Assembly: GCF_014647375.1 (NCBI RefSeq)
Contig: NZ_BMPB01000004.1
Location: 248,001 to 312,000 of the forward strand
Length of the DNA stretch: 64,000 nt
Reading direction: 5' to 3'
From: Parabacteroides faecis
GTDB taxonomy: Bacteria; Bacteroidota; Bacteroidia; Bacteroidales; Tannerellaceae
The position numbers and the translations under genes were made by a program. Under the pieces are notes generated by a model. It was given only the letters and a program-made list of their open reading frames with translations. It was not told the DNA's origin and did no database searches. This document shows positions 1-64,000 of the stretch, one piece after another. How positions within the stretch are numbered: position 1 is the first letter of the stretch; every line of letters begins with the position of its first letter.

Positions 1-948
1 TGGGATAAATATGATATGGATCTTTTCCTTCCGGCTCGTTCTACTCCTCCTTTCCAAAAGGCAGAAGCGTCATGGAAAGAGTTGGACGAGTATATTTATA
101 GTGCCATCCAATACCTGCCGCACGATTTGCAAGCAGAGGCGTTGGCTAAAATGAAAGAGATCGATCATCCGGTTGTGCCTTCATTTACGGAAAAAGCCCA
201 ATCTATATCTTCTGCTCCTTGGCAGGCCGCAGTATTGAAAAATGGCGTATTGAAGATCGAGGGGCTGTCGTATCAAATGTATGATGCAGCCGACTATGAT
301 CATTATCTGGATAATTATCTGCGTGCCCGTTATGGATGGGCTTTGGCCGACATAGGTAAGCCTGAATTGGATAAATCGAAAGCCGTAAGTGTTTCTCTTC
401 CGGTACAGGTCGTCAAGCAGGAAGTTTGTAAAGATAAAAAAGGAATACGAACGGTGAGTGAACTTGCTTTTCCCGAGCGTCCGGAAGTCGACCGGCGGGT
501 ATATCCTGAAAAGATGTATGTGGATGTATTGGAATATAAGAATGGCAAGAAAGCAGAAGTTGCGTTGACAATAAAGGGGAAACCTGCGGTTCGCTTGCCG
601 GAAGCCTATTGGTTATCTTTTAATACAGATGATATTCTTTCGATCGTTGCAGAAAAGGTCGGCGAGCGTGTCGATCTGTTCGATGTGGTGGAAAAGGGAA
701 ATCGCCAGCAGCATGGCATCGACCGTTATGTGGATTTGGTTACCTCATCCGGAACTATCCGTATCTGGAGCGAAGCTGCTTTTCTTGTCAATGTAGGAGA
801 GGCGAAAGGTATAAACTATTCATTGGAATATCCTGACAAAAAAGGAGGTATTCATTTTAATCTGAGCAATAATCTTTGGAATACAAACTTTAGCATGTGG
901 AACGAGGGGTCGTTAACCTATCGCTTTACGATTGAACGTATAAAGTGA
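1..948 (+). CDS. C-terminal part of a GH38-like (DUF5054-type) protein, 5' end outside window
   Basis: The reading frame is open from base 1, so the first ATG at 16 is probably internal and the gene is cut by the window edge. About 315 residues are visible. The tail (an NLWNTNFSMW motif followed by a short beta strand and the stop) resembles the end of DUF5054 and other GH38-superfamily proteins; the full mannosidase gene at 16257 has a comparable NNHWHTNFPL motif near its end. The catalytic half is not in view, so no activity can be read here. It lies directly upstream of the sigma/anti-sigma/SusCD genes on the same strand and is probably a member of the same glycan-use locus. The family assignment is a judgement from memory of the C-terminal pattern and is moderate; that it is coding is secure. 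Confidence 0.6.
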   Translation, partial: WDKYDMDLFLPARSTPPFQKAEASWKELDEYIYSAIQYLPHDLQAEALAKMKEIDHPVVPSFTEKAQSISSAPWQAAVLKNGVLKIEGLSYQMYDAADYDHYLDNYLRARYGWALADIGKPELDKSKAVSVSLPVQVVKQEVCKDKKGIRTVSELAFPERPEVDRRVYPEKMYVDVLEYKNGKKAEVALTIKGKPAVRLPEAYWLSFNTDDILSIVAEKVGERVDLFDVVEKGNRQQHGIDRYVDLVTSSGTIRIWSEAAFLVNVGEAKGINYSLEYPDKKGGIHFNLSNNLWNTNFSMWNEGSLTYRFTIERIK

Positions 949-951
949 ATG

Positions 952-1026
952 ATTCCCTGTTATACTCCTGAGTTGAAAAATGCATTAACTTAATGTTTTT
1001 TATACACAAAGGATATAACAGGGAAT
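952..1026 (+). terminator. Inverted repeat with U-run after the GH38-like gene
   Basis: A perfect 13-bp inverted repeat, ATTCCCTGTTATA at 952-964 and TATAACAGGGAAT at 1014-1026, is followed at once by a T-run. The loop is long (49 bases), so it may be a terminator or a structured leader of the sigma-factor transcript, which starts shortly downstream. Confidence 0.5.
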
Positions 1027-1063
1027 TTTTTGTATATCTTTATCCCCTGTTAGCTATATTATT

Positions 1064-1627
1064 ATGAAGGAGAATACCGAGATACAAACGTTTAATCATC
1101 TGTTTACGAATTACAAAGGACGTTTCGTTCACTTTGCCAGGACATATGTGGATGATGAGATGATGGCTGAAGATATAGCGATCGAGAGCTTGATGTATTA
1201 TTGGGAAAACCGTCAAAAGCTCGATTCTCATTCAAATGTGCTTGCTTATATATTGACCGTTATCAAGCATAAATGTCTGGACCATTTACGGCAGTTGCGT
1301 ATTCAGGAAGATTTTGTCGAGTATGTAAAAACGAACGAGACCCGAAAGTTGAATTTACGCATTGCCACGTTGGAAGCCTGTAATCCGGAACGGATCTTTT
1401 CTGAAGAACTTCAGGAACTGGTTGATAAGGCTTTACTTACCCTTCCGGCACAGACCCGTGATATTTTTACAAGAAGTCGTTATCATAACCAGAGCCATAA
1501 AGAAATAGCTGATGCGCTGGGACTTTCGACCAAAGCTGTAGAATTTCATATAACCAAAGCATTGAGAGTACTTCGTGTTGCCTTGAAAGATTATTTACCT
1601 GCATTGTTTTTCTTTGGTATTTGTTAG
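1064..1627 (+). CDS. ECF RNA polymerase sigma-70 factor (Bacteroidetes PUL type)
   Basis: A 187-residue protein with the two-domain layout of extracytoplasmic-function sigma factors. The region 2 helix is around residues 20-60 (MAEDIAIESLMYYWENR). Region 4 with its helix-turn-helix is around 125-180 (AQTRDIFTRSRYHNQSHKEI, then the LSTKAVEFHITKALRVLR recognition helix). The next gene is a FecR anti-sigma factor and the one after is a SusC protein with an STN domain. In Bacteroides this set forms a trans-envelope relay: substrate passage through SusC signals to FecR, which releases the sigma factor to raise transcription of the susCD operon. Length is normal for the family. Its exact target promoter was not identified. 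Confidence 0.93.
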   Translation: MKENTEIQTFNHLFTNYKGRFVHFARTYVDDEMMAEDIAIESLMYYWENRQKLDSHSNVLAYILTVIKHKCLDHLRQLRIQEDFVEYVKTNETRKLNLRIATLEACNPERIFSEELQELVDKALLTLPAQTRDIFTRSRYHNQSHKEIADALGLSTKAVEFHITKALRVLRVALKDYLPALFFFGIC

Positions 1628-1750
1628 TAGACCGGTCTTTTCTTCCTTTTGAATGAATATTCATTTTTGACAAAATGCTTCTTTTAAAACTCTTTGATGA
1701 TCATATTGATGTGTTAAAAAATATTAGTCGCAGGGGTATTTTCATTTACC

Positions 1751-1794
1751 TGGTATAGTAATCCTATTTTCATGGTATGGTAGTTACATTTTGA
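1751..1794 (+). repeat. Two-unit 22-bp near-repeat in the sigma/anti-sigma spacer
   Basis: The 278-bp spacer between the sigma and anti-sigma genes holds TGGTATAG at 1751 and TGGTATGG at 1773, exactly 22 bases apart, each followed by 14 unrelated bases. The spacing matches the larger 22-bp-period arrays elsewhere in the window, but two units are too few to be sure. It could also be part of an ECF-dependent promoter. No gene was seen in the spacer. Confidence 0.3.
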
Positions 1795-1905
1795 TAATCT
1801 GAAAAAGGATAAAATAGCAATGTTAAGATATTTATTTCAAAAAAGATCACTTTTTCGTTAGGGATGTTCCATCGTTAATCGCTTTATAGGCAGAAACACG
1901 AAAAG

Positions 1906-2865
1906 ATGGAGAAAGAAATACTATATAAATATTTTGAAGGTATAGCCTCCCCGGAGGAAGAAGATGCTGTGTATCGTTGGTTGGATGCCTCTTCCGAAAA
2001 CGAAGGGGAACTGTTGAAGGAACGTGAATTTTTCGATGCGATGATCCTTGCCGGAAGTATGGAAGAAGATATCGCAGGAAAGAGCGTGATATCAGGGGTA
2101 ATCCAAGTTCCTTTGATCCGTCCCTGGATGCGTGATGTACTGAAGATTGCAGTAGCCGTTGCGATAACAGTTGCCTGTGGTTTATATTTCTATGTTTCCG
2201 AAAAGAAGGAGATGCTGGCTGCCATGAATACAGTAACTGTTCCGGCCGGACAGCGGGTGAATCTTAAATTATCGGACGGAACTACTGTCTGGTTGAATGC
2301 CCGTTCTGAAATGGTTTATCCAGCAGTATTTTCCGGAACAAAGAGGGAAGTCAAGTTAGATGGTGAAGGGTATTTCGAAGTGGAACATGATAAGGAGTGT
2401 CCTTTTGTGGTTCATACGCAGAAATGTGATATTGAGGTCTTGGGTACGAAGTTTAATGTAGAAGCCTATTCGGATTCGGAAGAGTTTTCCACTTCATTAA
2501 TGGAAGGTTCCGTGAAGGTGACAGATAATGCCGCTCTTTCTGCATCTGTACTTCTGAGGCCGGATCAGGAAGTTCATTTTAAGGATGGCAGGTTATTGGT
2601 ATCATCTATTGGAGATTATGATCATTTCCGTTGGCGGGATGGATTGGTTTGTTTTAATGACGTCGCTTTTAATGAATTGATGAAACGTTTCGAGAAATGT
2701 TACGGAATATCCATTGTTATAGAGAATAAAAACCTGGAAGAGTATTCGTGTAGCGGAAAGTTCCGTATCTCCGACGGTCTGGATAATGCGTTACGTATTT
2801 TGCAGCGGAATGCTAAATATACCTTTGAAAGGAATGAAGACAACTCGATTGTCTATATAAAATAA
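1906..2865 (+). CDS. FecR-family anti-sigma factor
   Basis: A 319-residue inner-membrane protein. The N-terminal cytoplasmic anti-sigma part spans about residues 1-75, with one membrane helix near 80-98 (IAVAVAITVACGLYFYV). A periplasmic FecR domain covers about 105-210 (VPAGQRVNLKLSDGTTVWLN, then a GEGYFEV motif), and a C-terminal DUF4974-type domain covers about 245-319 (FNELMKRFEKCYGI). Members of this family hold an ECF sigma factor inactive until the N-terminal STN domain of the partner SusC signals across the periplasm. Its partners are the neighbours at 1064 and 3007. Length and domain order are typical. Confidence 0.95.
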   Translation: MEKEILYKYFEGIASPEEEDAVYRWLDASSENEGELLKEREFFDAMILAGSMEEDIAGKSVISGVIQVPLIRPWMRDVLKIAVAVAITVACGLYFYVSEKKEMLAAMNTVTVPAGQRVNLKLSDGTTVWLNARSEMVYPAVFSGTKREVKLDGEGYFEVEHDKECPFVVHTQKCDIEVLGTKFNVEAYSDSEEFSTSLMEGSVKVTDNAALSASVLLRPDQEVHFKDGRLLVSSIGDYDHFRWRDGLVCFNDVAFNELMKRFEKCYGISIVIENKNLEEYSCSGKFRISDGLDNALRILQRNAKYTFERNEDNSIVYIK

Positions 2866-2923
2866 GTCTAATTAAAAATGAAAAGCCTATGAAACATGGA
2901 TCGTAAAGTTAATCTTAAATGAA

Positions 2924-2954
2924 ATGCCGACAAGTGCCCCACACTTATCGGCAT
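2924..2954 (+). promoter_or_regulatory. Hairpin between anti-sigma gene and susC-like gene
   Basis: ATGCCGACAAGTG at 2924-2936 pairs with CACTTATCGGCAT at 2942-2954 (13 bp, one G-U pair) around a five-base loop. No U-run follows, so a simple terminator is unlikely. It lies in the leader of the SusC gene and may act in attenuation or mRNA stability. Confidence 0.55.
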
Positions 2955-3006
2955 CCAATTAACACAATTAAAAACAACTGTATTAATCTATTACAATTAC
3001 AAAGAT

Positions 3007-6000
3007 ATGAATAAAAAATTCTTATCGTGGGTTTTCTATGACAAAACCCAACGGTGTAAACACTTTTTTAGAATCATGAAGATAACCACTTTATTCCTGT
3101 TCGTGTTAATCTTCTGTCTGCATGCAGAAAACACAAATTCGCAGAATGTCAGGGTTACTGTAAAACAAAACAATGTAAAATTGGGGAATGTCCTTAGTCT
3201 TATAGAAAATCAGACGGATTATCTGTTTATATATGATAAGTATGTAAATGTGAACCGTAAAGTATCGGTAAATCTGAATAAGAAACCTCTTGAGGAAGTA
3301 TTGGGACATTTATTTGAAGGAACCGATGTAAAATATACGGTAGATGGATCCTATATAATTTTGTCACTCAAAGGTGAAAGTAAAGATTTTTCTGAATTAA
3401 TTCAGCAGGAACGAAAGATTGGCGGTGTTGTTACAGATGGGGCGGGAGAACCGGTAATTGGTGCAAATGTATCAGTAAAAGGATTGAGTATAGGAACAAT
3501 TACTGATATAGACGGTAATTTTACACTGGAAATTCCTGACAATGCCGTTATTCTTGTTTCTTATATCGGTTATGTATCCCAGGAGATTCGGCCAGGAAGT
3601 GGCAATCAGTTAAAAATTATATTGAGAGAAGATACACAGGCATTGGAAGAAGTTGTTGTGGTAGGTTATACCTCTCAGAAAAAGGAACTTTTAACAGGGT
3701 CTGTTGCAACGATGAAGATGAACAAAGAATTGGCAAATACCCCAACAACTGGCTTTGGTAATATTTTGGCGGGTAAATTATCAGGTGTCAGTGTCGGAAC
3801 TCCCGATGGACTTCCGGGTCAGCAACCGTCTATTTCTGTAAGAAGTAAGTCTTCCTGGAATGATCAACCGGTTCTTTATGTTATTGATGGAAAGATTAGT
3901 ACTCAAAGTGATTTTAATGGACTAAGTGCTAATGAAATAGAGAATGTCACTGTGTTAAAAGATGCTGCTTCCACAGCTGTTTACGGATCAAGAGCGGCTG
4001 GTGGTGTAATTTTGGTCACAACCAAACGGGGAGGCTACGGACAGAAGGTACAAATCAATTACTCATTTAGTACAGGCTTTGATAAAAGAGGTAAAAATGT
4101 TGAATTGACAGACGGTCCGCAAACGGCCAGACTTTATCAGAGAATTAATCCGACATCCGATCCGGCTGGTTGGGCTTGGACGGATGAGGATATCGAGTTT
4201 ATTAAAACGATCAATGGTGGATGGGGCTATGATTTATTGAAATCAGTCTGGAGAGACCCCAATACCACATCGCATAATATTGATGTGACAGGTGGTACGG
4301 ATAAAGTTAAATTTTTTGTCGGAGGATCTTTTACCAAACAAAAAGGATTCTTGCCGAACCTGGATTATAAGAAATATAATATGCGTATGAATATTTCAGC
4401 AAAATTATCAGAGAACCTGGATATATTCGCAGCACTATATTTGAATGATAATAATTCGTCTTCAACAACCGGTGCTAGTGTTGGTGACATCTATGGTTTG
4501 TACAAATGGTTATTGAACTGGCAACCGGATTATCCCGTATGGACGAAAGGAGGATTGCCTATCGATATTGGTTGGACTGCTAATATTGCTGCTCAGGTTC
4601 GTGGGGATGGAGGCTATGTTAAAACCAACTATCTAAAACCGGTCATTAATGCAAATATGACTTACAAAGTACCATTTATCAAAGGGTTGAGTGCGACTGC
4701 TGCTTTTAGTAAATCGTATACACAAGAACGAAGTAAAACGTTTTTGACGCGGTATAAAATGTATGTAACGAAAAAAACGGGAAAACATAACTTTAGTATA
4801 GATGATGCGGATATTGTAGGGACGACTATGTCTTCCCAAATATCAAAAGATTATATGCAGCAGGATGTAAAATGGAGCGGTGATTGGCAGTTGAATTTGC
4901 AGTTGAATTATAACCGTACATTTAAAGAAGATCATAATGTGAGAGCTGCATTGGTTTTTGAGAAATATGAGACTGATGGTGCGGGTGTTTCTGCAGGTAT
5001 TGAAAGTTTCCCGAATTATCTGACGGACCAATGGTGGGCTGCCAGCGATGACAGATCGAATTCTTATGTCAACAGAAGTACTGATTTTTCAGATTATATG
5101 TCAGGCAGGCAGTCGTGGGTAGGACAGTTGTTCTATGATTATCAGGGAAGATATCTGGCTAGCTTTAGTTATCGTTATGATGGTTCAATGAACTTTTCTC
5201 CAGATAACAGGTGGGGATTTTTCCCTTCCGGATCTTTGGGTTGGATTATCTCGAAAGAACCTTTTTTTAAAGTGAAAGGTATCGATATGTTGAAATTGAG
5301 AGGATCTGTCGGCTTGACCGGTAATGATGCTGTTGGAGGCTGGCAATGGTTGCAATCATATGTAAGTGGTAATTCTGCTTATTTTGGAACAAGTTCGTCG
5401 GTTAATCAGGGGATTACATATGGTGTATTGCCAAATGAAAGTTTAACATGGGAAAAATCACTGAATTATAATGTTGGAGTGGATGTGAACTTTTTAAAAA
5501 ACTTCAATTTTTCAGCTGAATATTACTACGTGAATACATATGATATTTTAGGAGCCAGATCATTGGCTGTTCCTCCGACTTTCAGTATGGAACTGCCTTC
5601 AGAAAATTATGGAGAAGTCCATTCCAAAGGTGTTGAACTAACATTAGGGTATGAAAATACTTTTGGCGATTTCAATGTGTTCGGTTCTTTGGTTGCTTCT
5701 TATGGTAATTCAAACTATGTGAAATATGATGATGACAAAGTAACTTACAATTCGGAAAAAAGAGTAGGACGTTCAATGACTGCTGTGTATGGTTATGTGG
5801 CTGATAGAGTGATCAGAACTGAAACAGAACTGAAACAGTTCAAAGAGGAACATCCTGATTATCGCTTTAATGGCATCGAACCACAGCTGGGACAAATTGT
5901 CTATAAAGATATGGATGGACCTGGTGGAACACCGGATGGAATAGTGGATAAATACGATATCTCTATCTTGAAAAAAAGTAATAATCCGGTTGTTTTAGGG

Positions 6001-6456
6001 TTGACATTAGGTGCTGAATGGAAAGGCTTGGCAGTAGCTGCAACCTTTAATGGGAATCTGAAATATTACAGATGGATGAAAGACCTGGCGGGTGGTACGG
6101 AATGGAACAGAATGTGGGTTAATTGGTATGGAGATTCCTGGACTCCGGATAATACGAATGCCAGTTTGCCCAAGAGATTACATGCTTATGATGGATCTGC
6201 TACTTATCATGACGATTCATCGTTCTGGCTAAAGAGAGGCGATTTTTTACGGTTGAAGAATTTGAATTTGTCTTATACTATTCCACAAAAAATCTATCGG
6301 AGTATAGGGTTGGATAAAGTGTCGGTTTATTTTGTAGGAACGAATTTGTTTGTTCTAAGTGGTTTCAATAAAAACTATTATGATCCGGAAATGAAAGAAG
6401 GATTTACTTTCCCGATAATGAAGTCTTATAATTTCGGAGTTAATGTATCATTCTAA
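3007..6456 (+). CDS. SusC/RagA-type TonB-dependent outer-membrane transporter with STN domain
   Basis: An 1149-residue outer-membrane importer for glycan oligosaccharides, driven by TonB. After an extended signal region (residues 1-45) there is an STN signalling domain (about 47-118). A carboxypeptidase-like regulatory domain follows (about 138-213, with GVVTDGAGEPVIGANVSVKG), then the TonB-box-like EEVVVVGY segment, the plug (VLYVIDG...VLKDAASTAVYGSRAAGGVI) and a beta-barrel ending in aromatic NFGVNVSF. The STN domain identifies it as the transducing type that works with the FecR/ECF pair just upstream. The SusD partner begins 22 bases after the stop. Substrate cannot be read from the sequence; the neighbouring GH89, GH38, GH97, GH3 and GH120 enzymes suggest a heterogeneous glycan. 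Confidence 0.97.
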   Translation: MNKKFLSWVFYDKTQRCKHFFRIMKITTLFLFVLIFCLHAENTNSQNVRVTVKQNNVKLGNVLSLIENQTDYLFIYDKYVNVNRKVSVNLNKKPLEEVLGHLFEGTDVKYTVDGSYIILSLKGESKDFSELIQQERKIGGVVTDGAGEPVIGANVSVKGLSIGTITDIDGNFTLEIPDNAVILVSYIGYVSQEIRPGSGNQLKIILREDTQALEEVVVVGYTSQKKELLTGSVATMKMNKELANTPTTGFGNILAGKLSGVSVGTPDGLPGQQPSISVRSKSSWNDQPVLYVIDGKISTQSDFNGLSANEIENVTVLKDAASTAVYGSRAAGGVILVTTKRGGYGQKVQINYSFSTGFDKRGKNVELTDGPQTARLYQRINPTSDPAGWAWTDEDIEFIKTINGGWGYDLLKSVWRDPNTTSHNIDVTGGTDKVKFFVGGSFTKQKGFLPNLDYKKYNMRMNISAKLSENLDIFAALYLNDNNSSSTTGASVGDIYGLYKWLLNWQPDYPVWTKGGLPIDIGWTANIAAQVRGDGGYVKTNYLKPVINANMTYKVPFIKGLSATAAFSKSYTQERSKTFLTRYKMYVTKKTGKHNFSIDDADIVGTTMSSQISKDYMQQDVKWSGDWQLNLQLNYNRTFKEDHNVRAALVFEKYETDGAGVSAGIESFPNYLTDQWWAASDDRSNSYVNRSTDFSDYMSGRQSWVGQLFYDYQGRYLASFSYRYDGSMNFSPDNRWGFFPSGSLGWIISKEPFFKVKGIDMLKLRGSVGLTGNDAVGGWQWLQSYVSGNSAYFGTSSSVNQGITYGVLPNESLTWEKSLNYNVGVDVNFLKNFNFSAEYYYVNTYDILGARSLAVPPTFSMELPSENYGEVHSKGVELTLGYENTFGDFNVFGSLVASYGNSNYVKYDDDKVTYNSEKRVGRSMTAVYGYVADRVIRTETELKQFKEEHPDYRFNGIEPQLGQIVYKDMDGPGGTPDGIVDKYDISILKKSNNPVVLGLTLGAEWKGLAVAATFNGNLKYYRWMKDLAGGTEWNRMWVNWYGDSWTPDNTNASLPKRLHAYDGSATYHDDSSFWLKRGDFLRLKNLNLSYTIPQKIYRSIGLDKVSVYFVGTNLFVLSGFNKNYYDPEMKEGFTFPIMKSYNFGVNVSF

Positions 6457-6478
6457 ACTGTGTAATAAAAGAATTAAT

Positions 6479-8287
6479 ATGAAAAACTATATGAATAAAA
6501 CGATAAAGGCGTTGGCCCTATTTGCAGTTTCGTTTTTTGCATTCTCATCATGTGAATCAGGATTAGATTACGAAAATACCAATGCAATTGTTCCGGATGC
6601 AGTATGGAAAGACTCGAAGATGATCGATGGCTTTTTGAATGATATTTATGGAGGGCTTAATCCTCAATGGGTATTTAATGCCTCGGAATCAGACGAAGGA
6701 CTCAATGGTGCTAAAGACATGAATAATTATTTGCGGGGAATTCTGACTGTCGATAATACCTGCGACTCTCTTAGATATAAGTATGTAGATAAGATCAACT
6801 TTTTCCTGCATAATCTGAAAGATGTGACAACCGATGTTTTATCGAACGAAGAAAATCAGATACTGGCAGCTCAGGCTAAGTTCTGGAGAGCCTGGACTTA
6901 TTGGGCTATGGTAAAGAATTTGGGAGGTGTGCCGCTGATACTTGAGCCACAGGATATGTCTGATAAGGAAAGTTTGTATAAATCCCGTAACAAGACATCT
7001 GAATGTGTTGCTCAGATCATACAGGATCTGGATGACGCAATAGCTGTTTTGCCTGGCAAATATTCCGATGCCAGCGATTATGGCCGCATAACAAAAGCGG
7101 CTGCTATGGCCTTTAAAGGAAGAATTTTGTTGTGGTATGCCAGTCCATTGTTCAATCCGGATAATAACAAAGAGAGATGGCTGGCTGCTTATGAAGCAAA
7201 CCATGCTGCTGTCCGGCTGTTGGATCAGGAAGGATATGGATTATATCCGGATTTTAAGCAATTATGGTATGATGAAAGAAATGAAGAAGTCATAATGGTC
7301 AACCAGTATTTTTATCCGGGACATCCTATAAATTTCAATGCTATAAGACCTGAGCCTTTTACAAAAGATGCATCTAATCAGAATCAACCGTTGATGTCTT
7401 TGCTTCTTGCTTTCCCTAAAAGAGACGGAAGTCCGATGAATCTGGATGTGAACAGGCTGAAGAATGATCCGCAATACAATGTTGATTTTATGACTGATTT
7501 TTATATGAATAGGGATGACCGTTTCTATACTTCGATTTATTGTGGGGGAACACCCTACCCTACACCGGATATCCTGAGTGGACAAAATTCAAAAGTCACA
7601 TTTTGGAACGCATGGAAATGGAGTGAGCAAGACAATAAATACAATACTTTGTACCTGGATTATAATATTGCCGGTAATCCTGGTGTATCCGGTTTTTTTG
7701 ACAGAAAAGGTTTGGATACGACATTGATTAATGCGGAAGTTGGCAACGGACAAACAGACTGGATTGAAATCAGGTATGCCGAGGTTTTGATGAATATGGG
7801 TGAATGTGCCAACGAAATAGGTAAAACCTCGGAGGCCCTGCAGGTTTTATATGATATTCGGAAGCGTGCTGGTATCGAAGAAGGTAAAGGAAATTATGGT
7901 GTAATGGCTTCAAGTCAGGAAGATATCCGCATGGCTTATATTAATGAACGTCAGGTCGAATTTGCTTTTGAAGGCAAGCGATTGGGAGATTTAAGACGAC
8001 TGAAGCGATATGATTTGCTAAATAATCAGGAAAGGCGTCATGTTTTGTATCTGGTTCTTAAACCAGGAGAAGCTGTTCCGGCTTTAACAGAGACAATAAT
8101 GGATTCTGTGGTAAGAAAGAAATTCAGGTTTGATTATATCGATAATGTGGATGGTGATGACAGTTATAAATTTAATTTAAGTATGAATCATTGGTTCTAT
8201 GCATTGAATCCTAATCAAATATCTCAATCCATGAATAAACTGGAGCAGAATAAGGAATGGGGTGGTACTTTCGACCCGTTACAGTGA
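6479..8287 (+). CDS. SusD/RagB-type outer-membrane glycan-binding lipoprotein
   Basis: The likely start is the ATG at 6479 (602 residues), because the signal peptide MKNYMNKTIKALALFAV begins there and ends in a lipobox (FSSC). The open frame itself reaches back over the end of the SusC gene. The mature protein has the SusD pattern: tetratricopeptide-like helices in the N-terminal half (FWRAWTYWAMVKNLGGVPLI is the classic signature) and a C-terminal region with RMAYINERQVEFAFEGKRLG and DLRRLKRYD. SusD proteins form the lid of the SusC barrel and capture the substrate. The gene directly follows its SusC partner and precedes the promoter of the GH97 operon. Confidence 0.96.
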   Translation: MKNYMNKTIKALALFAVSFFAFSSCESGLDYENTNAIVPDAVWKDSKMIDGFLNDIYGGLNPQWVFNASESDEGLNGAKDMNNYLRGILTVDNTCDSLRYKYVDKINFFLHNLKDVTTDVLSNEENQILAAQAKFWRAWTYWAMVKNLGGVPLILEPQDMSDKESLYKSRNKTSECVAQIIQDLDDAIAVLPGKYSDASDYGRITKAAAMAFKGRILLWYASPLFNPDNNKERWLAAYEANHAAVRLLDQEGYGLYPDFKQLWYDERNEEVIMVNQYFYPGHPINFNAIRPEPFTKDASNQNQPLMSLLLAFPKRDGSPMNLDVNRLKNDPQYNVDFMTDFYMNRDDRFYTSIYCGGTPYPTPDILSGQNSKVTFWNAWKWSEQDNKYNTLYLDYNIAGNPGVSGFFDRKGLDTTLINAEVGNGQTDWIEIRYAEVLMNMGECANEIGKTSEALQVLYDIRKRAGIEEGKGNYGVMASSQEDIRMAYINERQVEFAFEGKRLGDLRRLKRYDLLNNQERRHVLYLVLKPGEAVPALTETIMDSVVRKKFRFDYIDNVDGDDSYKFNLSMNHWFYALNPNQISQSMNKLEQNKEWGGTFDPLQ

Positions 8288-8327
8288 TCGATAGTTTTTT
8301 CTTTAAAGGAATCCCTTTGCTGAAAAA

Positions 8328-8394
8328 ACAATAATCTTCCACTAAAGAAGCAACTATTTGCTATTTTTTATAGCAATAGTTGCTTCTATATTTG
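8328..8394 (+). promoter_or_regulatory. Shared 67-bp promoter/operator element, copy A (GH97 operon)
   Basis: A 67-bp stretch ending in a -7 box TATATTTG (8387-8394) that aligns without gaps to copies at 13698-13764 and 21838-21904; I count 45 of 67 positions identical in all three. The most constant part is CAATAAT, then TCCAC, then TTTGCTATTT. In this copy alone a nearly perfect long hairpin (8347-8386, GAAGCAACTA paired with TAGTTGCTTC, continuing inward) is also present, which could double as the terminator of the SusD transcript. The likely reader is the AraC-type regulator at 12774, whose own gene adjoins copy B. Confidence 0.85.
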
Positions 8395-8410
8395 TACCTG
8401 CTATAACAGG

Positions 8411-8449
8411 AGATGTTCCGAATATGCAGGAGGCATTCCCGGAACATCT
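8411..8449 (+). promoter_or_regulatory. Leader hairpin upstream of the GH97 gene
   Basis: AGATGTTCCG at 8411-8420 pairs perfectly with CGGAACATCT at 8440-8449 in the transcript leader between promoter copy A and the GH97 start. There is no U-run. It may stabilise the mRNA or affect translation. Confidence 0.45.
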
Positions 8450-8486
8450 GATAGTGAATAGTGATCTACTAAAAAAATAAATACGC

Positions 8487-10409
8487 ATGAATAAACGATT
8501 TTTGGTCTTCACATTGCTATTAGCCGTTGGATTAGGAATGTGTATCTCTTGTACAACAGGGGAGTATGAATTAACCTCACCCGATAAAAAACTGGTGATG
8601 CAGATACAGCAAGAGGATAACGGTGAACTGACCTATGCTTTCACTGCTAACCGAACTCCGTTAATAAATAAATCCTCTTTGGGCTTCAAATTAGAATCTG
8701 AAGAGGTTATTCCTTCCTCCGGTTGGAAGATAGAAGATGTTTCCGGCAGGCAGGTTCGGGGAGAATGGAAACCGTTGTGGGGTAAACGTGCGGTAGTCCC
8801 GGATCATTTTAATGAACTGACAATAACATTGACCCGTCCGTCAGGTATCCCCGATCGCATGGAACTGGTTGCCCGGGCATATAATGACGGTATCGCTTTT
8901 CAATATCGCATACCATCGGGGAATGCGGGAGAAGCAAAGGTCTTGTCTGAGCAGACAGCCTATAATTTTGCGGATGATTATACAGCCTGGTTCTACAACG
9001 GAGAGAATTATAATATCGGACCGGAAAAACTGACAGAGACAGACGGAACCCGTTTCCCTGTAATGACGGTTAAGGCCGTGGATAACCATTATCTGGCTAT
9101 CCATGAAGCCAATCTGGAGACTGGCGCTCCTTTGGTCTTACAATCGAAAGGCGGGGAACGTTTGTTTTCCGTAGCTTCTAAACCCGCGACTCTCTTATCC
9201 GGTTATACGTCAGCTTGGCGGGTGATCCTTTACGGAACGACACCGGGAGTATTGACCGACTCTCATCTGATTGAACTGCTAAATCCTGATCCGGATCCAG
9301 CCTACGACTTCTCATGGGTAAAACCCGGTATGGCTGTCTGGGATTGGAGAATCAACGGAGCCGAATGGGAGGGATTCAAATATACGATGTCCTATCCTTC
9401 CTGGATACGGATGGTAGACTTTGCCGCAGCACAAGGCTTCAAATATCTGGTGTTGGACGCTAACTGGTACGGTCCCGAATTTGCGTCGGATTCTCATCCG
9501 GTGGAAGGTGATAAAGCCAAAGATGTACAGAACCTGATCGCTTACGGGAAAGAGAAAGGAGTGGGTATCTGGTTATACCTGAATGATGTTGGTGGCCGGA
9601 AGTTCCCGATAGAGGAGACATTGAAACAATATGGCGATTGGGGAGCAGCCGGAGTGAAGTACGGTTTTATGAGTGGAAGTCAGGAAGAAAAAAATCCCTG
9701 GACAAGAAAGATCACCGAGCTGTGCGCAAAGAACCATCTGTTGGTCGATTACCACGACGGTCCGGTTCATCCTTACGGACAGATGCGTACCTGGCCGAAT
9801 GCTGTCACACGTGAATATTGCCATGCTCAGTTGGATGCTCATCGTGTGTTTGAACCGAAGACGTTTGTTACAACGGTTTTTGTAAACATGGTTGCCGGTC
9901 CGGTGGATATGAATAACGGAATGTTCGATCTTCGCCAGGGGCATACGACCCGTGTAGACGAAAGTCAGCCGGTTCCTTCGACACTGGTTTCGGAAGCTGC
10001 ACGTACCTTGATCGTATTTTCCGGTGTAACGATCCTACCTGATATTCCTGAGTTTTATGAGAAATATCCGGCTTTACTCGACTACCTCTCTTCTCAGAAG
10101 ATGCCTTGGAAAGAGAGCCGTACGTTGGCCGGTGAGATCGGGGAATATATTGTCATGATGCGTCAGACGGAGGATGCTTACCTGGTCGGTGCCGCAACAA
10201 ATGAATCCGGTCGTACAATCGATCTGCCTCTTACATTCCTGGAAGAAGGCATTTTTGATGCAGAGATAGTGGAAGACAGCGATGACGCTCATTACCTGAC
10301 AAACCGGGAGACATTGAAAGTATCAAAGAAACAAGTAACAAATAAAGATATTTTGAAATTGAAGCTGGCTCCCGGTGGTGGTGCTTGTCTGAAATTCATC
10401 AAACAGTAA
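8487..10409 (+). CDS. Glycoside hydrolase family 97 lipoprotein (alpha-glucosidase/alpha-galactosidase type)
   Basis: A 640-residue protein with a lipoprotein signal (MNKRFLVFTLLLAVGLGMCISC). The order is the family's N-terminal beta-sandwich (about 28-280, starting LTSPDKKLVMQI), a TIM-barrel catalytic domain (about 290-560, with SWIRMVDFAAAQGFKYLVLD and LLVDYHDGPVHPYG) and a C-terminal beta domain. GH97 contains both inverting alpha-glucosidases such as SusB and retaining alpha-galactosidases. The barrel motif VDYHDGP has an Asp where the retaining group has its nucleophile, which hints at the retaining type, but I would not fix the substrate on that. It is the first gene after promoter copy A, and the next gene starts six bases after its stop. 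Confidence 0.92.
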   Translation: MNKRFLVFTLLLAVGLGMCISCTTGEYELTSPDKKLVMQIQQEDNGELTYAFTANRTPLINKSSLGFKLESEEVIPSSGWKIEDVSGRQVRGEWKPLWGKRAVVPDHFNELTITLTRPSGIPDRMELVARAYNDGIAFQYRIPSGNAGEAKVLSEQTAYNFADDYTAWFYNGENYNIGPEKLTETDGTRFPVMTVKAVDNHYLAIHEANLETGAPLVLQSKGGERLFSVASKPATLLSGYTSAWRVILYGTTPGVLTDSHLIELLNPDPDPAYDFSWVKPGMAVWDWRINGAEWEGFKYTMSYPSWIRMVDFAAAQGFKYLVLDANWYGPEFASDSHPVEGDKAKDVQNLIAYGKEKGVGIWLYLNDVGGRKFPIEETLKQYGDWGAAGVKYGFMSGSQEEKNPWTRKITELCAKNHLLVDYHDGPVHPYGQMRTWPNAVTREYCHAQLDAHRVFEPKTFVTTVFVNMVAGPVDMNNGMFDLRQGHTTRVDESQPVPSTLVSEAARTLIVFSGVTILPDIPEFYEKYPALLDYLSSQKMPWKESRTLAGEIGEYIVMMRQTEDAYLVGAATNESGRTIDLPLTFLEEGIFDAEIVEDSDDAHYLTNRETLKVSKKQVTNKDILKLKLAPGGGACLKFIKQ

Positions 10410-10415
10410 TTTATC

Positions 10416-12662
10416 ATGAAAAACAAACTATTAGTAACTGTTTTATTCGCATCTGTCATTTTCTTACAGGCAGGTGCAACAGATCGGATTAAGCCGTCTG
10501 TCAGATATCATGAAGGGGGAAATGTTGTTTCCTGTACTCATTTTGAATCGGATAAGCAGACAACAGCAACCGATGCGAACGGATGTAAATGGCTGCTGAC
10601 CGTAGATAAACGAAATGTGGAGAATGATAAGACGGCTCTGGATTATACATTTACCTGGGAGTTGAAGCAGGGGGTTGCTAAAGATGTGTCTTTCTCGGTC
10701 GATTTCCAGTTCGATCAGTGGACACCGGATAATTATGTCTTTGTACCCGCTATAGTCTATGACGGAAACAGGTTTGCTACCAAAAATATCGGCTATCCTC
10801 CTTTTTGGTATGATAAGGCGGAATGGCGTGTGGACATGCCTACGACCGTCACCTCTTCTCAGCCTACATTGGGAAAGAAGGGGGAACAGTCTAAACCAAT
10901 CGAGTTGACTTCGGGAAATGCATCTACTCCATTGATGGCCTATTTCTCGGAAAATGACCGGAAGGCTTGGATGGTACAGACCAACCAAGGTAATGATCTG
11001 GGAGATTATGGTTTGACCATAAAAGAGAACGAAGATCGTTCCGAAGCTACTTTTTCTATCATAGCTCCTGTAACACGTACCGGTAATAGTGCAGATATTC
11101 CGGCAATTGTAAAAGAGGGGGGAAAGGTTTGTATCTCCTGCCGTGTATATAACTTTAAGGCGAAGCGGTTGAATGACATGATGAGCCGTTTCATGGATGT
11201 TCGTAAGACATTTAACAACAGTTCTCCCAGAGAGGTTGTACCTTATAGTGAGGTATGGAAGTTGATGAATAATCTGTACCAGACCCGGCGCTGGGACGAT
11301 CGTATCGATATGTATTGGTTGAGTGATGTGAAGGATAAGGCTTCCTGGAATTTCATTTGGCAACTAGGTTGGTGCGGAGGAGGACAAGCGACATATCCGA
11401 TTCTGGTGAATGGCTCTGAACAGGATAAAGCCCGTGCCATGAATAATTTGGAGGCTATTTATAATCGGACACAAGCAAAGTCGGGCTTCTTTTATGCCTA
11501 TGGCGATGGAAAAGAGTTTTATGGTTTTGGGTATGGGGAGCCGTTGGAAAATAATGTGACATTTGTACGTTCACAGGGTGACTGGTTGTATCTCTCGCAG
11601 TTGCAGATGAATTTGTTGAAGTCGAGAGGCGAACAGGTGAAATCCCATTGGTCGGAAGGGACCCGGAAGCAGGCTGATGCCTTTGTCCGTCTGTGGGATA
11701 AATACGGCCAGTTCGGTCAGTTCGTGAATGTTGAAACAGGGGATCTCTGTATCGGTAATTCGACGGCGGGAGCTATTGTTCCTGCCGGTTTGGCGCTGGC
11801 TTCCGAGACCTATAATGAGCCGCGTTATCTGGAAGTAGCCTGCCTGGCCGCCCGTAATTTTTATACTGATTATGTAGTAAAAGGATATACAACCGGCGGT
11901 CCCGGCGAAATCCTGTCAACACCGGATAGTGAGTCGGCTTTTGCCTTATTTGAATCATACATGGTGCTCCATGAGGTGACGGGCGGTAAAGAGTGGTTGA
12001 AATATGCTTCTGAATTATTGCCAATCTGTGCTAGTTGGACAGTCTCCTATGATTTTAATTTCCCGAAAGAGTCGGAGATGGGAAAGATCGGGGCACATTC
12101 CTGTGGATCTGTCTGGGCCAGTGTCGCCAATAAACATTCAGCACCGGGTATCTGTACCTGGTCCGGTCATAGCCTGCTGAAGTATTACCGTGCAACCGGT
12201 GATGAACAAGCTTTGGCTTTGCTGGCCGATATCGCCCACGGTCTTCCGCAATACATTAGTCGTGAAGAGTGTCCGATCGGGAATATGCCTCCAGGTGGTG
12301 TCTGTGAACGGGTAAACCTGAGCGACTGGGAAGGTAAAAACCAGGTGGGTGGAAGTATCTTCGGCTCTTGCTCGTGGTGTGAGGTGGCAACTTTATTGAC
12401 GGTTACTCAACTACCCGGTATTTATGTGCAGACAGACCGGCAGTTGGTCACAGTCTTTGATCATCTGAAAGTGGAAAAGAAACAAGGCAAGCAGGGACGT
12501 ATGATCTTGAAAGTAACTAATCCTACTTCTTATCCGGCTGATGTGAGGATCTATTCGGAAACATCGAAAGAGGCTCGTAAAGTTGCAATGCCAGCTTTCA
12601 TTAGCAAGATGAAATCAGTCTCTCTGAATCCGGGTGAATCAAAAGAAGTTCATATCGAATGA
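10416..12662 (+). CDS. Unrecognised secreted 748-residue protein, probably an (alpha/alpha)6-type carbohydrate enzyme
   Basis: A signal peptide is visible (MKNKLLVTVLFASVIFLQAGA). The N-terminal third is beta-rich (about 25-260, with PDNYVFVPAIVYDGNRF). From about 270 to 650 the helices and small-residue turns look like a six-hairpin toroid (NFIWQLGWCGGGQATYPILV, STAGAIVPAGLALA, GICTWSGHSLLKYYRATGDE). A short beta domain closes the protein. The glycine/cysteine-rich GSIFGSCSWCEV segment near the end is unusual. I do not recognise the exact family, and name no reaction. Translation is probably coupled to the GH97 gene, which ends six bases upstream, so it likely acts on the same glycan in the periplasm. 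The gene is convergent with the AraC regulator downstream. Confidence 0.75.
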   Translation: MKNKLLVTVLFASVIFLQAGATDRIKPSVRYHEGGNVVSCTHFESDKQTTATDANGCKWLLTVDKRNVENDKTALDYTFTWELKQGVAKDVSFSVDFQFDQWTPDNYVFVPAIVYDGNRFATKNIGYPPFWYDKAEWRVDMPTTVTSSQPTLGKKGEQSKPIELTSGNASTPLMAYFSENDRKAWMVQTNQGNDLGDYGLTIKENEDRSEATFSIIAPVTRTGNSADIPAIVKEGGKVCISCRVYNFKAKRLNDMMSRFMDVRKTFNNSSPREVVPYSEVWKLMNNLYQTRRWDDRIDMYWLSDVKDKASWNFIWQLGWCGGGQATYPILVNGSEQDKARAMNNLEAIYNRTQAKSGFFYAYGDGKEFYGFGYGEPLENNVTFVRSQGDWLYLSQLQMNLLKSRGEQVKSHWSEGTRKQADAFVRLWDKYGQFGQFVNVETGDLCIGNSTAGAIVPAGLALASETYNEPRYLEVACLAARNFYTDYVVKGYTTGGPGEILSTPDSESAFALFESYMVLHEVTGGKEWLKYASELLPICASWTVSYDFNFPKESEMGKIGAHSCGSVWASVANKHSAPGICTWSGHSLLKYYRATGDEQALALLADIAHGLPQYISREECPIGNMPPGGVCERVNLSDWEGKNQVGGSIFGSCSWCEVATLLTVTQLPGIYVQTDRQLVTVFDHLKVEKKQGKQGRMILKVTNPTSYPADVRIYSETSKEARKVAMPAFISKMKSVSLNPGESKEVHIE

Positions 12663-12667
12663 AATAG

Positions 12668-12766
12668 TTGCCGCACCTGTACCAACTGGCTGCGGCAGTT
12701 ATTTTAGATAGCTGCGGCAATGTTTTTTAATGACTGCCGCAGTCCTGGAAAACACTAGCTGCAGCC
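12668..12766. repeat. 22-bp-period array, core CTGCSGCA
   Basis: In the spacer between convergent genes, 8-bp cores TTGCCGCA (12668), CTGCGGCA (12690), CTGCGGCA (12712) and CTGCCGCA (12734) follow each other at exactly 22 bases, each with 14 unrelated bases between. A degenerate core CTGCAGCC sits at 12759. Adjacent cores are partly complementary, so the transcript can form hairpins and may also end transcription. The same core family recurs at 54506. Confidence 0.75.
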
Positions 12767-12773
12767 ATCCTCG

Positions 12774-13664
12774 TTATAGTTTGAAATTCTGCTTCCTGAA
12801 CTCCAGCGGGGAAAATCCCATCACATTGGAGAACGTCCGGGAAAAATATTGAGACTCTTTAAAGCCCAGCTTGTGAGCGATCTGATTCACTTTCATATCT
12901 GTCTGGATCAGTAGCTTGCAGGCTTTGTCTATTTTCAGGCGGATAAAATAGTCCATAGGGGGATGCCCGATCTCTTTGACGAACTTACGGTAGAAATAAG
13001 ACTCCGAATAACCGCAAAACTTTGCGAAATCTGCCAGTTTCAGGTTGGATTCGATATTGTCGTTCATGAAATGTACTACCCGGTTGATAATGTTTTCCGA
13101 ATATTCCTTTGGGCGGAACTGCCTGCGGTAAATATGGATAAAAAGAAATGATCCCAGGAAATGAGCAAAACACAGGTTCGCATAATGCATGTGATCCATA
13201 TCCGTACTCTCGTTCAGGGTATTGAACATCTCTTCGAACAAGTCGATCCGTTCCTCTATCCGTGATTGTGCAGAGGGGGGAACCGATGTCGGTTTATCGA
13301 AACGGGAAGAGAAAAGCGGAGCTTTATCCCCTCTGAAATGTAACCAGTAAATAGTCCAGGGATCCTCGTCATCCGCCCCGTAAGCATGCGGAATGTTACG
13401 GGGTAATATGATGAATTGGTTTGCTTCCAGCATTTTCCGTTTCCCATACAGCTCGATCCATCCCCGCCCGTCTTTGCAATAGATGAACAGATATTCATCG
13501 CATCCTTCCGGACGATTTATATAATGGTGGGAGGCACGCGCAAAAAATCCCATCGAATAGAGATACAGGTCGCCTGTGAGTGGACTGTCTTCCATCAGAT
13601 TGATCATAGGAATCGGCAGATAAATGAAACGTTCGCCGGAAAAACCAAGTTCTACTTTTGCCAT
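12774..13664 (-). CDS. AraC-family transcriptional regulator of the glycan locus
   Basis: The start is placed at the ATG at 13664 (296 residues) because the protein then aligns from its first residues with the second AraC protein at 60244 (MAKVELGFSGERF against MIKIKEGFKGERF). It has an N-terminal AraC-binding cupin-like domain (about 1-150, with PWTIYWLHF) and a C-terminal double helix-turn-helix (about 195-296, with LKLADFAKFCGYSESYFYRK and the second helix up to FSPLEFRKQN). Such proteins usually sense a sugar. It lies inside the glycan locus, divergent from GH3, with the shared 67-bp element copy B between them, which makes it the natural candidate to bind all three copies. That link is inferred from position. 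Confidence 0.93.
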   Translation of the reverse strand: MAKVELGFSGERFIYLPIPMINLMEDSPLTGDLYLYSMGFFARASHHYINRPEGCDEYLFIYCKDGRGWIELYGKRKMLEANQFIILPRNIPHAYGADDEDPWTIYWLHFRGDKAPLFSSRFDKPTSVPPSAQSRIEERIDLFEEMFNTLNESTDMDHMHYANLCFAHFLGSFLFIHIYRRQFRPKEYSENIINRVVHFMNDNIESNLKLADFAKFCGYSESYFYRKFVKEIGHPPMDYFIRLKIDKACKLLIQTDMKVNQIAHKLGFKESQYFSRTFSNVMGFSPLEFRKQNFKL

Positions 13665-13697
13665 AATACGTATAATCGGGTTGATACTGTAAAGTAA

Positions 13698-13764
13698 ACA
13701 ATAATAATCCACGAAATAAGCAATTATTTGCTATTTATTATTGGGATAGTTCTTTCTATTTTTG
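13698..13764 (+). promoter_or_regulatory. Shared 67-bp promoter/operator element, copy B (GH3 gene)
   Basis: Gapless 67-bp match to copies A and C, ending in the -7 box TATTTTTG (13757-13764) and oriented toward the GH3 gene. It lies in the divergent spacer with the AraC regulator gene. An AGCAA-N4-TTGCT dyad is visible inside the conserved core. Confidence 0.85.
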
Positions 13765-13811
13765 TTTTAACTTACACTTTCTGTTTGCTGTATGAAAAAA
13801 ACAATGATATC

Positions 13812-16154
13812 ATGAAAAGAAAAACAATGCTATTCTGCCTATATCTGAGTTGTAGTTTAGGCATTCATTCTTTGGCGGCTACGTCAGATCTCCCTTACAA
13901 AGATCCGAAATTATCCGTAGAACAACGCGTCACAGATTTACTGGGACGTATGACGTTGGAAGAAAAAGTGGCCCAGTTGAATATGAAAAGTCTTAGCGGA
14001 CTGAAAACCAACGAAAAAGGGAAGGTGACGGAGAGTTCATTGGAAGCCCTTTTTGGGGGAGAGAGCATCGGTTGCCTGGAAAGTCCCTTTATCGAACACG
14101 GAAAGATTGCTGCTTATTCGGAAGCGGCCGATCAGTATCTGCGGACAAAGACCCGGTTGGGCATCCCTGCTATTCAGATTGCCGAGTGCCTGCACGGACA
14201 CATGGCGCTAGGGGCCACAATTTTCCCTCAATCGATCGGTTTAGGGGCGACCTGGAATCCGGAGCTGATCAGGGAGATGGCAGGCGTGATAGCCCAGGAA
14301 GCTTTACTTGCCGGTGTGGACCAGGCTCTTTCTCCTTTGTTCGACATAGCTAGGGATCCGCGGTACGGACGTGTCGAAGAATGCTATGGAGAGGACCCTT
14401 ATCTGGTAAAGGAGATGGGTGTGGCTTTCGTGAAAGGGTTACAAGGCGAGCCGGAACAATCTTCCAAAGGAATAGCTCCCGGAAAGCTGGCGGCCATGGG
14501 AAAGCATTTTGTCGCCTATTCCAAGCCCGAAGCCGGAATTAACATTGCTCCGGCATTGGTAGGAGAAAGAGAATTGAGGGAAGATCATCTTTATCCTTTT
14601 GAGGCGGCGGTTAAGGAGGCCAATATCTATAGTATTATGCCCGGTTACCATGAGATAGACGGTGTGCCTATCCATGCCAGTAAATGGTTGTTGAAGGATA
14701 TACTCCGCGACGAATGGGGGTTCGACGGATATATATTCTCCGACTATGGGGCGATAGGCATGATGAACTATCTTCACCATACGGCCGACGGACCAAAAGA
14801 AACGGGCTTTCAGGCTATAACAGCCGGAGTGGATGTGGAAGCCCCCGGTGCCTATGGATATAAACATCTGGTAGAATTGGTAAAGGAGGGCAGGTTGCCT
14901 GAATCGGTTGTCGACGAGCGTGTAAGGTGTGTTCTTACGATAAAGTTTAAGATGGGGCTGTTCGATCGTCCCTTTAAAGTGCATAAAGGCGACCAACAGA
15001 AAGTCCATACGAAGGAAAATGTGGATTTGGCAAGGCGTATAGCCGAGGAGTCTATTGTTTTGTTGCAAAACAATGACAATGTTCTGCCATTGGATAAAAA
15101 CAAACTGAAATCATTGGCAGTGATCGGTCCGAATGCTGATAAAGTTCAGTTTGGCGATTACAGTCCCACGAAAAATAACGACTATGGCGTTACCGTCCTC
15201 CAGGGTTTAAGGGCATATCTGGGAGATGAGGTAAAGGTCAATTACGCTCTCGGCTGTGGCATCACTTCGTTGTTTACCGACAGTATCGCTTCGGCGGTGG
15301 AAGCTGCAAAGAATAGTGACGCGGTTATATTGGTATTGGGTGGTACAAGCCAGACACTTTCAGGTATTGGCTGGGGTGATGAAAACTCCAAAGAACTGGC
15401 TACGTGTGGTGAAGGTTATGATCGTAATGAACTGGATTTTCCCGGTGTTCAGCCACAATTGCTCGAAGCTGTGGCCGCTACCGGTAAACCGATAGTGCTT
15501 GTGATGATAAACGGCCGTCCGCTGACGATTGGCGAAGAAGCGAAAAAAGTGAATGCGGTTGTCGAGGCATGGTATCCGGGAGAGAAAGGCGGGGAGGCTG
15601 TGGCACGTGTGTTGTTTGGAGAGGTCAATCCATCCGGCCGACTTAGCATGACTTTTCCTCCAACGACAGGGCATATACCGTTATATGCTGCCCAGAAACC
15701 GTCTGCCAGAGGTTTTTACAAGAGTCCGGGTACGCCTGAAAACCCTGGCCGTGATTATGTTTTCGCCCATCCGAAACCCTTGTTCTGCTTTGGGCATGGT
15801 TTGAGCTATACCACATTCGAATATAAAAATATGCATATAAAAGAAGCGGGTGATGTAGTGAGGGTTTCCTGTGAACTGGCCAATACGGGTAAGCGTGACG
15901 GGGCAGAAGTCGCACAATTGTATGTCCGTGACGTAGTGAGCAGCACCAGTACGCCACTGAAGGCTCTTAAAGCTTTTCAAAAAGTATATCTTAAGGCAGG
16001 CGAGTCAAAGACAATCGAGCTTGTCGTAAAAAAGGAAGACCTGAAGGTATGGAATCCGGAGATGAAGAAAGTACTGGAGCCGGGTGAGTTTAAGGTGATG
16101 GTCGGTTCTTCGGTTGAGGATATCAGGCTGGATGGCAGCTTCGACGTGAGGTAA
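13812..16154 (+). CDS. Glycoside hydrolase family 3 (beta-glucosidase/beta-xylosidase type)
   Basis: The start is placed at 13812 (780 residues) because an in-frame upstream extension would overlap the promoter, whereas MKRKTMLFCLYLSCSLGIHSLAA is a good signal peptide. The N-terminal GH3 barrel spans about 35-370 and contains AMGKHFVAYSKPEAG and the nucleophile motif FSDYGAIGMM with its conserved Asp. The C-terminal GH3 sandwich (about 400-640) and a fibronectin-III-like tail (about 690-770) follow. The enzyme is expected in the periplasm, trimming terminal beta-linked glucose or xylose. The next glycosidase gene follows after about 100 bases. Exact sugar specificity is not readable. Confidence 0.94.
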   Translation: MKRKTMLFCLYLSCSLGIHSLAATSDLPYKDPKLSVEQRVTDLLGRMTLEEKVAQLNMKSLSGLKTNEKGKVTESSLEALFGGESIGCLESPFIEHGKIAAYSEAADQYLRTKTRLGIPAIQIAECLHGHMALGATIFPQSIGLGATWNPELIREMAGVIAQEALLAGVDQALSPLFDIARDPRYGRVEECYGEDPYLVKEMGVAFVKGLQGEPEQSSKGIAPGKLAAMGKHFVAYSKPEAGINIAPALVGERELREDHLYPFEAAVKEANIYSIMPGYHEIDGVPIHASKWLLKDILRDEWGFDGYIFSDYGAIGMMNYLHHTADGPKETGFQAITAGVDVEAPGAYGYKHLVELVKEGRLPESVVDERVRCVLTIKFKMGLFDRPFKVHKGDQQKVHTKENVDLARRIAEESIVLLQNNDNVLPLDKNKLKSLAVIGPNADKVQFGDYSPTKNNDYGVTVLQGLRAYLGDEVKVNYALGCGITSLFTDSIASAVEAAKNSDAVILVLGGTSQTLSGIGWGDENSKELATCGEGYDRNELDFPGVQPQLLEAVAATGKPIVLVMINGRPLTIGEEAKKVNAVVEAWYPGEKGGEAVARVLFGEVNPSGRLSMTFPPTTGHIPLYAAQKPSARGFYKSPGTPENPGRDYVFAHPKPLFCFGHGLSYTTFEYKNMHIKEAGDVVRVSCELANTGKRDGAEVAQLYVRDVVSSTSTPLKALKAFQKVYLKAGESKTIELVVKKEDLKVWNPEMKKVLEPGEFKVMVGSSVEDIRLDGSFDVR

Positions 16155-16256
16155 CATCGAAAGATAGTATAAGTAAACAAGGAGAATGTCTATTGTACAG
16201 GAAGTAAAAGGTCTTTTATTTTGTACAATAAAATTGCTAATCTAATAAGTAGTCGA

Positions 16257-19151
16257 ATGAAAAAGCGAATAGGATTCTGTTTATTGATATCCGCGTTGTC
16301 TGCCACCGTTCAGGCCGACATAAAACCAGGTGCGATCGATTATATCGTGCGTCCGTTATACGGTTACAGGACTGACGGAACGCCCGGGCGTATCGTGACG
16401 GTCCGGTTAAAAGGGGAAGAACTGAAAGGCGATCTTTCGGTCGAGGTGATAGCCAAAGGGAAAACGGAAAAGAGCCATTTTGCATTGAATGCGAGAGACT
16501 CGGCAGAGGTGGAAGTCCTGTTGCCTTCTACGGTTCCTACCGGAAAGAAGTCGGAAGTTACATTTGTCCTCCACGGGGCGGATAAGACGTATAAACAGAA
16601 GGTAAGCGTTACGCCTATGCGCCATTGGAACGTTTACCTGTACAACCATGCTCATGTAGATATCGGTTATACCAATACGCATAAAAATGTCGAACAGCTT
16701 CATAAGAACAATATCATTGAAGGAATAAAACTGGCGGAAGAGACGAAAGACCATCCCGACGGTGCCCGTTTTGTCTGGAATCCGGAAGTAGGCTGGCCTA
16801 TGGAACGGTTGTGGCAATCCAATCCGGAGATGCGGGGTGAACTGGTCGAAGCCATGAAGAAAGGACAGATTTGCCTGGATGCCAGCTATCTGAACCTGAA
16901 TACCAGCACCTGTGCCGATGAGGAGTTGTTCCATGTCTTCAAATTTACCCGCGAGATGCAACGGCTGAGCGGGCAACCTTCGGATGTTTTCCAGCAATTC
17001 GATATACCGGGCATGTCCTGGGGATTGATCCCTGTCATGGCACAGGAGGGTGTCAAGTATATTATCTCATGGCCCAATACCGACCGGGCGGGGAATGCTC
17101 ATAAGAATATGGACGGGAAACCGTTCTGGTGGGTAGGTCCCGACGGCAAATCGAAGGTGCTGTTCCTGCAGCCGGGCGGCTATGCAAATAGCGGCAGTAT
17201 GGGAAAAGGGGGAGAGACCGGGCGTCCCTGGTTCGGACAACGTGACCCGGCAAAAGTGCCGAAGGTTATTCGTATGGGATATGCCAATGTCGATTTTACC
17301 GAGAAACTGACGGCATTGGAAAAGGAGAATTATCCGTATGACTACACCGTTCTTTCCTGGTCTTTGTGGGATAACAACCCGTTGGATGCCGATGTCCCTT
17401 TTGCCGTGAAAGAGTGGAATGAAAAATATGCTTATCCGAAAATCATTATCAGCGGCGGTCATGAGATCATGTCGATGATAGAAGAGAAATACGGTGACCA
17501 GTTGCCGGTCGTTTCCGGCGACTATACCGAATACTGGACGGACGGCCTGGGTACGGCTGCCGGTCTGACCGCCAGGAACCGGAATGCCAAGGAGAAACTG
17601 GTACAGGCGGAAACGATCTGGTCCATGCTGGCGGACGGTGGTAAAGCTCCGCGTGAAGATTTCGACGAAGCCTGGCGTTATATCCTTTTAGGCTCGGAAC
17701 ATACCTGGTGCTTTGAGAACCCTACCGAACCCTATTTCCAGGATGCCATTTGGAAAGTGAAACAGTCTTACTTCCATGAAGCCGAAGACCGTTCGATCGA
17801 TATGCTGGATGAATCGCTGGCCCCCGCTACGGACAAGTCGAATGGGGCGCTGGGACCTAAGGAAGGCCCGGCAAACGGAGGTATTGCCGTCTTCAATACG
17901 CATTCCTGGCCGCAGAGCGGTGTGATCCGGCTGACGGCAAAGGAAAGCCTGAAAGGTGATAAAGTGGTCGACCAGAATGGTAAGGAGGTGCTTTCCCAAC
18001 GTCTTTCTTCCGGTGAGTTGTTGTTCTATGTCCCGGAAGTACCGGCACTGGGTTCCCGTCATTTCCGGGTAGTGGAAGGCAAATGTTCTTTGCCGGGTCA
18101 CTGTAAAATAGAAGGAACGACATTGGAGAACGATTGTCTGACCGTTCATCTGGATAAGGCGACAGGTAATATCACATCTTTATTGAAGAAAGGTTCTGTA
18201 TATAACTATATCGGTGAGGGTGCCAATACCTTCTCCTGGTTGCCGGCGAACGTGGATGCTCCGCAGGCAGATACCGTATTGTCTGTTTCCGTGGTCGAAG
18301 AAGGTCCGCTGGCTGTAGAACTGTGTGTGACTTCAAAAGCGGCCGGTTGCCGGAGCGTCTCCCGTTCCGTTCGTTTGCAGGCAGGTCAGCCGTGGGTGGA
18401 AATATCCAACGTCGTAGATAAACTGCCTTTGGTGGAGAAAGACGGCATTCATTTCGGCTTTGCTTTCAATCTGCCGGACTCAAAGACCCGCGTAGATATC
18501 CCCTGGGGAGTGATGGAGGTGGAGAAAGACCAATGGCCGCAGGGGAACCGAAACTGGCTGGCGATGCAGCGGTGGCTGGACGTTTCGAATGCGACGCATG
18601 GCGTTACCTGGTGTTCGCTGGATGCTCCTCTGTTTGAGTACGGCGATCGGCATGCCAATATCGCAATGGGCTGGGGAGGCCAGGGTAACTGGATCACCAA
18701 ACTCGAACCCAGTTCTACGGTCTATTCATGGGCAATGAATAATCACTGGCATACCAACTTCCCGTTGACACAGGACGGTCCTGTCCGGTTCCGTTACCGT
18801 TTGTATCCGCATGAAGCATATGATGTGGTGGAAACCAACCGTTTCGGTATGGAACAGTCGCAACCTCTGGTATATGTAACGGCGGATAAGGACCCGCAGG
18901 CACAGCCTCTGATCGCTATCGACAACCGGAAGGTCTACTCGACGATCATCAAATCCCTGGAAACCGATCATACACTGATCGTCCGTCTCCGTTCCCTATC
19001 CGATAAAGAGGAAAGCGTCCGGTTATCTTTCCCTAAAAAGACCCCGGCCCGTATCTCTGTCTGCGATCGCGAAGAGATTGCCGGAGAAAGAACCGACGGT
19101 AATCTGGTGATGGCTCCGTACGGACAAATCACATTGAAATTGGAATACTAA
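16257..19151 (+). CDS. Secreted glycoside hydrolase family 38-type alpha-mannosidase-like protein
   Basis: The start at ATG 16257 gives 964 residues with signal peptide MKKRIGFCLLISALSATVQA; the longer open frame begins at a TTG. The N-terminal catalytic region has the metal-binding signature NHAHVDIGYTNTH near residue 135 and an Asp in QFDIPGMSWG that fits the family nucleophile. A SEHTWCFENP segment further on supplies the usual later His. The C-terminal half is the beta-rich GH38 tail. Family members remove alpha-mannose using zinc. The first gene of the window may be a distant paralogue. It follows the GH3 gene on the same strand. Assignment to the GH38 superfamily is good; activity on mannose specifically is less certain. 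Confidence 0.85.
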   Translation: MKKRIGFCLLISALSATVQADIKPGAIDYIVRPLYGYRTDGTPGRIVTVRLKGEELKGDLSVEVIAKGKTEKSHFALNARDSAEVEVLLPSTVPTGKKSEVTFVLHGADKTYKQKVSVTPMRHWNVYLYNHAHVDIGYTNTHKNVEQLHKNNIIEGIKLAEETKDHPDGARFVWNPEVGWPMERLWQSNPEMRGELVEAMKKGQICLDASYLNLNTSTCADEELFHVFKFTREMQRLSGQPSDVFQQFDIPGMSWGLIPVMAQEGVKYIISWPNTDRAGNAHKNMDGKPFWWVGPDGKSKVLFLQPGGYANSGSMGKGGETGRPWFGQRDPAKVPKVIRMGYANVDFTEKLTALEKENYPYDYTVLSWSLWDNNPLDADVPFAVKEWNEKYAYPKIIISGGHEIMSMIEEKYGDQLPVVSGDYTEYWTDGLGTAAGLTARNRNAKEKLVQAETIWSMLADGGKAPREDFDEAWRYILLGSEHTWCFENPTEPYFQDAIWKVKQSYFHEAEDRSIDMLDESLAPATDKSNGALGPKEGPANGGIAVFNTHSWPQSGVIRLTAKESLKGDKVVDQNGKEVLSQRLSSGELLFYVPEVPALGSRHFRVVEGKCSLPGHCKIEGTTLENDCLTVHLDKATGNITSLLKKGSVYNYIGEGANTFSWLPANVDAPQADTVLSVSVVEEGPLAVELCVTSKAAGCRSVSRSVRLQAGQPWVEISNVVDKLPLVEKDGIHFGFAFNLPDSKTRVDIPWGVMEVEKDQWPQGNRNWLAMQRWLDVSNATHGVTWCSLDAPLFEYGDRHANIAMGWGGQGNWITKLEPSSTVYSWAMNNHWHTNFPLTQDGPVRFRYRLYPHEAYDVVETNRFGMEQSQPLVYVTADKDPQAQPLIAIDNRKVYSTIIKSLETDHTLIVRLRSLSDKEESVRLSFPKKTPARISVCDREEIAGERTDGNLVMAPYGQITLKLEY

Positions 19152-19168
19152 GATGCGTTTTTTTGAGA

Positions 19169-19245
19169 TAGTAGTGCTAGCAGGGGTAACATAGTAGTGT
19201 TACCCCATTTAGGACAGTAGTGTGAGGAGTTCCCACACTACTGTC
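19169..19245. repeat. 23-bp-period array, core TAGTAGTG, folding into two perfect hairpins
   Basis: TAGTAGTG occurs at 19169 and 19192, CAGTAGTG at 19215, and its complement CACTACTG at 19236. The first three are 23 bases apart. Two perfect hairpins result: GGGGTAACA/TGTTACCCC (19183-19206) and GACAGTAGTGTG/CACACTACTGTC (19213-19245). It fills the spacer between the GH38 and GH89 genes. It resembles the 22-bp arrays at 12668, 47533 and 54506 in layout but has a different core. Confidence 0.7.
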
Positions 19246-19293
19246 TTGTTTGGTAAGTAAGGTATGGTTTACATGTTAAACAATTTATGAGTA

Positions 19294-21822
19294 ATGAAAA
19301 AGATTTTATTAATTGCCATCTGTAGTCTCTTGTTTCCCGGAAGTCAACATCTGTGTGCTCAGAAGCAAAGGGCCGAAGCTGCTTATAAAGTAATTGAACG
19401 GGTTTCCGGTCAATCCGGCTTACCGGTAAAGTTCTCTTTGAAGCCGAATAAAGAAAAGGGGGAAGGTAGTACTTATTTTCAATATAAGGCGGCTGAAGGC
19501 CGGTTGATGATTGAAGGGAATAGTCCGGTCGCATTATGCCGGGGCTTCTATGATTTTATCAAAAGTAATCGTTCAGGTATATATAGTTGGTCAGGAAGTA
19601 ATGTTCGATTCCCGGAAAAACTGGAAGATATTCCTTTGAAACGGGTTGTCTCTCCTTTTGAGAACCATTTTATGTGTAATGTAGTGGTTTATGGATATTC
19701 CATGCCTTATTGGGATTGGGACCGTTGGGAGAAAGAGATAGATTGGATGGCATTACATGGCATCAATATGCCATTGGCATTGGTGGGATATGAGGCGATC
19801 TTAGCCCGCGTCTGGAAAAAGATGGGGCTGACGGATGATGAGATAAATCATTATTTCGTCGGTCCGGCTCATTTACCCTGGATGCGGATGGGGAATATCA
19901 GTGGCATTGACGGTCCGTTGAATGAGGATTGGCATCGTCGGCAAATCGATTTGCAACATAAGATATTGAAGCGGATGAAAGAGCTGGGGATGAAACCCAT
20001 CTGTCCCGGTTTCCCCGGCTTTATACCGGAGGTTTTTAAACGCATTTACCCTGATCTGGAAGTTATCCAGACACATTGGGGAGGTGCTTTCTGTAACTGG
20101 ATGATCTCTCCGCAGGAAGAACTGTTTACCAGAATAGGAACAGAATTTATCCATGAATGGGAAAAAGAGTTTGGAGAGAACGAGCATTATCTGGTAGATA
20201 GTTTTAACGAGATGGATATTCCTTTTCCTGCAAAAGGTTCTAAAGAACGTTATGACCTGCTGGCTTCTTATGGCGATAAGGTTTATCAATCTATTCGGAA
20301 AGGAAATCCGAAGGCTACATGGGTAATGCAAGGTTGGATGTTTGGTTATCAGAGAGACATCTGGGATTATGAGACGCTGGGAGCTTTGCTCTCTGAAGTA
20401 CCCGATGATAAAATGCTTTTATTGGATTTAGCGGTAGATTATAATAAGCATTTCTGGAAATCGGAAGTGAACTGGGAGTTTTATAAAGGTTTCTACAATA
20501 AGCCCTGGGTATATAGTGTCATTCCGAATATGGGAGGTAAAACCGGTATGACCGGTGTTTTGGATTTCTATGCGAACGGTCATTTGGAGGCGTTGTCTTC
20601 TCCTGATAAAGGACGTTTGATCGCTCATGGAATGGCTCCTGAAGGAATAGAAAATAATGAAGTCATCTATGAGTTATTGTCTGATGCAGGTTGGTCGGAT
20701 AAAAAGATAGATATTCACGAATGGCTGAAGGAGTATTCTTATAATCGTTATGGAAGCTATCCGACAGCAGTTCGTAAATGTTGGGATTTACTGTTGGAAT
20801 CGGTATATGGGACATTTACCGATCATCCTCGTTATAACTGGCAGTTTCGTCCGGGAACAGTCCGGAACGGTTCGATCTGTTTGAACGAATCTTTTTTCAA
20901 AGCGATAGAATCATTTGTTGACGTAAGTGGTCAGTTGAAAGATAATCCTCTTTATTTGGCAGACCTGTCGGAGTTCACAGCCCTTTATCTGGGAGGAAAA
21001 GCCGAGTTGCTGGTGAAAGCAATAGACTGGCAGTATGAGATAGGAGATACGGTACGTGCAGTAAAGTTTGAAAAGGATTTTGAATATTTACTGACCGGAA
21101 TAGATGCTCTGTTATCTGTTCATCCGACATTACGTTTGGAACGTTGGATCGATTTTGCTCATAAGCAGGCTGTAACTCCTGAACAGCATAAGCAATATGA
21201 AAGAAATGCGAAGCGTATCGTCACGATCTGGGGACCTCCTGTGGATGATTATTCAGCCCGCGTCTGGTCCGGTTTGATACGTGACTATTATTTGCCGCGT
21301 TGGAAGCATTATTTTGAAAGCAGAAAAACAGGAGTTCGTTTTAACTTTGCCGAATGGGAAAAGAACTGGGTTGAATCGGAGGGTTGTTCTCCGCTGGCTC
21401 TTCCTGCAGATATAGTAAATACAGCTCGTTCGCTGGTTGATTATGCGGCTTTTATAACTCCGGATTTAATACCGGACGGGAAAAAAGGTCAGTTAGGATC
21501 GTGGACGGTCGGTTCTGAAAAGACAGAAGTCTTGTCTTTTCAATTGCCTGCAGATAAGTTGGAGAAATTATCTTCCGTCCAAATAGAAAGAAAGAGAGGG
21601 GGAAGTCCGGTCGTTTGTTCCCGTTTCAAATTGGTGGCGGATGGAAAGGTCCTGATAGAAGGTGCTTCAGCTGAAATCTTACAAGGGGATAAATTGAGGA
21701 TCGTTTATCCGGTGACTTTATCCGATGATATTCGTGGAAATAACGGAGTAGAACTACAGGTGCAGATAGAAAATACCGGATCGGAAACTGCTTCCGGACA
21801 AGTCTCTGTTATTGCAGAATAA
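19294..21822 (+). CDS. Alpha-N-acetylglucosaminidase, glycoside hydrolase family 89
   Basis: An 842-residue protein with signal peptide (MKKILLIAICSLLFPGSQHLCAQ) and the three-part NAGLU layout: a short N-terminal alpha/beta domain (about 25-115), a TIM barrel (about 125-450) and a C-terminal helical domain with a beta tail. Signatures include DWMALHGINMPLALVGYEAI and the two likely catalytic glutamates in DSFNEMDIP and EGIENNEVIYE. GH89 enzymes remove terminal alpha-GlcNAc, as found on gastric and intestinal mucin O-glycans and heparan sulfate. This is the strongest hint that a host-type glycan is among the locus targets. The gene has no copy of the 67-bp promoter element and follows the 23-bp array. 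Confidence 0.95.
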   Translation: MKKILLIAICSLLFPGSQHLCAQKQRAEAAYKVIERVSGQSGLPVKFSLKPNKEKGEGSTYFQYKAAEGRLMIEGNSPVALCRGFYDFIKSNRSGIYSWSGSNVRFPEKLEDIPLKRVVSPFENHFMCNVVVYGYSMPYWDWDRWEKEIDWMALHGINMPLALVGYEAILARVWKKMGLTDDEINHYFVGPAHLPWMRMGNISGIDGPLNEDWHRRQIDLQHKILKRMKELGMKPICPGFPGFIPEVFKRIYPDLEVIQTHWGGAFCNWMISPQEELFTRIGTEFIHEWEKEFGENEHYLVDSFNEMDIPFPAKGSKERYDLLASYGDKVYQSIRKGNPKATWVMQGWMFGYQRDIWDYETLGALLSEVPDDKMLLLDLAVDYNKHFWKSEVNWEFYKGFYNKPWVYSVIPNMGGKTGMTGVLDFYANGHLEALSSPDKGRLIAHGMAPEGIENNEVIYELLSDAGWSDKKIDIHEWLKEYSYNRYGSYPTAVRKCWDLLLESVYGTFTDHPRYNWQFRPGTVRNGSICLNESFFKAIESFVDVSGQLKDNPLYLADLSEFTALYLGGKAELLVKAIDWQYEIGDTVRAVKFEKDFEYLLTGIDALLSVHPTLRLERWIDFAHKQAVTPEQHKQYERNAKRIVTIWGPPVDDYSARVWSGLIRDYYLPRWKHYFESRKTGVRFNFAEWEKNWVESEGCSPLALPADIVNTARSLVDYAAFITPDLIPDGKKGQLGSWTVGSEKTEVLSFQLPADKLEKLSSVQIERKRGGSPVVCSRFKLVADGKVLIEGASAEILQGDKLRIVYPVTLSDDIRGNNGVELQVQIENTGSETASGQVSVIAE

Positions 21823-21837
21823 GGATATTCCGAATAA

Positions 21838-21904
21838 GCAATAATAATCCACAAAATAGGCAGTTTTTTGCTATTTTATATCGGATAAGGACCCTCTATA
21901 TTTG
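21838..21904 (+). promoter_or_regulatory. Shared 67-bp promoter/operator element, copy C (GH120-methyltransferase operon)
   Basis: Third gapless copy of the 67-bp element, ending in the -7 box TATATTTG (21897-21904). The leader to the GH120 start is only about 40 bases, which leaves no room for a riboswitch. It should drive the GH120 gene and, by tight gene packing, the four corrinoid-system genes. Confidence 0.85.
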
Positions 21905-21946
21905 CATTGTTCTTCTAGTCGAAGTTACACTAACAATCGAAATACC

Positions 21947-23836
21947 ATGAAGAGAAAGCAGTTATTTTTTATACTATTCCTGATATGCTGCGCAGTAGTG
22001 CAGGCGAAAGAATATCATGTATCCGTAAAAGGGAACGATGCGAATGAGGGAACCGAAAAAGCACCTTTCCGGACTATTGGGAAAGCGGCGGAATATGCTT
22101 TCCCCGGTGATGTGATCACTGTGCATGCCGGAACGTACCGTGAGTGGATAAACCCTCCGAGAGGCGGTGAAAGCGACGGGAAGCGGATTGTCTATCGTGC
22201 GGCTCCGGGAGAAAAGGTAGAGATAAAAGGCTCGGAAAGGATCACCGGCTGGACGAAGGAGAAAGACGGAGTCTGGAAGGTCACGATCCCGAATACATTC
22301 TTCGGTGATTATAATCCGTATACCGACCTGATCTATGGCGATTGGTTTGACGGCATGGGACGCGAACATCATACCGGCGAAGTGTTCCTGAATAACAAAT
22401 CCCTCTATGAGAAGGAGTCGCTGGACAAAGTGCTTCGCCCGGTCCCGCATGAAAACGGCAAAGATAAGGAAGGGGCTGCCTACACCTGGTATTGTGAGAA
22501 TGACGGCGTGAATACGATCATCTGGGCAAATTTCCATAAATATGACCCGAATAAGGAACTGGTGGAAATAAGTACCCGCAACACCTGCTTTTATCCGTCG
22601 AAACCGGGTATCGACTACCTGACTATCCAGGGCTTTTATATCAGTCAGGCTGCTACCCAATGGGGAGCTCCGACGGCAGAGCAGATCGGTATGATAGCTA
22701 CCCATTGGAACAAAGGGTGGATCATCGAGAACAATGTAATCAGTAACTCCAAATGTTCAGGCATAACGTTGGGAAAAGAACGTCAGACCGGTCATAATGT
22801 CTGGCTGAACGATACGAGCATCGACGGTTCCCTGCATTATATCGAAGTGACTTTCAATACGATCCGGAATGGCTGGAATAAGGAGAATATCGGTTCGCAT
22901 ATTGTTCGTAACAATGAGATATCCCATTGCGAACAGACCGGTATCTGTGGAAGTATGGGGGCCGCTTTCAGCCTGATCGAAAACAATCATATCCACGATA
23001 TCTGGGTGAAGCGTCAGTTTACCGGTGCAGAGATCGGAGGTATTAAATTTCATGCTGCGGTAGACACCCGTATTGTCCATAATCGTATTCATAATGCAGG
23101 CCGTGCCCTCTGGCTGGATTGGATGACGCAGGGTACCCGGGTTTCGGGAAACTTATTCTACGATAATGATATGGAAGATCTTTTCCTGGAAGTAAACCAC
23201 GGCCCGTTCCTGGTTGACAATAACATTTTCGCCTCACGCCGGAGTATCCTGGAACAATCCCAGGGAGGTGCTTATGTGCATAACCTGATCGCCGGAGATA
23301 TCTACCGGTATGTAGAACACGGACGGTACACTCCTTATTTCCTGCCTCATTCGACAGAAGTCGCGGGCCTGTCTATTATTCCCGGTGGAGACGACCGCTA
23401 TATCAACAACCTTTTTGCTACCGTTCTTCCGGTGACGGAAGGAGAGAATAAGCGGAAATACGGTTTGGCGGACTATAATAAAACGGTTTATCCGATGATG
23501 GTGGACGGGAATGTCTATTACAACGGAGCCTTGCCGTTTGAAGGTGAAAAGAACAAAGTAGTCCTCCCTGACTTCAATCCGAATGTGAAGATCGAAGAAA
23601 CGGCTGACGGCGTTTATCTGTCTTTATCCGTAAAAGGTTTGAGTGATTTGCAGACCAGCCGTGTCAATACGGAGAGACTGGGAAAAGCCAAACTCCCCGG
23701 ACAAGTCTACGAGCAACCCGACGGCAGCCCGATTGAAATTGCTGCCGACTATCTGGGGAATGCACGTGGAGACCAGCCCAAGCCGGGACCTTTGGAATCC
23801 GTCAAAGACGGCGAGATCAGAATAAAAGTATGGTAA
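21947..23836 (+). CDS. Glycoside hydrolase family 120-type beta-xylosidase (parallel beta-helix)
   Basis: The start at 21947 (629 residues) gives signal peptide MKRKQLFFILFLICCAVVQA; an upstream TTG in frame overlaps the promoter. The protein is a right-handed parallel beta-helix (GTEKAPFRTIGKAAEYAFPG at the first rungs). The order of motifs, YREWINPPRGG, GDWFDGMGREHHTGEVFLN, then ALWLDWMTQGTRVSGNLFYD and FLEVNHGPFLVDNN, follows the GH120 beta-xylosidase family as I remember it, with the Asp of WLDW and the Glu of FLEV as the likely catalytic pair. It should act on beta-xylosides in the periplasm. It is the first gene of an operon whose next four genes make a corrinoid methyl-transfer system, 19 bases after its stop. 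Confidence 0.82.
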   Translation: MKRKQLFFILFLICCAVVQAKEYHVSVKGNDANEGTEKAPFRTIGKAAEYAFPGDVITVHAGTYREWINPPRGGESDGKRIVYRAAPGEKVEIKGSERITGWTKEKDGVWKVTIPNTFFGDYNPYTDLIYGDWFDGMGREHHTGEVFLNNKSLYEKESLDKVLRPVPHENGKDKEGAAYTWYCENDGVNTIIWANFHKYDPNKELVEISTRNTCFYPSKPGIDYLTIQGFYISQAATQWGAPTAEQIGMIATHWNKGWIIENNVISNSKCSGITLGKERQTGHNVWLNDTSIDGSLHYIEVTFNTIRNGWNKENIGSHIVRNNEISHCEQTGICGSMGAAFSLIENNHIHDIWVKRQFTGAEIGGIKFHAAVDTRIVHNRIHNAGRALWLDWMTQGTRVSGNLFYDNDMEDLFLEVNHGPFLVDNNIFASRRSILEQSQGGAYVHNLIAGDIYRYVEHGRYTPYFLPHSTEVAGLSIIPGGDDRYINNLFATVLPVTEGENKRKYGLADYNKTVYPMMVDGNVYYNGALPFEGEKNKVVLPDFNPNVKIEETADGVYLSLSVKGLSDLQTSRVNTERLGKAKLPGQVYEQPDGSPIEIAADYLGNARGDQPKPGPLESVKDGEIRIKVW

Positions 23837-23855
23837 TCTAAAATTAGTATTGAAC

Positions 23856-25109
23856 ATGACATCCAAACAGCGTGTGCAAAGCGCACTAGCCCATCGTATG
23901 CCTGATTGCGTACCGGTCGACTTCGGAGCAACTTCGGTTACAGGCATCCATTGTAAGGTCGTAGAGGCCTTGAGACAACATTATGGATTGGACCCGCATC
24001 CTGTCCGTGTCATCGAACCTTTCCAGATGTTGGGAGAGATCGAAAGCGACTTGCAGGAGATTATCGGCATAGACTGTGTCCCTGTTTTCGGACGCAAGGA
24101 TATGTTCGACATCGATGAAACCCAACTCCACGAGCAAATCACCCCCTGGGGGCAGAAAGTGATGATCGCCTCCGGTATCGACCTGACGACCGACGGCCAG
24201 GGAGATGTTCACATCTATGCGGGAGGAGACCGTTCCTATCCGCCCAGTGCCGTGATGCCTTCCGGCTGCTATTTTATCAATGCAACGGAAAGACAGGAAT
24301 ATGTGAATGACGAAGAGATCGATCCGGCAGATAATCTGGAAGAGTTCGGCCCTCTTTCTGACGAAGATCTTCAATACTATAAAAAGACGGTCGAACAGGC
24401 TGCCGTAACCGGAAAAGCGGTTGTCGCCAGCTTCGGCGGTACGGCACTGGGGGATATCGCTTTCGTTCCGGGCATGGGGCTGAAAGACCCGAAAGGTATC
24501 CGCAATGTCGCTGAATGGTATATGTCTACCGCCATGCGCCGTGACTATGTACAAACGGTCTTTGAAAAACAGACCGATATTGCACTGGCTAACTATCAAC
24601 GTCTTTGGGATGCGGTAGGTGAGAAGGTCGATGTCGTCTTTACCTGCGGAACCGATTTCGGAACCCAGGACTCGCAATTCTGTTCGCTCGATACATTCAG
24701 GGAGTTATGGCTTCCCCACTACAAACGGATGAACGACTGGATTCATCAGCATACCACCTGGAAAGTATTCAAACATACCTGTGGGGCTATCCTCCCGATT
24801 CTTCCCGGTTTGGTGGATGCCGGTTTCGATATAATCAACCCTGTCCAGATCAATGCCAAAGATATGGACCCGAGGGTATTGAAAAAAGAGTTCGGCAGCC
24901 AGGTGACGTTCTGGGGCGGCGGTATCGACACGCAACGTATCCTGCCGAATGCGACACCCGAAGAGGTGCGGAGCCATGTATTGCAGGAATGTGAGATATT
25001 GGGAGCTGACGGCGGTTTCGTTTTCAACGCCGTTCACAACATACAGGCTAATGCGCCGGTTCGGAATGTCGTGGCGATGATAGAGACATTGCGTGAGTTA
25101 CGAGGTTAA
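23856..25109 (+). CDS. UroD-fold methyltransferase, MT1-like (methyl donor to corrinoid protein)
   Basis: A 417-residue protein (ATG at 23856; an earlier TTG is less likely). It has the uroporphyrinogen-decarboxylase fold, but the N-terminus TSKQRVQSALAHRMPDCVPVDF, the FKHTCG motif (about residue 308) and the GGGIDTQRILPNATPEEV motif (about 352) are those of the methyltransferases found with corrinoid proteins, as in vanillate-type O-demethylases, and not of HemE. It is predicted to cleave a methyl group from a small donor and pass it to the corrinoid protein encoded 20 bases downstream. No signal peptide, so cytoplasmic. The donor is unknown; its place behind a xylosidase gene suggests a plant-derived methoxylated compound or an O-methyl sugar, which is inference. 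Confidence 0.85.
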   Translation: MTSKQRVQSALAHRMPDCVPVDFGATSVTGIHCKVVEALRQHYGLDPHPVRVIEPFQMLGEIESDLQEIIGIDCVPVFGRKDMFDIDETQLHEQITPWGQKVMIASGIDLTTDGQGDVHIYAGGDRSYPPSAVMPSGCYFINATERQEYVNDEEIDPADNLEEFGPLSDEDLQYYKKTVEQAAVTGKAVVASFGGTALGDIAFVPGMGLKDPKGIRNVAEWYMSTAMRRDYVQTVFEKQTDIALANYQRLWDAVGEKVDVVFTCGTDFGTQDSQFCSLDTFRELWLPHYKRMNDWIHQHTTWKVFKHTCGAILPILPGLVDAGFDIINPVQINAKDMDPRVLKKEFGSQVTFWGGGIDTQRILPNATPEEVRSHVLQECEILGADGGFVFNAVHNIQANAPVRNVVAMIETLRELRG

Positions 25110-25129
25110 TAATTAAAACAGATAAAGTT

Positions 25130-25765
25130 ATGGCAGATTTGGAGAAATTGTATGAGGCTATTTTGACAGGAAAACTGGAGATAGCCAGGGCGGTAACCAA
25201 CGAAGCGATCGCAGAGAATGTCGATCCGCATTTGATCATTAATAACTATATGTCGCGAGCCATGGAAGATATAGGCAAACGTTTCGAGGAAGGAAAAGCC
25301 TTTGTCCCTGAACTATTAATGGCAGCCCGTGCTATGAAAGGTGCGCTCGACCTGCTGAAACCGCAAATGAAAGGTGCAGCCTCCCACAGTCTGGGAAAGG
25401 TGGTGATCGGAACGGTAAAAGGAGATTTGCATGATATCGGAAAGAACCTGGTAGCCTCCATGCTGGAAGGCTGCGGCTTCGAAGTGATCAACCTCGGAAC
25501 CGATATCTCTTCGGAAAGGTTTATAAACGCCCTGAAAGAAAACCGGGCTCAGATCCTGTGCCTGTCTGCCCTGCTGACAACGACGATGAATTATATGCAG
25601 GAGGTGATCGATGCTTTGGAGCAGAATGGAATCCGCAGCCAGGTTAAAGTGATGATCGGCGGTGCGCCGGTTTCCGAATCGTTTGCCCGCCAGATCGGTG
25701 CAGACGGTTATAGCGACAATGCCAATGCCGCGGTATCGCTTGCCAAATCCTTATTATCCGCCTGA
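25130..25765 (+). CDS. Corrinoid (B12-binding) methyl carrier protein
   Basis: A 211-residue protein of the MtaC/MttC/MtvC type. It has an N-terminal four-helix B12-binding cap (about 1-88, ending EGKAFVPELLMAARAMK) and a C-terminal Rossmann-like B12 domain (about 90-211). The signature GDLHDIGKN supplies the lower-ligand His (D-x-H-x-x-G). It carries the methyl group on cobalt between the two methyltransferases of the operon. Length is normal. It lies 20 bases after the MT1-like gene and 4 bases before the reactivation-domain gene, so the components are expected in fixed ratio. Confidence 0.95.
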   Translation: MADLEKLYEAILTGKLEIARAVTNEAIAENVDPHLIINNYMSRAMEDIGKRFEEGKAFVPELLMAARAMKGALDLLKPQMKGAASHSLGKVVIGTVKGDLHDIGKNLVASMLEGCGFEVINLGTDISSERFINALKENRAQILCLSALLTTTMNYMQEVIDALEQNGIRSQVKVMIGGAPVSESFARQIGADGYSDNANAAVSLAKSLLSA

Positions 25766-25769
25766 TCGT

Positions 25770-26447
25770 ATGCAGGAATACGAGTTAGACTTTAGCCGGT
25801 TATCCCTGACGGTAAATGATTTATTTACCGAGATGGGCTACGGCAGTACGGAACCGGAAGAGCCGGTGGAGGCATTGACCGTCTCCATGCTGGAAGAGGT
25901 TTCGTCTTGGATCGTTCCGCGTTGTGCGTTCGGTCTGTTTGACGGGCGGATGGAGGAAGACGCTGTATCTCTGGATGGCGGCGAACGTATTCATGTCGGA
26001 GCGACGATCTCTTCCCTTCTGAAAGGCTCCGGCCGCTTCGCCCTCTTTGCGGCGACTGCGGGGACTGCTTTTCAGGAGTATCAGAATCGTTTGAAAGCGG
26101 AAGAGGACATCCTGAAAAGTTTTATTGCAGATATTATCGGTACTTGTATCGCAGAAAAAGCCGGTGACTGCATGGAACGGTTACTCGAAAAAGAGCTGGT
26201 GGGAGAACGGCACACGAACCGCCTGAGTCCCGGATATTGCGGCTGGCATTTATCCGGCCAGCAGACACTGTTCCGCTTGATGGGCGGGAATCCTTGCGGT
26301 ATCGGTTTGTCGGAGGTATGCCTGATGACACCGATCAAGTCGATCAGCGGTATTATCGGTATCGGGCCTGATGTGGATGAGAAAAAGTACGGTTGCCAGT
26401 ATTGTGAACTGGAGACTTGTTATAAACGAAAAAGAAAGAAGAAATAA
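25770..26447 (+). CDS. MetH-type reactivation-domain protein, stand-alone
   Basis: The start is set at ATG 25770, four bases after the corrinoid gene stop; the longer frame runs back over that gene. The 225 residues resemble the AdoMet-binding activation domain of B12-dependent methionine synthase, here as a free protein. The SPGYCGWHLSGQQTLFRLM segment (about 148-166) matches the family motif R-x-x-PGY, followed by VCLMTPIKSISGIIGIG. The C-terminus ends in a cysteine pair (CQYCELETCYKRKRKKK). In MetH this domain re-methylates oxidised cob(II)alamin using AdoMet and an electron donor. A free copy next to a corrinoid protein is known from methyltransferase clusters and probably restores the carrier here. 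The overlap with the next gene is one base. Confidence 0.85.
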   Translation: MQEYELDFSRLSLTVNDLFTEMGYGSTEPEEPVEALTVSMLEEVSSWIVPRCAFGLFDGRMEEDAVSLDGGERIHVGATISSLLKGSGRFALFAATAGTAFQEYQNRLKAEEDILKSFIADIIGTCIAEKAGDCMERLLEKELVGERHTNRLSPGYCGWHLSGQQTLFRLMGGNPCGIGLSEVCLMTPIKSISGIIGIGPDVDEKKYGCQYCELETCYKRKRKKK

Positions 26448-27454
26448 TGGAAATACAAAAGTGGCTACACGAAACAAGGAACCGGCAGGAACGTAGGGCT
26501 ATTCCTATCATGACGCATCCGGGTATCGAGTTATGCGGTAAAACGGTGAGAGATGCGGTTACCGATGGCGAAGTGCATGCGGAGGCGATCTGCCGGTTGA
26601 ACGAACAATATCCGTCGGCAGCACCGACAGTTATCATGGATTTAACGGTGGAAGCAGAGGCTTTCGGTGCGAAGGTGGTCTTTCCGGAAGATGAGGTCCC
26701 CAGTGTAACGGAACCGCTCGTATCGGATAGGGAGTCTATAGATCGTCTTCCAATCCCGTCTCTTGAGGCCGGACGTGTACCCGAATACCTGAAAGCGAAC
26801 CGGCTGACGGCAGAACGGGTAAAGGATAAGCCGGTCTTTGCCGGTTGTATCGGTCCGTTTTCGCTGGCAGGGCGTTTGTTCGGGTTGTCGGAATTAATGA
26901 TCGCCCTGTATGTGGAGCCGGAGAATATGACCGTCTTATTGGAGAAATGTACCCGTTTCCTGATCGACTATACCCGTGCAATCAGGCAGACAGGTGTTCA
27001 TGGCGTGATCATGGCGGAACCGGCGGCGGGTTTGATCTCAAACGAAGATTGTCTGTTATATTCGACGGATTATGTTCGTCAGATCGTGGATGCGGTGCAG
27101 GATGAGAACTTTATGGTGATCCTGCATAACTGCGGAAACTTCGGACATTGTACGGAGGCGATGATTCAGTCTGGAGCGGCCGGACTGCATTTCGGTAATA
27201 AGATAGATATGGCGGAGGCGTTGGAGAGCTGTCCGGAAGACCGGTTGGTCATGGGGAACCTCGATCCGGTCGGACTTTTCAAACAGTCATCGCCGGAAAA
27301 AGTATATGCAGAGACAATGAATCTGCTAAAGAAAACCAGCCAATGGAAGAATTTCGTTTTATCGACAGGTTGTGATGTGCCTCCGCATGTTCCGTCAGAG
27401 AATATCGAGGCATTTTATCAGGCACTTAATAGTTTTAACAATCGATCAGTGTAA
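26447..27454 (+). CDS. UroD-fold methyltransferase, MT2-like (methyl from corrinoid to acceptor)
   Basis: A 335-residue cytoplasmic protein, MtaA/CmuA-like. Its zinc ligands are visible: His and Cys in ILHNCG (about residue 226) and a later Cys in LSTGCDVPP (about 309), as in methylcobamide:thiol methyltransferases. Coenzyme M is not expected in Bacteroidetes, so the acceptor may be homocysteine, another thiol or tetrahydrofolate; this is open. Its start codon overlaps the stop of the preceding gene (TAATG). It ends the five-gene operon and is followed by a perfect hairpin shared with glnN. It differs from the MT1-like protein at 23856 in lacking the GGID motif. Confidence 0.85.
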   Translation: MEIQKWLHETRNRQERRAIPIMTHPGIELCGKTVRDAVTDGEVHAEAICRLNEQYPSAAPTVIMDLTVEAEAFGAKVVFPEDEVPSVTEPLVSDRESIDRLPIPSLEAGRVPEYLKANRLTAERVKDKPVFAGCIGPFSLAGRLFGLSELMIALYVEPENMTVLLEKCTRFLIDYTRAIRQTGVHGVIMAEPAAGLISNEDCLLYSTDYVRQIVDAVQDENFMVILHNCGNFGHCTEAMIQSGAAGLHFGNKIDMAEALESCPEDRLVMGNLDPVGLFKQSSPEKVYAETMNLLKKTSQWKNFVLSTGCDVPPHVPSENIEAFYQALNSFNNRSV

Positions 27455-27461
27455 AAAAGAG

Positions 27462-27494
27462 AATGTCCTGTGTAAGTTCTTTGCACAGGACATT
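27462..27494. terminator. Bidirectional terminator between the corrinoid operon and glnN
   Basis: AATGTCCTGTG (27462-27472) and CACAGGACATT (27484-27494) form a perfect 11-bp stem with an 11-base loop, between convergent genes. A/T runs lie on both sides. Confidence 0.85.
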
Positions 27495-27522
27495 TTATGT
27501 AGGATGCTGTTTTATCGGTTTC

Positions 27523-29712
27523 TTACCGGATAAACAACAGTTCCCGATATTTCGGCAACGGCCACATCTGGTTATCCACCATCAGCTCCAGTTCGTCGAT
27601 ATGCTCGCGGATATCATCCAGGAACGGAACCACCGTATCATGATAAGCGATCGCCTTGCTGCGGAGGTCGGTGATGACATTCGCCTTCTTACGGGCTTCG
27701 ATCATTTCGTCCGTCATGCGTGTTACGGCATTTACGTGTTTGGAAATCTTGCGTACCAGGCGGCGCGGTTCGGCGGACAGGTCTTCGTATTCTTCCGGGC
27801 TGAATGTTTCTTTCAGCTTGGTGATATTGCTGAGCAGCAAAGACTGGTAGTGCAATACGACCGGAATAATATGGTTCATCGATAGGTCACCCAATACGCG
27901 GGCTTCGATCTGTACTTTCTTGATATAGATTTCCCATTTCACCTCATTGCGGGCTTCCAGTTCCTTTTCATTCAATACGCCCGTTTCCTTGAACATGCGG
28001 ATCACTTCCGGTTTCAGGTAAGCATCGTATTGCAGCGGAACGCTGTTTTCGCAATCCAGTCCGCGGCGGGCAGCTTCTTCCTTCCATTCGTCGCAGTAAC
28101 CGTTACCGTCGAAGCGGATCGGTTTGGATTCTTTGATATAAGCCTTCAGTGTCTCGAAGATAGCCACTTCCTTGCTCTTTCCAGCAGCCTGAAGTGTTTC
28201 TACATCTTTCTTGAACTGTTGAAGCTGGTGAGCGACAGCCGAGTTGACAGCCAGCATAGCCGAGCCGCAGTTCACGGAAGAACCGGGAGCACGAAACTCG
28301 AAACGGTTTCCGGTGAAAGCGAACGGAGAGGTACGGTTACGATCCGTATTATCCAGCAGCAATTCCGGTATTTGTCCGAAGCCCAGGCTCAGACGTTTCT
28401 TGTCGTCTACCTCGATCGCATCTTCGATCGAACTGTTCTCGAATTTATCCAGCACTTCGCTGATCTGCGTTCCGAGGAAAGAGGAGATAATGGCAGGAGG
28501 TGCTTCGTTGGCTCCCAGACGGTGTGCGTTGGTAGCAGAAGCGATACTTGCTTTCAGTAAGGCATTATATTTATAAACAGCCATCAGCGTATTGACCACG
28601 AACGTGATAAAACGCAGGTTGTCTTCGCGGTCTTTACCCGGCGAGAACAGGTTGATACCCGTATCGGTCCCCATCGACCAGTTACAATGCTTACCCGAGC
28701 CGTTCACACCCATAAAAGGTTTTTCGTGAAGCAGGACGCGGAAATTATGACGGCGTGAAACACGTTTCATCACCGACATCAGCAACTGATTATGGTCGTT
28801 GGCCAGGTTACATTCTTCATAGATCGGAGCCAGCTCGAACTGGTTCGGGGCAACCTCGTTGTGACGGGTCTTTACCGGGATACCCAGCTTATAACATTCC
28901 ACTTCCAGGTCTTTCATAAATTCCTGTACGCGTGAAGGAATAGCACCGAAATAATGGTCGTCCAACTGCTGGTTCTTGGCACTTTCGTGTCCGAGCAGCG
29001 TACGTTCGGTCAGCGACAGGTCGGGACGGGCCGAATACAATTCTTCGTCTACCAGGAAATATTCCTGTTCCCAGCCCAGATAGGTGATCACCTTATGAAC
29101 ATCTTCGTTGAAGTAGTTGCAGACCTCTTTGGCAGCTTTGTTCAATGCTTCTACTGAACGGATAAGCGGTGTTTTGTAGTCGAGTGCTTCACCGGTATAA
29201 GCGATAAAGACTGTCGGGATACATAAAGTGTCGTCTACAATAAATGCGGGAGAGGAGGGGTCCCAGGCTGAATATCCGCGGGCTTCGAACGTGTTACGCA
29301 GTCCGCCGTTAGGGAAGCTGGATGCGTCGGGTTCCTGCTGGGCGAGCAGTTTGCCGCTGAATTCTTCGATCATACCGCCGTTGCCGTCATGTTCTACAAA
29401 AGCATCGTGCTTTTCGGCTGTTCCGTCGGTAAGAGGTTGGAACCAGTGGGTGTAATGGGTAACTCCTTTTTCCAGTGCCCACATACGCATACCGGCAGCT
29501 ACATGGTTGGCTATTTCCCGGTCGATGGGTGTTCCATTATCAATGGCGTGGGTTAGGGCTTTGTACGTTTCCTTGGAGAGATACTTCTGCATTGCCTTGC
29601 GGTTAAATACGTTCTCGCCATAGTACTCGGATACTTTCTGTTTGGGAGTGATGGCTTCCACGGCCTTCCGGTTGGAAGCTTTCTCCACTGCATTAAAGCG
29701 TGAGATTGACAT
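27523..29712 (-). CDS. glnN: Glutamine synthetase type III
   Basis: A 729-residue cytoplasmic enzyme that makes glutamine from glutamate, ammonia and ATP. The length and start (MSISRFNAVEKASNRKAVEA) and the motifs NEVAPNQFELAP, GVNGSGKHCNWSMGT and RTSPFAFTGNRFEFRAPGSS identify the GSIII class that is the main form in Bacteroidetes. The gene stands alone on the minus strand, convergent with the corrinoid operon, and has its own promoter at 29741-29748. It is unrelated in function to the glycan locus. Confidence 0.97.
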   Translation of the reverse strand: MSISRFNAVEKASNRKAVEAITPKQKVSEYYGENVFNRKAMQKYLSKETYKALTHAIDNGTPIDREIANHVAAGMRMWALEKGVTHYTHWFQPLTDGTAEKHDAFVEHDGNGGMIEEFSGKLLAQQEPDASSFPNGGLRNTFEARGYSAWDPSSPAFIVDDTLCIPTVFIAYTGEALDYKTPLIRSVEALNKAAKEVCNYFNEDVHKVITYLGWEQEYFLVDEELYSARPDLSLTERTLLGHESAKNQQLDDHYFGAIPSRVQEFMKDLEVECYKLGIPVKTRHNEVAPNQFELAPIYEECNLANDHNQLLMSVMKRVSRRHNFRVLLHEKPFMGVNGSGKHCNWSMGTDTGINLFSPGKDREDNLRFITFVVNTLMAVYKYNALLKASIASATNAHRLGANEAPPAIISSFLGTQISEVLDKFENSSIEDAIEVDDKKRLSLGFGQIPELLLDNTDRNRTSPFAFTGNRFEFRAPGSSVNCGSAMLAVNSAVAHQLQQFKKDVETLQAAGKSKEVAIFETLKAYIKESKPIRFDGNGYCDEWKEEAARRGLDCENSVPLQYDAYLKPEVIRMFKETGVLNEKELEARNEVKWEIYIKKVQIEARVLGDLSMNHIIPVVLHYQSLLLSNITKLKETFSPEEYEDLSAEPRRLVRKISKHVNAVTRMTDEMIEARKKANVITDLRSKAIAYHDTVVPFLDDIREHIDELELMVDNQMWPLPKYRELLFIR

Positions 29713-29740
29713 ACGGATTATTTTTTTGTTTTACCGGCTG

Positions 29741-29748
29741 CAAAGATA
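29741..29748 (-). promoter_or_regulatory. glnN promoter -7 box
   Basis: TATCTTTG on the minus strand (CAAAGATA as written), a full match to the Bacteroidetes -7 consensus, about 30 bases before the glnN start. A clear -33 TTTG at the usual 19-21 bases was not found. Confidence 0.65.
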
Positions 29749-29866
29749 CAAGCAAATCTTTATTTATACTTTCACTCGGTAGTTAAAAACAATTTCATAT
29801 ATCATTTTGCCAGAAGTAAGGATATAGATAAGTTGGGGGATGAGCTTTGGCTTGATTTACATTTAG

Positions 29867-30415
29867 CTACATGGTCAGAACCTTTACATTTCCACAATCA
29901 ATCTTGCTGAAATCTTTGTCATCCGATACAAATAACATATTTTTACCACAGGATCTGCAGTATTCAATGAAGTAACTGTCATTGAAATCTATTATTTTAA
30001 AATGGTCGAAAAGTAAATCAAGATTAACCGAGTTAAAGTTATCGGGCATGCGTTCACTTACTTTTAGTATATTTCTCATCACTGCCAGTATCAATGATGC
30101 AGTAGCGGCATATTGTTCTGATTGCAGGTAATCACGTTTATAATCGGCCCGGCAATTTTCAGGCATTCTCTTCCAAAGCTGGAAATCCAACCGAAGATAA
30201 GTATTTGCAAATTCAGATAATACCAAGCTATTGATATAAATAGTGGCCCGATGGCTAAGAATGTCTGCGAAAAAATTGGAATAAACTGATTGCTTTTTTT
30301 TCTGATAATTACCCAGTGGGCAAAAAAGAAACATCCACACGTTATTGTCCAAAAAGAAACAGTCTGTGGAAGAAATAGTATATTCTTTTATTTTTAATAT
30401 TTTATTATTCTCCAC
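29867..30415 (-). CDS. PIN-like nuclease-domain protein (candidate effector)
   Basis: A 182-residue protein with the acidic residues of a PIN-type RNase in order: Asp in DCFFLDNNVWMF (about 18-25), Glu in LVLSEFANTY (about 67), Asp in IDFNDSYFIEYC (about 142) and Asp-Asp in LFVSDDKDF (about 165). PIN proteins cut RNA, often as toxins. There is no small antitoxin beside it; instead its start overlaps the STAS-like gene by 11 bases and a GHKL ATPase is upstream, so control probably comes through those two. Base composition is lower in GC than that of the glycan genes nearby. The fold call rests on motif order only. Confidence 0.65.
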   Translation of the reverse strand: MENNKILKIKEYTISSTDCFFLDNNVWMFLFCPLGNYQKKKQSVYSNFFADILSHRATIYINSLVLSEFANTYLRLDFQLWKRMPENCRADYKRDYLQSEQYAATASLILAVMRNILKVSERMPDNFNSVNLDLLFDHFKIIDFNDSYFIEYCRSCGKNMLFVSDDKDFSKIDCGNVKVLTM

Positions 30416-30761
30416 TGATTACTCTTTGTACTGTTTGACCAAAAGAATCTTCATTGTTATAAAATTCTTTAGCCCGGTTGGTTACTTTTTTTAAAAGGAT
30501 CAAGTCATCCTGACTTACATTTTTAAGTTTGAGACGTTCTCCTAATTCCCGGCTTGAATAATCTTTGTATAACTGTCCTATAGCCCCATTCAAATAAGCT
30601 GTAGTTAGTAATGCTATACCAGAAAAATCCAGCACAATAGTTTGATAATCGGAGAATAGTTTAACTATCGTTTGATAGACTTTTTCCCCTTCATCAGTAG
30701 CTACTGCAAGGTTTGTGGCTGTGTAATCTGATATTTTAATTACTATAGGATTTGTTTTCAT
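30405..30761 (-). CDS. STAS-like (DUF4325-type) protein
   Basis: A 118-residue protein. The middle, VLDFSGIALLTTAYLNGAIG (about 44-63), matches the STAS-like DUF4325 pattern, in which a phospho-acceptor-like serine is often replaced. Full STAS proteins of the SpoIIAA type bind GHKL kinases such as SpoIIAB; here the preceding gene encodes a GHKL ATPase 12 bases away, which suggests the same kind of partner pair. Overlap with the PIN-like gene suggests coupled translation. No signal peptide or membrane segment. Confidence 0.7.
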   Translation of the reverse strand: MKTNPIVIKISDYTATNLAVATDEGEKVYQTIVKLFSDYQTIVLDFSGIALLTTAYLNGAIGQLYKDYSSRELGERLKLKNVSQDDLILLKKVTNRAKEFYNNEDSFGQTVQRVISGE

Positions 30762-30773
30762 GACGCAAATATA

Positions 30774-31667
30774 TTAAAAGATATTATCAGGAGATACATC
30801 AAGTTCTTCTTTTAACATATAAAATGATGTATCATCGAAATTGAACTCGATGGTTACTATAGTCCCCGGAAAATAGTAATCCATTTCAGAGGTACTTGTT
30901 TGTCCTTCTGTAAATTCCCAGTATCCTGTAGCTGAAACAATTTGAATCTTGCCTTTGTTTAGTTTTACAAATTCTTTTAACAAGTCTAATCCCAGTCCTC
31001 CGGTTTGTTCTTTTTTAGTTGTATGACCGTACTGTATCGCCCAGTCTATTGCGTCTGAGGCTGAAAAAACGGCTTTCCCCTGAAAGTAATCATTTACATT
31101 TTTATGAATTGTTTTGCCGGCATCGACTACCGTTATATCGAAACGGGAAGGATGTTTCTGTGGATAATATTGCCCGCAAGTGTGTATCCATTGGCATTTG
31201 CCATGTGTTCTGGCATTTTCAAATACTTCAAAGATACTGGTACATATTCTTTTTCCTAATAAGCTGGTATGTTTTGGAAAGTCTTTTTTTACTAACAACT
31301 CTCTTTTTAAATAACTGTCAAATGCTGTATCGTGATTAGGAGCAAACTGTTGGAATGTGACAACGGTTTCTTTGCTGAAATCGATCGATGAATAATCGAT
31401 GTTTCCGATAAAGCCGTTGCGTGTAAGGATACCATATATGGCAGTTGGTATATCGATTAATTTTATAGAAAGGAGATAATCATCCTCCAGTATTCTGATT
31501 ATGGCTCCCAAAACAGCGCTTAAATTGGCCTCAAACCAAGTCGTTTTAGAGAAACTGATAGAAAAATCCACATCATCTGATTGAATAATCTGGTTGAACA
31601 GTAGGGCTAGGCTATTGTAGCCTTCCTTGTTTGTATATAGAACTTTATTGAGATAGAAGATGGTCAT
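30774..31667 (-). CDS. GHKL-type ATPase (histidine-kinase-like) protein
   Basis: A 297-residue cytoplasmic protein. The C-terminal half carries the GHKL ATP site: N box in EVFENARTHGKC (about 148-159), G1 box in VVDAGKTI (about 182-189) and G2 box in GGLGLDLL (about 222-229). There is no phospho-acceptor dimerisation domain, response regulator or membrane helix, so it is not an ordinary sensor kinase. The N-terminal 140 residues are unrecognised. First gene of a three-gene operon (ATPase, STAS-like, PIN-like). Its role as a switch or sensor for the PIN-like protein is inferred from gene order. Confidence 0.75.
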   Translation of the reverse strand: MTIFYLNKVLYTNKEGYNSLALLFNQIIQSDDVDFSISFSKTTWFEANLSAVLGAIIRILEDDYLLSIKLIDIPTAIYGILTRNGFIGNIDYSSIDFSKETVVTFQQFAPNHDTAFDSYLKRELLVKKDFPKHTSLLGKRICTSIFEVFENARTHGKCQWIHTCGQYYPQKHPSRFDITVVDAGKTIHKNVNDYFQGKAVFSASDAIDWAIQYGHTTKKEQTGGLGLDLLKEFVKLNKGKIQIVSATGYWEFTEGQTSTSEMDYYFPGTIVTIEFNFDDTSFYMLKEELDVSPDNIF

Positions 31668-31923
31668 ACTAGCTAATATTATTTTGCAAAGGAAATGATT
31701 TTATAAGAATTAATAGTTACTCCATAGCTATTAATTAGCTTGTTTTTCATATTTAAAAAGGATGATCCCTTACTTTTCCCGATTTTATTCTTTCAGGTAA
31801 TAATAGAATAGATGTACGCACATGTACATTAATATGTGTATATCCTTTTTATGAGGAATGAATATCTACTATTGAAAGTTAATGTAGATATTGAATATTA
31901 TATGATTAGTAGTCGAAAATGTG
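31668..31923. other. AT-rich non-coding spacer upstream of the ATPase operon
   Basis: No gene seen. It holds an 8-bp inverted repeat (ATTAATAG and CTATTAAT, near 31709-31736) and should contain the start of the minus-strand ATPase operon; CAAAGGAA at 31687-31694 could be a weak minus-strand -7 box. It ends at the left arm of the inverted repeat at 31924. Confidence 0.4.
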
Positions 31924-32128
31924 TGACTAGAAAAAACGTTCCTTTTTTCTCGCCAACAAAATTAATAATTCCTTTTTAACCGACAATCATTTTCCAAATT
32001 TTTTTCTCTTTTCTATGTTCTTTCTTATCAACGTAATAACAAAGTATGTACGAAATATTGATTTTCACTTATGAAGTCAAAATGAGTAAAAAATAATGGC
32101 GAGAAAAAAGGAACGTTTTTTCTAGTCA
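31924..32128. promoter_or_regulatory. Candidate invertible promoter segment with perfect 32-bp inverted repeats
   Basis: The left arm at 31924-31955 and right arm at 32097-32128 are perfect reverse complements over all 32 bases (starting TGACTAGAAAAAACGTTCC), with 141 AT-rich bases between. The arms contain AAACGTTCCT, one base off the ARACGTWCGT motif I recall for Mpi-type serine invertase sites of Bacteroides fragilis. The segment ends 77 bases before a large surface-protein gene, the arrangement of phase-variable surface proteins in Parabacteroides distasonis. A partial third copy (GACTAGAAAAA) is at 32142. By eye I cannot decide which strand of the inner part carries the promoter, so the ON/OFF state here is unknown. 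A miniature transposable element is the main alternative. No recombinase gene is in the window. Confidence 0.75.
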
Positions 32129-32205
32129 TTCAAGTTTTTCAGACTAGAAAAATGGATATAAATAGGATTTTAGTAACACTATTATTAATATTAAATTTAT
32201 TGATT

Positions 32206-35115
32206 ATGAACAAAAGGTTTTCTACTATTTTGACAATGGTCCTGTTGCTGATGGGAGCGTTGTTTAGTAACGCGAATGCTGCTTTGACGTATAAATACAC
32301 GGCTGGAGCTAGTACGCAAACTTTGAAAAACGGCTTAAAAGTTTACCTGAGTGATGCTGGTTCAAACTTTTTAAGCTCTACAGGAGTTTCCGGGAAGAGC
32401 GGTTCTTTCACATTTAAAACGGGAACTGATGCTGAATGGTTTGAAATTGCTGATTTCGGACAGGTAAATAACGAATATCAGTTCAAACTGAAAAATCAAA
32501 ACGGCAAACTTATTTATGCAAAAGCAGGAGTTTCTAATGTAGAAGCTGCAGATGCTACTGCCGTAGATGCTAATACTTGTGTATTTGTAGCAAGTAAAAA
32601 CACTGCTGATGCTACAATTTCTTTGGGAGGACAGAAATTAACTGTTGATCTAAGTACAGGTAGTGATGTTAAATTCTACTTTGCTTCTGCCACATACACA
32701 GCCGAAGAACTGAACAAGAACCTTTCAAATAACGGTTTTTCTTTTGTTTTCCCGGAAGCTGACCCACAGCCGGAAACGAACGTGTTCAACCAGACTGTTT
32801 ATGCGGTTAGTAAGACATCTACACAAACTAACGTAACGGATCTTCCTGACGGACTATATTTTGTAACTAAAGGTGGTAAAGCCTTGCAGGAAAAGATTAC
32901 GGCTAATACCGGTGCTGTTATGGGAATGGACGAATTCAAAAACGCAGAATTCATTATCCTCGATCCGTCTGCTCCTGTAGTAAACTTGATCAAGGCTAAC
33001 GGTGAAGGTTATGGCTTCAAAGTGGTGAAAGGTTCTGACTTGAAGGCTACGGGTGATTTGGCTAAGGATAAAATCAACTGTGTGAACAATGCAGTATTCA
33101 CAGTATCTGAAGACGATTATGCCAACGAACCGGGTAAATACACAATGGTAGTAGGTACAACCTCTGCTAAACCTTATGTCGTTGTTGAAAGTGGCAAAGC
33201 TCCTGTAGAGGTAGCTTCAGCTGTAGATTATAGCACATCTTTTGTTAAAGTATATGCCTATAAACCGGCATCCGGCGTTGCTAAGACTTATATCACAACG
33301 ATCTCTACAACAACCGGTGTGAATATCTCTAAGGCACAGATCACAGGTACAACCTGGGCTCCTGCTTCTGCTTTGTTAAAAGAAGATGCTGCTAAGATCG
33401 TTAACATCAAGTTTGTAGGTGAAAAACCGGATGCAGCCAGTGCTGCTGCTTCTCCTTACGGAAAATATCTGGTGTCTCAGGATGCTGCTACTTTTGCATA
33501 TAATGCAGTAGCTCCTAAAGATGTGAGACTGACTTCAGCTAAGGCACAGTGGATTGTTACAGGATTCTCTAATTCAACATTTACTTTCAAGAATAGAGAG
33601 ACTAATCAAACAATCGCTTTGGCTTTGTATTCAATCGAAGGTAAAACAAATGAATTTACGGTGGCTTCTTCTGATAAAAGCTTAACAACTCCTTCTGTTA
33701 CTAGTCTGGCAGGTCAAACTATCCAGATAACAGACGCACCGGCTTTAGATGACTTCCTGACACTGACTGCTGAACAGTTGGCACAAAAGGCTGAATTGGT
33801 ATTTAATGGTTCTGATATGGTTGCTGTTCCGCAGTTGTACATGACAGAGAATAAAACTAATGTTTTTGTTCCTACCAAAGAAAGTGATGATAGCCAGTTA
33901 TGGACTGTTGTAAAAGGGAGAACTTTGAAGAACGAAATAAATTATGCTTACTTGAGCAACGGTTCTGTAAAAACTGACAAGAAAAATGCGGTAGAAGTTG
34001 TTACTTATAAATTCCAATCTGTGAAAGGTGCTGATGAATTCCTGCAGACTTCTGACTTTAAGGAAGGTGCTAGTGCTGCAGAGTTTATTTTCCAGAAAGA
34101 TCTGGAAGGCAATTACACTATGATTGTTTATGCAACAAGTTATGCGCATATATTTGCAACACAAAGTTCTGCAACGAAAGTAGTTGCATCCATCTCTGCA
34201 AGTTCTGCATTTGATGTGTCAAAGAAAAAGTATGAAGATGCAGAATATAGCAGTGTAAATGTAGTCTTCAACCGTCTGACAGAAAGTCTGGACGCTTCCA
34301 CTCCGAGAAAAGCTACATTAGACAGTTATCAGGGTGCAGTAGCCATGAACCTGAATGCAAACGGCATCATGGAAGGTGTTATTGCTGACAAGGGGCTGAC
34401 TTTCCGCTTGGATACAGCCGATATCAATAAAGACATTCCTTCTTTCTATATTTCAAAAGCTATTGAAGGCGATGAAGATGGTTACAGCAACTTCCTGTTC
34501 TATCCGACAGACTCTATCCAGCAATGGGTTGATGATAAAGCTGATTATGAAATCTATCTGAACTATGCTTTGGAAGGTTCTTACACCGGGGAAGCTACAG
34601 CTGATGAAGATTTGAAAGCTATCTTCCGTCCGGCAATAAAAACAGGCGTTGATACTGTTGCCACTTACGTGAATGGAGATGTTGTGACAGTTGCAAAAGA
34701 AGCTAACGAAGAAAAAGGCATCGCTGCAGGTGTTGAAAACTTTAAGTTCAGAGTAATGGTCGTAGATGGTGGTTATGTCATCCAGCCATTAGGTGCTACT
34801 GACAAATATCTGTATAATTTGAATGGACGCTTAGGCTTCACTGAAGATCAGGAAAAAGCATTGGTTATCACGTTGGGTGATGAACAGACTGTTGACAACA
34901 GTACTATTGATGCTTCTTCTGTATCAGTAATAGCCATCGACGGTGCTATTATCGTCAAAGGTGCACAGGGCAAAAAAGTTACTGTTAGCAACGTACTTGG
35001 CCAGACAATTGCCAACACAGTGATTTCTTCCGATGAAGCTACAATTGCTGCTCCTAAGGGGTATGTAACTGTTGCCGTAGAAGGCGAAGCTGCAGTAAAG
35101 GCAATCGTGAAATAA
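32206..35115 (+). CDS. Large secreted S-layer-like surface protein, candidate phase-variable
   Basis: The start at 32206 (969 residues) is chosen because MNKRFSTILTMVLLLMGALFSNANA is a good signal peptide and the surrounding bases match those of the paralogue at 61403. The mature protein is rich in Ala, Thr, Val and acidic residues, with no cysteine cluster and many beta-strand-like stretches. The last about 75 residues (SVSVIAIDGAIIVKGAQGKK, then VSNVLGQTIANTVI) form a conserved C-terminal domain of Parabacteroides surface proteins (I think Pfam DUF6383) that resembles a sorting or anchoring domain. It is preceded by the inverted-repeat segment at 31924. Its role is probably in the outer surface layer; no enzyme motif was seen. 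Confidence 0.8.
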   Translation: MNKRFSTILTMVLLLMGALFSNANAALTYKYTAGASTQTLKNGLKVYLSDAGSNFLSSTGVSGKSGSFTFKTGTDAEWFEIADFGQVNNEYQFKLKNQNGKLIYAKAGVSNVEAADATAVDANTCVFVASKNTADATISLGGQKLTVDLSTGSDVKFYFASATYTAEELNKNLSNNGFSFVFPEADPQPETNVFNQTVYAVSKTSTQTNVTDLPDGLYFVTKGGKALQEKITANTGAVMGMDEFKNAEFIILDPSAPVVNLIKANGEGYGFKVVKGSDLKATGDLAKDKINCVNNAVFTVSEDDYANEPGKYTMVVGTTSAKPYVVVESGKAPVEVASAVDYSTSFVKVYAYKPASGVAKTYITTISTTTGVNISKAQITGTTWAPASALLKEDAAKIVNIKFVGEKPDAASAAASPYGKYLVSQDAATFAYNAVAPKDVRLTSAKAQWIVTGFSNSTFTFKNRETNQTIALALYSIEGKTNEFTVASSDKSLTTPSVTSLAGQTIQITDAPALDDFLTLTAEQLAQKAELVFNGSDMVAVPQLYMTENKTNVFVPTKESDDSQLWTVVKGRTLKNEINYAYLSNGSVKTDKKNAVEVVTYKFQSVKGADEFLQTSDFKEGASAAEFIFQKDLEGNYTMIVYATSYAHIFATQSSATKVVASISASSAFDVSKKKYEDAEYSSVNVVFNRLTESLDASTPRKATLDSYQGAVAMNLNANGIMEGVIADKGLTFRLDTADINKDIPSFYISKAIEGDEDGYSNFLFYPTDSIQQWVDDKADYEIYLNYALEGSYTGEATADEDLKAIFRPAIKTGVDTVATYVNGDVVTVAKEANEEKGIAAGVENFKFRVMVVDGGYVIQPLGATDKYLYNLNGRLGFTEDQEKALVITLGDEQTVDNSTIDASSVSVIAIDGAIIVKGAQGKKVTVSNVLGQTIANTVISSDEATIAAPKGYVTVAVEGEAAVKAIVK

Positions 35116-35242
35116 GTAACTATTTATAATCAAAATAATTCTAAATTTTACCGCGCGGCGTTATCGGACTCCAATTACCCTGCGACAGGTGAACAGGCGG
35201 TAAATATTAATACTAAAGTAATAAAATAAAGTTCTTCTGTTC
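35116..35242 (+). other. Structured 3' spacer of the surface-protein gene
   Basis: TTTACCGC (about 35146) and GCGGTAAA (about 35197) can pair around a GC-rich stretch that is unlike the AT-rich surroundings. It is probably the 3' end structure of the surface-protein mRNA. No gene seen. Confidence 0.35.
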
Positions 35243-35250
35243 TATCTTTG
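35243..35250 (+). promoter_or_regulatory. -7 box close to a terminator (possible short RNA)
   Basis: TATCTTTG is a full match to the Bacteroidetes -7 consensus. The next strong hairpin with a U-containing tail begins only 25 bases later (35275-35305), so a transcript from here would be about 50 bases. No -33 box is obvious. Confidence 0.45.
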
Positions 35251-35274
35251 TGAAAAGAGAAAACAGACCAAAAC

Positions 35275-35305
35275 AAAGCCCGGCAGGTTAATCTTGCCGG
35301 GCTTT
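35275..35305 (+). terminator. Strong hairpin terminator
   Basis: AAAGCCCGGCA (35275-35285) and TGCCGGGCTTT (35295-35305) form a perfect 11-bp stem, followed by CGGTTTT. It may end the surface-protein transcript or the short RNA from 35243. Confidence 0.8.
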
Positions 35306-35311
35306 CGGTTT

Positions 35312-35959
35312 TAGAAAAAGGAGAAACTTTTTCAGAAGACAGTTGACAGTTAGGATTCGCTGTCGAACTATAAAAAATTGGGGCCTATCGCCCATAGGAT
35401 CAGTCATAAATAAGACATGCTTAGTTACAAGTTCATTTGCCGTCAGTTTTAATCCAATGTCAAATGAACCTGTAAAGGCGAAGTAGCAAAAGAATTATCT
35501 TTAATATAAATCAGATGAAAAAAAACTAGACGCCGCCCAGCTTAGTAAGGTGGCACAAGACTTGAAGAATGAATGTGTGCAACTGGAAAAAGGGTTGCAC
35601 GGAGTGGTGAAACAATGTAACAACCTGAACCGATTGCTCGAACATGCCGTTTGGGAGGAAGATATGGTAGTGGAAGAAACCATTCTTTTCAACGGAAACC
35701 TCGATGAGTTTCTTGAACTGATAGCTCCCCTGATCAGAAGCCGCAAATGGACAGTGAACGACCGGCACGAGGTGAAGCCCTTTCTCCGTTCACTCGACTC
35801 GATCTTCCATATACGCAACGGCAAATAAACCTGTAACTAAGTATGCCTTATTGATAACAGATAGCCGATAGACAGATAGACTCCCGTTTTATATATTTGA
35901 TTGTGAAGCCTAACTGTCACTTGTCAACTGTCAACTGAAAAAGGTTTCACCTTTTTCTA
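35312..35959. mobile_element. Candidate non-autonomous element with long imperfect terminal inverted repeats
   Basis: The two ends read inward as the same sequence. Left: TAGAAAAAGGAGAAAC (35312), then GACAGTTGACAGTTAGG (35338-35354), then CTTAGTTACAAGTTCATTTG (35420-35439). Right, on the other strand: TAGAAAAAGGTGAAACC from 35959, then GACAGTTAGG near 35918-35909, then CTTAGTTACAGGTTTATTTG ending at 35822. The arms are roughly 130 bases and clearly diverged. A small gene (35550-35828) lies between them. The right end overlaps the stop codon of the lipoprotein gene. No transposase is present and no target duplication was identified. Confidence 0.55.
35550..35828 (+). CDS. Small protein of unknown function inside the inverted-repeat element
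   Basis: A 92-residue, mostly helical, cytoplasmic-looking protein (DLKNECVQLEKGLHGVVKQC, ending DSIFHIRNGK) that I do not recognise. The listed start is GTG 35550. The open frame continues upstream to a TAA at 35502 with coding-like sequence (KKLDAAQLSK), but the nearest ATG (35515) is out of frame because it is followed by eight A residues; nine would join it. Either the GTG is used, or the A-run slips, or one base is missing from the sequence. The protein is enclosed by the arms of the element at 35312-35959. Confidence 0.55.
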   Translation: MAQDLKNECVQLEKGLHGVVKQCNNLNRLLEHAVWEEDMVVEETILFNGNLDEFLELIAPLIRSRKWTVNDRHEVKPFLRSLDSIFHIRNGK

Positions 35960-37123
35960 TTGCCTGACCTTTCCGATAAACAGCACATTATTATCATTCT
36001 CATTCAGCGATGCTGCCAGCTCCTGAAGTTTCTTTTTATCCTGGCTGGGGCATTTGCCGGAGGCGAGATGCTTTTCTATTTGTTCGGCCAGTTGTCCCGG
36101 TTCCAGGTTCTGGATGAAATAGCCACGGTAAAAACAGTGTCCCGGCGATGAGACAGGAAGATTACCGTAGAAATCGTTTACGAGATTGAAATAAGAAGAG
36201 GCATTTTTTTGTTTGTCTATCAGAATGTTTCCACCTCTCTCCGGACCATTGTTCCCCCAATAGTAATAGCTGACCATAAAATGATGGGGCAATCTGTAAT
36301 ACAGATGGATCGGTTTCTCTTTCGGGTTCGGGAATGTCATGGTGAATTCGGGTAACAACCGGTTGCCCGCTACGTCGTAAACGAAAAGAGTATCTATACC
36401 GGTGTGGAAGAAATCGAAATCGTTGCAATTCCTGTAAGAAAAGACCTCGCCGTCAAAATTTTCAGCTTTCATCGCTGCGGTGGTCGGTATTTTTTTCAGT
36501 ATATTTCCTTCTGTGTCCATCTGGAAAGCAAATGGCTCATCTTCGCTGAAAGGCATGTGAACAACCGCTAATGTTCCGTCCGGATTGAGCGACAATTTGG
36601 GTTTCTGGAGTCGTCCGGGCAGTTTGATGTCTTTGATCCATCTGCCGTCTGTTCCGTACATCATAATTTTGTCACCGACAAAAGGAGTGAAAAAGATATG
36701 CCCGTTCTTTTCGTCAATGACTTCATCATAAATGGAAATGGCATATTCTCCGGCACCGTTGCCCACTGCGCCGATGTCATGCAGGAATTTACCTTCCTTG
36801 TCAAACAGCTTGAATGCAGCACCGCTTTGGCGAACACCGATATATTGGTCGGTGGCAAGAATGAACCAGGCTTTGAATAAAGCCTCGTCAGAATTGTCGA
36901 ACCGGATAATGCGACAGTCTTCGACGAACTCACTGAGAGGTACTTCGATCGTATCTTTTACGGCAGCAAAATCACATACTGTCAGTTTGTTTCCCGAAGT
37001 TTCAACAGTACTGAGACTTCCGTCGTTGGTCTTCATCGCCTTTTGTTTCTGTGTAGAAGGGGTGCAACCTGAAAAACAGGCCAGTAACAAGGCAGCGGAT
37101 AGGAGTAAAGGAGTTGTTTTCAT
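35957..37123 (-). CDS. Six-bladed beta-propeller lipoprotein
   Basis: A 388-residue protein with a lipoprotein signal (MKTTPLLLSAALLLACFSGC). The body has repeated blades of the type FKLFDKEGKFLHDIGAVGNG and IMMYGTDGRWIKDIKLPGR, typical of the 6-bladed beta-propeller (DUF4934/DUF5128-like) lipoproteins that are abundant in Bacteroidales. Function in these proteins is generally unknown; binding of a ligand or peptide in the periplasm is a reasonable guess. The stop codon lies at the edge of the inverted-repeat element, so the last residues may have been changed by its arrival. It is a single-gene unit. Confidence 0.85.
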   Translation of the reverse strand: MKTTPLLLSAALLLACFSGCTPSTQKQKAMKTNDGSLSTVETSGNKLTVCDFAAVKDTIEVPLSEFVEDCRIIRFDNSDEALFKAWFILATDQYIGVRQSGAAFKLFDKEGKFLHDIGAVGNGAGEYAISIYDEVIDEKNGHIFFTPFVGDKIMMYGTDGRWIKDIKLPGRLQKPKLSLNPDGTLAVVHMPFSEDEPFAFQMDTEGNILKKIPTTAAMKAENFDGEVFSYRNCNDFDFFHTGIDTLFVYDVAGNRLLPEFTMTFPNPKEKPIHLYYRLPHHFMVSYYYWGNNGPERGGNILIDKQKNASSYFNLVNDFYGNLPVSSPGHCFYRGYFIQNLEPGQLAEQIEKHLASGKCPSQDKKKLQELAASLNENDNNVLFIGKVRQ

Positions 37124-37156
37124 GTCTGATAGTATTTAAACGGTTGATAATAAACA

Positions 37157-37194
37157 AAATACGAATAGCTCGGAATTACGAACTATTCGTATTT
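37157..37194 (-). terminator. Terminator of hppA
   Basis: AAATACGAATAG (37157-37168) and CTATTCGTATTT (37183-37194) are a perfect 12-bp inverted repeat located 36 bases after the hppA stop. Confidence 0.75.
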
Positions 37195-37229
37195 GAATAT
37201 CTCTTTTCGATTATGTTATATTAACTATT

Positions 37230-39434
37230 TCAGAACAAACTCCATGCTACCGTCAATCCGGCCATTACGATAGCCACCATGCTCATCAATTTGATCAGGA
37301 TATTGAGGCTCGGTCCGGAAGTATCTTTGAACGGGTCGCCGACAGTATCGCCAACGACAGTCGCTTTGTGAGCTTCACTGCCTTTGCCGCCATGGTTGCC
37401 TTCTTCGATATGTTTCTTGGCATTGTCCCAGGCACCGCCGGCATTTGCCATGAAGATGGCCAGGACAAACCCCGTGCTCAACCCGCCGATCAACAACCCG
37501 ATCACTCCGGTTACCCCGAAGATCAGCCCGGTGACGATCGGAGCGATGATAGCCAGCAACGAAGGTACGATCATTTCATGTTGTGCCCCTTTGGTCGAGA
37601 TCTCCACGCAACGCGCATAATCGGGTTCCGCTTTCCCTGTCAGGATACCCGGAATTTCGCGGAACTGACGGCGTACTTCTTCCACCATGTGACCCGCGGC
37701 ACGTCCTACGGCATTCATAGTCAATCCGCAGAACATAAAAGCCATCATCGAACCCAAGAACATGCCCGACAGCACTTTCGGGTTCATCAGCGTCACGTCA
37801 TAATAGACCATGAAATCGGAGAAAGAAGCCTTCGATATCTCCATTGTCCGTCCGTCGGCGAATGAAAGGACGGTTTCTCCCAAACGGATCAGACCTATTT
37901 TGATCTCTTCTATATAAGAAGCCAGCAACGCCAGTCCTGTCAGCGCAGCCGAGCCGATGGCAAAGCCTTTACCTGTAGCGGCCGTGGTATTTCCAAGTGA
38001 GTCGAGGGCATCGGTACGTTTGCGCACTTCTTTTCCCAAACCTGACATTTCGGCATTTCCCCCGGCATTGTCGGCGATCGGTCCGTACGCATCGGTTGCC
38101 AGCGTGATACCCAATGTCGAAAGCATGCCGACAGCGGCAATACCGATTCCGTAAAGTCCCATGCCGGTATTATTGAAATCGAATCCGGAAGCAAAGAGGA
38201 ATGAACAAATGATGCCGACAACAACTGCCAGTACGGGGATGGCGGTAGACATCATCCCCAGCCCCAGTCCCGAGATGATAACGGTTGCCGGTCCGGTCAG
38301 ACCCGATTCGGATACCCGTTGTGTCGGTTTATACGATTGCGAGGTATAATATTCCGTAGCCTGTCCGATCACGATACCGACCAGCAAGCCGATCACTACC
38401 GAACAACTGATCCAGAACCAGTTGTCTAGTCCCAGTGTATATAGTATACCGAATGTAGAGAGGGCGATCAGTACGGAGCTGAGGTTCGTTCCTGTTGCCA
38501 GCGCTTTCAGCAGTTGACGGATAGAAGCATCTTCCTTCGTCCTGACGGCAAAAATACCGAGGATCGAAAGAACGATCCCGACAGCAGCGATCAGCATCGG
38601 TGCGATAACAGCCTTGTATTGCATTTCTATATCTCCGGAAGAGACAAAGGCGGCTGCACCCAGGGCGGCGGTCGCCAGTATCGATCCGCAATAAGATTCA
38701 TACAGGTCGGCTCCCATACCGGCAACGTCACCTACGTTGTCGCCTACGTTATCGGCGATGGTGGCAGGGTTACGCGGGTCGTCTTCCGGGATGCCGGCTT
38801 CCACTTTTCCGACGAGGTCGGCACCAACGTCGGCCGCTTTGGTATAGATTCCGCCACCTACACGGGCAAAGAGCGCTTGTGTGGAAGCCCCCATTCCGAA
38901 GGTAAGCATGGTGGTGGTGATAATGGTCAGTCTATGAGTCGGGTTCAGTGCTTCATCCGGGATAAAAGCATTCAACAGGATATACCAAAAAGAAATGTCG
39001 AGCAGTCCGAGCCCCACAACCACCAGCCCCATGACGGCACCGCTGCGGAAGGCTACCTGCAATCCTTTGTTTAACGACGAACGGGCTGCATTGGCGGTAC
39101 GGGCGGAGGCATAAGTGGCAGTCTTCATCCCCAGGAATCCCGCCAGTCCTGAGAAGAAACCGCCGGTCAGGAAGGCGATGGGAACCCATTCGTTCTGCAC
39201 ACCGAAACCATAAGCCATAATGGAAAACAGGATAACCAATACAAGAAAGACCGAAGCCACGACTTTGTACTGTTGCTTCAGGTACGACATCGCACCTTCA
39301 CGCACATAAGAAGCGATTTTTGCCATCGTTTCCGTTCCTTCACTCTCTTTCATCATTTGCCGGAAGAAGAACCAGGCAAATACCAGCGCCAGAACTGACG
39401 CCACGGGCACAATCCAGAAAATACTTGTTATCAT
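37230..39434 (-). CDS. hppA: Membrane ion-pumping pyrophosphatase (K+-dependent type)
   Basis: A 734-residue inner-membrane protein with about sixteen hydrophobic segments. It hydrolyses pyrophosphate and pumps Na+ and/or H+. The pyrophosphate-binding loop is visible ([22 protein letters not shown], about residue 202), as is the second acidic loop near the C-terminus ([20 protein letters not shown]). The [10 protein letters not shown] segment carries Ala at the position where K+-independent enzymes have Lys, which points to the K+-dependent class; many of these in Bacteroidetes pump Na+. It stands alone and is divergent from the patatin gene. Confidence 0.97.
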
Positions 39435-39582
39435 AGTCGTTCGATTTAAAGTGATTCAAGACCTTATTTTGTCTCCCGTAAATGTAACGAAAATAAAGAA
39501 GTGGAGAAACTTTTTCGTAAATAATAATGTTTCATTCTAAAAAAAACAGCATATTTGTCACGTTAAAGAGAGAAAACATACA

Positions 39583-40422
39583 ATGACGCAAGAATCGAAC
39601 CATAAGACCTATAAACTGGGATTGGCCTTAAGCGGAGGAGGCGCGAAAGGTTTTGCACACCTGGGAGTATTCAAATTACTGGAGGAGTGCGGACTGATGC
39701 CGGATGTCATCGTCGGGACGAGTGTCGGGTCGTTGATGGGGACTTTGTTTGCCGACGGTTATTCGGCGGATGAGTTGAAAGAACTCTTTACCGGCCGTGA
39801 ATTCTCCGAATTCGCACAGCTTCAGCTTCCCAAATCCGGATTGTTTGACAGTAAACGTTTCCGGTATTTTTTGAAACGCCATTTGAGAGCCAAGACATTT
39901 GAGGAGCTGAAGATCCCTATGATAGTGGTTGCGACCGATCTCGATAACGGCGAAAGCCATGAGTTTAAGAGCGGGCCTATCGTGGAGGCAGTGACTGCTT
40001 CGTGCAGTATCCCGATCATTTTCAGCCCGGTGGTCATCAACGGAGTGCATTATGTGGATGGCGGGTTGTTCCATAATTTCCCGGTATCTATTATCCGCGA
40101 TATGTGCGAGAGGGTGATCGGGGTGAACGTCAGCCCGCTTGTTCCCCAAAAATACAAGCAAACGATCTTTCATATTGCAGAGCGTTCCTACCATTATATG
40201 TTCCGGGCGAATACGCTGGAAGACCGGGAGATGTGCGACGTGCTGATCGAGGCGGAAGAATTCGGCATGTATAAGACCTTTGATCTGGAGAATGTGGAAC
40301 AGATTGCGCGTATCGGTTACGATGCGGCGATCCGGGCATTCGAACTGGTGATACAAGAGAATAAATATGAAACCCTGGTGAAAGCGATTATGGCACGAAA
40401 GAACAATATACTCATGCCATAG
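39583..40422 (+). CDS. Patatin-like phospholipase (RssA-type)
   Basis: A 279-residue protein. The patatin catalytic dyad is clear: an oxyanion glycine loop ALSGGGAKGFAHLGV (about residues 14-28), the nucleophile motif GTSVGS (Ser at about 46) and the Asp in the YVDGGLFHNFPV segment. No signal peptide or barrel domain, so it is the short cytoplasmic or peripheral type and not a secreted autotransporter. It should hydrolyse acyl esters of lipids; the native substrate is unknown. It lies between hppA (divergent) and a GH13 gene that starts about 60 bases downstream. Confidence 0.92.
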   Translation: MTQESNHKTYKLGLALSGGGAKGFAHLGVFKLLEECGLMPDVIVGTSVGSLMGTLFADGYSADELKELFTGREFSEFAQLQLPKSGLFDSKRFRYFLKRHLRAKTFEELKIPMIVVATDLDNGESHEFKSGPIVEAVTASCSIPIIFSPVVINGVHYVDGGLFHNFPVSIIRDMCERVIGVNVSPLVPQKYKQTIFHIAERSYHYMFRANTLEDREMCDVLIEAEEFGMYKTFDLENVEQIARIGYDAAIRAFELVIQENKYETLVKAIMARKNNILMP

Positions 40423-40480
40423 CTTTGTCCGGCACTGGTCCGGGCAACTTTTACCGATAATTTTTAAAGTGGATAAAGCG

Positions 40481-42175
40481 ATGAAACAAATGGATAAGAT
40501 GGTCATTTATCAGGTATTTCCCCGTTGGTTCGGAAATTTGAGATCTTCGTTGGTAAAGAACGGCAGTAAGGAAGAAAACGGAGTAGGTAAGTTCTCCGCC
40601 TTTTCGTCGACGGCACTGGCTAAGATCAAGGAGTTGGGTACTACGCATATCTGGTATACCGGAGTGATAGAACATGCCACCCAGACTGATTATACCGCTT
40701 ATCAGATACGTAAGGATCATGCGGACGTGGTGAAGGGTAAAGCCGGTTCGCCTTATGCTATAAAAGATTATTATGATATAGATCCCGACCTGGCTGAAAA
40801 GGTGCCGAACCGGATGAAAGAGTTTGAAGCGCTGGTGAAACGTACACACGAGGCCGGATTGAAGGTGATCATTGATTTTGTGCCTAACCACGTGGCACGC
40901 GAGTATCATTCGGATGCGCGTATGTCGTATGTGGAAGACCTGGGCCAGCATGATAATACGACGAAAGGATTCGACCGCAATAATAATTTCTATTATATCC
41001 CCGGATGTCCGTTACACCTCTCGTTTGCCGATTCGCATGGTGATTATGACTATAGCGAGTTCCCGGCAAAAGTAACCGGAAATGACTGTTTCAGTCCTTC
41101 CCCCGGAAAGAACGACTGGTATGAGACAGTCAAACTCAACTATGGTGTGGATTATGTGAACGGGCGGATCGGTCATTTCGACCCGATTCCGAATACCTGG
41201 ACGAAGATGCTGGATATCCTGCTGTACTGGGCGGATAAAGGTGTGGACGGTTTCCGTTGTGATATGGCGGAAATGGTGCCTGTGGAATTTTGGAACTGGG
41301 TGATTCCGAAGGTGAAAGAAAAACATAATGTGTGCTTTATAGCCGAGGTTTATAACCCGGCGGAGTACCGTAACTATATTTTTAACGGTCATTTTGATTA
41401 TCTCTATGACAAAGTAGGTTTGTACGATACGGTGCGCGCAGTTATGTGTAACCAATCTCCGGCAAGTAATATCTCTTACACCTGGCAAGGATTGGAAGGT
41501 ATCCAGTCGCATATGCTGAATTTCCTGGAAAACCATGACGAGCAGCGTGTTGCTTCTTATTTCTTTGCAGGCGATGCCCGTCCGGGTATTCCCGGTATGA
41601 TCGTATCGGCGATGATGAATACGAATCCGGTCATGATCTACAGCGGTCAGGAACTGGGCGAACCGGGCATGGACGAGGAAGGGTTCAGCGGCCGCGACGG
41701 TCGTACGACGATATTCGATTACTGGAGCGTCGATAGCTTGCGTAAATGGATCAACGACTGGAAGTTCGACGGCGCCGGGTTAACGGCCGAACAGCGTGCC
41801 CTGCGCGAAAAGTATGCTAAGATACTGAATGTGGCAAAGACGGAACAGGCGATTACACAGGGGGCTTTTTTCGACCTGATGTATGCCAATTCGCGGAATC
41901 CGTATTTCAATACGCACCGGCAGTATGCCTTTATGCGTAAATTCCGTAATGAAGTCGTACTGATTGTCGTTAATTTCGACAAGAACGAACAGACTGTACG
42001 GGTGAAGATCCCTACGGAAGCTTTTCAAACATTGGGATTTGACGATAACAAAGCGGCTGTACAGACCGATTTGCTGACGGGAGAGACTTGTGTCAGTACG
42101 TTGACGACGGCTTGTCCGTACCAGCTGGTTCTGCCGGCCTATTCCGGTAGAATACTGCGTTTTACGTATAAATGA
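40481..42175 (+). CDS. Cytoplasmic alpha-amylase family (GH13) enzyme
   Basis: The start is placed at ATG 40481 (564 residues); a GTG four codons upstream is possible. There is no signal peptide. GH13 regions are present: VIIDFVPNHVA (region I), GFRCDMAEM with the nucleophile Asp (region II), FIAEVYNP with the acid Glu (region III) and LENHDEQR with the third Asp (region IV). The C-terminal beta domain is short. It probably degrades internal glycogen or imported maltodextrins. It is not linked by promoter elements to the glycan locus in the first part of the window. Confidence 0.92.
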   Translation: MKQMDKMVIYQVFPRWFGNLRSSLVKNGSKEENGVGKFSAFSSTALAKIKELGTTHIWYTGVIEHATQTDYTAYQIRKDHADVVKGKAGSPYAIKDYYDIDPDLAEKVPNRMKEFEALVKRTHEAGLKVIIDFVPNHVAREYHSDARMSYVEDLGQHDNTTKGFDRNNNFYYIPGCPLHLSFADSHGDYDYSEFPAKVTGNDCFSPSPGKNDWYETVKLNYGVDYVNGRIGHFDPIPNTWTKMLDILLYWADKGVDGFRCDMAEMVPVEFWNWVIPKVKEKHNVCFIAEVYNPAEYRNYIFNGHFDYLYDKVGLYDTVRAVMCNQSPASNISYTWQGLEGIQSHMLNFLENHDEQRVASYFFAGDARPGIPGMIVSAMMNTNPVMIYSGQELGEPGMDEEGFSGRDGRTTIFDYWSVDSLRKWINDWKFDGAGLTAEQRALREKYAKILNVAKTEQAITQGAFFDLMYANSRNPYFNTHRQYAFMRKFRNEVVLIVVNFDKNEQTVRVKIPTEAFQTLGFDDNKAAVQTDLLTGETCVSTLTTACPYQLVLPAYSGRILRFTYK

Positions 42176-42277
42176 TAAACATGATATCGAGAGATAAAAA
42201 GTAATAGGGGCAGGCACAACTTGCCCTTATTGTTGAAAGTTTTCCGAAGATAAAGGGATTATTGCAAATAAGTTTTG

Positions 42278-42285
42278 TACTTTTG
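42278..42285 (+). promoter_or_regulatory. prs promoter -7 box
   Basis: TACTTTTG, a full match to the Bacteroidetes -7 consensus, 45 bases before the prs start. A weak hairpin with one mismatch (42203-42231) just upstream may end the GH13 transcript. Confidence 0.6.
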
Positions 42286-42329
42286 CACCACAATTCAAAT
42301 CTATTTACTTAAGATAAATATTCGGAATA

Positions 42330-43271
42330 ATGAGTGCACAAACTCCTTTCTTGGTGTTTTCGGGAACCAACTCCCGGTATCTTGCAGAGAAAATTTGCAA
42401 TAGTCTTGGTTGTCCTCTGGGACAGATGAACATTCAACATTTTGCTGACGGAGAATTTTCAGTTTCTTATGAAGAATCTATCCGTGGCCGCGATGTGTTC
42501 CTGGTTCAATCGACATTTCCTAATTCGGATAATCTGATGGAATTGCTCCTGATGATTGACGCTGCTAAACGTGCTTCCGCACACTCTGTAATTGCTGTAG
42601 TTCCTTATTTTGGTTGGGCCCGTCAGGACAGAAAGGATAAACCCCGTGTATCTATCGGTGCGAAACTGATCGCCGATATGTTGAGCACTGCCGGTATTGA
42701 CCGTCTGATCACGATGGATTTGCATGCAGACCAGATCCAGGGATTCTTCAATGTTCCTGTCGATCACTTATATGCTTCTTCTATCTTCCTGGATTATATC
42801 AAGGGCGAACTGCCTTTGGATAACTTGTGTATCGCTACTCCTGACGTAGGTGGTACGAAACGCGCCAGCAGCTATTCCAAATATCTGGGATTGCCGATGG
42901 TTATCTGTCATAAGTCACGTCTGCGTGCCAATGAAGTTGCAGAAATGCGTATCATCGGTGATGTGGAAGGTCTGGATGTCCTGTTGGTAGACGACATGGT
43001 CGATACAGCCGGTACGATCACGAAAGCTGCTAACCTGATGATAGAAAATGGTGCTAAGTCGGTACGTGCGATTGCCAGTCATGCTGTCATGTCTGACCCG
43101 GCTTCTACCCGTGTAGACCAGTCTGCATTGACGGAAATGATTTTTACGGATTCTATTCCTTACGCAAAGAAATGCGAGAAGGTGAAAGTTTTGTCTGTTG
43201 CCGATATGTTTGCCGAAGCGATCCGTCGTGTTTGCAGTGGCGAATCTATCAGTTCTTTATATGCTATTTAA
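42330..43271 (+). CDS. prs: Ribose-phosphate pyrophosphokinase
   Basis: A 313-residue cytoplasmic enzyme making PRPP from ribose 5-phosphate and ATP, for purine, pyrimidine, histidine and tryptophan synthesis. The metal-binding DLHADQIQGFF motif (about 130), the flexible loop near YFGWARQDRK and the PRPP-binding loop LLVDDMVDTAGT (about 218-229) are all intact. It is a single-gene unit, with its own promoter and a strong terminator. Confidence 0.98.
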   Translation: MSAQTPFLVFSGTNSRYLAEKICNSLGCPLGQMNIQHFADGEFSVSYEESIRGRDVFLVQSTFPNSDNLMELLLMIDAAKRASAHSVIAVVPYFGWARQDRKDKPRVSIGAKLIADMLSTAGIDRLITMDLHADQIQGFFNVPVDHLYASSIFLDYIKGELPLDNLCIATPDVGGTKRASSYSKYLGLPMVICHKSRLRANEVAEMRIIGDVEGLDVLLVDDMVDTAGTITKAANLMIENGAKSVRAIASHAVMSDPASTRVDQSALTEMIFTDSIPYAKKCEKVKVLSVADMFAEAIRRVCSGESISSLYAI

Positions 43272-43290
43272 TTAGCAGGATTAATGATAT

Positions 43291-43326
43291 AAAAAGGCTG
43301 CCGTCTGTTGATGGCAGCCTTTTTTA
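43291..43326. terminator. Bidirectional terminator after prs
   Basis: AAAAAGGCTGCC (43291-43302) and GGCAGCCTTTTT (43313-43324) form a perfect 12-bp stem between prs and the convergent regulator gene, followed by more T residues. Confidence 0.9.
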
Positions 43327-43342
43327 TGTTTGATCCTTGGGG

Positions 43343-43624
43343 TTATCCGATATAACCTTTCAGGGCGTTTACGTAATTCTCGAAAGCTTGCCGTCCTGTA
43401 GGTGTTATCCGGCAGGTCGTACGGGGTTTCTTTCCGACAAAGCTCTTTTCTACTTCTATATAACCGGCTTCGCTCAGTTTATCTATCTGCACACTCAGGT
43501 TGCCGGCCGTTGCCTGTGTCTTTTCTTTCAGGTAGACAAAATCCGCCTCCTCGACCGAAAGAAGTATAGACATCACGGCGAGCCGTAATTGGGAGTGGAG
43601 TAGCGGATCTAGTTCTTTAAACAT
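43343..43624 (-). CDS. Small winged-helix transcriptional regulator
   Basis: A 93-residue DNA-binding protein that is almost only a winged helix: helices at HSQLRLAVMSILLSVEEADF, recognition helix in TAGNLSVQIDKLSEAGYIEV and the wing at KSFVGKKPRTTCRITPTG. This single-domain (HTH_34, MarR/PadR-like) form is common in Bacteroidetes beside membrane proteins. Its gene overlaps the membrane-protein gene by 16 bases. It is the natural candidate to bind the two palindromes at 47327 and 47407 that control the same gene group; this is inferred, not shown. Confidence 0.9.
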   Translation of the reverse strand: MFKELDPLLHSQLRLAVMSILLSVEEADFVYLKEKTQATAGNLSVQIDKLSEAGYIEVEKSFVGKKPRTTCRITPTGRQAFENYVNALKGYIG

Positions 43625-44238
43625 TGTTTCTTGGCTTTATGATTGACGATATGTCCGGGTATGATCATCATAAACACGAACGATAAACCGAAGTAAAGAT
43701 ACCATAAAGTGGTCGCTTTTTCACCAATCATCAGCATGGTAAGCATATAGATTGCGATAATAAAAGCGATCAGAGGTGTATAAGTCATCCAGCGCTCCTG
43801 TATGATAATTCCGGTAATGGAAACGCCGATTCCGCAATAAATCAAAGAGAGCGGCAGCATCAGGATAAAGTCGATATACCGGGCGAAACTAAATTCGATG
43901 ATACCGATCGTCAGAAAAGTAACGATGAACATCCAGCCCATTACCTGCCATACCTGAGAAATGACTTTGTCGGTATAAGTCACGACTCTGGGCGGTTTCT
44001 GTCTTTGTCTGTAAGACATTATCGGCCACATGACGAACATCAGCATCCATCCCCAACTCCATATAAAGTTGTGTGTGAGGTTGACTAAAGCAAATAAGAT
44101 GATTGAGAGGGTAGTTGTGAAATACCCCCAGATCAGCATGTAATTCCCTTGTCCGATCTCCATGTTTTTCTTACTGGAACTTATCATTTGTGTGATGAGT
44201 GCCAGGCTTTCTTTTTCGTTTAATGTTCTTTCTTCCAT
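43609..44238 (-). CDS. Integral membrane protein of unknown function
   Basis: A 209-residue protein with about six hydrophobic segments (YMLIWGYFTTTLSIILFALV, FIWSWGWMLMFVMWPIM, VMGWMFIVTFLTIGII, LMLPLSLIYCGIGVSITGII, LIAFIIAIYMLTMLMIG and WYLYFGLSFVFMMIIPGHIV) and a charged N-terminal 25 residues. I do not recognise a function. The gene has its own promoter at 44279-44309 and overlaps the downstream regulator gene, a pairing seen with transport or stress-response membrane proteins in this phylum. Confidence 0.85.
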   Translation of the reverse strand: MEERTLNEKESLALITQMISSSKKNMEIGQGNYMLIWGYFTTTLSIILFALVNLTHNFIWSWGWMLMFVMWPIMSYRQRQKPPRVVTYTDKVISQVWQVMGWMFIVTFLTIGIIEFSFARYIDFILMLPLSLIYCGIGVSITGIIIQERWMTYTPLIAFIIAIYMLTMLMIGEKATTLWYLYFGLSFVFMMIIPGHIVNHKAKKQCLKN

Positions 44239-44278
44239 GATTTTATTTATTTTTTATTTCGTTCTTAATATGTTTGTT

Positions 44279-44309
44279 CAAAGATAATGGCATTGTTTTT
44301 AACAGTCAA
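44279..44309 (-). promoter_or_regulatory. Promoter of the membrane protein-regulator pair
   Basis: On the minus strand TTG (44307-44309), a 20-base spacer and TATCTTTG (44279-44286): a full Bacteroidetes promoter, located between the outer-membrane barrel gene and the membrane-protein gene. It lets the regulator be made independently of the upstream operon. Confidence 0.75.
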
Positions 44310-44319
44310 TCATTCCGGT

Positions 44320-46692
44320 TTATTTTTCGTTTAACCGGTTTCTTTCCGAGTCGGAACTTCGTTCCACCGTTTTCTTTTTGATCTTCTTGCCGCTGTTGAA
44401 GTTCCAGGTCAGGGAGACTTTGAATGTACGTCCCAGGCTGCCGCTTTCGTAATGGCTTCGTGTCGTATATGCATCGATATGACTCACGAAATTATTGTAG
44501 CGGTTGAAGATGTTGTTGACCGATGCCGTTAACAGGAAACGGTTGCCGGCGAATTTTTTTCGCGCGGACAGGCTGAATATATGGCGGGAGGCGATTTCAC
44601 TGTTCCCGGAATATAGGCGGCTTGTTCCGTTGTACTGAACTTCCAGCGTGATATCTTCCGGTAATCGGAAAGACGTGTTCACGTTGGCAAAGGCTAGATA
44701 ATGATGTGCGAAAGCGGCTTCTTCCGTCATGCGGATATCTTGCTTTACGCCTACGAAATTAGCCGTCAGATCGAGCCACGGGGTCGGTTGCAGCGGTATG
44801 TTGGCTGCGACGAACCAATGGTTTTCGATGTTATGGTTCTCATAGGTGATGTAGGATATGTCCGGATCGGTTGCATCTTGTTTACAGAATTCGCGGATCA
44901 AGTCGTGGTGCAGGCTACCGCCGATAGTCAGTGTATAACGGTAATTGTAGACTATGGTGGCGCTGAAACGGTTGATATACGTTGGTTTCAGATACGGATT
45001 GCCGATGTTATAGCTGTAATCGGAAGTCTGAAGGCGGTTCGGATTGAGCGTATAGAACGCCGGACGTTCGATATTGCGGGCATATTGTCCGACAAGCATC
45101 CATGTTTTCAGGTTGTTGAAAGCGTATGTGATATTCAGATTCGGGAAAAGATCGAAATAATCCCGGTCGATGTGGTCGCTTTTATTGGAAGTACGGGTAT
45201 ATTCTCCCCTTACTCCTGCGATGAACGACCAGCGGTTGACATCGGCAGAAAAGGATGCGTATGCCCCGAAGATGTTCTCTTTATATTCGAGCGCATATCC
45301 GTATCCCGGGTTTACGTTCCATTGTTGGTTTTCCGACAAACCTTCGTAGCATGCGTTATCGTCCATGAATGTATAGGTGTACTTCAGGCCGGTGTTCAGC
45401 GACATCCCCTTTTTGAGATACTTTTTGAGCGAGATGTCCGAAGTGACGATCTGGTAGGTTGCATCCGAATTGCTCCTGTATGTACTGTCTTTATTCCATT
45501 CTTTCTGCATGGTGTAGTAGTTGTTCTTTCCGGTTGACTTTTTATTGGCGTAATCCGTGATCAGTTTAAGGACGGAACCTTTATTGTCGAGCTTATGCAG
45601 GTAGTTTGCCGTGGCGGATAATGTATTATAGTCGTCTTTCTGATAATAATCTCCTGTACTGTTCAATAGAAAACCTTGTTTCGTTAATTCCGTTTCGCTG
45701 TAAGAACTACTTTTGGAAACTTGTCCGATATATTCTATTTCTGCACCTATACTGTTAAGTGTGTCGATTTCAAAAATGGAGCTGATACGTCCGGTTCCGT
45801 AGTTCGAACGGGTATCGAATTCGGAAAGACTCGAAAAACGGTCGCTGTCGTTCGTGTATTCTCTGGAGGAAGTCATTTCGCTATTGTTCTTAGGTGTGAA
45901 AGAACCTGATGCTGCTGCATTTACCGTCCATTTCCCCATACGGGCGTTTAATGTCGCGGAAGGCAGATAACGGTTCAGGGAAGATGATAAAGCCGTCCCC
46001 ATCATTATATTTCCCTGCACGCCGTTGTACTGTCGTTGCCGGAGTGTGATCGAAATGATCCCGCCACGGGAACTGGCTTCATATTCTGCCCCGGCAATGG
46101 GAATGACTTCTATCCGTTTGATCTCTTCTGATTTCATGGAACGTAAGTAGGAGAGAAGTTCTTCGCCGGTGAGTTTAATCTCTCGGTTGTCGACAAATAC
46201 TTTTGTACCCTGCGCACCATTTATGGATATGTTTTCGTCCGTCAGCCATACGCCGGGAGCCTGTGAGAGTAACTCGGTTCCGTCTTTGCCACTGGAAGGG
46301 GAAACGGATAATATGAAGCGATCGGCTTTTCGTTCAATGTTTTTAGCTTGTACCACGACCTCTTTCAATGCATAGGAGGATTGTTTCAGTGAAATTGTAT
46401 CGGGGTGGGAGAGCGGTAACCGAATGGTTTTCCGCACCGGATCGTATCCGAGACATTGGGTGACGACGGTATAAGTTCCGTTTTCTACTTCCAGTTTGAA
46501 GTCACCTTCATCATTGGTCGTAACTCCGGCTTTCTGTATATCATCTTTCAGCAGAACAATGGTGGCATATTCAATCCTTTTTCCCGGTTCATCCGTTATA
46601 TGTCCGGAGTAAACCGTCATTCCTGCCGGCTTTTGGGCTATGCCCGAAAAGCTGGCAGCGAAAAAGAACAGGAGAAACGAGGTACTTTTCAT
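44320..46692 (-). CDS. TonB-dependent receptor-like outer-membrane beta-barrel protein
   Basis: A 790-residue protein with a signal peptide (MKSTSFLLFFFAASFSGIAQ). A carboxypeptidase-like regulatory domain (about 28-110, GHITDEPGKRIEYATIVLLK) and a plug (about 115-215, SAPGVWLTDENISINGAQG) are followed by a long beta-barrel that ends FKVSLTWNF. It is the outer-membrane beta-barrel family (OMP_b-brl_3) related to TonB receptors but not to SusC, and has no SusD partner. The C-terminal tail is basic (KKIKKKTVERSSDSERNRLN) and may be an extension beyond the barrel. It lies four bases after the DUF2141 gene and probably shares its transcript. The ligand is unknown. Confidence 0.92.
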   Translation of the reverse strand: MKSTSFLLFFFAASFSGIAQKPAGMTVYSGHITDEPGKRIEYATIVLLKDDIQKAGVTTNDEGDFKLEVENGTYTVVTQCLGYDPVRKTIRLPLSHPDTISLKQSSYALKEVVVQAKNIERKADRFILSVSPSSGKDGTELLSQAPGVWLTDENISINGAQGTKVFVDNREIKLTGEELLSYLRSMKSEEIKRIEVIPIAGAEYEASSRGGIISITLRQRQYNGVQGNIMMGTALSSSLNRYLPSATLNARMGKWTVNAAASGSFTPKNNSEMTSSREYTNDSDRFSSLSEFDTRSNYGTGRISSIFEIDTLNSIGAEIEYIGQVSKSSSYSETELTKQGFLLNSTGDYYQKDDYNTLSATANYLHKLDNKGSVLKLITDYANKKSTGKNNYYTMQKEWNKDSTYRSNSDATYQIVTSDISLKKYLKKGMSLNTGLKYTYTFMDDNACYEGLSENQQWNVNPGYGYALEYKENIFGAYASFSADVNRWSFIAGVRGEYTRTSNKSDHIDRDYFDLFPNLNITYAFNNLKTWMLVGQYARNIERPAFYTLNPNRLQTSDYSYNIGNPYLKPTYINRFSATIVYNYRYTLTIGGSLHHDLIREFCKQDATDPDISYITYENHNIENHWFVAANIPLQPTPWLDLTANFVGVKQDIRMTEEAAFAHHYLAFANVNTSFRLPEDITLEVQYNGTSRLYSGNSEIASRHIFSLSARKKFAGNRFLLTASVNNIFNRYNNFVSHIDAYTTRSHYESGSLGRTFKVSLTWNFNSGKKIKKKTVERSSDSERNRLNEK

Positions 46693-46696
46693 GGTA

Positions 46697-47071
46697 TTAT
46701 TCGCTTGAAGGATAATATAATTTAAGCTTGACTGTCTCTTCTTCTTTTTGAGTTTTGCAATTTTTCATGACATATCCTTCGGCCGGTTTATGGTCGTCTG
46801 TGAAATCCATTTTATGATTGCCGTTCTCATCGTGGAAGACTGAGAGGTCGAACTGTTCCCATTCTACGTTTTCGAGCGTGACGGTGGCTTCTCCTTTTTC
46901 AGGTTTAGCCATACCGTATACAGGTTTGCTTTCTTTTCCTGACTGGGCCATGACGAGGATCATGCCGTTATCTCCCCGGATATTACTGATTTTTACTGTA
47001 ATGGTCCGCGACCAGGCCATGCTGCCGGTAAAAAACATTGTCATGATAATTAGTAATATTGTCTGTTTCAT
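46697..47071 (-). CDS. DUF2141 secreted protein
   Basis: A 124-residue protein with a signal peptide (MKQTILLIIMTMFFTGSMAWS) and a single beta-sandwich-like DUF2141 domain (RGDNGMILVMAQSGKESKPV, then FDLSVFHDENGNHKMDFTDD, a loop with calcium-like acidic spacing). Function of DUF2141 is not known; such genes often accompany outer-membrane barrels. Its start overlaps the 2TM gene stop by four bases (ATGA), so translation is coupled. Confidence 0.85.
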   Translation of the reverse strand: MKQTILLIIMTMFFTGSMAWSRTITVKISNIRGDNGMILVMAQSGKESKPVYGMAKPEKGEATVTLENVEWEQFDLSVFHDENGNHKMDFTDDHKPAEGYVMKNCKTQKEEETVKLKLYYPSSE

Positions 47072-47292
47072 TTTTCTTCCTCCTCTTCTTTAATCATATA
47101 ATGACTAGCGATCTCTAATCCCAGATTGATGCCCCAACCGGCTATTACCCACAAAACCCACCAGTAATATGGACTTGTGACATAATTAACTACTGCCAAA
47201 AAGCTGCATATAACGATATAGCGGAGGATATTCATTTTCAGCTGTGCTGGAAATGAATTGTTTTTCTTGTTTGAGTTTACTGTTGCTTCCAT
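47068..47292 (-). CDS. 2TM-domain small membrane protein
   Basis: A 74-residue protein with two hydrophobic segments (ILRYIVICSFLAVVNYVTSP and WWVLWVIAGWGINLGLEIAS) and an acidic tail (KEEEEEK), matching the 2TM domain family often found as part of or next to two-component or LytTR systems. No such system is nearby. First gene of the minus-strand group, read from the operator-bearing promoter at 47395. Confidence 0.8.
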   Translation of the reverse strand: MEATVNSNKKNNSFPAQLKMNILRYIVICSFLAVVNYVTSPYYWWVLWVIAGWGINLGLEIASHYMIKEEEEEK

Positions 47293-47326
47293 TGTTGTTC
47301 TCTCTTTAATTGTTGTTTGTAAATAA

Positions 47327-47341
47327 GTTTATATTATAAAC
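47327..47341. promoter_or_regulatory. Palindromic operator 2 (in the leader)
   Basis: GTTTATATTATAAAC is a perfect 7+1+7 palindrome and the same site, up to flanking bases, as the one in the promoter spacer at 47407. It lies in the transcript leader of the 2TM gene, 80 bases from operator 1. Confidence 0.75.
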
Positions 47342-47394
47342 CATAGATGGATTAAAAAAGTGCAAGGAGCTACGCGTTTCTCACTTACACATCG

Positions 47395-47426
47395 CAAATA
47401 TAAAATGGTTTATAATATAAACCAAA
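47395..47426 (-). promoter_or_regulatory. Promoter with palindromic operator 1 filling the spacer
   Basis: On the minus strand TTTG (47423-47426), a spacer of exactly 20 bases and TATATTTG (47395-47402): an ideal Bacteroidetes promoter. The palindrome GGTTTATAATATAAACC (47407-47423 as written) occupies nearly the whole spacer, so a bound protein would block RNA polymerase. Likely bound by the regulator encoded at 43343. Confidence 0.85.
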
Positions 47427-47532
47427 TAAAACAGAAAAAAAATAGACTGATCTGGTATAAATTTATTTTTCTATCCTATCTGATGTAGATTACATGGCGT
47501 ACTAAATGAAATTACTATGGCGGGAAATCAGT

Positions 47533-47620
47533 GGTTGATAACCATCAACCGAACGGCTGATAATTATCAACCATGCGGTTGACGGTTATCGGCCGTATGG
47601 CTGACAATTATCGGCCATTA
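47533..47620. repeat. 22-bp-period array, core GGYTGAYA, each unit an 18-bp dyad
   Basis: Cores GGTTGATA (47533), GGCTGATA (47555), GGTTGACG (47577) and GGCTGACA (47599) are spaced exactly 22 bases apart. Each unit is a palindrome-like 18 bases (for example GGCTGATAATTATCAACC) with a four-base linker. It lies in the 0.6-kb non-coding stretch 47293-47903 between the 2TM promoter and the toxin remnant, the rest of which is AT-rich with no gene seen. Confidence 0.8.
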
Positions 47621-47684
47621 AAAACTACTTGGGAAAAATGAGGATAGTTAAGGTGGAATTGGTTGTTAGTTAGTGTTTTAGATG

Positions 47685-47721
47685 AAAAAAGAGTACGTTC
47701 TCAAACAACGTGCTCTTTTTT
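47685..47721 (-). terminator. Hairpin with U-runs on both sides, after the toxin remnant
   Basis: AAAAAAGAGTACGTT (47685-47699) and AACGTGCTCTTTTTT (47707-47721) pair with one G-U, around a seven-base loop. It directly follows the stop of the toxin remnant on the minus strand. Confidence 0.8.
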
Positions 47722-47724
47722 ATA

Positions 47725-47850
47725 TTAAAATAGATCGGCATGAGAACCGGTATCTGTGAATAGAAGTATTAATTCCGTATCATTTTGGTCCCATACCATC
47801 AACCAGTCCGATTGTATATGGCATTCTGTTTTTAAAGTTGTTGTTTCCAT
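47725..47850 (-). pseudogene. Truncated YafQ/RelE-family toxin remnant
   Basis: A 41-codon frame on the minus strand, ATG at 47850 to TAA at 47725. Its residues TECHIQSDWLMVWDQ and the end TDTGSHADLF match the C-terminal third of YafQ-type mRNA interferase toxins, in which a pattern like ECHI-P-DWLLI and an ending HSDLF are characteristic. Full toxins are about 90 residues; the N-terminal half and any antitoxin gene are missing. It is followed by an intact terminator. It is most likely a decayed toxin gene, though a short peptide could still be made. Confidence 0.7.
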
Positions 47851-47903
47851 AGTTGTTTATATTATAGTCTGATACAAAGATGAGTATAATTATTGACAAA
47901 GGT

Positions 47904-48980
47904 TTATTTTTCTTCGTCGATTATCATACCGCTACCCAGGCAGAGATGATGGTCTTTGTCGTAGACAACACCGTACTGGCCGGGGGCAATTCCCTGTATT
48001 TTGTTCTCGGACTCGATGCGATATAAATCTCCGATACGGCGGATACGTCCCGGGGTAAAGTCCGGTGTATGGCGGATTTTGAAGGTGATCTCCTTCTCGT
48101 CGGTGAATTCTCCCCACGGGTCTTCGGTGATGAAGTCGAAACCGTGCAGGTTGATCGTTTTGCCGTATTGTGTTTCCGGGTCGTAGCCGTTGGAGACGTA
48201 GATGATATTGCGTTTGATATCTTTCTTGATAACGAACCAGGGGCCGCCGCTCAATCCAAGACCTTTGCGCTGTCCGATCGTGTGAAACCAGTAACCGTTG
48301 TGTTTACCTAAGACTTTACCTGTTTCCAGTTCGACGATCTTGCCGACACGTTTTCCCAGGTAACGTTCGATAAAGTCGTTGTAGTTGATCTTGCCGAGGA
48401 AACAGATGCCCTGGCTGTCCTTACGCATGGCACTGGGTAGCTTCTGTTCGGCGGCGATGGCGCGTACTTCGGCTTTCATCAGGTGCCCGATCGGGAACAT
48501 CAGCTTCTGGATTTGCAGACGGGTAATCTGTCCGAGGAAGTCGGTCTGGTCCTTTACCGGGTCTTTAGCGGTAGAAAGCCATACTTTGCCGTCTATCTCG
48601 GTCGTTGTGGCGTAATGGCCGGTTGCGATCTTGTCGAAGTCTTTTCCCCATTTCTCTTCGAAGCAGCCGAACTTGATGAATTTGTTGCACATCATGTCCG
48701 GGTTGGGAGTGAGGCCGCGCTTCACCGAGTCGATCGTGTAGCTGACAACCTTGTCCCAATATTCGTCATGCAGGGATACCACTTCGAAGCGGCAACCGTA
48801 TTTACGTGCTATATAAGATGTTATTTCTATGTCTTCTTCGGCAGGACAGTCGATATATCCGTCTTTATCTTCCATACCGATACGGATATAGAAGATGGTA
48901 GGATCGTATCCTGCCTCCTTCAACTGATGGACAACTACAGAGCTGTCCACACCTCCTGATACTAATGCTGCTATTTCCAT
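47904..48980 (-). CDS. mnmA: tRNA-specific 2-thiouridylase
   Basis: A 358-residue cytoplasmic enzyme that puts sulfur on C2 of uridine 34 in tRNAs for Lys, Glu and Gln. The ATP pyrophosphatase loop SGGVDSSVV (about residues 8-16) and the two catalytic cysteines, in [12 protein letters not shown] and SQGICFLG, are present, and the C-terminal beta-barrel closes the protein. Many Bacteroides have more than one mnmA-like gene; this copy has all key residues. It is divergent from the DPP III gene. Confidence 0.96.
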
Positions 48981-49001
48981 TCTTTCTAAATATATCGGCT
49001 A

Positions 49002-49059
49002 CAAAGGTACAAAATATTAGGGTGATATTCCTATGGCTTCGATTTATTCGTTACCTTTG
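49002..49059. promoter_or_regulatory. Divergent promoters of mnmA and the DPP III gene
   Basis: TACCTTTG occurs on the minus strand at 49002-49009 (toward mnmA) and on the plus strand at 49052-49059 (toward the peptidase), both matching the -7 consensus. Confidence 0.7.
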
Positions 49060-49116
49060 CAGGAGAGCCTTTCGTTGTAATACTTCAGAAAAAACAAAAG
49101 AGTTATTATAAATAAT

Positions 49117-51174
49117 ATGAGAAATACAATAGTATCGCTTATGACAGCAATGGCATTGACTGCTTGTGCTGGTCCGAAAGAAAATAAAGGACAGGCACCG
49201 CAGGGGGATTTTAATTATGTGGTAGACCAGTTCGCCGACCTGCAGATTCTTCGTTATCAGGTTCCCGGATTCGAGTCTCTTTCATTGAAACAAAAACAGT
49301 TATTATATCATTTGTCGCAGGCTGCGCTGATGGGCCGCGATATATTCTTTGATCAGAATTGTCGCTATAACCTGCCGATCCGTCGCACACTGGAGACGAT
49401 TTATACAACGTATAAAGGAAACCGGGAAGATGCGCAGTTCAAGGCGCTGGAGACTTACCTGAAACGGGTGTGGTTTTCAAGCGGCATCCATCATCATTAT
49501 GCAGAGGATAAGTTTGTTCCCGGATTTACACCTGAGTTTTTTAAGAGTTGTCTGGAACAGGTAGACGTGACCAACCTCCCTTTACGTGAAGGGCAGACAC
49601 TGGAGCAGTTTGTCGCTGAGATATTTCCGGTGATCTTTGATCCGTCCGTATTGGCGAAACGTACCGTGCAGAGCGGTGATCAGGATCTGATTCTGGCATC
49701 CGCCAATAATTACTATGGCGGAGGTGTTACCGAGAAAGAGGTGGAAGGCTTTTATACAGCCATGAAAGCGGGAAAAGATACTATCACCCCGATTTCTTAC
49801 GGTCTGAACAGCCGTTTGGTAAAAGAGAACGGAAAGATCGTTGAGAAGGTATGGAAAGTCGGCGGCCTTTATTCGGCAGCCATCGAACAGATAGTCGGCG
49901 AGTTGCAGAAAGCCGTGGTTTTTGCCGAGAACGATACACAGAAAGCGATCATTGAAAAACTGATCGAATACTATCAGACGGGCGATCTGAAAACGTTCGA
50001 TGCTTATTCCATCCTTTGGGTAGAAGATACGACATCCGATGTGGACTTTGTAAACGGTTTTATCGAAACCTACGGCGATCCGCTGGGAATGAAGGCTAGT
50101 TGGGAATCTACCGTGAACTTTATCAACAAGGAAGCGACAAAGCGTACAAAGATTATCAGCGATAACGCACAATGGTTTGAAGACCATTCCCCGGTAGACA
50201 AACGTTTCAAAAAAGAAAAGGTGAAAGGGGTAAGTGCCAAGGTGATTACCATCGCTATGCTGGGAGGCGATTGTTATCCGGCAACTCCGATCGGCATCAA
50301 TCTGCCGAATGCAGACTGGATACGCCGCGACCACGGTTCGAAATCAGTTACTATCGAGAATATAACGGAAGCCTACGATAAGGCTTCGCAAGGCAATGGT
50401 TTTAGCGAAGAGTTCGTTTGGAGTGACGTTGAACGTGAGGCGTTGAAGAAATACGGATTTATCACGGATAATTTACATACGGATTTACACGAATGTCTGG
50501 GACATGGTTCCGGTAAACTGTTGCCGGATACGGAATCCGGAGCCTTGAAAGCGTACGATTCTACACTCGAAGAAGCTCGTGCCGACCTGTTCGGACTGTA
50601 TTATCTGGGTGATCCGAAATTAGTGGAATTAGGTTTGGTGCCGGATGCAGAAGCATATAAGGCAGAGTATTATAAGTATATTATGAATGGCCTGATGACA
50701 CAACTTGTCCGTATCGAAGCCGGTAAGAATGTGGAAGAAGCCCACATGCGTAACCGTCAGTTGATTGCCCAATGGGCCTACGAGAACGGTAAAGCCGATA
50801 ATGTGATCGAATATAAGAAACGTGACGGTAAAACATACGTAGTTGTAAACGATTACGAAAAACTCCGTAATCTCTTCGGTACGTTACTGGCTGAAGTACA
50901 GCGAATCAAGAGCGAAGGCGATTTTGCAGCCGGAAAGAAACTGGTGGAAGATTATGGCGTAAAAGTAGACCAGATATTACACGACGAGGTGCTTGCCCGT
51001 TATGCCAAACTGAACCTGGCTCCTTACAAAGGTTTTGTGAACCCGGTTATGAAAGAGGTGAAGAACGATAACGGAGAAGTGACCGATATCGTCCTCGATT
51101 ATACCGAAGGCTACACGGACCAGATGCTCCGTTACAGTAACGATTATTCATTCCTCCCATCTTACAACGACTAA
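49117..51174 (+). CDS. Dipeptidyl peptidase III (M49 zinc peptidase), lipoprotein
   Basis: A 685-residue protein with a lipoprotein signal (MRNTIVSLMTAMALTACAG). The M49 signature HECLGHGSGK (about residue 458; HEXXGH form) binds zinc with the Glu of LEEARADLFGLYYL about 30 residues on. The length and the HECLGH variant match the characterised Bacteroides thetaiotaomicron DPP III as I remember it. It removes dipeptides from the N-terminus of short peptides, here in the periplasm. The next gene starts three bases after its stop, so the two are co-transcribed. Confidence 0.94.
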   Translation: MRNTIVSLMTAMALTACAGPKENKGQAPQGDFNYVVDQFADLQILRYQVPGFESLSLKQKQLLYHLSQAALMGRDIFFDQNCRYNLPIRRTLETIYTTYKGNREDAQFKALETYLKRVWFSSGIHHHYAEDKFVPGFTPEFFKSCLEQVDVTNLPLREGQTLEQFVAEIFPVIFDPSVLAKRTVQSGDQDLILASANNYYGGGVTEKEVEGFYTAMKAGKDTITPISYGLNSRLVKENGKIVEKVWKVGGLYSAAIEQIVGELQKAVVFAENDTQKAIIEKLIEYYQTGDLKTFDAYSILWVEDTTSDVDFVNGFIETYGDPLGMKASWESTVNFINKEATKRTKIISDNAQWFEDHSPVDKRFKKEKVKGVSAKVITIAMLGGDCYPATPIGINLPNADWIRRDHGSKSVTIENITEAYDKASQGNGFSEEFVWSDVEREALKKYGFITDNLHTDLHECLGHGSGKLLPDTESGALKAYDSTLEEARADLFGLYYLGDPKLVELGLVPDAEAYKAEYYKYIMNGLMTQLVRIEAGKNVEEAHMRNRQLIAQWAYENGKADNVIEYKKRDGKTYVVVNDYEKLRNLFGTLLAEVQRIKSEGDFAAGKKLVEDYGVKVDQILHDEVLARYAKLNLAPYKGFVNPVMKEVKNDNGEVTDIVLDYTEGYTDQMLRYSNDYSFLPSYND

Positions 51175-51177
51175 GCT

Positions 51178-51861
51178 ATGTTGCAGGACCAATTAAAAGA
51201 AATAAGAACCCAGCTCCGCATGGCGATGAATGGCGTAACATCCACCAGCATGCGCGAGAAGGGGATAATTTATAAACTGAACTTCGGCGTACCTCTGCCC
51301 GAAATAAAGCAGATTGCCGCTACGCACGAACCCGGTTCGGAGCTGGCAGCTGCTCTGTGGAAAGAAGACATCCGTGAGTTCAAGATACTGGCATCCATGT
51401 TGCAGCCTGCGGATGATTTTCCTTTCGATCAGGCAAAGCAATGGGTGAAAGAAATACCCTATCTGGAAATCGCGGAACAATGCAGCCGTAATCTGTTTTG
51501 CAAGTTGCCTTATGTCGATAACCTTCTTCTGGGATTAATCTTCAATGTGGAAGACGAGTATGCCCGTACGGTGGCCTACCTGATTTGGGCGGAACTGTTC
51601 AAGGAGGGGAAAACTGTGGTTGCGCCGGTAAGAGCTGCATTCATTGTGGAATGTATGCGTTCGATTGCCTGGCCCGACTTCGGCGCTACCTGGAAAGAGA
51701 AGCAGGCAGCTGTAAAAGCAATGAAATTTTACGGTCGCCAGTCTGCCGATCATGCCCGGCAAATGTTAAGTGGTTTCGATGAGTTTCCGGAGTTCATGGA
51801 GACGCCGGAAGGACAGGAAATATATAATGATTTAAAATTTGAATTTGAATATTATAGCTAA
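51178..51861 (+). CDS. DNA alkylation repair-like (AlkD-type HEAT) protein
   Basis: A 227-residue all-helical protein. The pattern of helices, including REKGIIYKLNFGVPLPEIKQ, LWKEDIREFKILASMLQP and YARTVAYLIWAELFKEGK, follows AlkD-like HEAT-repeat glycosylases that remove bulky alkylated bases. The aromatic and acidic residues of the active site were not checked, so activity is uncertain. It is three bases downstream of the DPP III gene and upstream of fur. Confidence 0.75.
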   Translation: MLQDQLKEIRTQLRMAMNGVTSTSMREKGIIYKLNFGVPLPEIKQIAATHEPGSELAAALWKEDIREFKILASMLQPADDFPFDQAKQWVKEIPYLEIAEQCSRNLFCKLPYVDNLLLGLIFNVEDEYARTVAYLIWAELFKEGKTVVAPVRAAFIVECMRSIAWPDFGATWKEKQAAVKAMKFYGRQSADHARQMLSGFDEFPEFMETPEGQEIYNDLKFEFEYYS

Positions 51862-51886
51862 GGCTTTGCGTTTAAAATAAATGCGC

Positions 51887-51894
51887 TAACTTTG
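51887..51894 (+). promoter_or_regulatory. fur-like gene promoter -7 box
   Basis: TAACTTTG with TTTG at 51865-51868 upstream (18-base spacer), ahead of the Fur-family gene start at 51919. Confidence 0.6.
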
Positions 51895-51918
51895 TCGGTC
51901 GCGTAGAGTCGCAACGAA

Positions 51919-52383
51919 ATGGATGAAAAGAAGTACATAGAGATGAAGCAGTCGTTTACGGAGTATCTGACTGAGAAAAAACTACGAAAGACGGAGGAAA
52001 GATATGCTATATTTGAATGCATATGTCGTTTCTCGGGTCATTTCGACATGTACTCACTCCAGGAAAAACTGGAAGAGACGAACTTCCATGTGAGCAAGGC
52101 AACGCTTTACAATACGCTGGACGTGCTGGAAGACGGTGGCCTGATCGTGCGGCATCAACTCAACGCCCAATCGGTTCAATACGAACTCCGGGCTTTGGCG
52201 GAAACGCATCTTCATCTGATCTGTATGAAGTGCGGGGCGATCCGGGAAATGAAAGACAGTATGCTGAAAAAGGATGTCAACAATCTGAAGATATCCCGTT
52301 TCACACCTGAGTTTCATGCGTTGTATATTTATGGGATATGCAGTAAATGCAAGTTCAAACTTCAGCAGAAGAATGGTAAATAA
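51919..52383 (+). CDS. Fur-family metal-responsive regulator
   Basis: A 154-residue regulator with the N-terminal winged helix (SKATLYNTLDVLEDGGLIVR, about 55-74) and a C-terminal dimer domain. A His-rich stretch (THLHLICMKCG) gives the first Cys pair and IYGICSKCKF the second, so a structural zinc site is complete. The specific metal or peroxide sensed is not clear. It precedes purA by 29 bases on the same strand, a possible read-through link. Confidence 0.93.
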   Translation: MDEKKYIEMKQSFTEYLTEKKLRKTEERYAIFECICRFSGHFDMYSLQEKLEETNFHVSKATLYNTLDVLEDGGLIVRHQLNAQSVQYELRALAETHLHLICMKCGAIREMKDSMLKKDVNNLKISRFTPEFHALYIYGICSKCKFKLQQKNGK

Positions 52384-52412
52384 GAATATTAATAGTCTAT
52401 TATAAAGATAAC

Positions 52413-53684
52413 ATGAAAGTAGATGTTTTATTAGGATTGCAATGGGGTGACGAGGGCAAAGGTAAAGTTGTCGACGTGCTGACTCCGAATTACGATGTAA
52501 TCACTCGTTTTCAGGGAGGTCCCAATGCAGGACACACATTGGAGTTTAACGGAGAAAAGTATATCCTTCGTTCTATTCCGTCAGGTATTTTCCAGGGTGG
52601 AAAAGTGAATGTAATCGGTAATGGCGTCGTTCTCGACCCGTTATTGTTTAAGCAGGAAGCCGAAGCGCTTGCTGCCAGTGGTCACGACCTGACCAAACAA
52701 CTTTGTATTTCCAAGAAGGCACACCTGATCCTGCCTACCCACCGTATGCTGGATGCTGCTTACGAAGCGGCTAAAGGTTCCGGTAAGATCGGTACGACCG
52801 GTAAAGGTATCGGCCCGACATATACAGACAAGATCAGCCGTAACGGTCTCCGCGTAGGTGACTTGTTGCATAACTTCGATGAAAAATATGCTGCTGCCAA
52901 GGCACGTCACGAAGCAATCCTGAAATCACTGAACTATTCTTATGATATCAAGGAACTGGAAGCTCAATGGTTTGAAGCATTGGAATATCTGAAACAATTC
53001 AACCTGATCGACAGCGAGCATGTGGTAAACAACTACCTGAAAGACGGTAAGTCTGTTTTGGCAGAAGGTGCACAGGGAACTATGCTGGATATCGACTTCG
53101 GTTCTTATCCGTTCGTGACTTCTTCGAATACGATCTGTGCCGGTTGTTGTACAGGTCTGGGCGTATCTCCGCGCAATATCGGTGAAGTATACGGTATCTT
53201 CAAGGCGTATTGTACACGTGTCGGCAGCGGTCCGTTCCCGACAGAGTTGTTCGATGAAACAGGCGATCAGCTTTGTACGTTAGGACATGAGTTCGGTTCT
53301 GTAACAGGACGTAAACGTCGTTGCGGCTGGATCGACCTGGTAGCTTTGAAATATGCCGTTATGATTAACGGCGTAAGCCAGCTTATCATGATGAAGAGCG
53401 ACGTACTCGATAGCTTCGAAACGATCAAGGCTTGTGTGGCTTACAAGATCAATGGCGAAGAAGTAACGGAATTTCCGTTCGAGATCGACGATACGATCGA
53501 ACCGGTATACGTTGAACTGCCGGGTTGGAAGACTGACATGACAAAGATGCAGAGCGAAGACGAATTCCCTGAAGAATTCAACGCTTACCTTTCCTTCCTG
53601 GAAGAAGAGCTGGGTGTTCCCGTTAAAATCGTGTCAGTAGGACCTGACCGTGAACAGACAATTATCCGGTATACGGAAGAATAA
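52413..53684 (+). CDS. purA: Adenylosuccinate synthetase
   Basis: A 423-residue cytoplasmic enzyme joining IMP and aspartate with GTP in AMP synthesis. The GDEGKGKVVD P-loop (about 10-19), the IMP-binding segment TTGKGIGPTYTDK (about 128) and the C-terminal GPDREQTI are intact. It is followed by a strong terminator. Confidence 0.98.
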   Translation: MKVDVLLGLQWGDEGKGKVVDVLTPNYDVITRFQGGPNAGHTLEFNGEKYILRSIPSGIFQGGKVNVIGNGVVLDPLLFKQEAEALAASGHDLTKQLCISKKAHLILPTHRMLDAAYEAAKGSGKIGTTGKGIGPTYTDKISRNGLRVGDLLHNFDEKYAAAKARHEAILKSLNYSYDIKELEAQWFEALEYLKQFNLIDSEHVVNNYLKDGKSVLAEGAQGTMLDIDFGSYPFVTSSNTICAGCCTGLGVSPRNIGEVYGIFKAYCTRVGSGPFPTELFDETGDQLCTLGHEFGSVTGRKRRCGWIDLVALKYAVMINGVSQLIMMKSDVLDSFETIKACVAYKINGEEVTEFPFEIDDTIEPVYVELPGWKTDMTKMQSEDEFPEEFNAYLSFLEEELGVPVKIVSVGPDREQTIIRYTEE

Positions 53685-53701
53685 ACCTCATATACTATTA
53701 C

Positions 53702-53748
53702 AAAATGGCAGAAGACCACCTCTCAGCAGGCCCATCTTCTGCCATTTT
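53702..53748 (+). terminator. Terminator of purA
   Basis: AAAATGGCAGAAGA (53702-53715) and TCTTCTGCCATTTT (53735-53748) are a perfect 14-bp inverted repeat followed by T residues. Confidence 0.88.
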
Positions 53749-53808
53749 TGTTTTTGGCAGACTTTTTGTAAGACATTTCTTGTATAACACTTAATTAATT
53801 AGAGCATT

Positions 53809-54495
53809 ATGAGCATGTATTGGATTATATTTATTGGTTTTGCCTTGTTAAGCTGGCTGGTATCTTCCCGACTGAAAAACAAGTTTGAGAAGTATTCTAA
53901 GATCCCTATGCCTAACGGTATGACCGGAAAGGATGTGGCTGAGAAGATGTTGCATGATAACGGCATCTACGACGTGAAGGTGATTTCTACTCCCGGACAT
54001 TTGACAGACCATTACAATCCTGCAAATCAAACGGTGAATCTTAGTGAATCGGTATATTACAGTAATAGTATTGCTGCGGCAGCCGTTGCAGCCCATGAAT
54101 GCGGTCATGCGGTACAGCATGCCACTTCGTATGCTCCGCTGAAGATGCGGTCGGCATTGGTACCGGTGGTCAGCTTCGCTTCGAATATTATGACGTGGGT
54201 GTTGCTGGGCGGTATGTTGCTGATCCATCAGTTCCCGCAGTTGCTGCTGTTCGGTATCATTCTGTTCGCATCGACGACATTGTTCAGCTTTATCACGTTG
54301 CCGGTCGAGATCAATGCCAGCCAGCGTGCGTTGGTATGGTTGAGCAGGGCCGGTATAACGAATGTCAGTACGCATGGTATGGCTGAAGATGCGCTGCGTT
54401 CTGCTGCTTATACCTATGTGGTGGCTGCTTTAGGGTCGTTGGCTACATTATTATATTATATAATGATTTTCCTGGGCGGAAGAAGCCGTGACTAA
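53809..54495 (+). CDS. Membrane zinc metallopeptidase (YugP-type)
   Basis: A 228-residue inner-membrane protein with an N-terminal helix (MYWIIFIGFALLSWLV), the zinc motif AAHECGHAVQHATSY (about 93-107) and hydrophobic segments in the C-terminal half (IMTWVLLGGMLLIHQFPQLL and LLFGIILFASTTLFSFITLP). It belongs to the PF04298 zinc-dependent peptidases, whose substrates are unknown. It ends in the 22-bp array at 54506. Confidence 0.93.
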   Translation: MSMYWIIFIGFALLSWLVSSRLKNKFEKYSKIPMPNGMTGKDVAEKMLHDNGIYDVKVISTPGHLTDHYNPANQTVNLSESVYYSNSIAAAAVAAHECGHAVQHATSYAPLKMRSALVPVVSFASNIMTWVLLGGMLLIHQFPQLLLFGIILFASTTLFSFITLPVEINASQRALVWLSRAGITNVSTHGMAEDALRSAAYTYVVAALGSLATLLYYIMIFLGGRSRD

Positions 54496-54505
54496 ACGGA
54501 ACTGA

Positions 54506-54610
54506 TTGCGGCAGCGGATAAAACTGTCTGGTGCAGTGAATATAGCTGACTGCCGCACTTGATAAAAATAGCAGCCGCACTCAATTCAATTGGGTGCGGC
54601 TGCTATTTTT
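54506..54610. repeat. 22-bp-period array, core CTGCSGCA-like, last units forming a terminator
   Basis: Cores TTGCGGCA (54506), CTGGTGCA (54528), CTGCCGCA (54550), CAGCCGCA (54572) and GTGCGGCT (54594) follow at exactly 22 bases, each with 14 variable bases. The last two cores pair as a perfect 17-bp stem (54564-54580 with 54594-54610, AAAAATAGCAGCC side with A-run and U-run), a bidirectional terminator between the zinc peptidase and the small minus-strand gene. The core is nearly the same as in the array at 12668. Confidence 0.8.
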
Positions 54611-54722
54611 ATTTCCTTTTCTTCTTTGTTCTGCTGAACTTACCTTCCATATAAAGTGCCCAGATTAGAAATCCGAGTGCCATTCCCATAAAGAGTAAAC
54701 CTACAAATATAAAATCGGGCAT
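54609..54722 (-). CDS. 37-residue single-span membrane protein with strong Shine-Dalgarno
   Basis: ATG at 54722 to TAA at 54609 on the minus strand. The protein has one hydrophobic span (FIFVGLLFMGMALGFLIW) and a basic tail (KFSRTKKKRK), and should sit in the inner membrane with the tail inside. A strong ribosome site (AAAGGAGG) lies just before the start, which is unusual in Bacteroidetes, and a full promoter is at 54797-54828. I do not recognise the family. Its stop overlaps the terminator stem. Confidence 0.75.
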   Translation of the reverse strand: MPDFIFVGLLFMGMALGFLIWALYMEGKFSRTKKKRK

Positions 54723-54796
54723 GACTAATCCTCCTTTAGTTTAATGAATAATAAACCAATTCTTTTTCATAGTCTCGTTATCTTTTGATTATGATG

Positions 54797-54828
54797 CAAA
54801 CATAATAAAAAGAAACCGGTAAAACAAT
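54797..54828 (-). promoter_or_regulatory. Promoter of the 37-residue membrane protein
   Basis: On the minus strand ATTG (54825-54828), a 20-base spacer and TATGTTTG (54797-54804). About 75 bases to the start codon, with no other gene between. Confidence 0.75.
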
Positions 54829-54867
54829 CAACTTAACCGGAAAACTACGAAATTGAAACAAAATACC

Positions 54868-54875
54868 TACCTTTG
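54868..54875 (+). promoter_or_regulatory. hisS promoter -7 box
   Basis: TACCTTTG, a full -7 match. It lies inside the upstream part of the long open frame, which supports the later ATG (54943) as the true hisS start. Confidence 0.65.
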
Positions 54876-54942
54876 CATTCCGAATAATAATTTAATAGCT
54901 AAAAGTCGGTTAGCTCCGACGATAAACAAGAGCAAACGATAT

Positions 54943-56298
54943 ATGCAGAAGCCGTCTATACCAAAAGGTACCAGAGATTTTTCGCCTGAAGAAATGGCGA
55001 AACGTAATTATATATTCAATACGATTCGTGAAGTATATCATCTGTACGGATTTCAGCAAATAGAAACCCCAGCCATGGAAAACCTGTCGACCCTGATGGG
55101 CAAGTATGGTGAGGAAGGTGATAAACTGCTTTTCAAGATATTAAACTCAGGAGATTGCTTTTCGGGCATCACCGATGAGGAGTTGCTGGAACGTAATGCC
55201 GTACGGTTCGGGGTGAAAGCCTGCGAGAAAGGTCTGCGTTACGACCTGACCGTTCCTTTCGCCCGTTACGTGGTGCAGCATCGCAATGATATAACATTCC
55301 CCTTCAAACGTTATCAGATACAACCCGTATGGCGTGCCGACCGTCCGCAGAAAGGCCGTTACCGCGAGTTTTACCAGTGCGACGGCGATGTGGTAGGTTC
55401 CGATTCGCTGATCAATGAAGTGGAACTGATCCAGATCATGGATGAGGTATTCTACCGTTTCGGCATCCGTGTCTGCATCAAGATGAACAACCGTAAGATC
55501 TTATCTGGTATTGCAGAGATCATCGGCGAAGCGGACAAGATCGTAGATATTACCGTGGCTATCGATAAGCTGGATAAGATCGGACTGGACAATGTGAATG
55601 AAGAACTTCGCTCGAAAGGGCTTTCCGAAGAAGCCATTGCCCGCCTGCAACCGATCATCATGCTGTCGGGAACCAACCGTGAGAAACTGGCTGTCCTGAA
55701 AGAACAGCTGGCTACCTCCGAGATCGCCATGAAGGGTATTGAAGAAATGACCTTCATCCTCGACCGTATCGACCAGTTGCCTATGCGTGCCGAACTGGAA
55801 CTCGACTTGACCTTGGCCCGCGGATTGAACTATTATACAGGAGCTATCTTTGAAGTAAAAGCCCTGGATGTACAGATCGGAAGTATCACCGGTGGCGGAC
55901 GATATGACAACTTGACCGGTGTATTTGGCATGGACGGTGTGTCAGGTGTCGGTATCTCTTTCGGTGCAGACCGTATCTTCGACGTATTGAACCAGCTGGA
56001 TCTCTATCCTGCTGATTCGTTAATGACAACACAGCTGTTGTTTGTCAACTTCGGAGCGACGGAAGAAAGTTATCTGTTGCCCATTATCTCTCAGGTGCGT
56101 GCTGCCGGAATTCGTACCGAACTATTCCCGGAAGCAGCCAAGATGAAGAAGCAGATGGGATATGCCGATACAAAGAAAATCCCGTTTGTCGCTATCGTCG
56201 GCGAAACGGAAATGAACGAAGGAAAGATCAACCTGAAGAATATGATCACAGGCGAGCAAAAGCCTGTTACTGTGGAAGAGCTGATTGCACAGTTCTGA
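54943..56298 (+). CDS. hisS: Histidyl-tRNA synthetase
   Basis: The start is set at 54943 (451 residues, [20 protein letters not shown]) because the promoter lies within the longer frame. It charges tRNA-His. Class II motif 2 ([25 protein letters not shown]), the histidine-specific motif [13 protein letters not shown] and the C-terminal anticodon-binding domain (about 350-451) are complete. Confidence 0.97.
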
Positions 56299-56322
56299 TC
56301 AGATCAGAGATATTTTAATATG

Positions 56323-56355
56323 CAACGACTTCTCTTTTTACAGGAGAAGTCGTTG
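56323..56355 (+). terminator. Terminator of hisS
   Basis: CAACGACTTCTC (56323-56334) and GAGAAGTCGTTG (56344-56355) are a perfect 12-bp stem, followed by TTCCTTAT. Confidence 0.8.
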
Positions 56356-56375
56356 TTCCTTATACCTACCGTGAA

Positions 56376-57806
56376 ATGAAAGCATATCAATTAATTCTCA
56401 CTTTCGCATTATGCCTTTCGGCCTGCTCTTTCCAACCGCGTGCATCGTGGGTGACGACGACCGAAGGTGAACAATGGGTTGAACAAGACGATCTCGTCTC
56501 TGCATCTTCTGATACCATTCCTGATATCGATGCGGTTGTTCACACCGGTAAGAAACTCCAGAAGATAGACGGTTTCGGTGCCTGTTTCAACGAACTGGGC
56601 TGGATATCCCTGAGCAAACTCGACCCGACAGTCCGCGAAGAGATCCTCGAAGAGCTTTTCTTCCCGGAGATAGGAGCGAACTTTACCATCTGCCGTATGC
56701 CGGTAGGAGCCAACGACTTCTCCCGTGACTGGTACTCATATAACGAAACCGACGGGGATTTCGATATGCAATACTTCACTATCGCCAACGATCAACAGAC
56801 ATTGATCCCTTTCATCAAAGGTGCACAGAAATACAATCCTGACCTGAGTATCTGGGCTTCCCCCTGGTGTCCCCCTTCCTGGATGAAATACAATAAGCAC
56901 TACGCCTCTGCTTATACCGGCGAAACCTATAGCGAGAAATACCGCAACGGTCTGCCCGCCGATAAAGTCGGCTACGAAGGCACAGACATGTTTATCCAGG
57001 ATTCGCTTTATCTCCGGGCGTATGCCCTTTACTTTTCCAAATTCATCGAAGCCTACCGCGGACAAGGCATCGACATTTTTGCCGTCATGCCTCAGAACGA
57101 ATTTAATTCGGCACAGATATTCCCCAGTTGTTGCTGGACTGCCGCCTCTTTGGCCGACTTTATCGGTAACTACCTCGGCCCGGCTATGAAGGAACTGGAT
57201 GTCAAAGTTATGTTCGGAACGATGGAACGTGCCAACGAAACCCTTGTCGATACCATTCTGACCGATCCGGCAAGTGGAAAGTATATCAGCGGTGTCGGTT
57301 TCCAATGGGCGGGAAAAGGAGCGATCAAAGGAATCCACGAGCGTTATCCGGCTATGAAGCTCTATCAGACAGAGCAGGAATGCGGCGACGGCAGGAACGA
57401 CTGGAGGGGTGCCGTTTATTCCTGGAACCTGATGCGTCATTACCTGGAGAACGGTGCATCCGCCTATATGTACTGGAATATCTCGCTCGACAAAGGTGGC
57501 ATCAGCCGATGGGGATGGGCGCAAAATTCCTTAGTCGTAGTTGATCCCGATGCGAAAACTTTCCGTTATACACCTGAATATTACGTAATGAAGCATCTGA
57601 GCCATTATGTCCAGCCCGGTGCCCGCAAGCTCGAAACCTCCGGGCAGTACAGCAACCTGATGGCTTTCGTCAATCCTGACAAAAGTATTGTTGTCGCTTT
57701 GGCAAACGAAGGCAATGAAGAACGTCAGGTCTCTGTTGAAATCGACGGTAGTGTCTACCAGCCTGTACTGCCGGCTCATTCCATCGCTACGCTACTGATA
57801 GACTAA
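56376..57806 (+). CDS. Glycoside hydrolase family 30 lipoprotein (glucosylceramidase-like)
   Basis: A 476-residue protein with a lipoprotein signal (MKAYQLILTFALCLSAC). The TIM barrel starts QKIDGFGACFNELGW (about 62) and contains the acid/base Glu in AVMPQNEFNSAQ (about 239) and the nucleophile Glu in KLYQTEQECGDG (about 333), followed by the family's beta-sandwich tail. GH30 members act on beta-glucosyl, beta-xylosyl or glucuronoxylan linkages; the specificity is not readable here. Alone between two terminators, far from the main glycan locus. Confidence 0.92.
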   Translation: MKAYQLILTFALCLSACSFQPRASWVTTTEGEQWVEQDDLVSASSDTIPDIDAVVHTGKKLQKIDGFGACFNELGWISLSKLDPTVREEILEELFFPEIGANFTICRMPVGANDFSRDWYSYNETDGDFDMQYFTIANDQQTLIPFIKGAQKYNPDLSIWASPWCPPSWMKYNKHYASAYTGETYSEKYRNGLPADKVGYEGTDMFIQDSLYLRAYALYFSKFIEAYRGQGIDIFAVMPQNEFNSAQIFPSCCWTAASLADFIGNYLGPAMKELDVKVMFGTMERANETLVDTILTDPASGKYISGVGFQWAGKGAIKGIHERYPAMKLYQTEQECGDGRNDWRGAVYSWNLMRHYLENGASAYMYWNISLDKGGISRWGWAQNSLVVVDPDAKTFRYTPEYYVMKHLSHYVQPGARKLETSGQYSNLMAFVNPDKSIVVALANEGNEERQVSVEIDGSVYQPVLPAHSIATLLID

Positions 57807-57830
57807 TCTGGAATATATTATATATTAATG

Positions 57831-57865
57831 TAAGGGACGTAAGGTTTTAATCTTTTCGTCCCTTA
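57831..57865 (+). terminator. Terminator after the GH30 gene
   Basis: TAAGGGACG (57831-57839) and CGTCCCTTA (57857-57865) are a perfect 9-bp stem, followed by TTCTTTTTTC. Confidence 0.75.
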
Positions 57866-58115
57866 TTCTTTTTTCTTTTGGCAAGCCTGAAAATCAAATT
57901 TTAGCTAGCTCGAAATTAAATTTAAGTATACTCAAAAGAAAAGAATATTACTGGTTTTAGGTTAAAAGACAGCAACCTATGAACTACTTTCCTGCAACTT
58001 TTGTTCTAGTCGGGAAGCATGAGAGGCGGAATGTATAGTCATCCTGTCAGTCATGTCGGCGTATCTACCGGTTCGTTTATGCAAAATTGTCAGTCTTTTC
58101 CCTGTCAATTAATTT

Positions 58116-58129
58116 GGCACAGATTTCGC
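58116..58129 (+). promoter_or_regulatory. Possible sigma-54-type promoter of groES-groEL
   Basis: TTGGCACAGATTTCGCA has GG at 58116-58117 and GC at 58128-58129 with exactly ten bases between, the sigma-54 (-24/-12) rule, one base off TTGC. It is 71 bases before the groES start. The spacer 57866-58199 shows no gene and no CIRCE repeat. It may be a chance match. Confidence 0.4.
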
Positions 58130-58199
58130 ATAGGAGTTAACGTGAATTAGAAAATCACGTATAAACATAATATTATTAACATTAAAAATATATCAAAAG

Positions 58200-58469
58200 A
58201 TGAACATTAGACCATTAGCAGACAGAGTGCTTATCAAGCCCGCTGCAGCAGAAGAAAAGACACTTGGCGGAATCATTATCCCGGATTCAGCAAAAGAAAA
58301 ACCTTTAAAAGGTGAAGTTGTTGCCGTAGGTAACGGAACAAAGGATGAAGAAATGGTTGTAAAAGCTGGTGATACTGTATTGTACGGAAAGTATGCAGGA
58401 ACAGAGATCGAACTGGAAGGTGAAAAGTTTCTGATCATGCGTCAGTCTGATATCCTGGCTATTATCTAA
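58200..58469 (+). CDS. groES: Co-chaperonin GroES (Hsp10)
   Basis: An 89-residue protein with the GroES fold: [20 protein letters not shown], the mobile loop [13 protein letters not shown] and the conserved VVAVGNG and [12 protein letters not shown]. It caps the GroEL chamber. Its gene precedes groEL by 33 bases in the standard operon. Confidence 0.98.
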
Positions 58470-58487
58470 TTCATTAACGGACAATAA

Positions 58488-60143
<1,656 letters not shown>

Positions 60144-60167
60144 TTCTTCCCATCAAGATAAAACCGG

Positions 60168-60207
60168 AAACGGCTGCTTCCCGAAAAGGAAGTGGCCGTT
60201 TTTTTAT
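60168..60207 (+). terminator. Terminator of groES-groEL
   Basis: AACGGCTGCTTCC (60169-60181) pairs with GGAAGTGGCCGTT (60188-60200), two G-U pairs, followed by seven T residues. Confidence 0.9.
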
Positions 60208-60243
60208 TATATTTGTCGTGGTTTACATATATAATAATGTATA

Positions 60244-61143
60244 GTGATAAAGATTAAAGAAGGATTCAAAGGAGAACGATTCGTTTTCTTGCCGGACGAG
60301 TTGCTTGAAACGTATAGCCATGAGCCGCTTGTCGGCAATCTGTACGTTCGTAAGATCGGCTTCTTCCCGAAAGTCAAGTACCATTACGTACAAAAAGACC
60401 AGGGTTGCAGCTATGCTATGCTTATCTACTGTACGGAAGGAGAGGGGTGGTACACCATTCACGGCAAGACGTATCCGGTGAAACAGAATCAATACATTAT
60501 TATACCTCCGAACGTTCCCTATTCGTTCGGAGCCTCCGAGGACGATCCCTGGACTATCTACTGGGTACATTTTATGGGGAAGCTGAGTGGCGAGTTCCTT
60601 CCGCCGACGCCCATACCCGGAACGATCCTTCCCGGCGAATATTCACGTCTGCAGGACAGAATACAATTATTCGAGGAAATCTACAGTTGTTTTTCGATGG
60701 GGTATATAAAGGAATATATGGTTTATTCCTCCATGTGCCTTTACATGTTTCTTACCTCTTTTTTATATCTGGAGCAGTACCGTTATATTAATTTACCTAA
60801 CCATAAAGAGTATTCGTTCTCTTCGAGGGTGATCCATTATATGAATGAAAACCTGGAGCGGAATCTTACTTTAGACCAGTTGGCAGCCTACTTCAAATAT
60901 TCCCCGTCGCACTTCTCCATGCTTTTCCAGCGGGAGACAGGCGTTTCGCCGATCAGTTATTTTATCCGGCTGAAGATACAGAAGGCATGCCAGTATATAG
61001 AGCTGACTGCGCTGAAACTGAATGAGATATCTACAAAGCTTGGTTTTGAAGAACCGGCATACTTTTCGCGTACTTTTACGAAGATAATGGGTATATCTCC
61101 CTCCGAATATCGCCGTCGGGAGTCCGAACATGGGATGGTCTGA
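60244..61143 (+). CDS. AraC-family transcriptional regulator
   Basis: A 299-residue protein that starts with GTG at 60244; no in-frame ATG lies upstream, and the start aligns with that of the AraC protein at 12774. The N-terminal sensor domain (about 1-150, PWTIYWVHFMG) and two helix-turn-helices (about 200-290, LTLDQLAAYFKYSPSHFSML, then ISTKLGFEEPAYFSRT) are complete. It is a paralogue of the regulator in the glycan locus. The neighbours are groEL and a surface-protein gene; its target is unknown, and the latter is a candidate. Confidence 0.92.
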   Translation: MIKIKEGFKGERFVFLPDELLETYSHEPLVGNLYVRKIGFFPKVKYHYVQKDQGCSYAMLIYCTEGEGWYTIHGKTYPVKQNQYIIIPPNVPYSFGASEDDPWTIYWVHFMGKLSGEFLPPTPIPGTILPGEYSRLQDRIQLFEEIYSCFSMGYIKEYMVYSSMCLYMFLTSFLYLEQYRYINLPNHKEYSFSSRVIHYMNENLERNLTLDQLAAYFKYSPSHFSMLFQRETGVSPISYFIRLKIQKACQYIELTALKLNEISTKLGFEEPAYFSRTFTKIMGISPSEYRRRESEHGMV

Positions 61144-61268
61144 CAGGAATAACGTAGGTTGTACGTGAAAACGTGTAATTTGTCCTTTTTAAACTTGGAA
61201 TAGGATAAGAAAGCATGGTTAAAGGGAAAAAAATATATCAAAAAAATAGTCTAACTAAAAAAGATATG

Positions 61269-61276
61269 TATCTTTG
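61269..61276 (+). promoter_or_regulatory. Surface-protein gene promoter -7 box
   Basis: TATCTTTG, a full -7 match, about 127 bases before the ATG at 61403. The leader is long and AT-rich. Unlike the paralogue at 32206, no inverted repeat flanks this promoter within 300 bases upstream. Confidence 0.6.
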
Positions 61277-61402
61277 CGTTATGTTTTTGGTGCGAGGTAT
61301 GCACTGTTAGGATTGAAAGAGATCCGTTGTTGAGCTTTATTTTTTATTACAAGATAGATTTATTAGAACTTTATATTTTATTACTAATTAAATTATTTGA
61401 TT

Positions 61403-64000
61403 ATGAACAAAAAGTTTTCTACTTTGTTCGCCGCGTTCCTTGTGGCAAGCAGTAGTTTTTCAATTTTTGCTCAAAATGCGGTACCAGCCTGGTATAAGAC
61501 AGGTGATACTTACAAGGCTGCATTTGAAGATCCTACTGAAGCACAATTGAAAGCCGCTGCGAAATTTAACCTTCTCGATGGAGATGCGTTAGTAAATAAA
61601 ACTCATCCGGTTAATATTTGGAAGTATACTTTACCTTTGAATAAGGTGGCTGATGCTACTCTTCTTCCTGGTATGTTTGTTTCTTTCGATTCTGAGGCCA
61701 GCCCTGTTGCAGGAGGTGACTATCTGTCAACTGGCGAGTTTTATGACAATGTTAATAAACCTCATTACGGTATTACAACAGTAAAGGATTTTAATTATCT
61801 GGGTGTTAGACCAACCAGAGAAGTTAAGAGCCGTGTTGAATTCGTATTTGATACAAGAGGTTTGACAGATGCAACAAGTTTCCATTTCTGGATTAGCCGT
61901 TTAGAAAACGTTAATGTAAACCGTAATCTGTTATGGAAGATTGAAAAAGCTGAAGTTTTAGAGCTGGATGGAACTACTCGTGGTGATCTTCCTTATGACG
62001 AAGTTTATGACGATGGTTTTAAAATTGACAAGAATGGTGTAACTGTAGGTGATAATACAACACCGGAGGCTTACCAGGTTATGTTCAATGCAACTGGCGC
62101 AGGTAAAATTAACATAGATAATGCTATTATCCGTGTTGTTCTTGAATCAGAATATTCTGTAGCTGATGAAAGTGAAACTTCTGATACTTTGGAACCTGTA
62201 ACATTGTTCGGTGACATTAATCTTGATTTCATTCGTCCTCACGTAGAAATAGATTATGAAACAGAAAAAGAATTCCGTGTAGGTGTTAACCGTTCTACTG
62301 AATGCGATGCTTCTGAAATGGATGTTAAGATCTGGAAGTTCAATGATAAGATGGCTGGTGCTGAAACTCCTCACCATGTTCAGGCTACTTATTTGAAACT
62401 GAATGTGAAAGCTCCTATCGTTCTTGAAAAGATTGGTAATGTTGCTATTACTGAAGGTAACTTCTCTCAGGCAACAGAAGCTGACGGAAGTAGAAGTTTC
62501 TATGTACGTGCAGGTTTGTTCAATGAATATAATCCGGTTGACTGGTCAAACGTAAAGGTTGTTTATCATGTTGAACCAGGAACAAAGGTTGATCAATGGA
62601 AATTGGCTGACTATGTATTTGCAACAACAACTGCATCCAGTACAGATACAGCGTTTGTAAGACATAGCGTAGATGCTCGCGGTACTTTCAAATTCGGTGA
62701 CGACCTGGTATTTACAAAATACGAAGAAGTGCTCGAAACAACTATCGACTTTACTTATCTGCCTATGTTTGTCAGTGACTGCGCGGCAGGTGGACCAGTT
62801 GCTAATATGTTGGTTGCTGAGTCAGGTAATTGCGATGGTGGTGTATTGGATCTTGAATTGTTGACTCCTGCTGATCCGGGTTCTACCGACAGATGGGAAG
62901 ATAAGATTGAATTCTTAGGATTCAACTGGTACTTCGAAGGTAACTTGGTAGAAGCACATAAGCATACAAAATGTATTCCTGGAGAAGCTATTACTTGCCA
63001 GGGTAATCTGGCTGAAGGTTGGACAGTGAAAGCTGCTTTCCACTTTGCTTCAGAAAACATGAACATCGATCAGGATGAAGCTTATAATATAGAAGAAAAA
63101 TGGGGCTTATTGGCAACATTGAATGCTCAGAATGATTGCGAAGGTTATTCAGGACAGGATTTGATCAATCTGGGTGAAGTTTATTATCCGGGTGTTCTGA
63201 CTACATCTGCTCGTACTCAGCACGTATGGACTAACTGGAAAGGTGTTGAAACAGAAGATGGTACTGTTGCTACTGTATCAAGTACATTAGCTAATGTAAT
63301 GAACATTACAGACGGTTTGCTTGCTGCTGCTGACAGAAATTCAGGAGGAGAAGGTCTTATCGGTTCTATAAGTGAAGCTGTTAAGGGTGGTGCTGAAGTA
63401 TTTGCTGCTCCTTACTTTACTAATAAAGATTCTTATGTATGGGGTATCGGTGGTTCTTCTCGTAACCATGTCGTTCATGTATATGCTACAGGTTTGAAAC
63501 CGGATGCTGACGATCCTAACTTTACAACTATCCGTCTGTACAAACAGGCTATGGAAATTGGTGAAAGAGAAGTATTACAGGATAGGAACTTCTATTTCTC
63601 AACAGAATATGCGAATGCTGTTTGGAATCGTGGTGATGTTGGTGGTCTTGAACCGCAACCAGGATCTGTTTGGCGTGGTGAAAGTGCTGGTGACACATTG
63701 TATATCCGTGTTCCGTACAAACAAGCAAATCTGGATGCCCTGAAAAATAACGGTATTGCTGTTAAGGTTAGATATACTCCTCAGTCTAGAACTGATTGGG
63801 TTCCGACAGAAGAAATCCTGACAGATATGGCTCAGTTCGGTCTGTTGACGAATGATGCAGGCGACGGTAAAGCTAATCATCCGGGATGGGAAAAAGAATT
63901 GACAGGTTTCAATCAGTTCAATGTAGTTGGTTCTGTATTTAAAGGTCTTGTTTCTACTATGACAGGTGACAAACCGGTAGGTGCTTATACTAGCTTGTTA
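61403..64000 (+). CDS. Large secreted surface protein, 3' end outside window
   Basis: ATG at 61403 and no stop up to the window end, giving at least 866 residues; none of the short open frames in 61403-64000 is a better candidate. Signal peptide MNKKFSTLFAAFLVASSSFSIFAQ. The mature part is acidic, rich in beta-strand-like segments, and has scattered cysteines (CDASEMDV, SDCAAGG, CIPGEAITCQGN). The bases around the start (TTGATTATGAACAAAA) and the first residues match the paralogue at 32206, whose C-terminal domain it probably shares beyond the window edge. It is likely an S-layer-like or outer-surface protein. No enzyme motif recognised. Confidence 0.8.
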   Translation, partial: MNKKFSTLFAAFLVASSSFSIFAQNAVPAWYKTGDTYKAAFEDPTEAQLKAAAKFNLLDGDALVNKTHPVNIWKYTLPLNKVADATLLPGMFVSFDSEASPVAGGDYLSTGEFYDNVNKPHYGITTVKDFNYLGVRPTREVKSRVEFVFDTRGLTDATSFHFWISRLENVNVNRNLLWKIEKAEVLELDGTTRGDLPYDEVYDDGFKIDKNGVTVGDNTTPEAYQVMFNATGAGKINIDNAIIRVVLESEYSVADESETSDTLEPVTLFGDINLDFIRPHVEIDYETEKEFRVGVNRSTECDASEMDVKIWKFNDKMAGAETPHHVQATYLKLNVKAPIVLEKIGNVAITEGNFSQATEADGSRSFYVRAGLFNEYNPVDWSNVKVVYHVEPGTKVDQWKLADYVFATTTASSTDTAFVRHSVDARGTFKFGDDLVFTKYEEVLETTIDFTYLPMFVSDCAAGGPVANMLVAESGNCDGGVLDLELLTPADPGSTDRWEDKIEFLGFNWYFEGNLVEAHKHTKCIPGEAITCQGNLAEGWTVKAAFHFASENMNIDQDEAYNIEEKWGLLATLNAQNDCEGYSGQDLINLGEVYYPGVLTTSARTQHVWTNWKGVETEDGTVATVSSTLANVMNITDGLLAAADRNSGGEGLIGSISEAVKGGAEVFAAPYFTNKDSYVWGIGGSSRNHVVHVYATGLKPDADDPNFTTIRLYKQAMEIGEREVLQDRNFYFSTEYANAVWNRGDVGGLEPQPGSVWRGESAGDTLYIRVPYKQANLDALKNNGIAVKVRYTPQSRTDWVPTEEILTDMAQFGLLTNDAGDGKANHPGWEKELTGFNQFNVVGSVFKGLVSTMTGDKPVGAYTSLL

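Follow-up and report, generated by a model that had tools for sequence, protein, structure and literature searches.

In acetogens and methanogens, the MtvABC, Odm/Vdm and MtoABCD systems act on methoxylated aromatics and use pterin-type acceptors and RACE activators. We analyzed a 64,000-nucleotide stretch of the Parabacteroides faecis genome (the window), in which a five-gene run resembles these systems, when compared by description rather than by sequence, in pairing a UroD-superfamily MT1 with a small corrinoid protein, an MT2 and an activator as in their anaerobic ether cleavage, but differs in its thiol-type MT2, its MetH-like activation protein (ACT) and its location in a sugar locus. 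Pfam analysis found neither a RACE activator nor a pterin-binding MT2 among the five genes. The run also differs from the MtaABC/MtbA methanol and methylamine systems: MT2 and MT1 score 145.7 and 47.9 against TIGR01463 (MtaA/CmuA subfamily; cut-off 235.4), and MT1 is not an MtaB. The MtgBCDE glycine betaine demethylase, or split methionine synthase, likewise links demethylation to methionine through modular corrinoid proteins, but its components include MtgB, of family PF06253, and the pterin-binding protein MtgD (PMC12478193), neither of which occurs in the window run. Type 1 mlp gene clusters similarly bring together multiple UroD-fold proteins and a corrinoid protein, but combine His-Cys-Cys Mlp proteins with RACE in a sulfur or selenium context (PMC10418091), a combination and setting absent from the window run. 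A P450 route for 6-O-methyl-D-galactose in marine Flavobacteriia also demethylates a sugar from within a glycan locus, but requires O2, produces formaldehyde and uses enzymes unrelated to those in the window (PMC10033563); in the literature found, sugar demethylation has been described with such O2-dependent P450 enzymes only. Among the matches listed from titles and abstracts of the open-licence literature, none describes a corrinoid system that acts on sugar ethers or one encoded in a glycan locus of Bacteroidales, and within that literature the claim of novelty made in the initial sequence-only reading holds. We consider it fairly probable that the run is a glycan-locus add-on for anaerobic B12-dependent O-demethylation of sugars.

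The run occupies the plus strand and encodes a GH120 β-xylosidase-type protein (21947..23836), the UroD-fold MT1 as a proposed O-methyl-sugar:corrinoid methyltransferase (23856..25109), a corrinoid carrier protein, COR (25130..25765), the stand-alone MetH-activation-like ACT (25770..26447) and the UroD-fold MT2 as a predicted methylcorrinoid:thiol methyltransferase (26447..27454), separated by gaps of 19, 20, 4 and −1 bases. These coordinates and gaps, together with Pfam scores, bear out the packing and family assignments of the sequence-only reading. Its description of the methyl-transfer system as complete needs qualification: the run lacks an ATP-dependent RACE activator and a folate methyltransferase, whose positions are taken by ACT and MT2. 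COR carries B12-binding (PF02310) and B12-binding_2 (PF02607) domains, matches the solved structure 1y80 (E 2e-51) and contains the DxHxxG motif (DLHDIG from residue 99), features by which it is classed as an MtvC/MttC-type corrinoid protein. ACT matches Met_synt_B12 (PF02965) at 45.4 bits (cut-off 25) over positions 123–253 only of the 273-position profile, and phmmer returned nothing for it at 0.01. Every member (17 of 17) of a homolog cluster has both its SPGYCGW (residue 153) and its C-x2-C-x4-C (residue 209) motif, and the extra cysteine motif does not occur in the host MetH. None of MT1, COR and MT2 exceeds a curated NCBIfam cut-off. COR, a thiol-type MT2 and a MetH-like ACT could in principle yield methionine as a split methionine synthase with no relation to the glycan locus, the outcome against which the sequence-only reading had set its own proposal. 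We reject this explanation as highly unlikely because all five MetH Pfam domains are present in one 1230-aa protein on another contig; in addition, pterin-binding and PF02574 domains are absent from the run by Pfam, and two more UroD/corrinoid sets lie in other glycan loci of the genome.

The first gene of the run encodes a member of the GH120 family as judged by its insertion domain (PF21258, 131.5 bits, cut-off 27) and catalytic residues. The mature protein can be aligned in full with Thermoanaerobacterium XylC (3vst, E 6.4e-174) and retains Asp and Glu at the places aligned with 3vst 382 and 405, which we take to be the catalytic positions. In the GH120 family the Asp is the nucleophile and the Glu the acid/base (PMC6887791). 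The N-terminal stretch resembles a signal peptide by eye, and the enzyme is therefore probably periplasmic. To our knowledge, a methylated xylosyl unit would be a new GH120 substrate. GH120 shares a gene run with MT1, upstream or downstream of it, in 9 of 80 named loci, from Bacteroidota and one Planctomycetota metagenome-assembled genome; in the other 71, some of them short contigs, the retrieved sequence contains no GH120. When the GH120 label is mapped to the 85 rows of an MT1 tree, nine changes are required, which indicates that GH120 joined or was lost repeatedly; in P. goldsteinii (L047) GH120 is gone and MT1 is kept, with the leader and first GH120 codons directly preceding MT1. The tie between GH120 and the methyltransferases recurs but is looser than first claimed, with GH120 one among several partner glycosidases.

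Both UroD-fold proteins exceed the URO-D Pfam cut-off of 23.9 (MT1 51.8 bits, MT2 202.2 bits), the MT1 match being confined to the profile's C-terminal half. In a structure search MT1 shows a UroD fold, which does not discriminate the donor, and no solved aromatic O-demethylase MT1 (MtvB, OdmB or MtoB) appears among the best 50 structure matches listed. Phmmer of MT1 against solved structures returned nothing at E 0.001, and the MT1 family profile gave a single weak UroD match (E 0.0017). Profile alignment places a putative zinc site of His-Cys-His in MT1, with H307, C309 and H394 invariant and the third position His in 75 of 75 rows, and of His-Cys-Cys in MT2 (invariant H227-x-C229 and C309). 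By this His-x-Cys...Cys site MT2 is of the UroD-superfamily thiol methyltransferase type, a pattern that MT1 departs from at its third position. S-methyltransferases have His-Cys-Cys, and in O-methyltransferases the Cys is replaced, with carboxylates or non-coordinating residues named as replacements and His as a third ligand not among them (PMC10418091). The replaced third Cys of MT1, next to an intact MT2 site, favors an O-methyl reading, and the His in its place, being outside those named replacements, counts against it. The UroD protein of one of the genome's other sets (set B, L014) lacks an H-x-C-G pattern, so the three kinds of MT1 do not all share the His-Cys-His site. A UroD-fold pair with a corrinoid protein and a His-Cys-Cys MT2 would also suit methyl-thiol or methyl-selenol donors for MT1, a very improbable reading given that the third MT1 ligand is His and not Cys, that the run has no RACE and that its surroundings concern sugar rather than sulfur or selenium.

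Co-occurrence bears on whether MT1 is a methyltransferase at all. Of 124 Tannerellaceae genomes, 27 contain both MT1 and a stand-alone COR, 6 have MT1 alone, 5 have COR alone and 86 have neither (Fisher 1.1e-16, with kinship not corrected). MT1 could instead be a UroD-fold enzyme of a non-methyl sugar reaction, with COR and MT2 serving something else: its N-terminal half has no Pfam match, and for 46 of the 80 named loci the retrieved sequence gave no match to COR. In 30 of 32 genomes checked from those 46, PF02607 occurs somewhere, 27 times in a frame of 200–330 aa (genome completeness not known); two lack PF02607, and one has a MetH-size frame with a weak match only. With the His-x-Cys of MT1 invariant, MT1 co-occurring with COR, and MT1 relatives of Opitutaceae and Acidobacteria sharing their gene runs with homocysteine methyltransferase, RACo and COR, we regard this alternative as quite improbable.

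The gene neighborhoods of MT1 relatives point to a sugar donor. A Pfam census covered 119 immediate neighbors from 65 of 80 named loci and, for comparison, 119 genes lying farther away in those loci; genes were called with codon scores, giving approximate starts and missing the window ACT, whereas those of the family and order loci were called by length alone. Immediate neighbors include B12-binding (17), URO-D (10), Sugar_tr (8), GH120 (6), GH29 (4), GFO/IDH/MocA (4), GH3 (3), MtaB (3) and xylose-isomerase-like (3) proteins, while B12-binding, Sugar_tr, GH120, GH29, GH3 and MtaB are absent among the 25 families listed for distal genes, the last of which have one member. Homocysteine S-methyltransferase occurs in 8 of 83 loci and 2 of 119 immediate neighbors, in one locus (L067) directly before ACT. 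Pirin, a family that includes quercetinases, adjoins MT1 relatives in 3 of 119 cases and is perhaps the one aromatic-metabolism family among the 25 most frequent of the 119 neighbor families. This Pirin adjacency, the possibility that plant glycosides are substrates of GH3 and GH120, and the architecture of MT1, corrinoid protein, MT2 and activator shared with the O-demethylases of PMC12915777 and PMC8630106 would suit an MT1 acting, like MtvB or OdmB, on methoxylated phenols freed from plant glycosides. The neighbors are instead sugar symporters, a mutarotase, fucosidases and rhamnosidases, and the run lacks a folate MT2 and RACE, making an aromatic donor unlikely. MtaB directly adjoins MT1 or a relative, or shares its run, in L055, L059, L087, L162, L164, L168–L171 and L197, which suggests that the carrier also receives methyl groups from other C1 donors and would agree with MT1 being a second small-donor enzyme, for methanol, methyl glycosides or other small methylated compounds of pectin or plant origin. 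We find this improbable, as methanol is already served by MtaB, a different Pfam family, GH120 or GH3 would free methanol from methyl glycosides without MT1, and sugar transporters and a mutarotase indicate a sugar-sized donor. Of the donors offered by the sequence-only reading, O-methyl sugars thus fit best and aromatics find little support among the 25 neighbor families listed, and its link between glycan breakdown and methyl removal is strengthened by recurrence in other families and phyla.

The two further UroD/corrinoid sets of this genome (L014 and L015) occur with other UroD proteins and glycosidases. Set C (L015) has RhaT and/or RhaM within 5 kb of its MT1_3, which is 33–34% identical to the window MT1, in 13 of 20 loci (RhaT 12, RhaM 10, GH29 5), and the gene run RhaM-COR-MT2-ACT-RhaT-MT1 occurs in L172, L174 and L175. 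Several of the 20 loci come from one genus. RhaT and RhaM accompany set C; the run in the window lacks them and has no inner-membrane sugar symporter. Set B and its L176 relative sit amid GH106 and GH78-type rhamnosidases. The B. fragilis-type relatives are located in a GH26/GH5/GH3/GH130 locus, and so no single sugar would serve all set A loci. The donor of the window's set may be xylose or a glucose-type sugar in methylated form, and that of the rhaT/rhaM set a methylated 6-deoxyhexose, a substrate class open to direct test.

From the observed gene order, families, folds, conserved residues and recurrent neighbors, we infer each reaction, the sugar and the acceptor of the following pathway. 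Periplasmic glycosidases (GH120 with GH3, GH38, GH89 and GH97) would free an O-methylated sugar that enters the cell, where MT1 would bind it and transfer its methyl group to COR in the Co(I) state; MT2 would take the methyl from methyl-Co(III) and load it onto a thiol acceptor, of which homocysteine is the likeliest, to give methionine, ACT would reduce oxidised Co(II) back, and the demethylated sugar would proceed to catabolism. Homocysteine and folate had both been suggested as acceptors; the thiol-type site of MT2 and the lack of a pterin-binding protein in the run make homocysteine the likelier. On balance we lean slightly toward a widespread, modular and O2-independent form of sugar O-demethylation, in which a shared core of COR, thiol MT2 and Cys-rich ACT is joined by exchangeable MT1s, each in the locus for its own methylated sugar alongside a glycosidase, symporter or mutarotase that suits it, and the methyl goes to methionine. 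Glycans of plants, algae and microbes contain O-methyl sugars, such as the 2-O-methyl-fucose and 2-O-methyl-xylose of rhamnogalacturonan II. If correct, this corrinoid route would be how anaerobic gut and sediment bacteria finish methylated glycans, would give a function to the UroD-fold 'decarboxylases' of glycan loci and would tie glycan use in gut Bacteroidales to vitamin B12 supply.

The rest of the glycan locus begins with ECF sigma, FecR, SusC-like and SusD-like genes (1064..8287, plus strand), followed by genes for GH97 (8487..10409, plus), an AraC-type regulator (12774..13712, minus), GH3 (13809..16154, plus), GH38-type (16263..19151, plus) and GH89 (NAGLU)-type (19294..21822, plus) proteins. 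A terminator-like 11-bp hairpin with a short T run, read by eye, lies 3′ of MT2 (27462..27494, plus), outside the list of a terminator scan that took loops of 3–8 only; promoter and terminator scanning gave no clear excess over shuffles. A search of Rfam at gathering score was negative for the window, L014, L015, L172 and L174, and we therefore claim no riboswitch. The 67-bp element earlier described as shared with two glycosidase promoters is real and spans 70 bp in three window copies, ahead of the GH97 gene (8326..8395), between the AraC-type and GH3 genes (13696..13765) and ahead of the run (21836..21905), the latter two with 83% and 73% identity to the first over 70 bp. The third copy ends in TATATTTG, which resembles the Bacteroidota −7 box TAnnTTTG. 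The idea that the element is peculiar to these promoters was dropped, as the genome holds nine matches, eight on one contig at 191–270 kb; three of the nine span 69–70 bases and six 41–49. The AraC-type regulator possibly controls these leaders, and the leader is also found in P. goldsteinii and P. gordonii (L048).

Set A of the window is a run of five head-to-tail genes on the forward strand, encoding GH120 (21947-23836), the proposed O-methyl-sugar:corrinoid methyltransferase MT1 (23856-25109), the corrinoid carrier COR (25130-25765), the stand-alone MetH-activation-like protein ACT (25770-26447) and the methylcorrinoid:thiol methyltransferase MT2 (26447-27454). We recovered the close packing noted by the sequence-only reading, with gaps of 19, 20, 4 and -1 bases, and by eye read an 11-bp hairpin 3′ of MT2. 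The host genome (Parabacteroides-type, 6.66 Mb; window on contig 4, 248001-312000) encodes an MT1 with 94% identity to that of P. goldsteinii locus L047 and 89% to that of P. gordonii locus L048. The genes 5′ of the run are a glycan-utilisation locus encoding GH89, GH38, GH3, GH97, SusD, SusC, FecR and an ECF sigma factor, with an AraC-type gene among them on the opposite strand. A 748-aa protein of this locus (10416-12662) has no Pfam match at E 0.001, and its relatives in other loci adjoin genes for GH120 and GH38. The promoter element said to link the run to two glycosidase genes is present as a 70-bp repeat, with copies at 8326, 13696 and 21836 by repeat comparison, but it is a leader common to these successive glycan loci: the genome holds nine matches (69-70 bases in three, 41-49 in six), eight spread over ~80 kb of glycan loci on contig 4 (191-270 kb) and the ninth on contig 1. 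A shared regulator or family of promoters likely lies behind these copies. P. goldsteinii L047 (9842-10000) lacks the GH120 gene and retains the leader and the first GH120 codons directly before MT1, a hint that the leader may serve the methyl-transfer genes too.

We consider B12-dependent sugar O-demethylation the probable function of this system, with moderate confidence. Periplasmic glycosidases would free a methylated sugar for import through a symporter, although no sugar symporter was found in the window's own gene run; MT1 with Zn would activate the ether oxygen and pass CH3 to Co(I), MT2 would transfer the methyl to homocysteine, and ACT would repair Co(II). Homocysteine is the proposed acceptor because of the MT2 thiol site, the MetH-like ACT and the homocysteine methyltransferases in related runs; in L067, PF02574 lies directly before ACT. 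The alternative that set A is a split methionine synthase is unlikely: a 1230-aa protein encoded on contig 12 combines, in one chain, the homocysteine and pterin domains with both B12 domains and the activation domain. ACT proteins have SPGYCxW and C-x2-C-x4-C motifs in common, absent from the host MetH, and ACT may represent an Fe-S variant of that enzyme's activation domain. The parts of the system are of known kinds. Within the open-licence papers listed by our searches, the earlier statement that such a link is not described in a Bacteroidales glycan locus holds, and none of the methyl-donor class, the glycan-locus coupling, the His-Cys-His site and the Cys-rich ACT is described there.

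Two further UroD/corrinoid sets lie elsewhere in the genome, and all five of its URO-D matches at E 0.001 fall within methyl-transfer sets; the same whole-genome search revealed no separate hemE. Set B (L014, contig 22) is a COR-MT2-ACT-UroD run amid GH106 and GH78-type rhamnosidases. Set C (L015, contig 1) comprises a rhamnose mutarotase (RhaM), COR, a rhamnose-type symporter (RhaT) and the MT1-type protein MT1_3 with GH92, sigma/FecR, SusCD and a protein whose Alpha_L_fucos match is slightly below its cut-off; no MT2 or ACT was seen in this locus. We collected 20 set C loci with MT1_3 identity of ~50% or above, nine from Tannerellaceae and eleven from further families, the latter found among 393 genomes sampled evenly across the order, 18 of which had an MT1_3 match at E 1e-60, some of these being set A type MT1. 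Within 5 kb of MT1_3, RhaT occurs in 12 loci, RhaM in 10, either in 13 and GH29 in 5; of the seven with neither RhaT nor RhaM, L178, L179, L229 and L231 are near contig ends. Pfam identified RhaT (1.4e-56), RhaM (2.8e-34) and two GH29 in L224, RhaM and GH29 in L232, and RhaT in L226. Because symporter and mutarotase share a single run with MT1, COR, MT2 and ACT in L172, L174 and L175, gene content points to a methylated 6-deoxyhexose as the natural donor of set C. The case for a methylated-sugar donor would carry over from set C to set A through MT1 homology (33-34%), residues in common and the same core genes. An AraC-type gene, possibly a sugar sensor, is divergent from RhaT in L224, L227, L228 and L232. 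The P. gordonii-type genome G041 has a further set (L149, 1113-18588) with GH38 genes, COR, three different UroD-fold proteins, a GH95-like protein and a second GH120 preceded by a leader copy.

Across 124 Tannerellaceae genomes, MT1 matches (E 0.001, distant paralogues counted in) occur in 33 and stand-alone COR in 32 (two partial). Both are present in 27, MT1 only in six (G057, G085, G093, G098, G110, G114), COR only in five (G003, G024, G052, G106, G113) and neither in 86 (Fisher 1.1e-16, kinship ignored). GH120 at or above 250 bits is found in 23 genomes, 18 with MT1 and five without (Fisher 8.2e-9, kinship ignored); for close GH120 and close MT1, nine genomes have both, ten MT1 only and five GH120 only (Fisher 8.6e-6, kinship ignored).

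A single scan of genome contigs found 112 MT1 relatives, the best 80 of which (L047-L126) we used. A COR match lies in the fetched stretch of 34 of these loci and is missing from 46. In 32 of the 46 genomes lacking COR near MT1, PF02607 is present somewhere in 30, a figure with no background set for comparison, and at 55 bits or more in a 200-330 aa frame in 27. It is absent from G133 and G135; G138 has one MetH-size match and one weak match, and G137 and G147 have longer frames only. GH120 is within the MT1 gene run in 9 of 80 loci: directly upstream of MT1 in L048, L050, L062, L068 and L069, directly downstream in L061, L071 and L125 (a Planctomycetota MAG), and after MT2 in L049. L157, L158 and L243 are additional cases. 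On a quick-method tree with 85 MT1 rows, 12 of which have GH120 within five genes, this adjacency requires 9 changes against a shuffled mean of 11.1, with 25 of 500 shuffles equally low; the label therefore clusters weakly, reflecting repeated gain or loss, or genes missed on short contigs. Since loci were selected through MT1 and not at random, we claim no rate.

Partner genes counted over 83 loci, with Pfam run on one representative per cluster, include PF00083 symporters and RACo (12 loci each), homocysteine methyltransferase (8), GH29 (6) and GH3 (L051-L054, L121). We also took a census of the genes directly flanking MT1 whose products measure 120 to 1300 aa, proceeding in locus order to a set residue limit (119 proteins, 65 loci) and excluding the window, L014, L015 and nine near-duplicate or unsuited loci (L053, L065, L066, L068, L097, L101, L111, L117, L120); it does not reach L119 or L122-L126 and represents L121 in part. 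At E 1e-6, and from 25 of 119 families listed, these neighbours are B12-binding (17), B12-binding_2 (17), URO-D (10), MFS_1 (9), Sugar_tr (8), GH120 (6), Alpha_L_fucos (4), GFO_IDH_MocA (4), MtaB, GH3, AP_endonuc_2 and Pirin (3 each) and S-methyl_trans (2). A random sample of 119 from the 285 genes lying at least five genes away, with counts from 25 of 166 families listed, contains URO-D (7), GlcNAc_2-epim, Response_reg and GFO (4 each), MFS_1 and GH130 (3 each); sugar genes occur at distance too because many of these loci are glycan loci throughout. Among the families listed, the close-range partners of MT1 are Sugar_tr, GH120, GH29, B12-binding and MtaB.

Related loci vary in setting. B. fragilis-type L051-L054 and L121 place an MT1-COR-ACT-MT2 run inside a locus of GH26, GH5, GH3, GH130 and epimerase genes, and the Clostridia MAG loci L072, L075 and L120 encode an ABC transporter that includes a Peripla_BP_4 protein, together with a fusion of a LacI-type regulator and a binding protein. 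MtaB (methanol:corrinoid methyltransferase) adjoins or lies close to MT1, or a relative of it, in L055, L059, L087, L162, L164, L168-L171 and L197, several of these loci probably coming from termite-gut MAGs; one carrier may be fed by two donors there.
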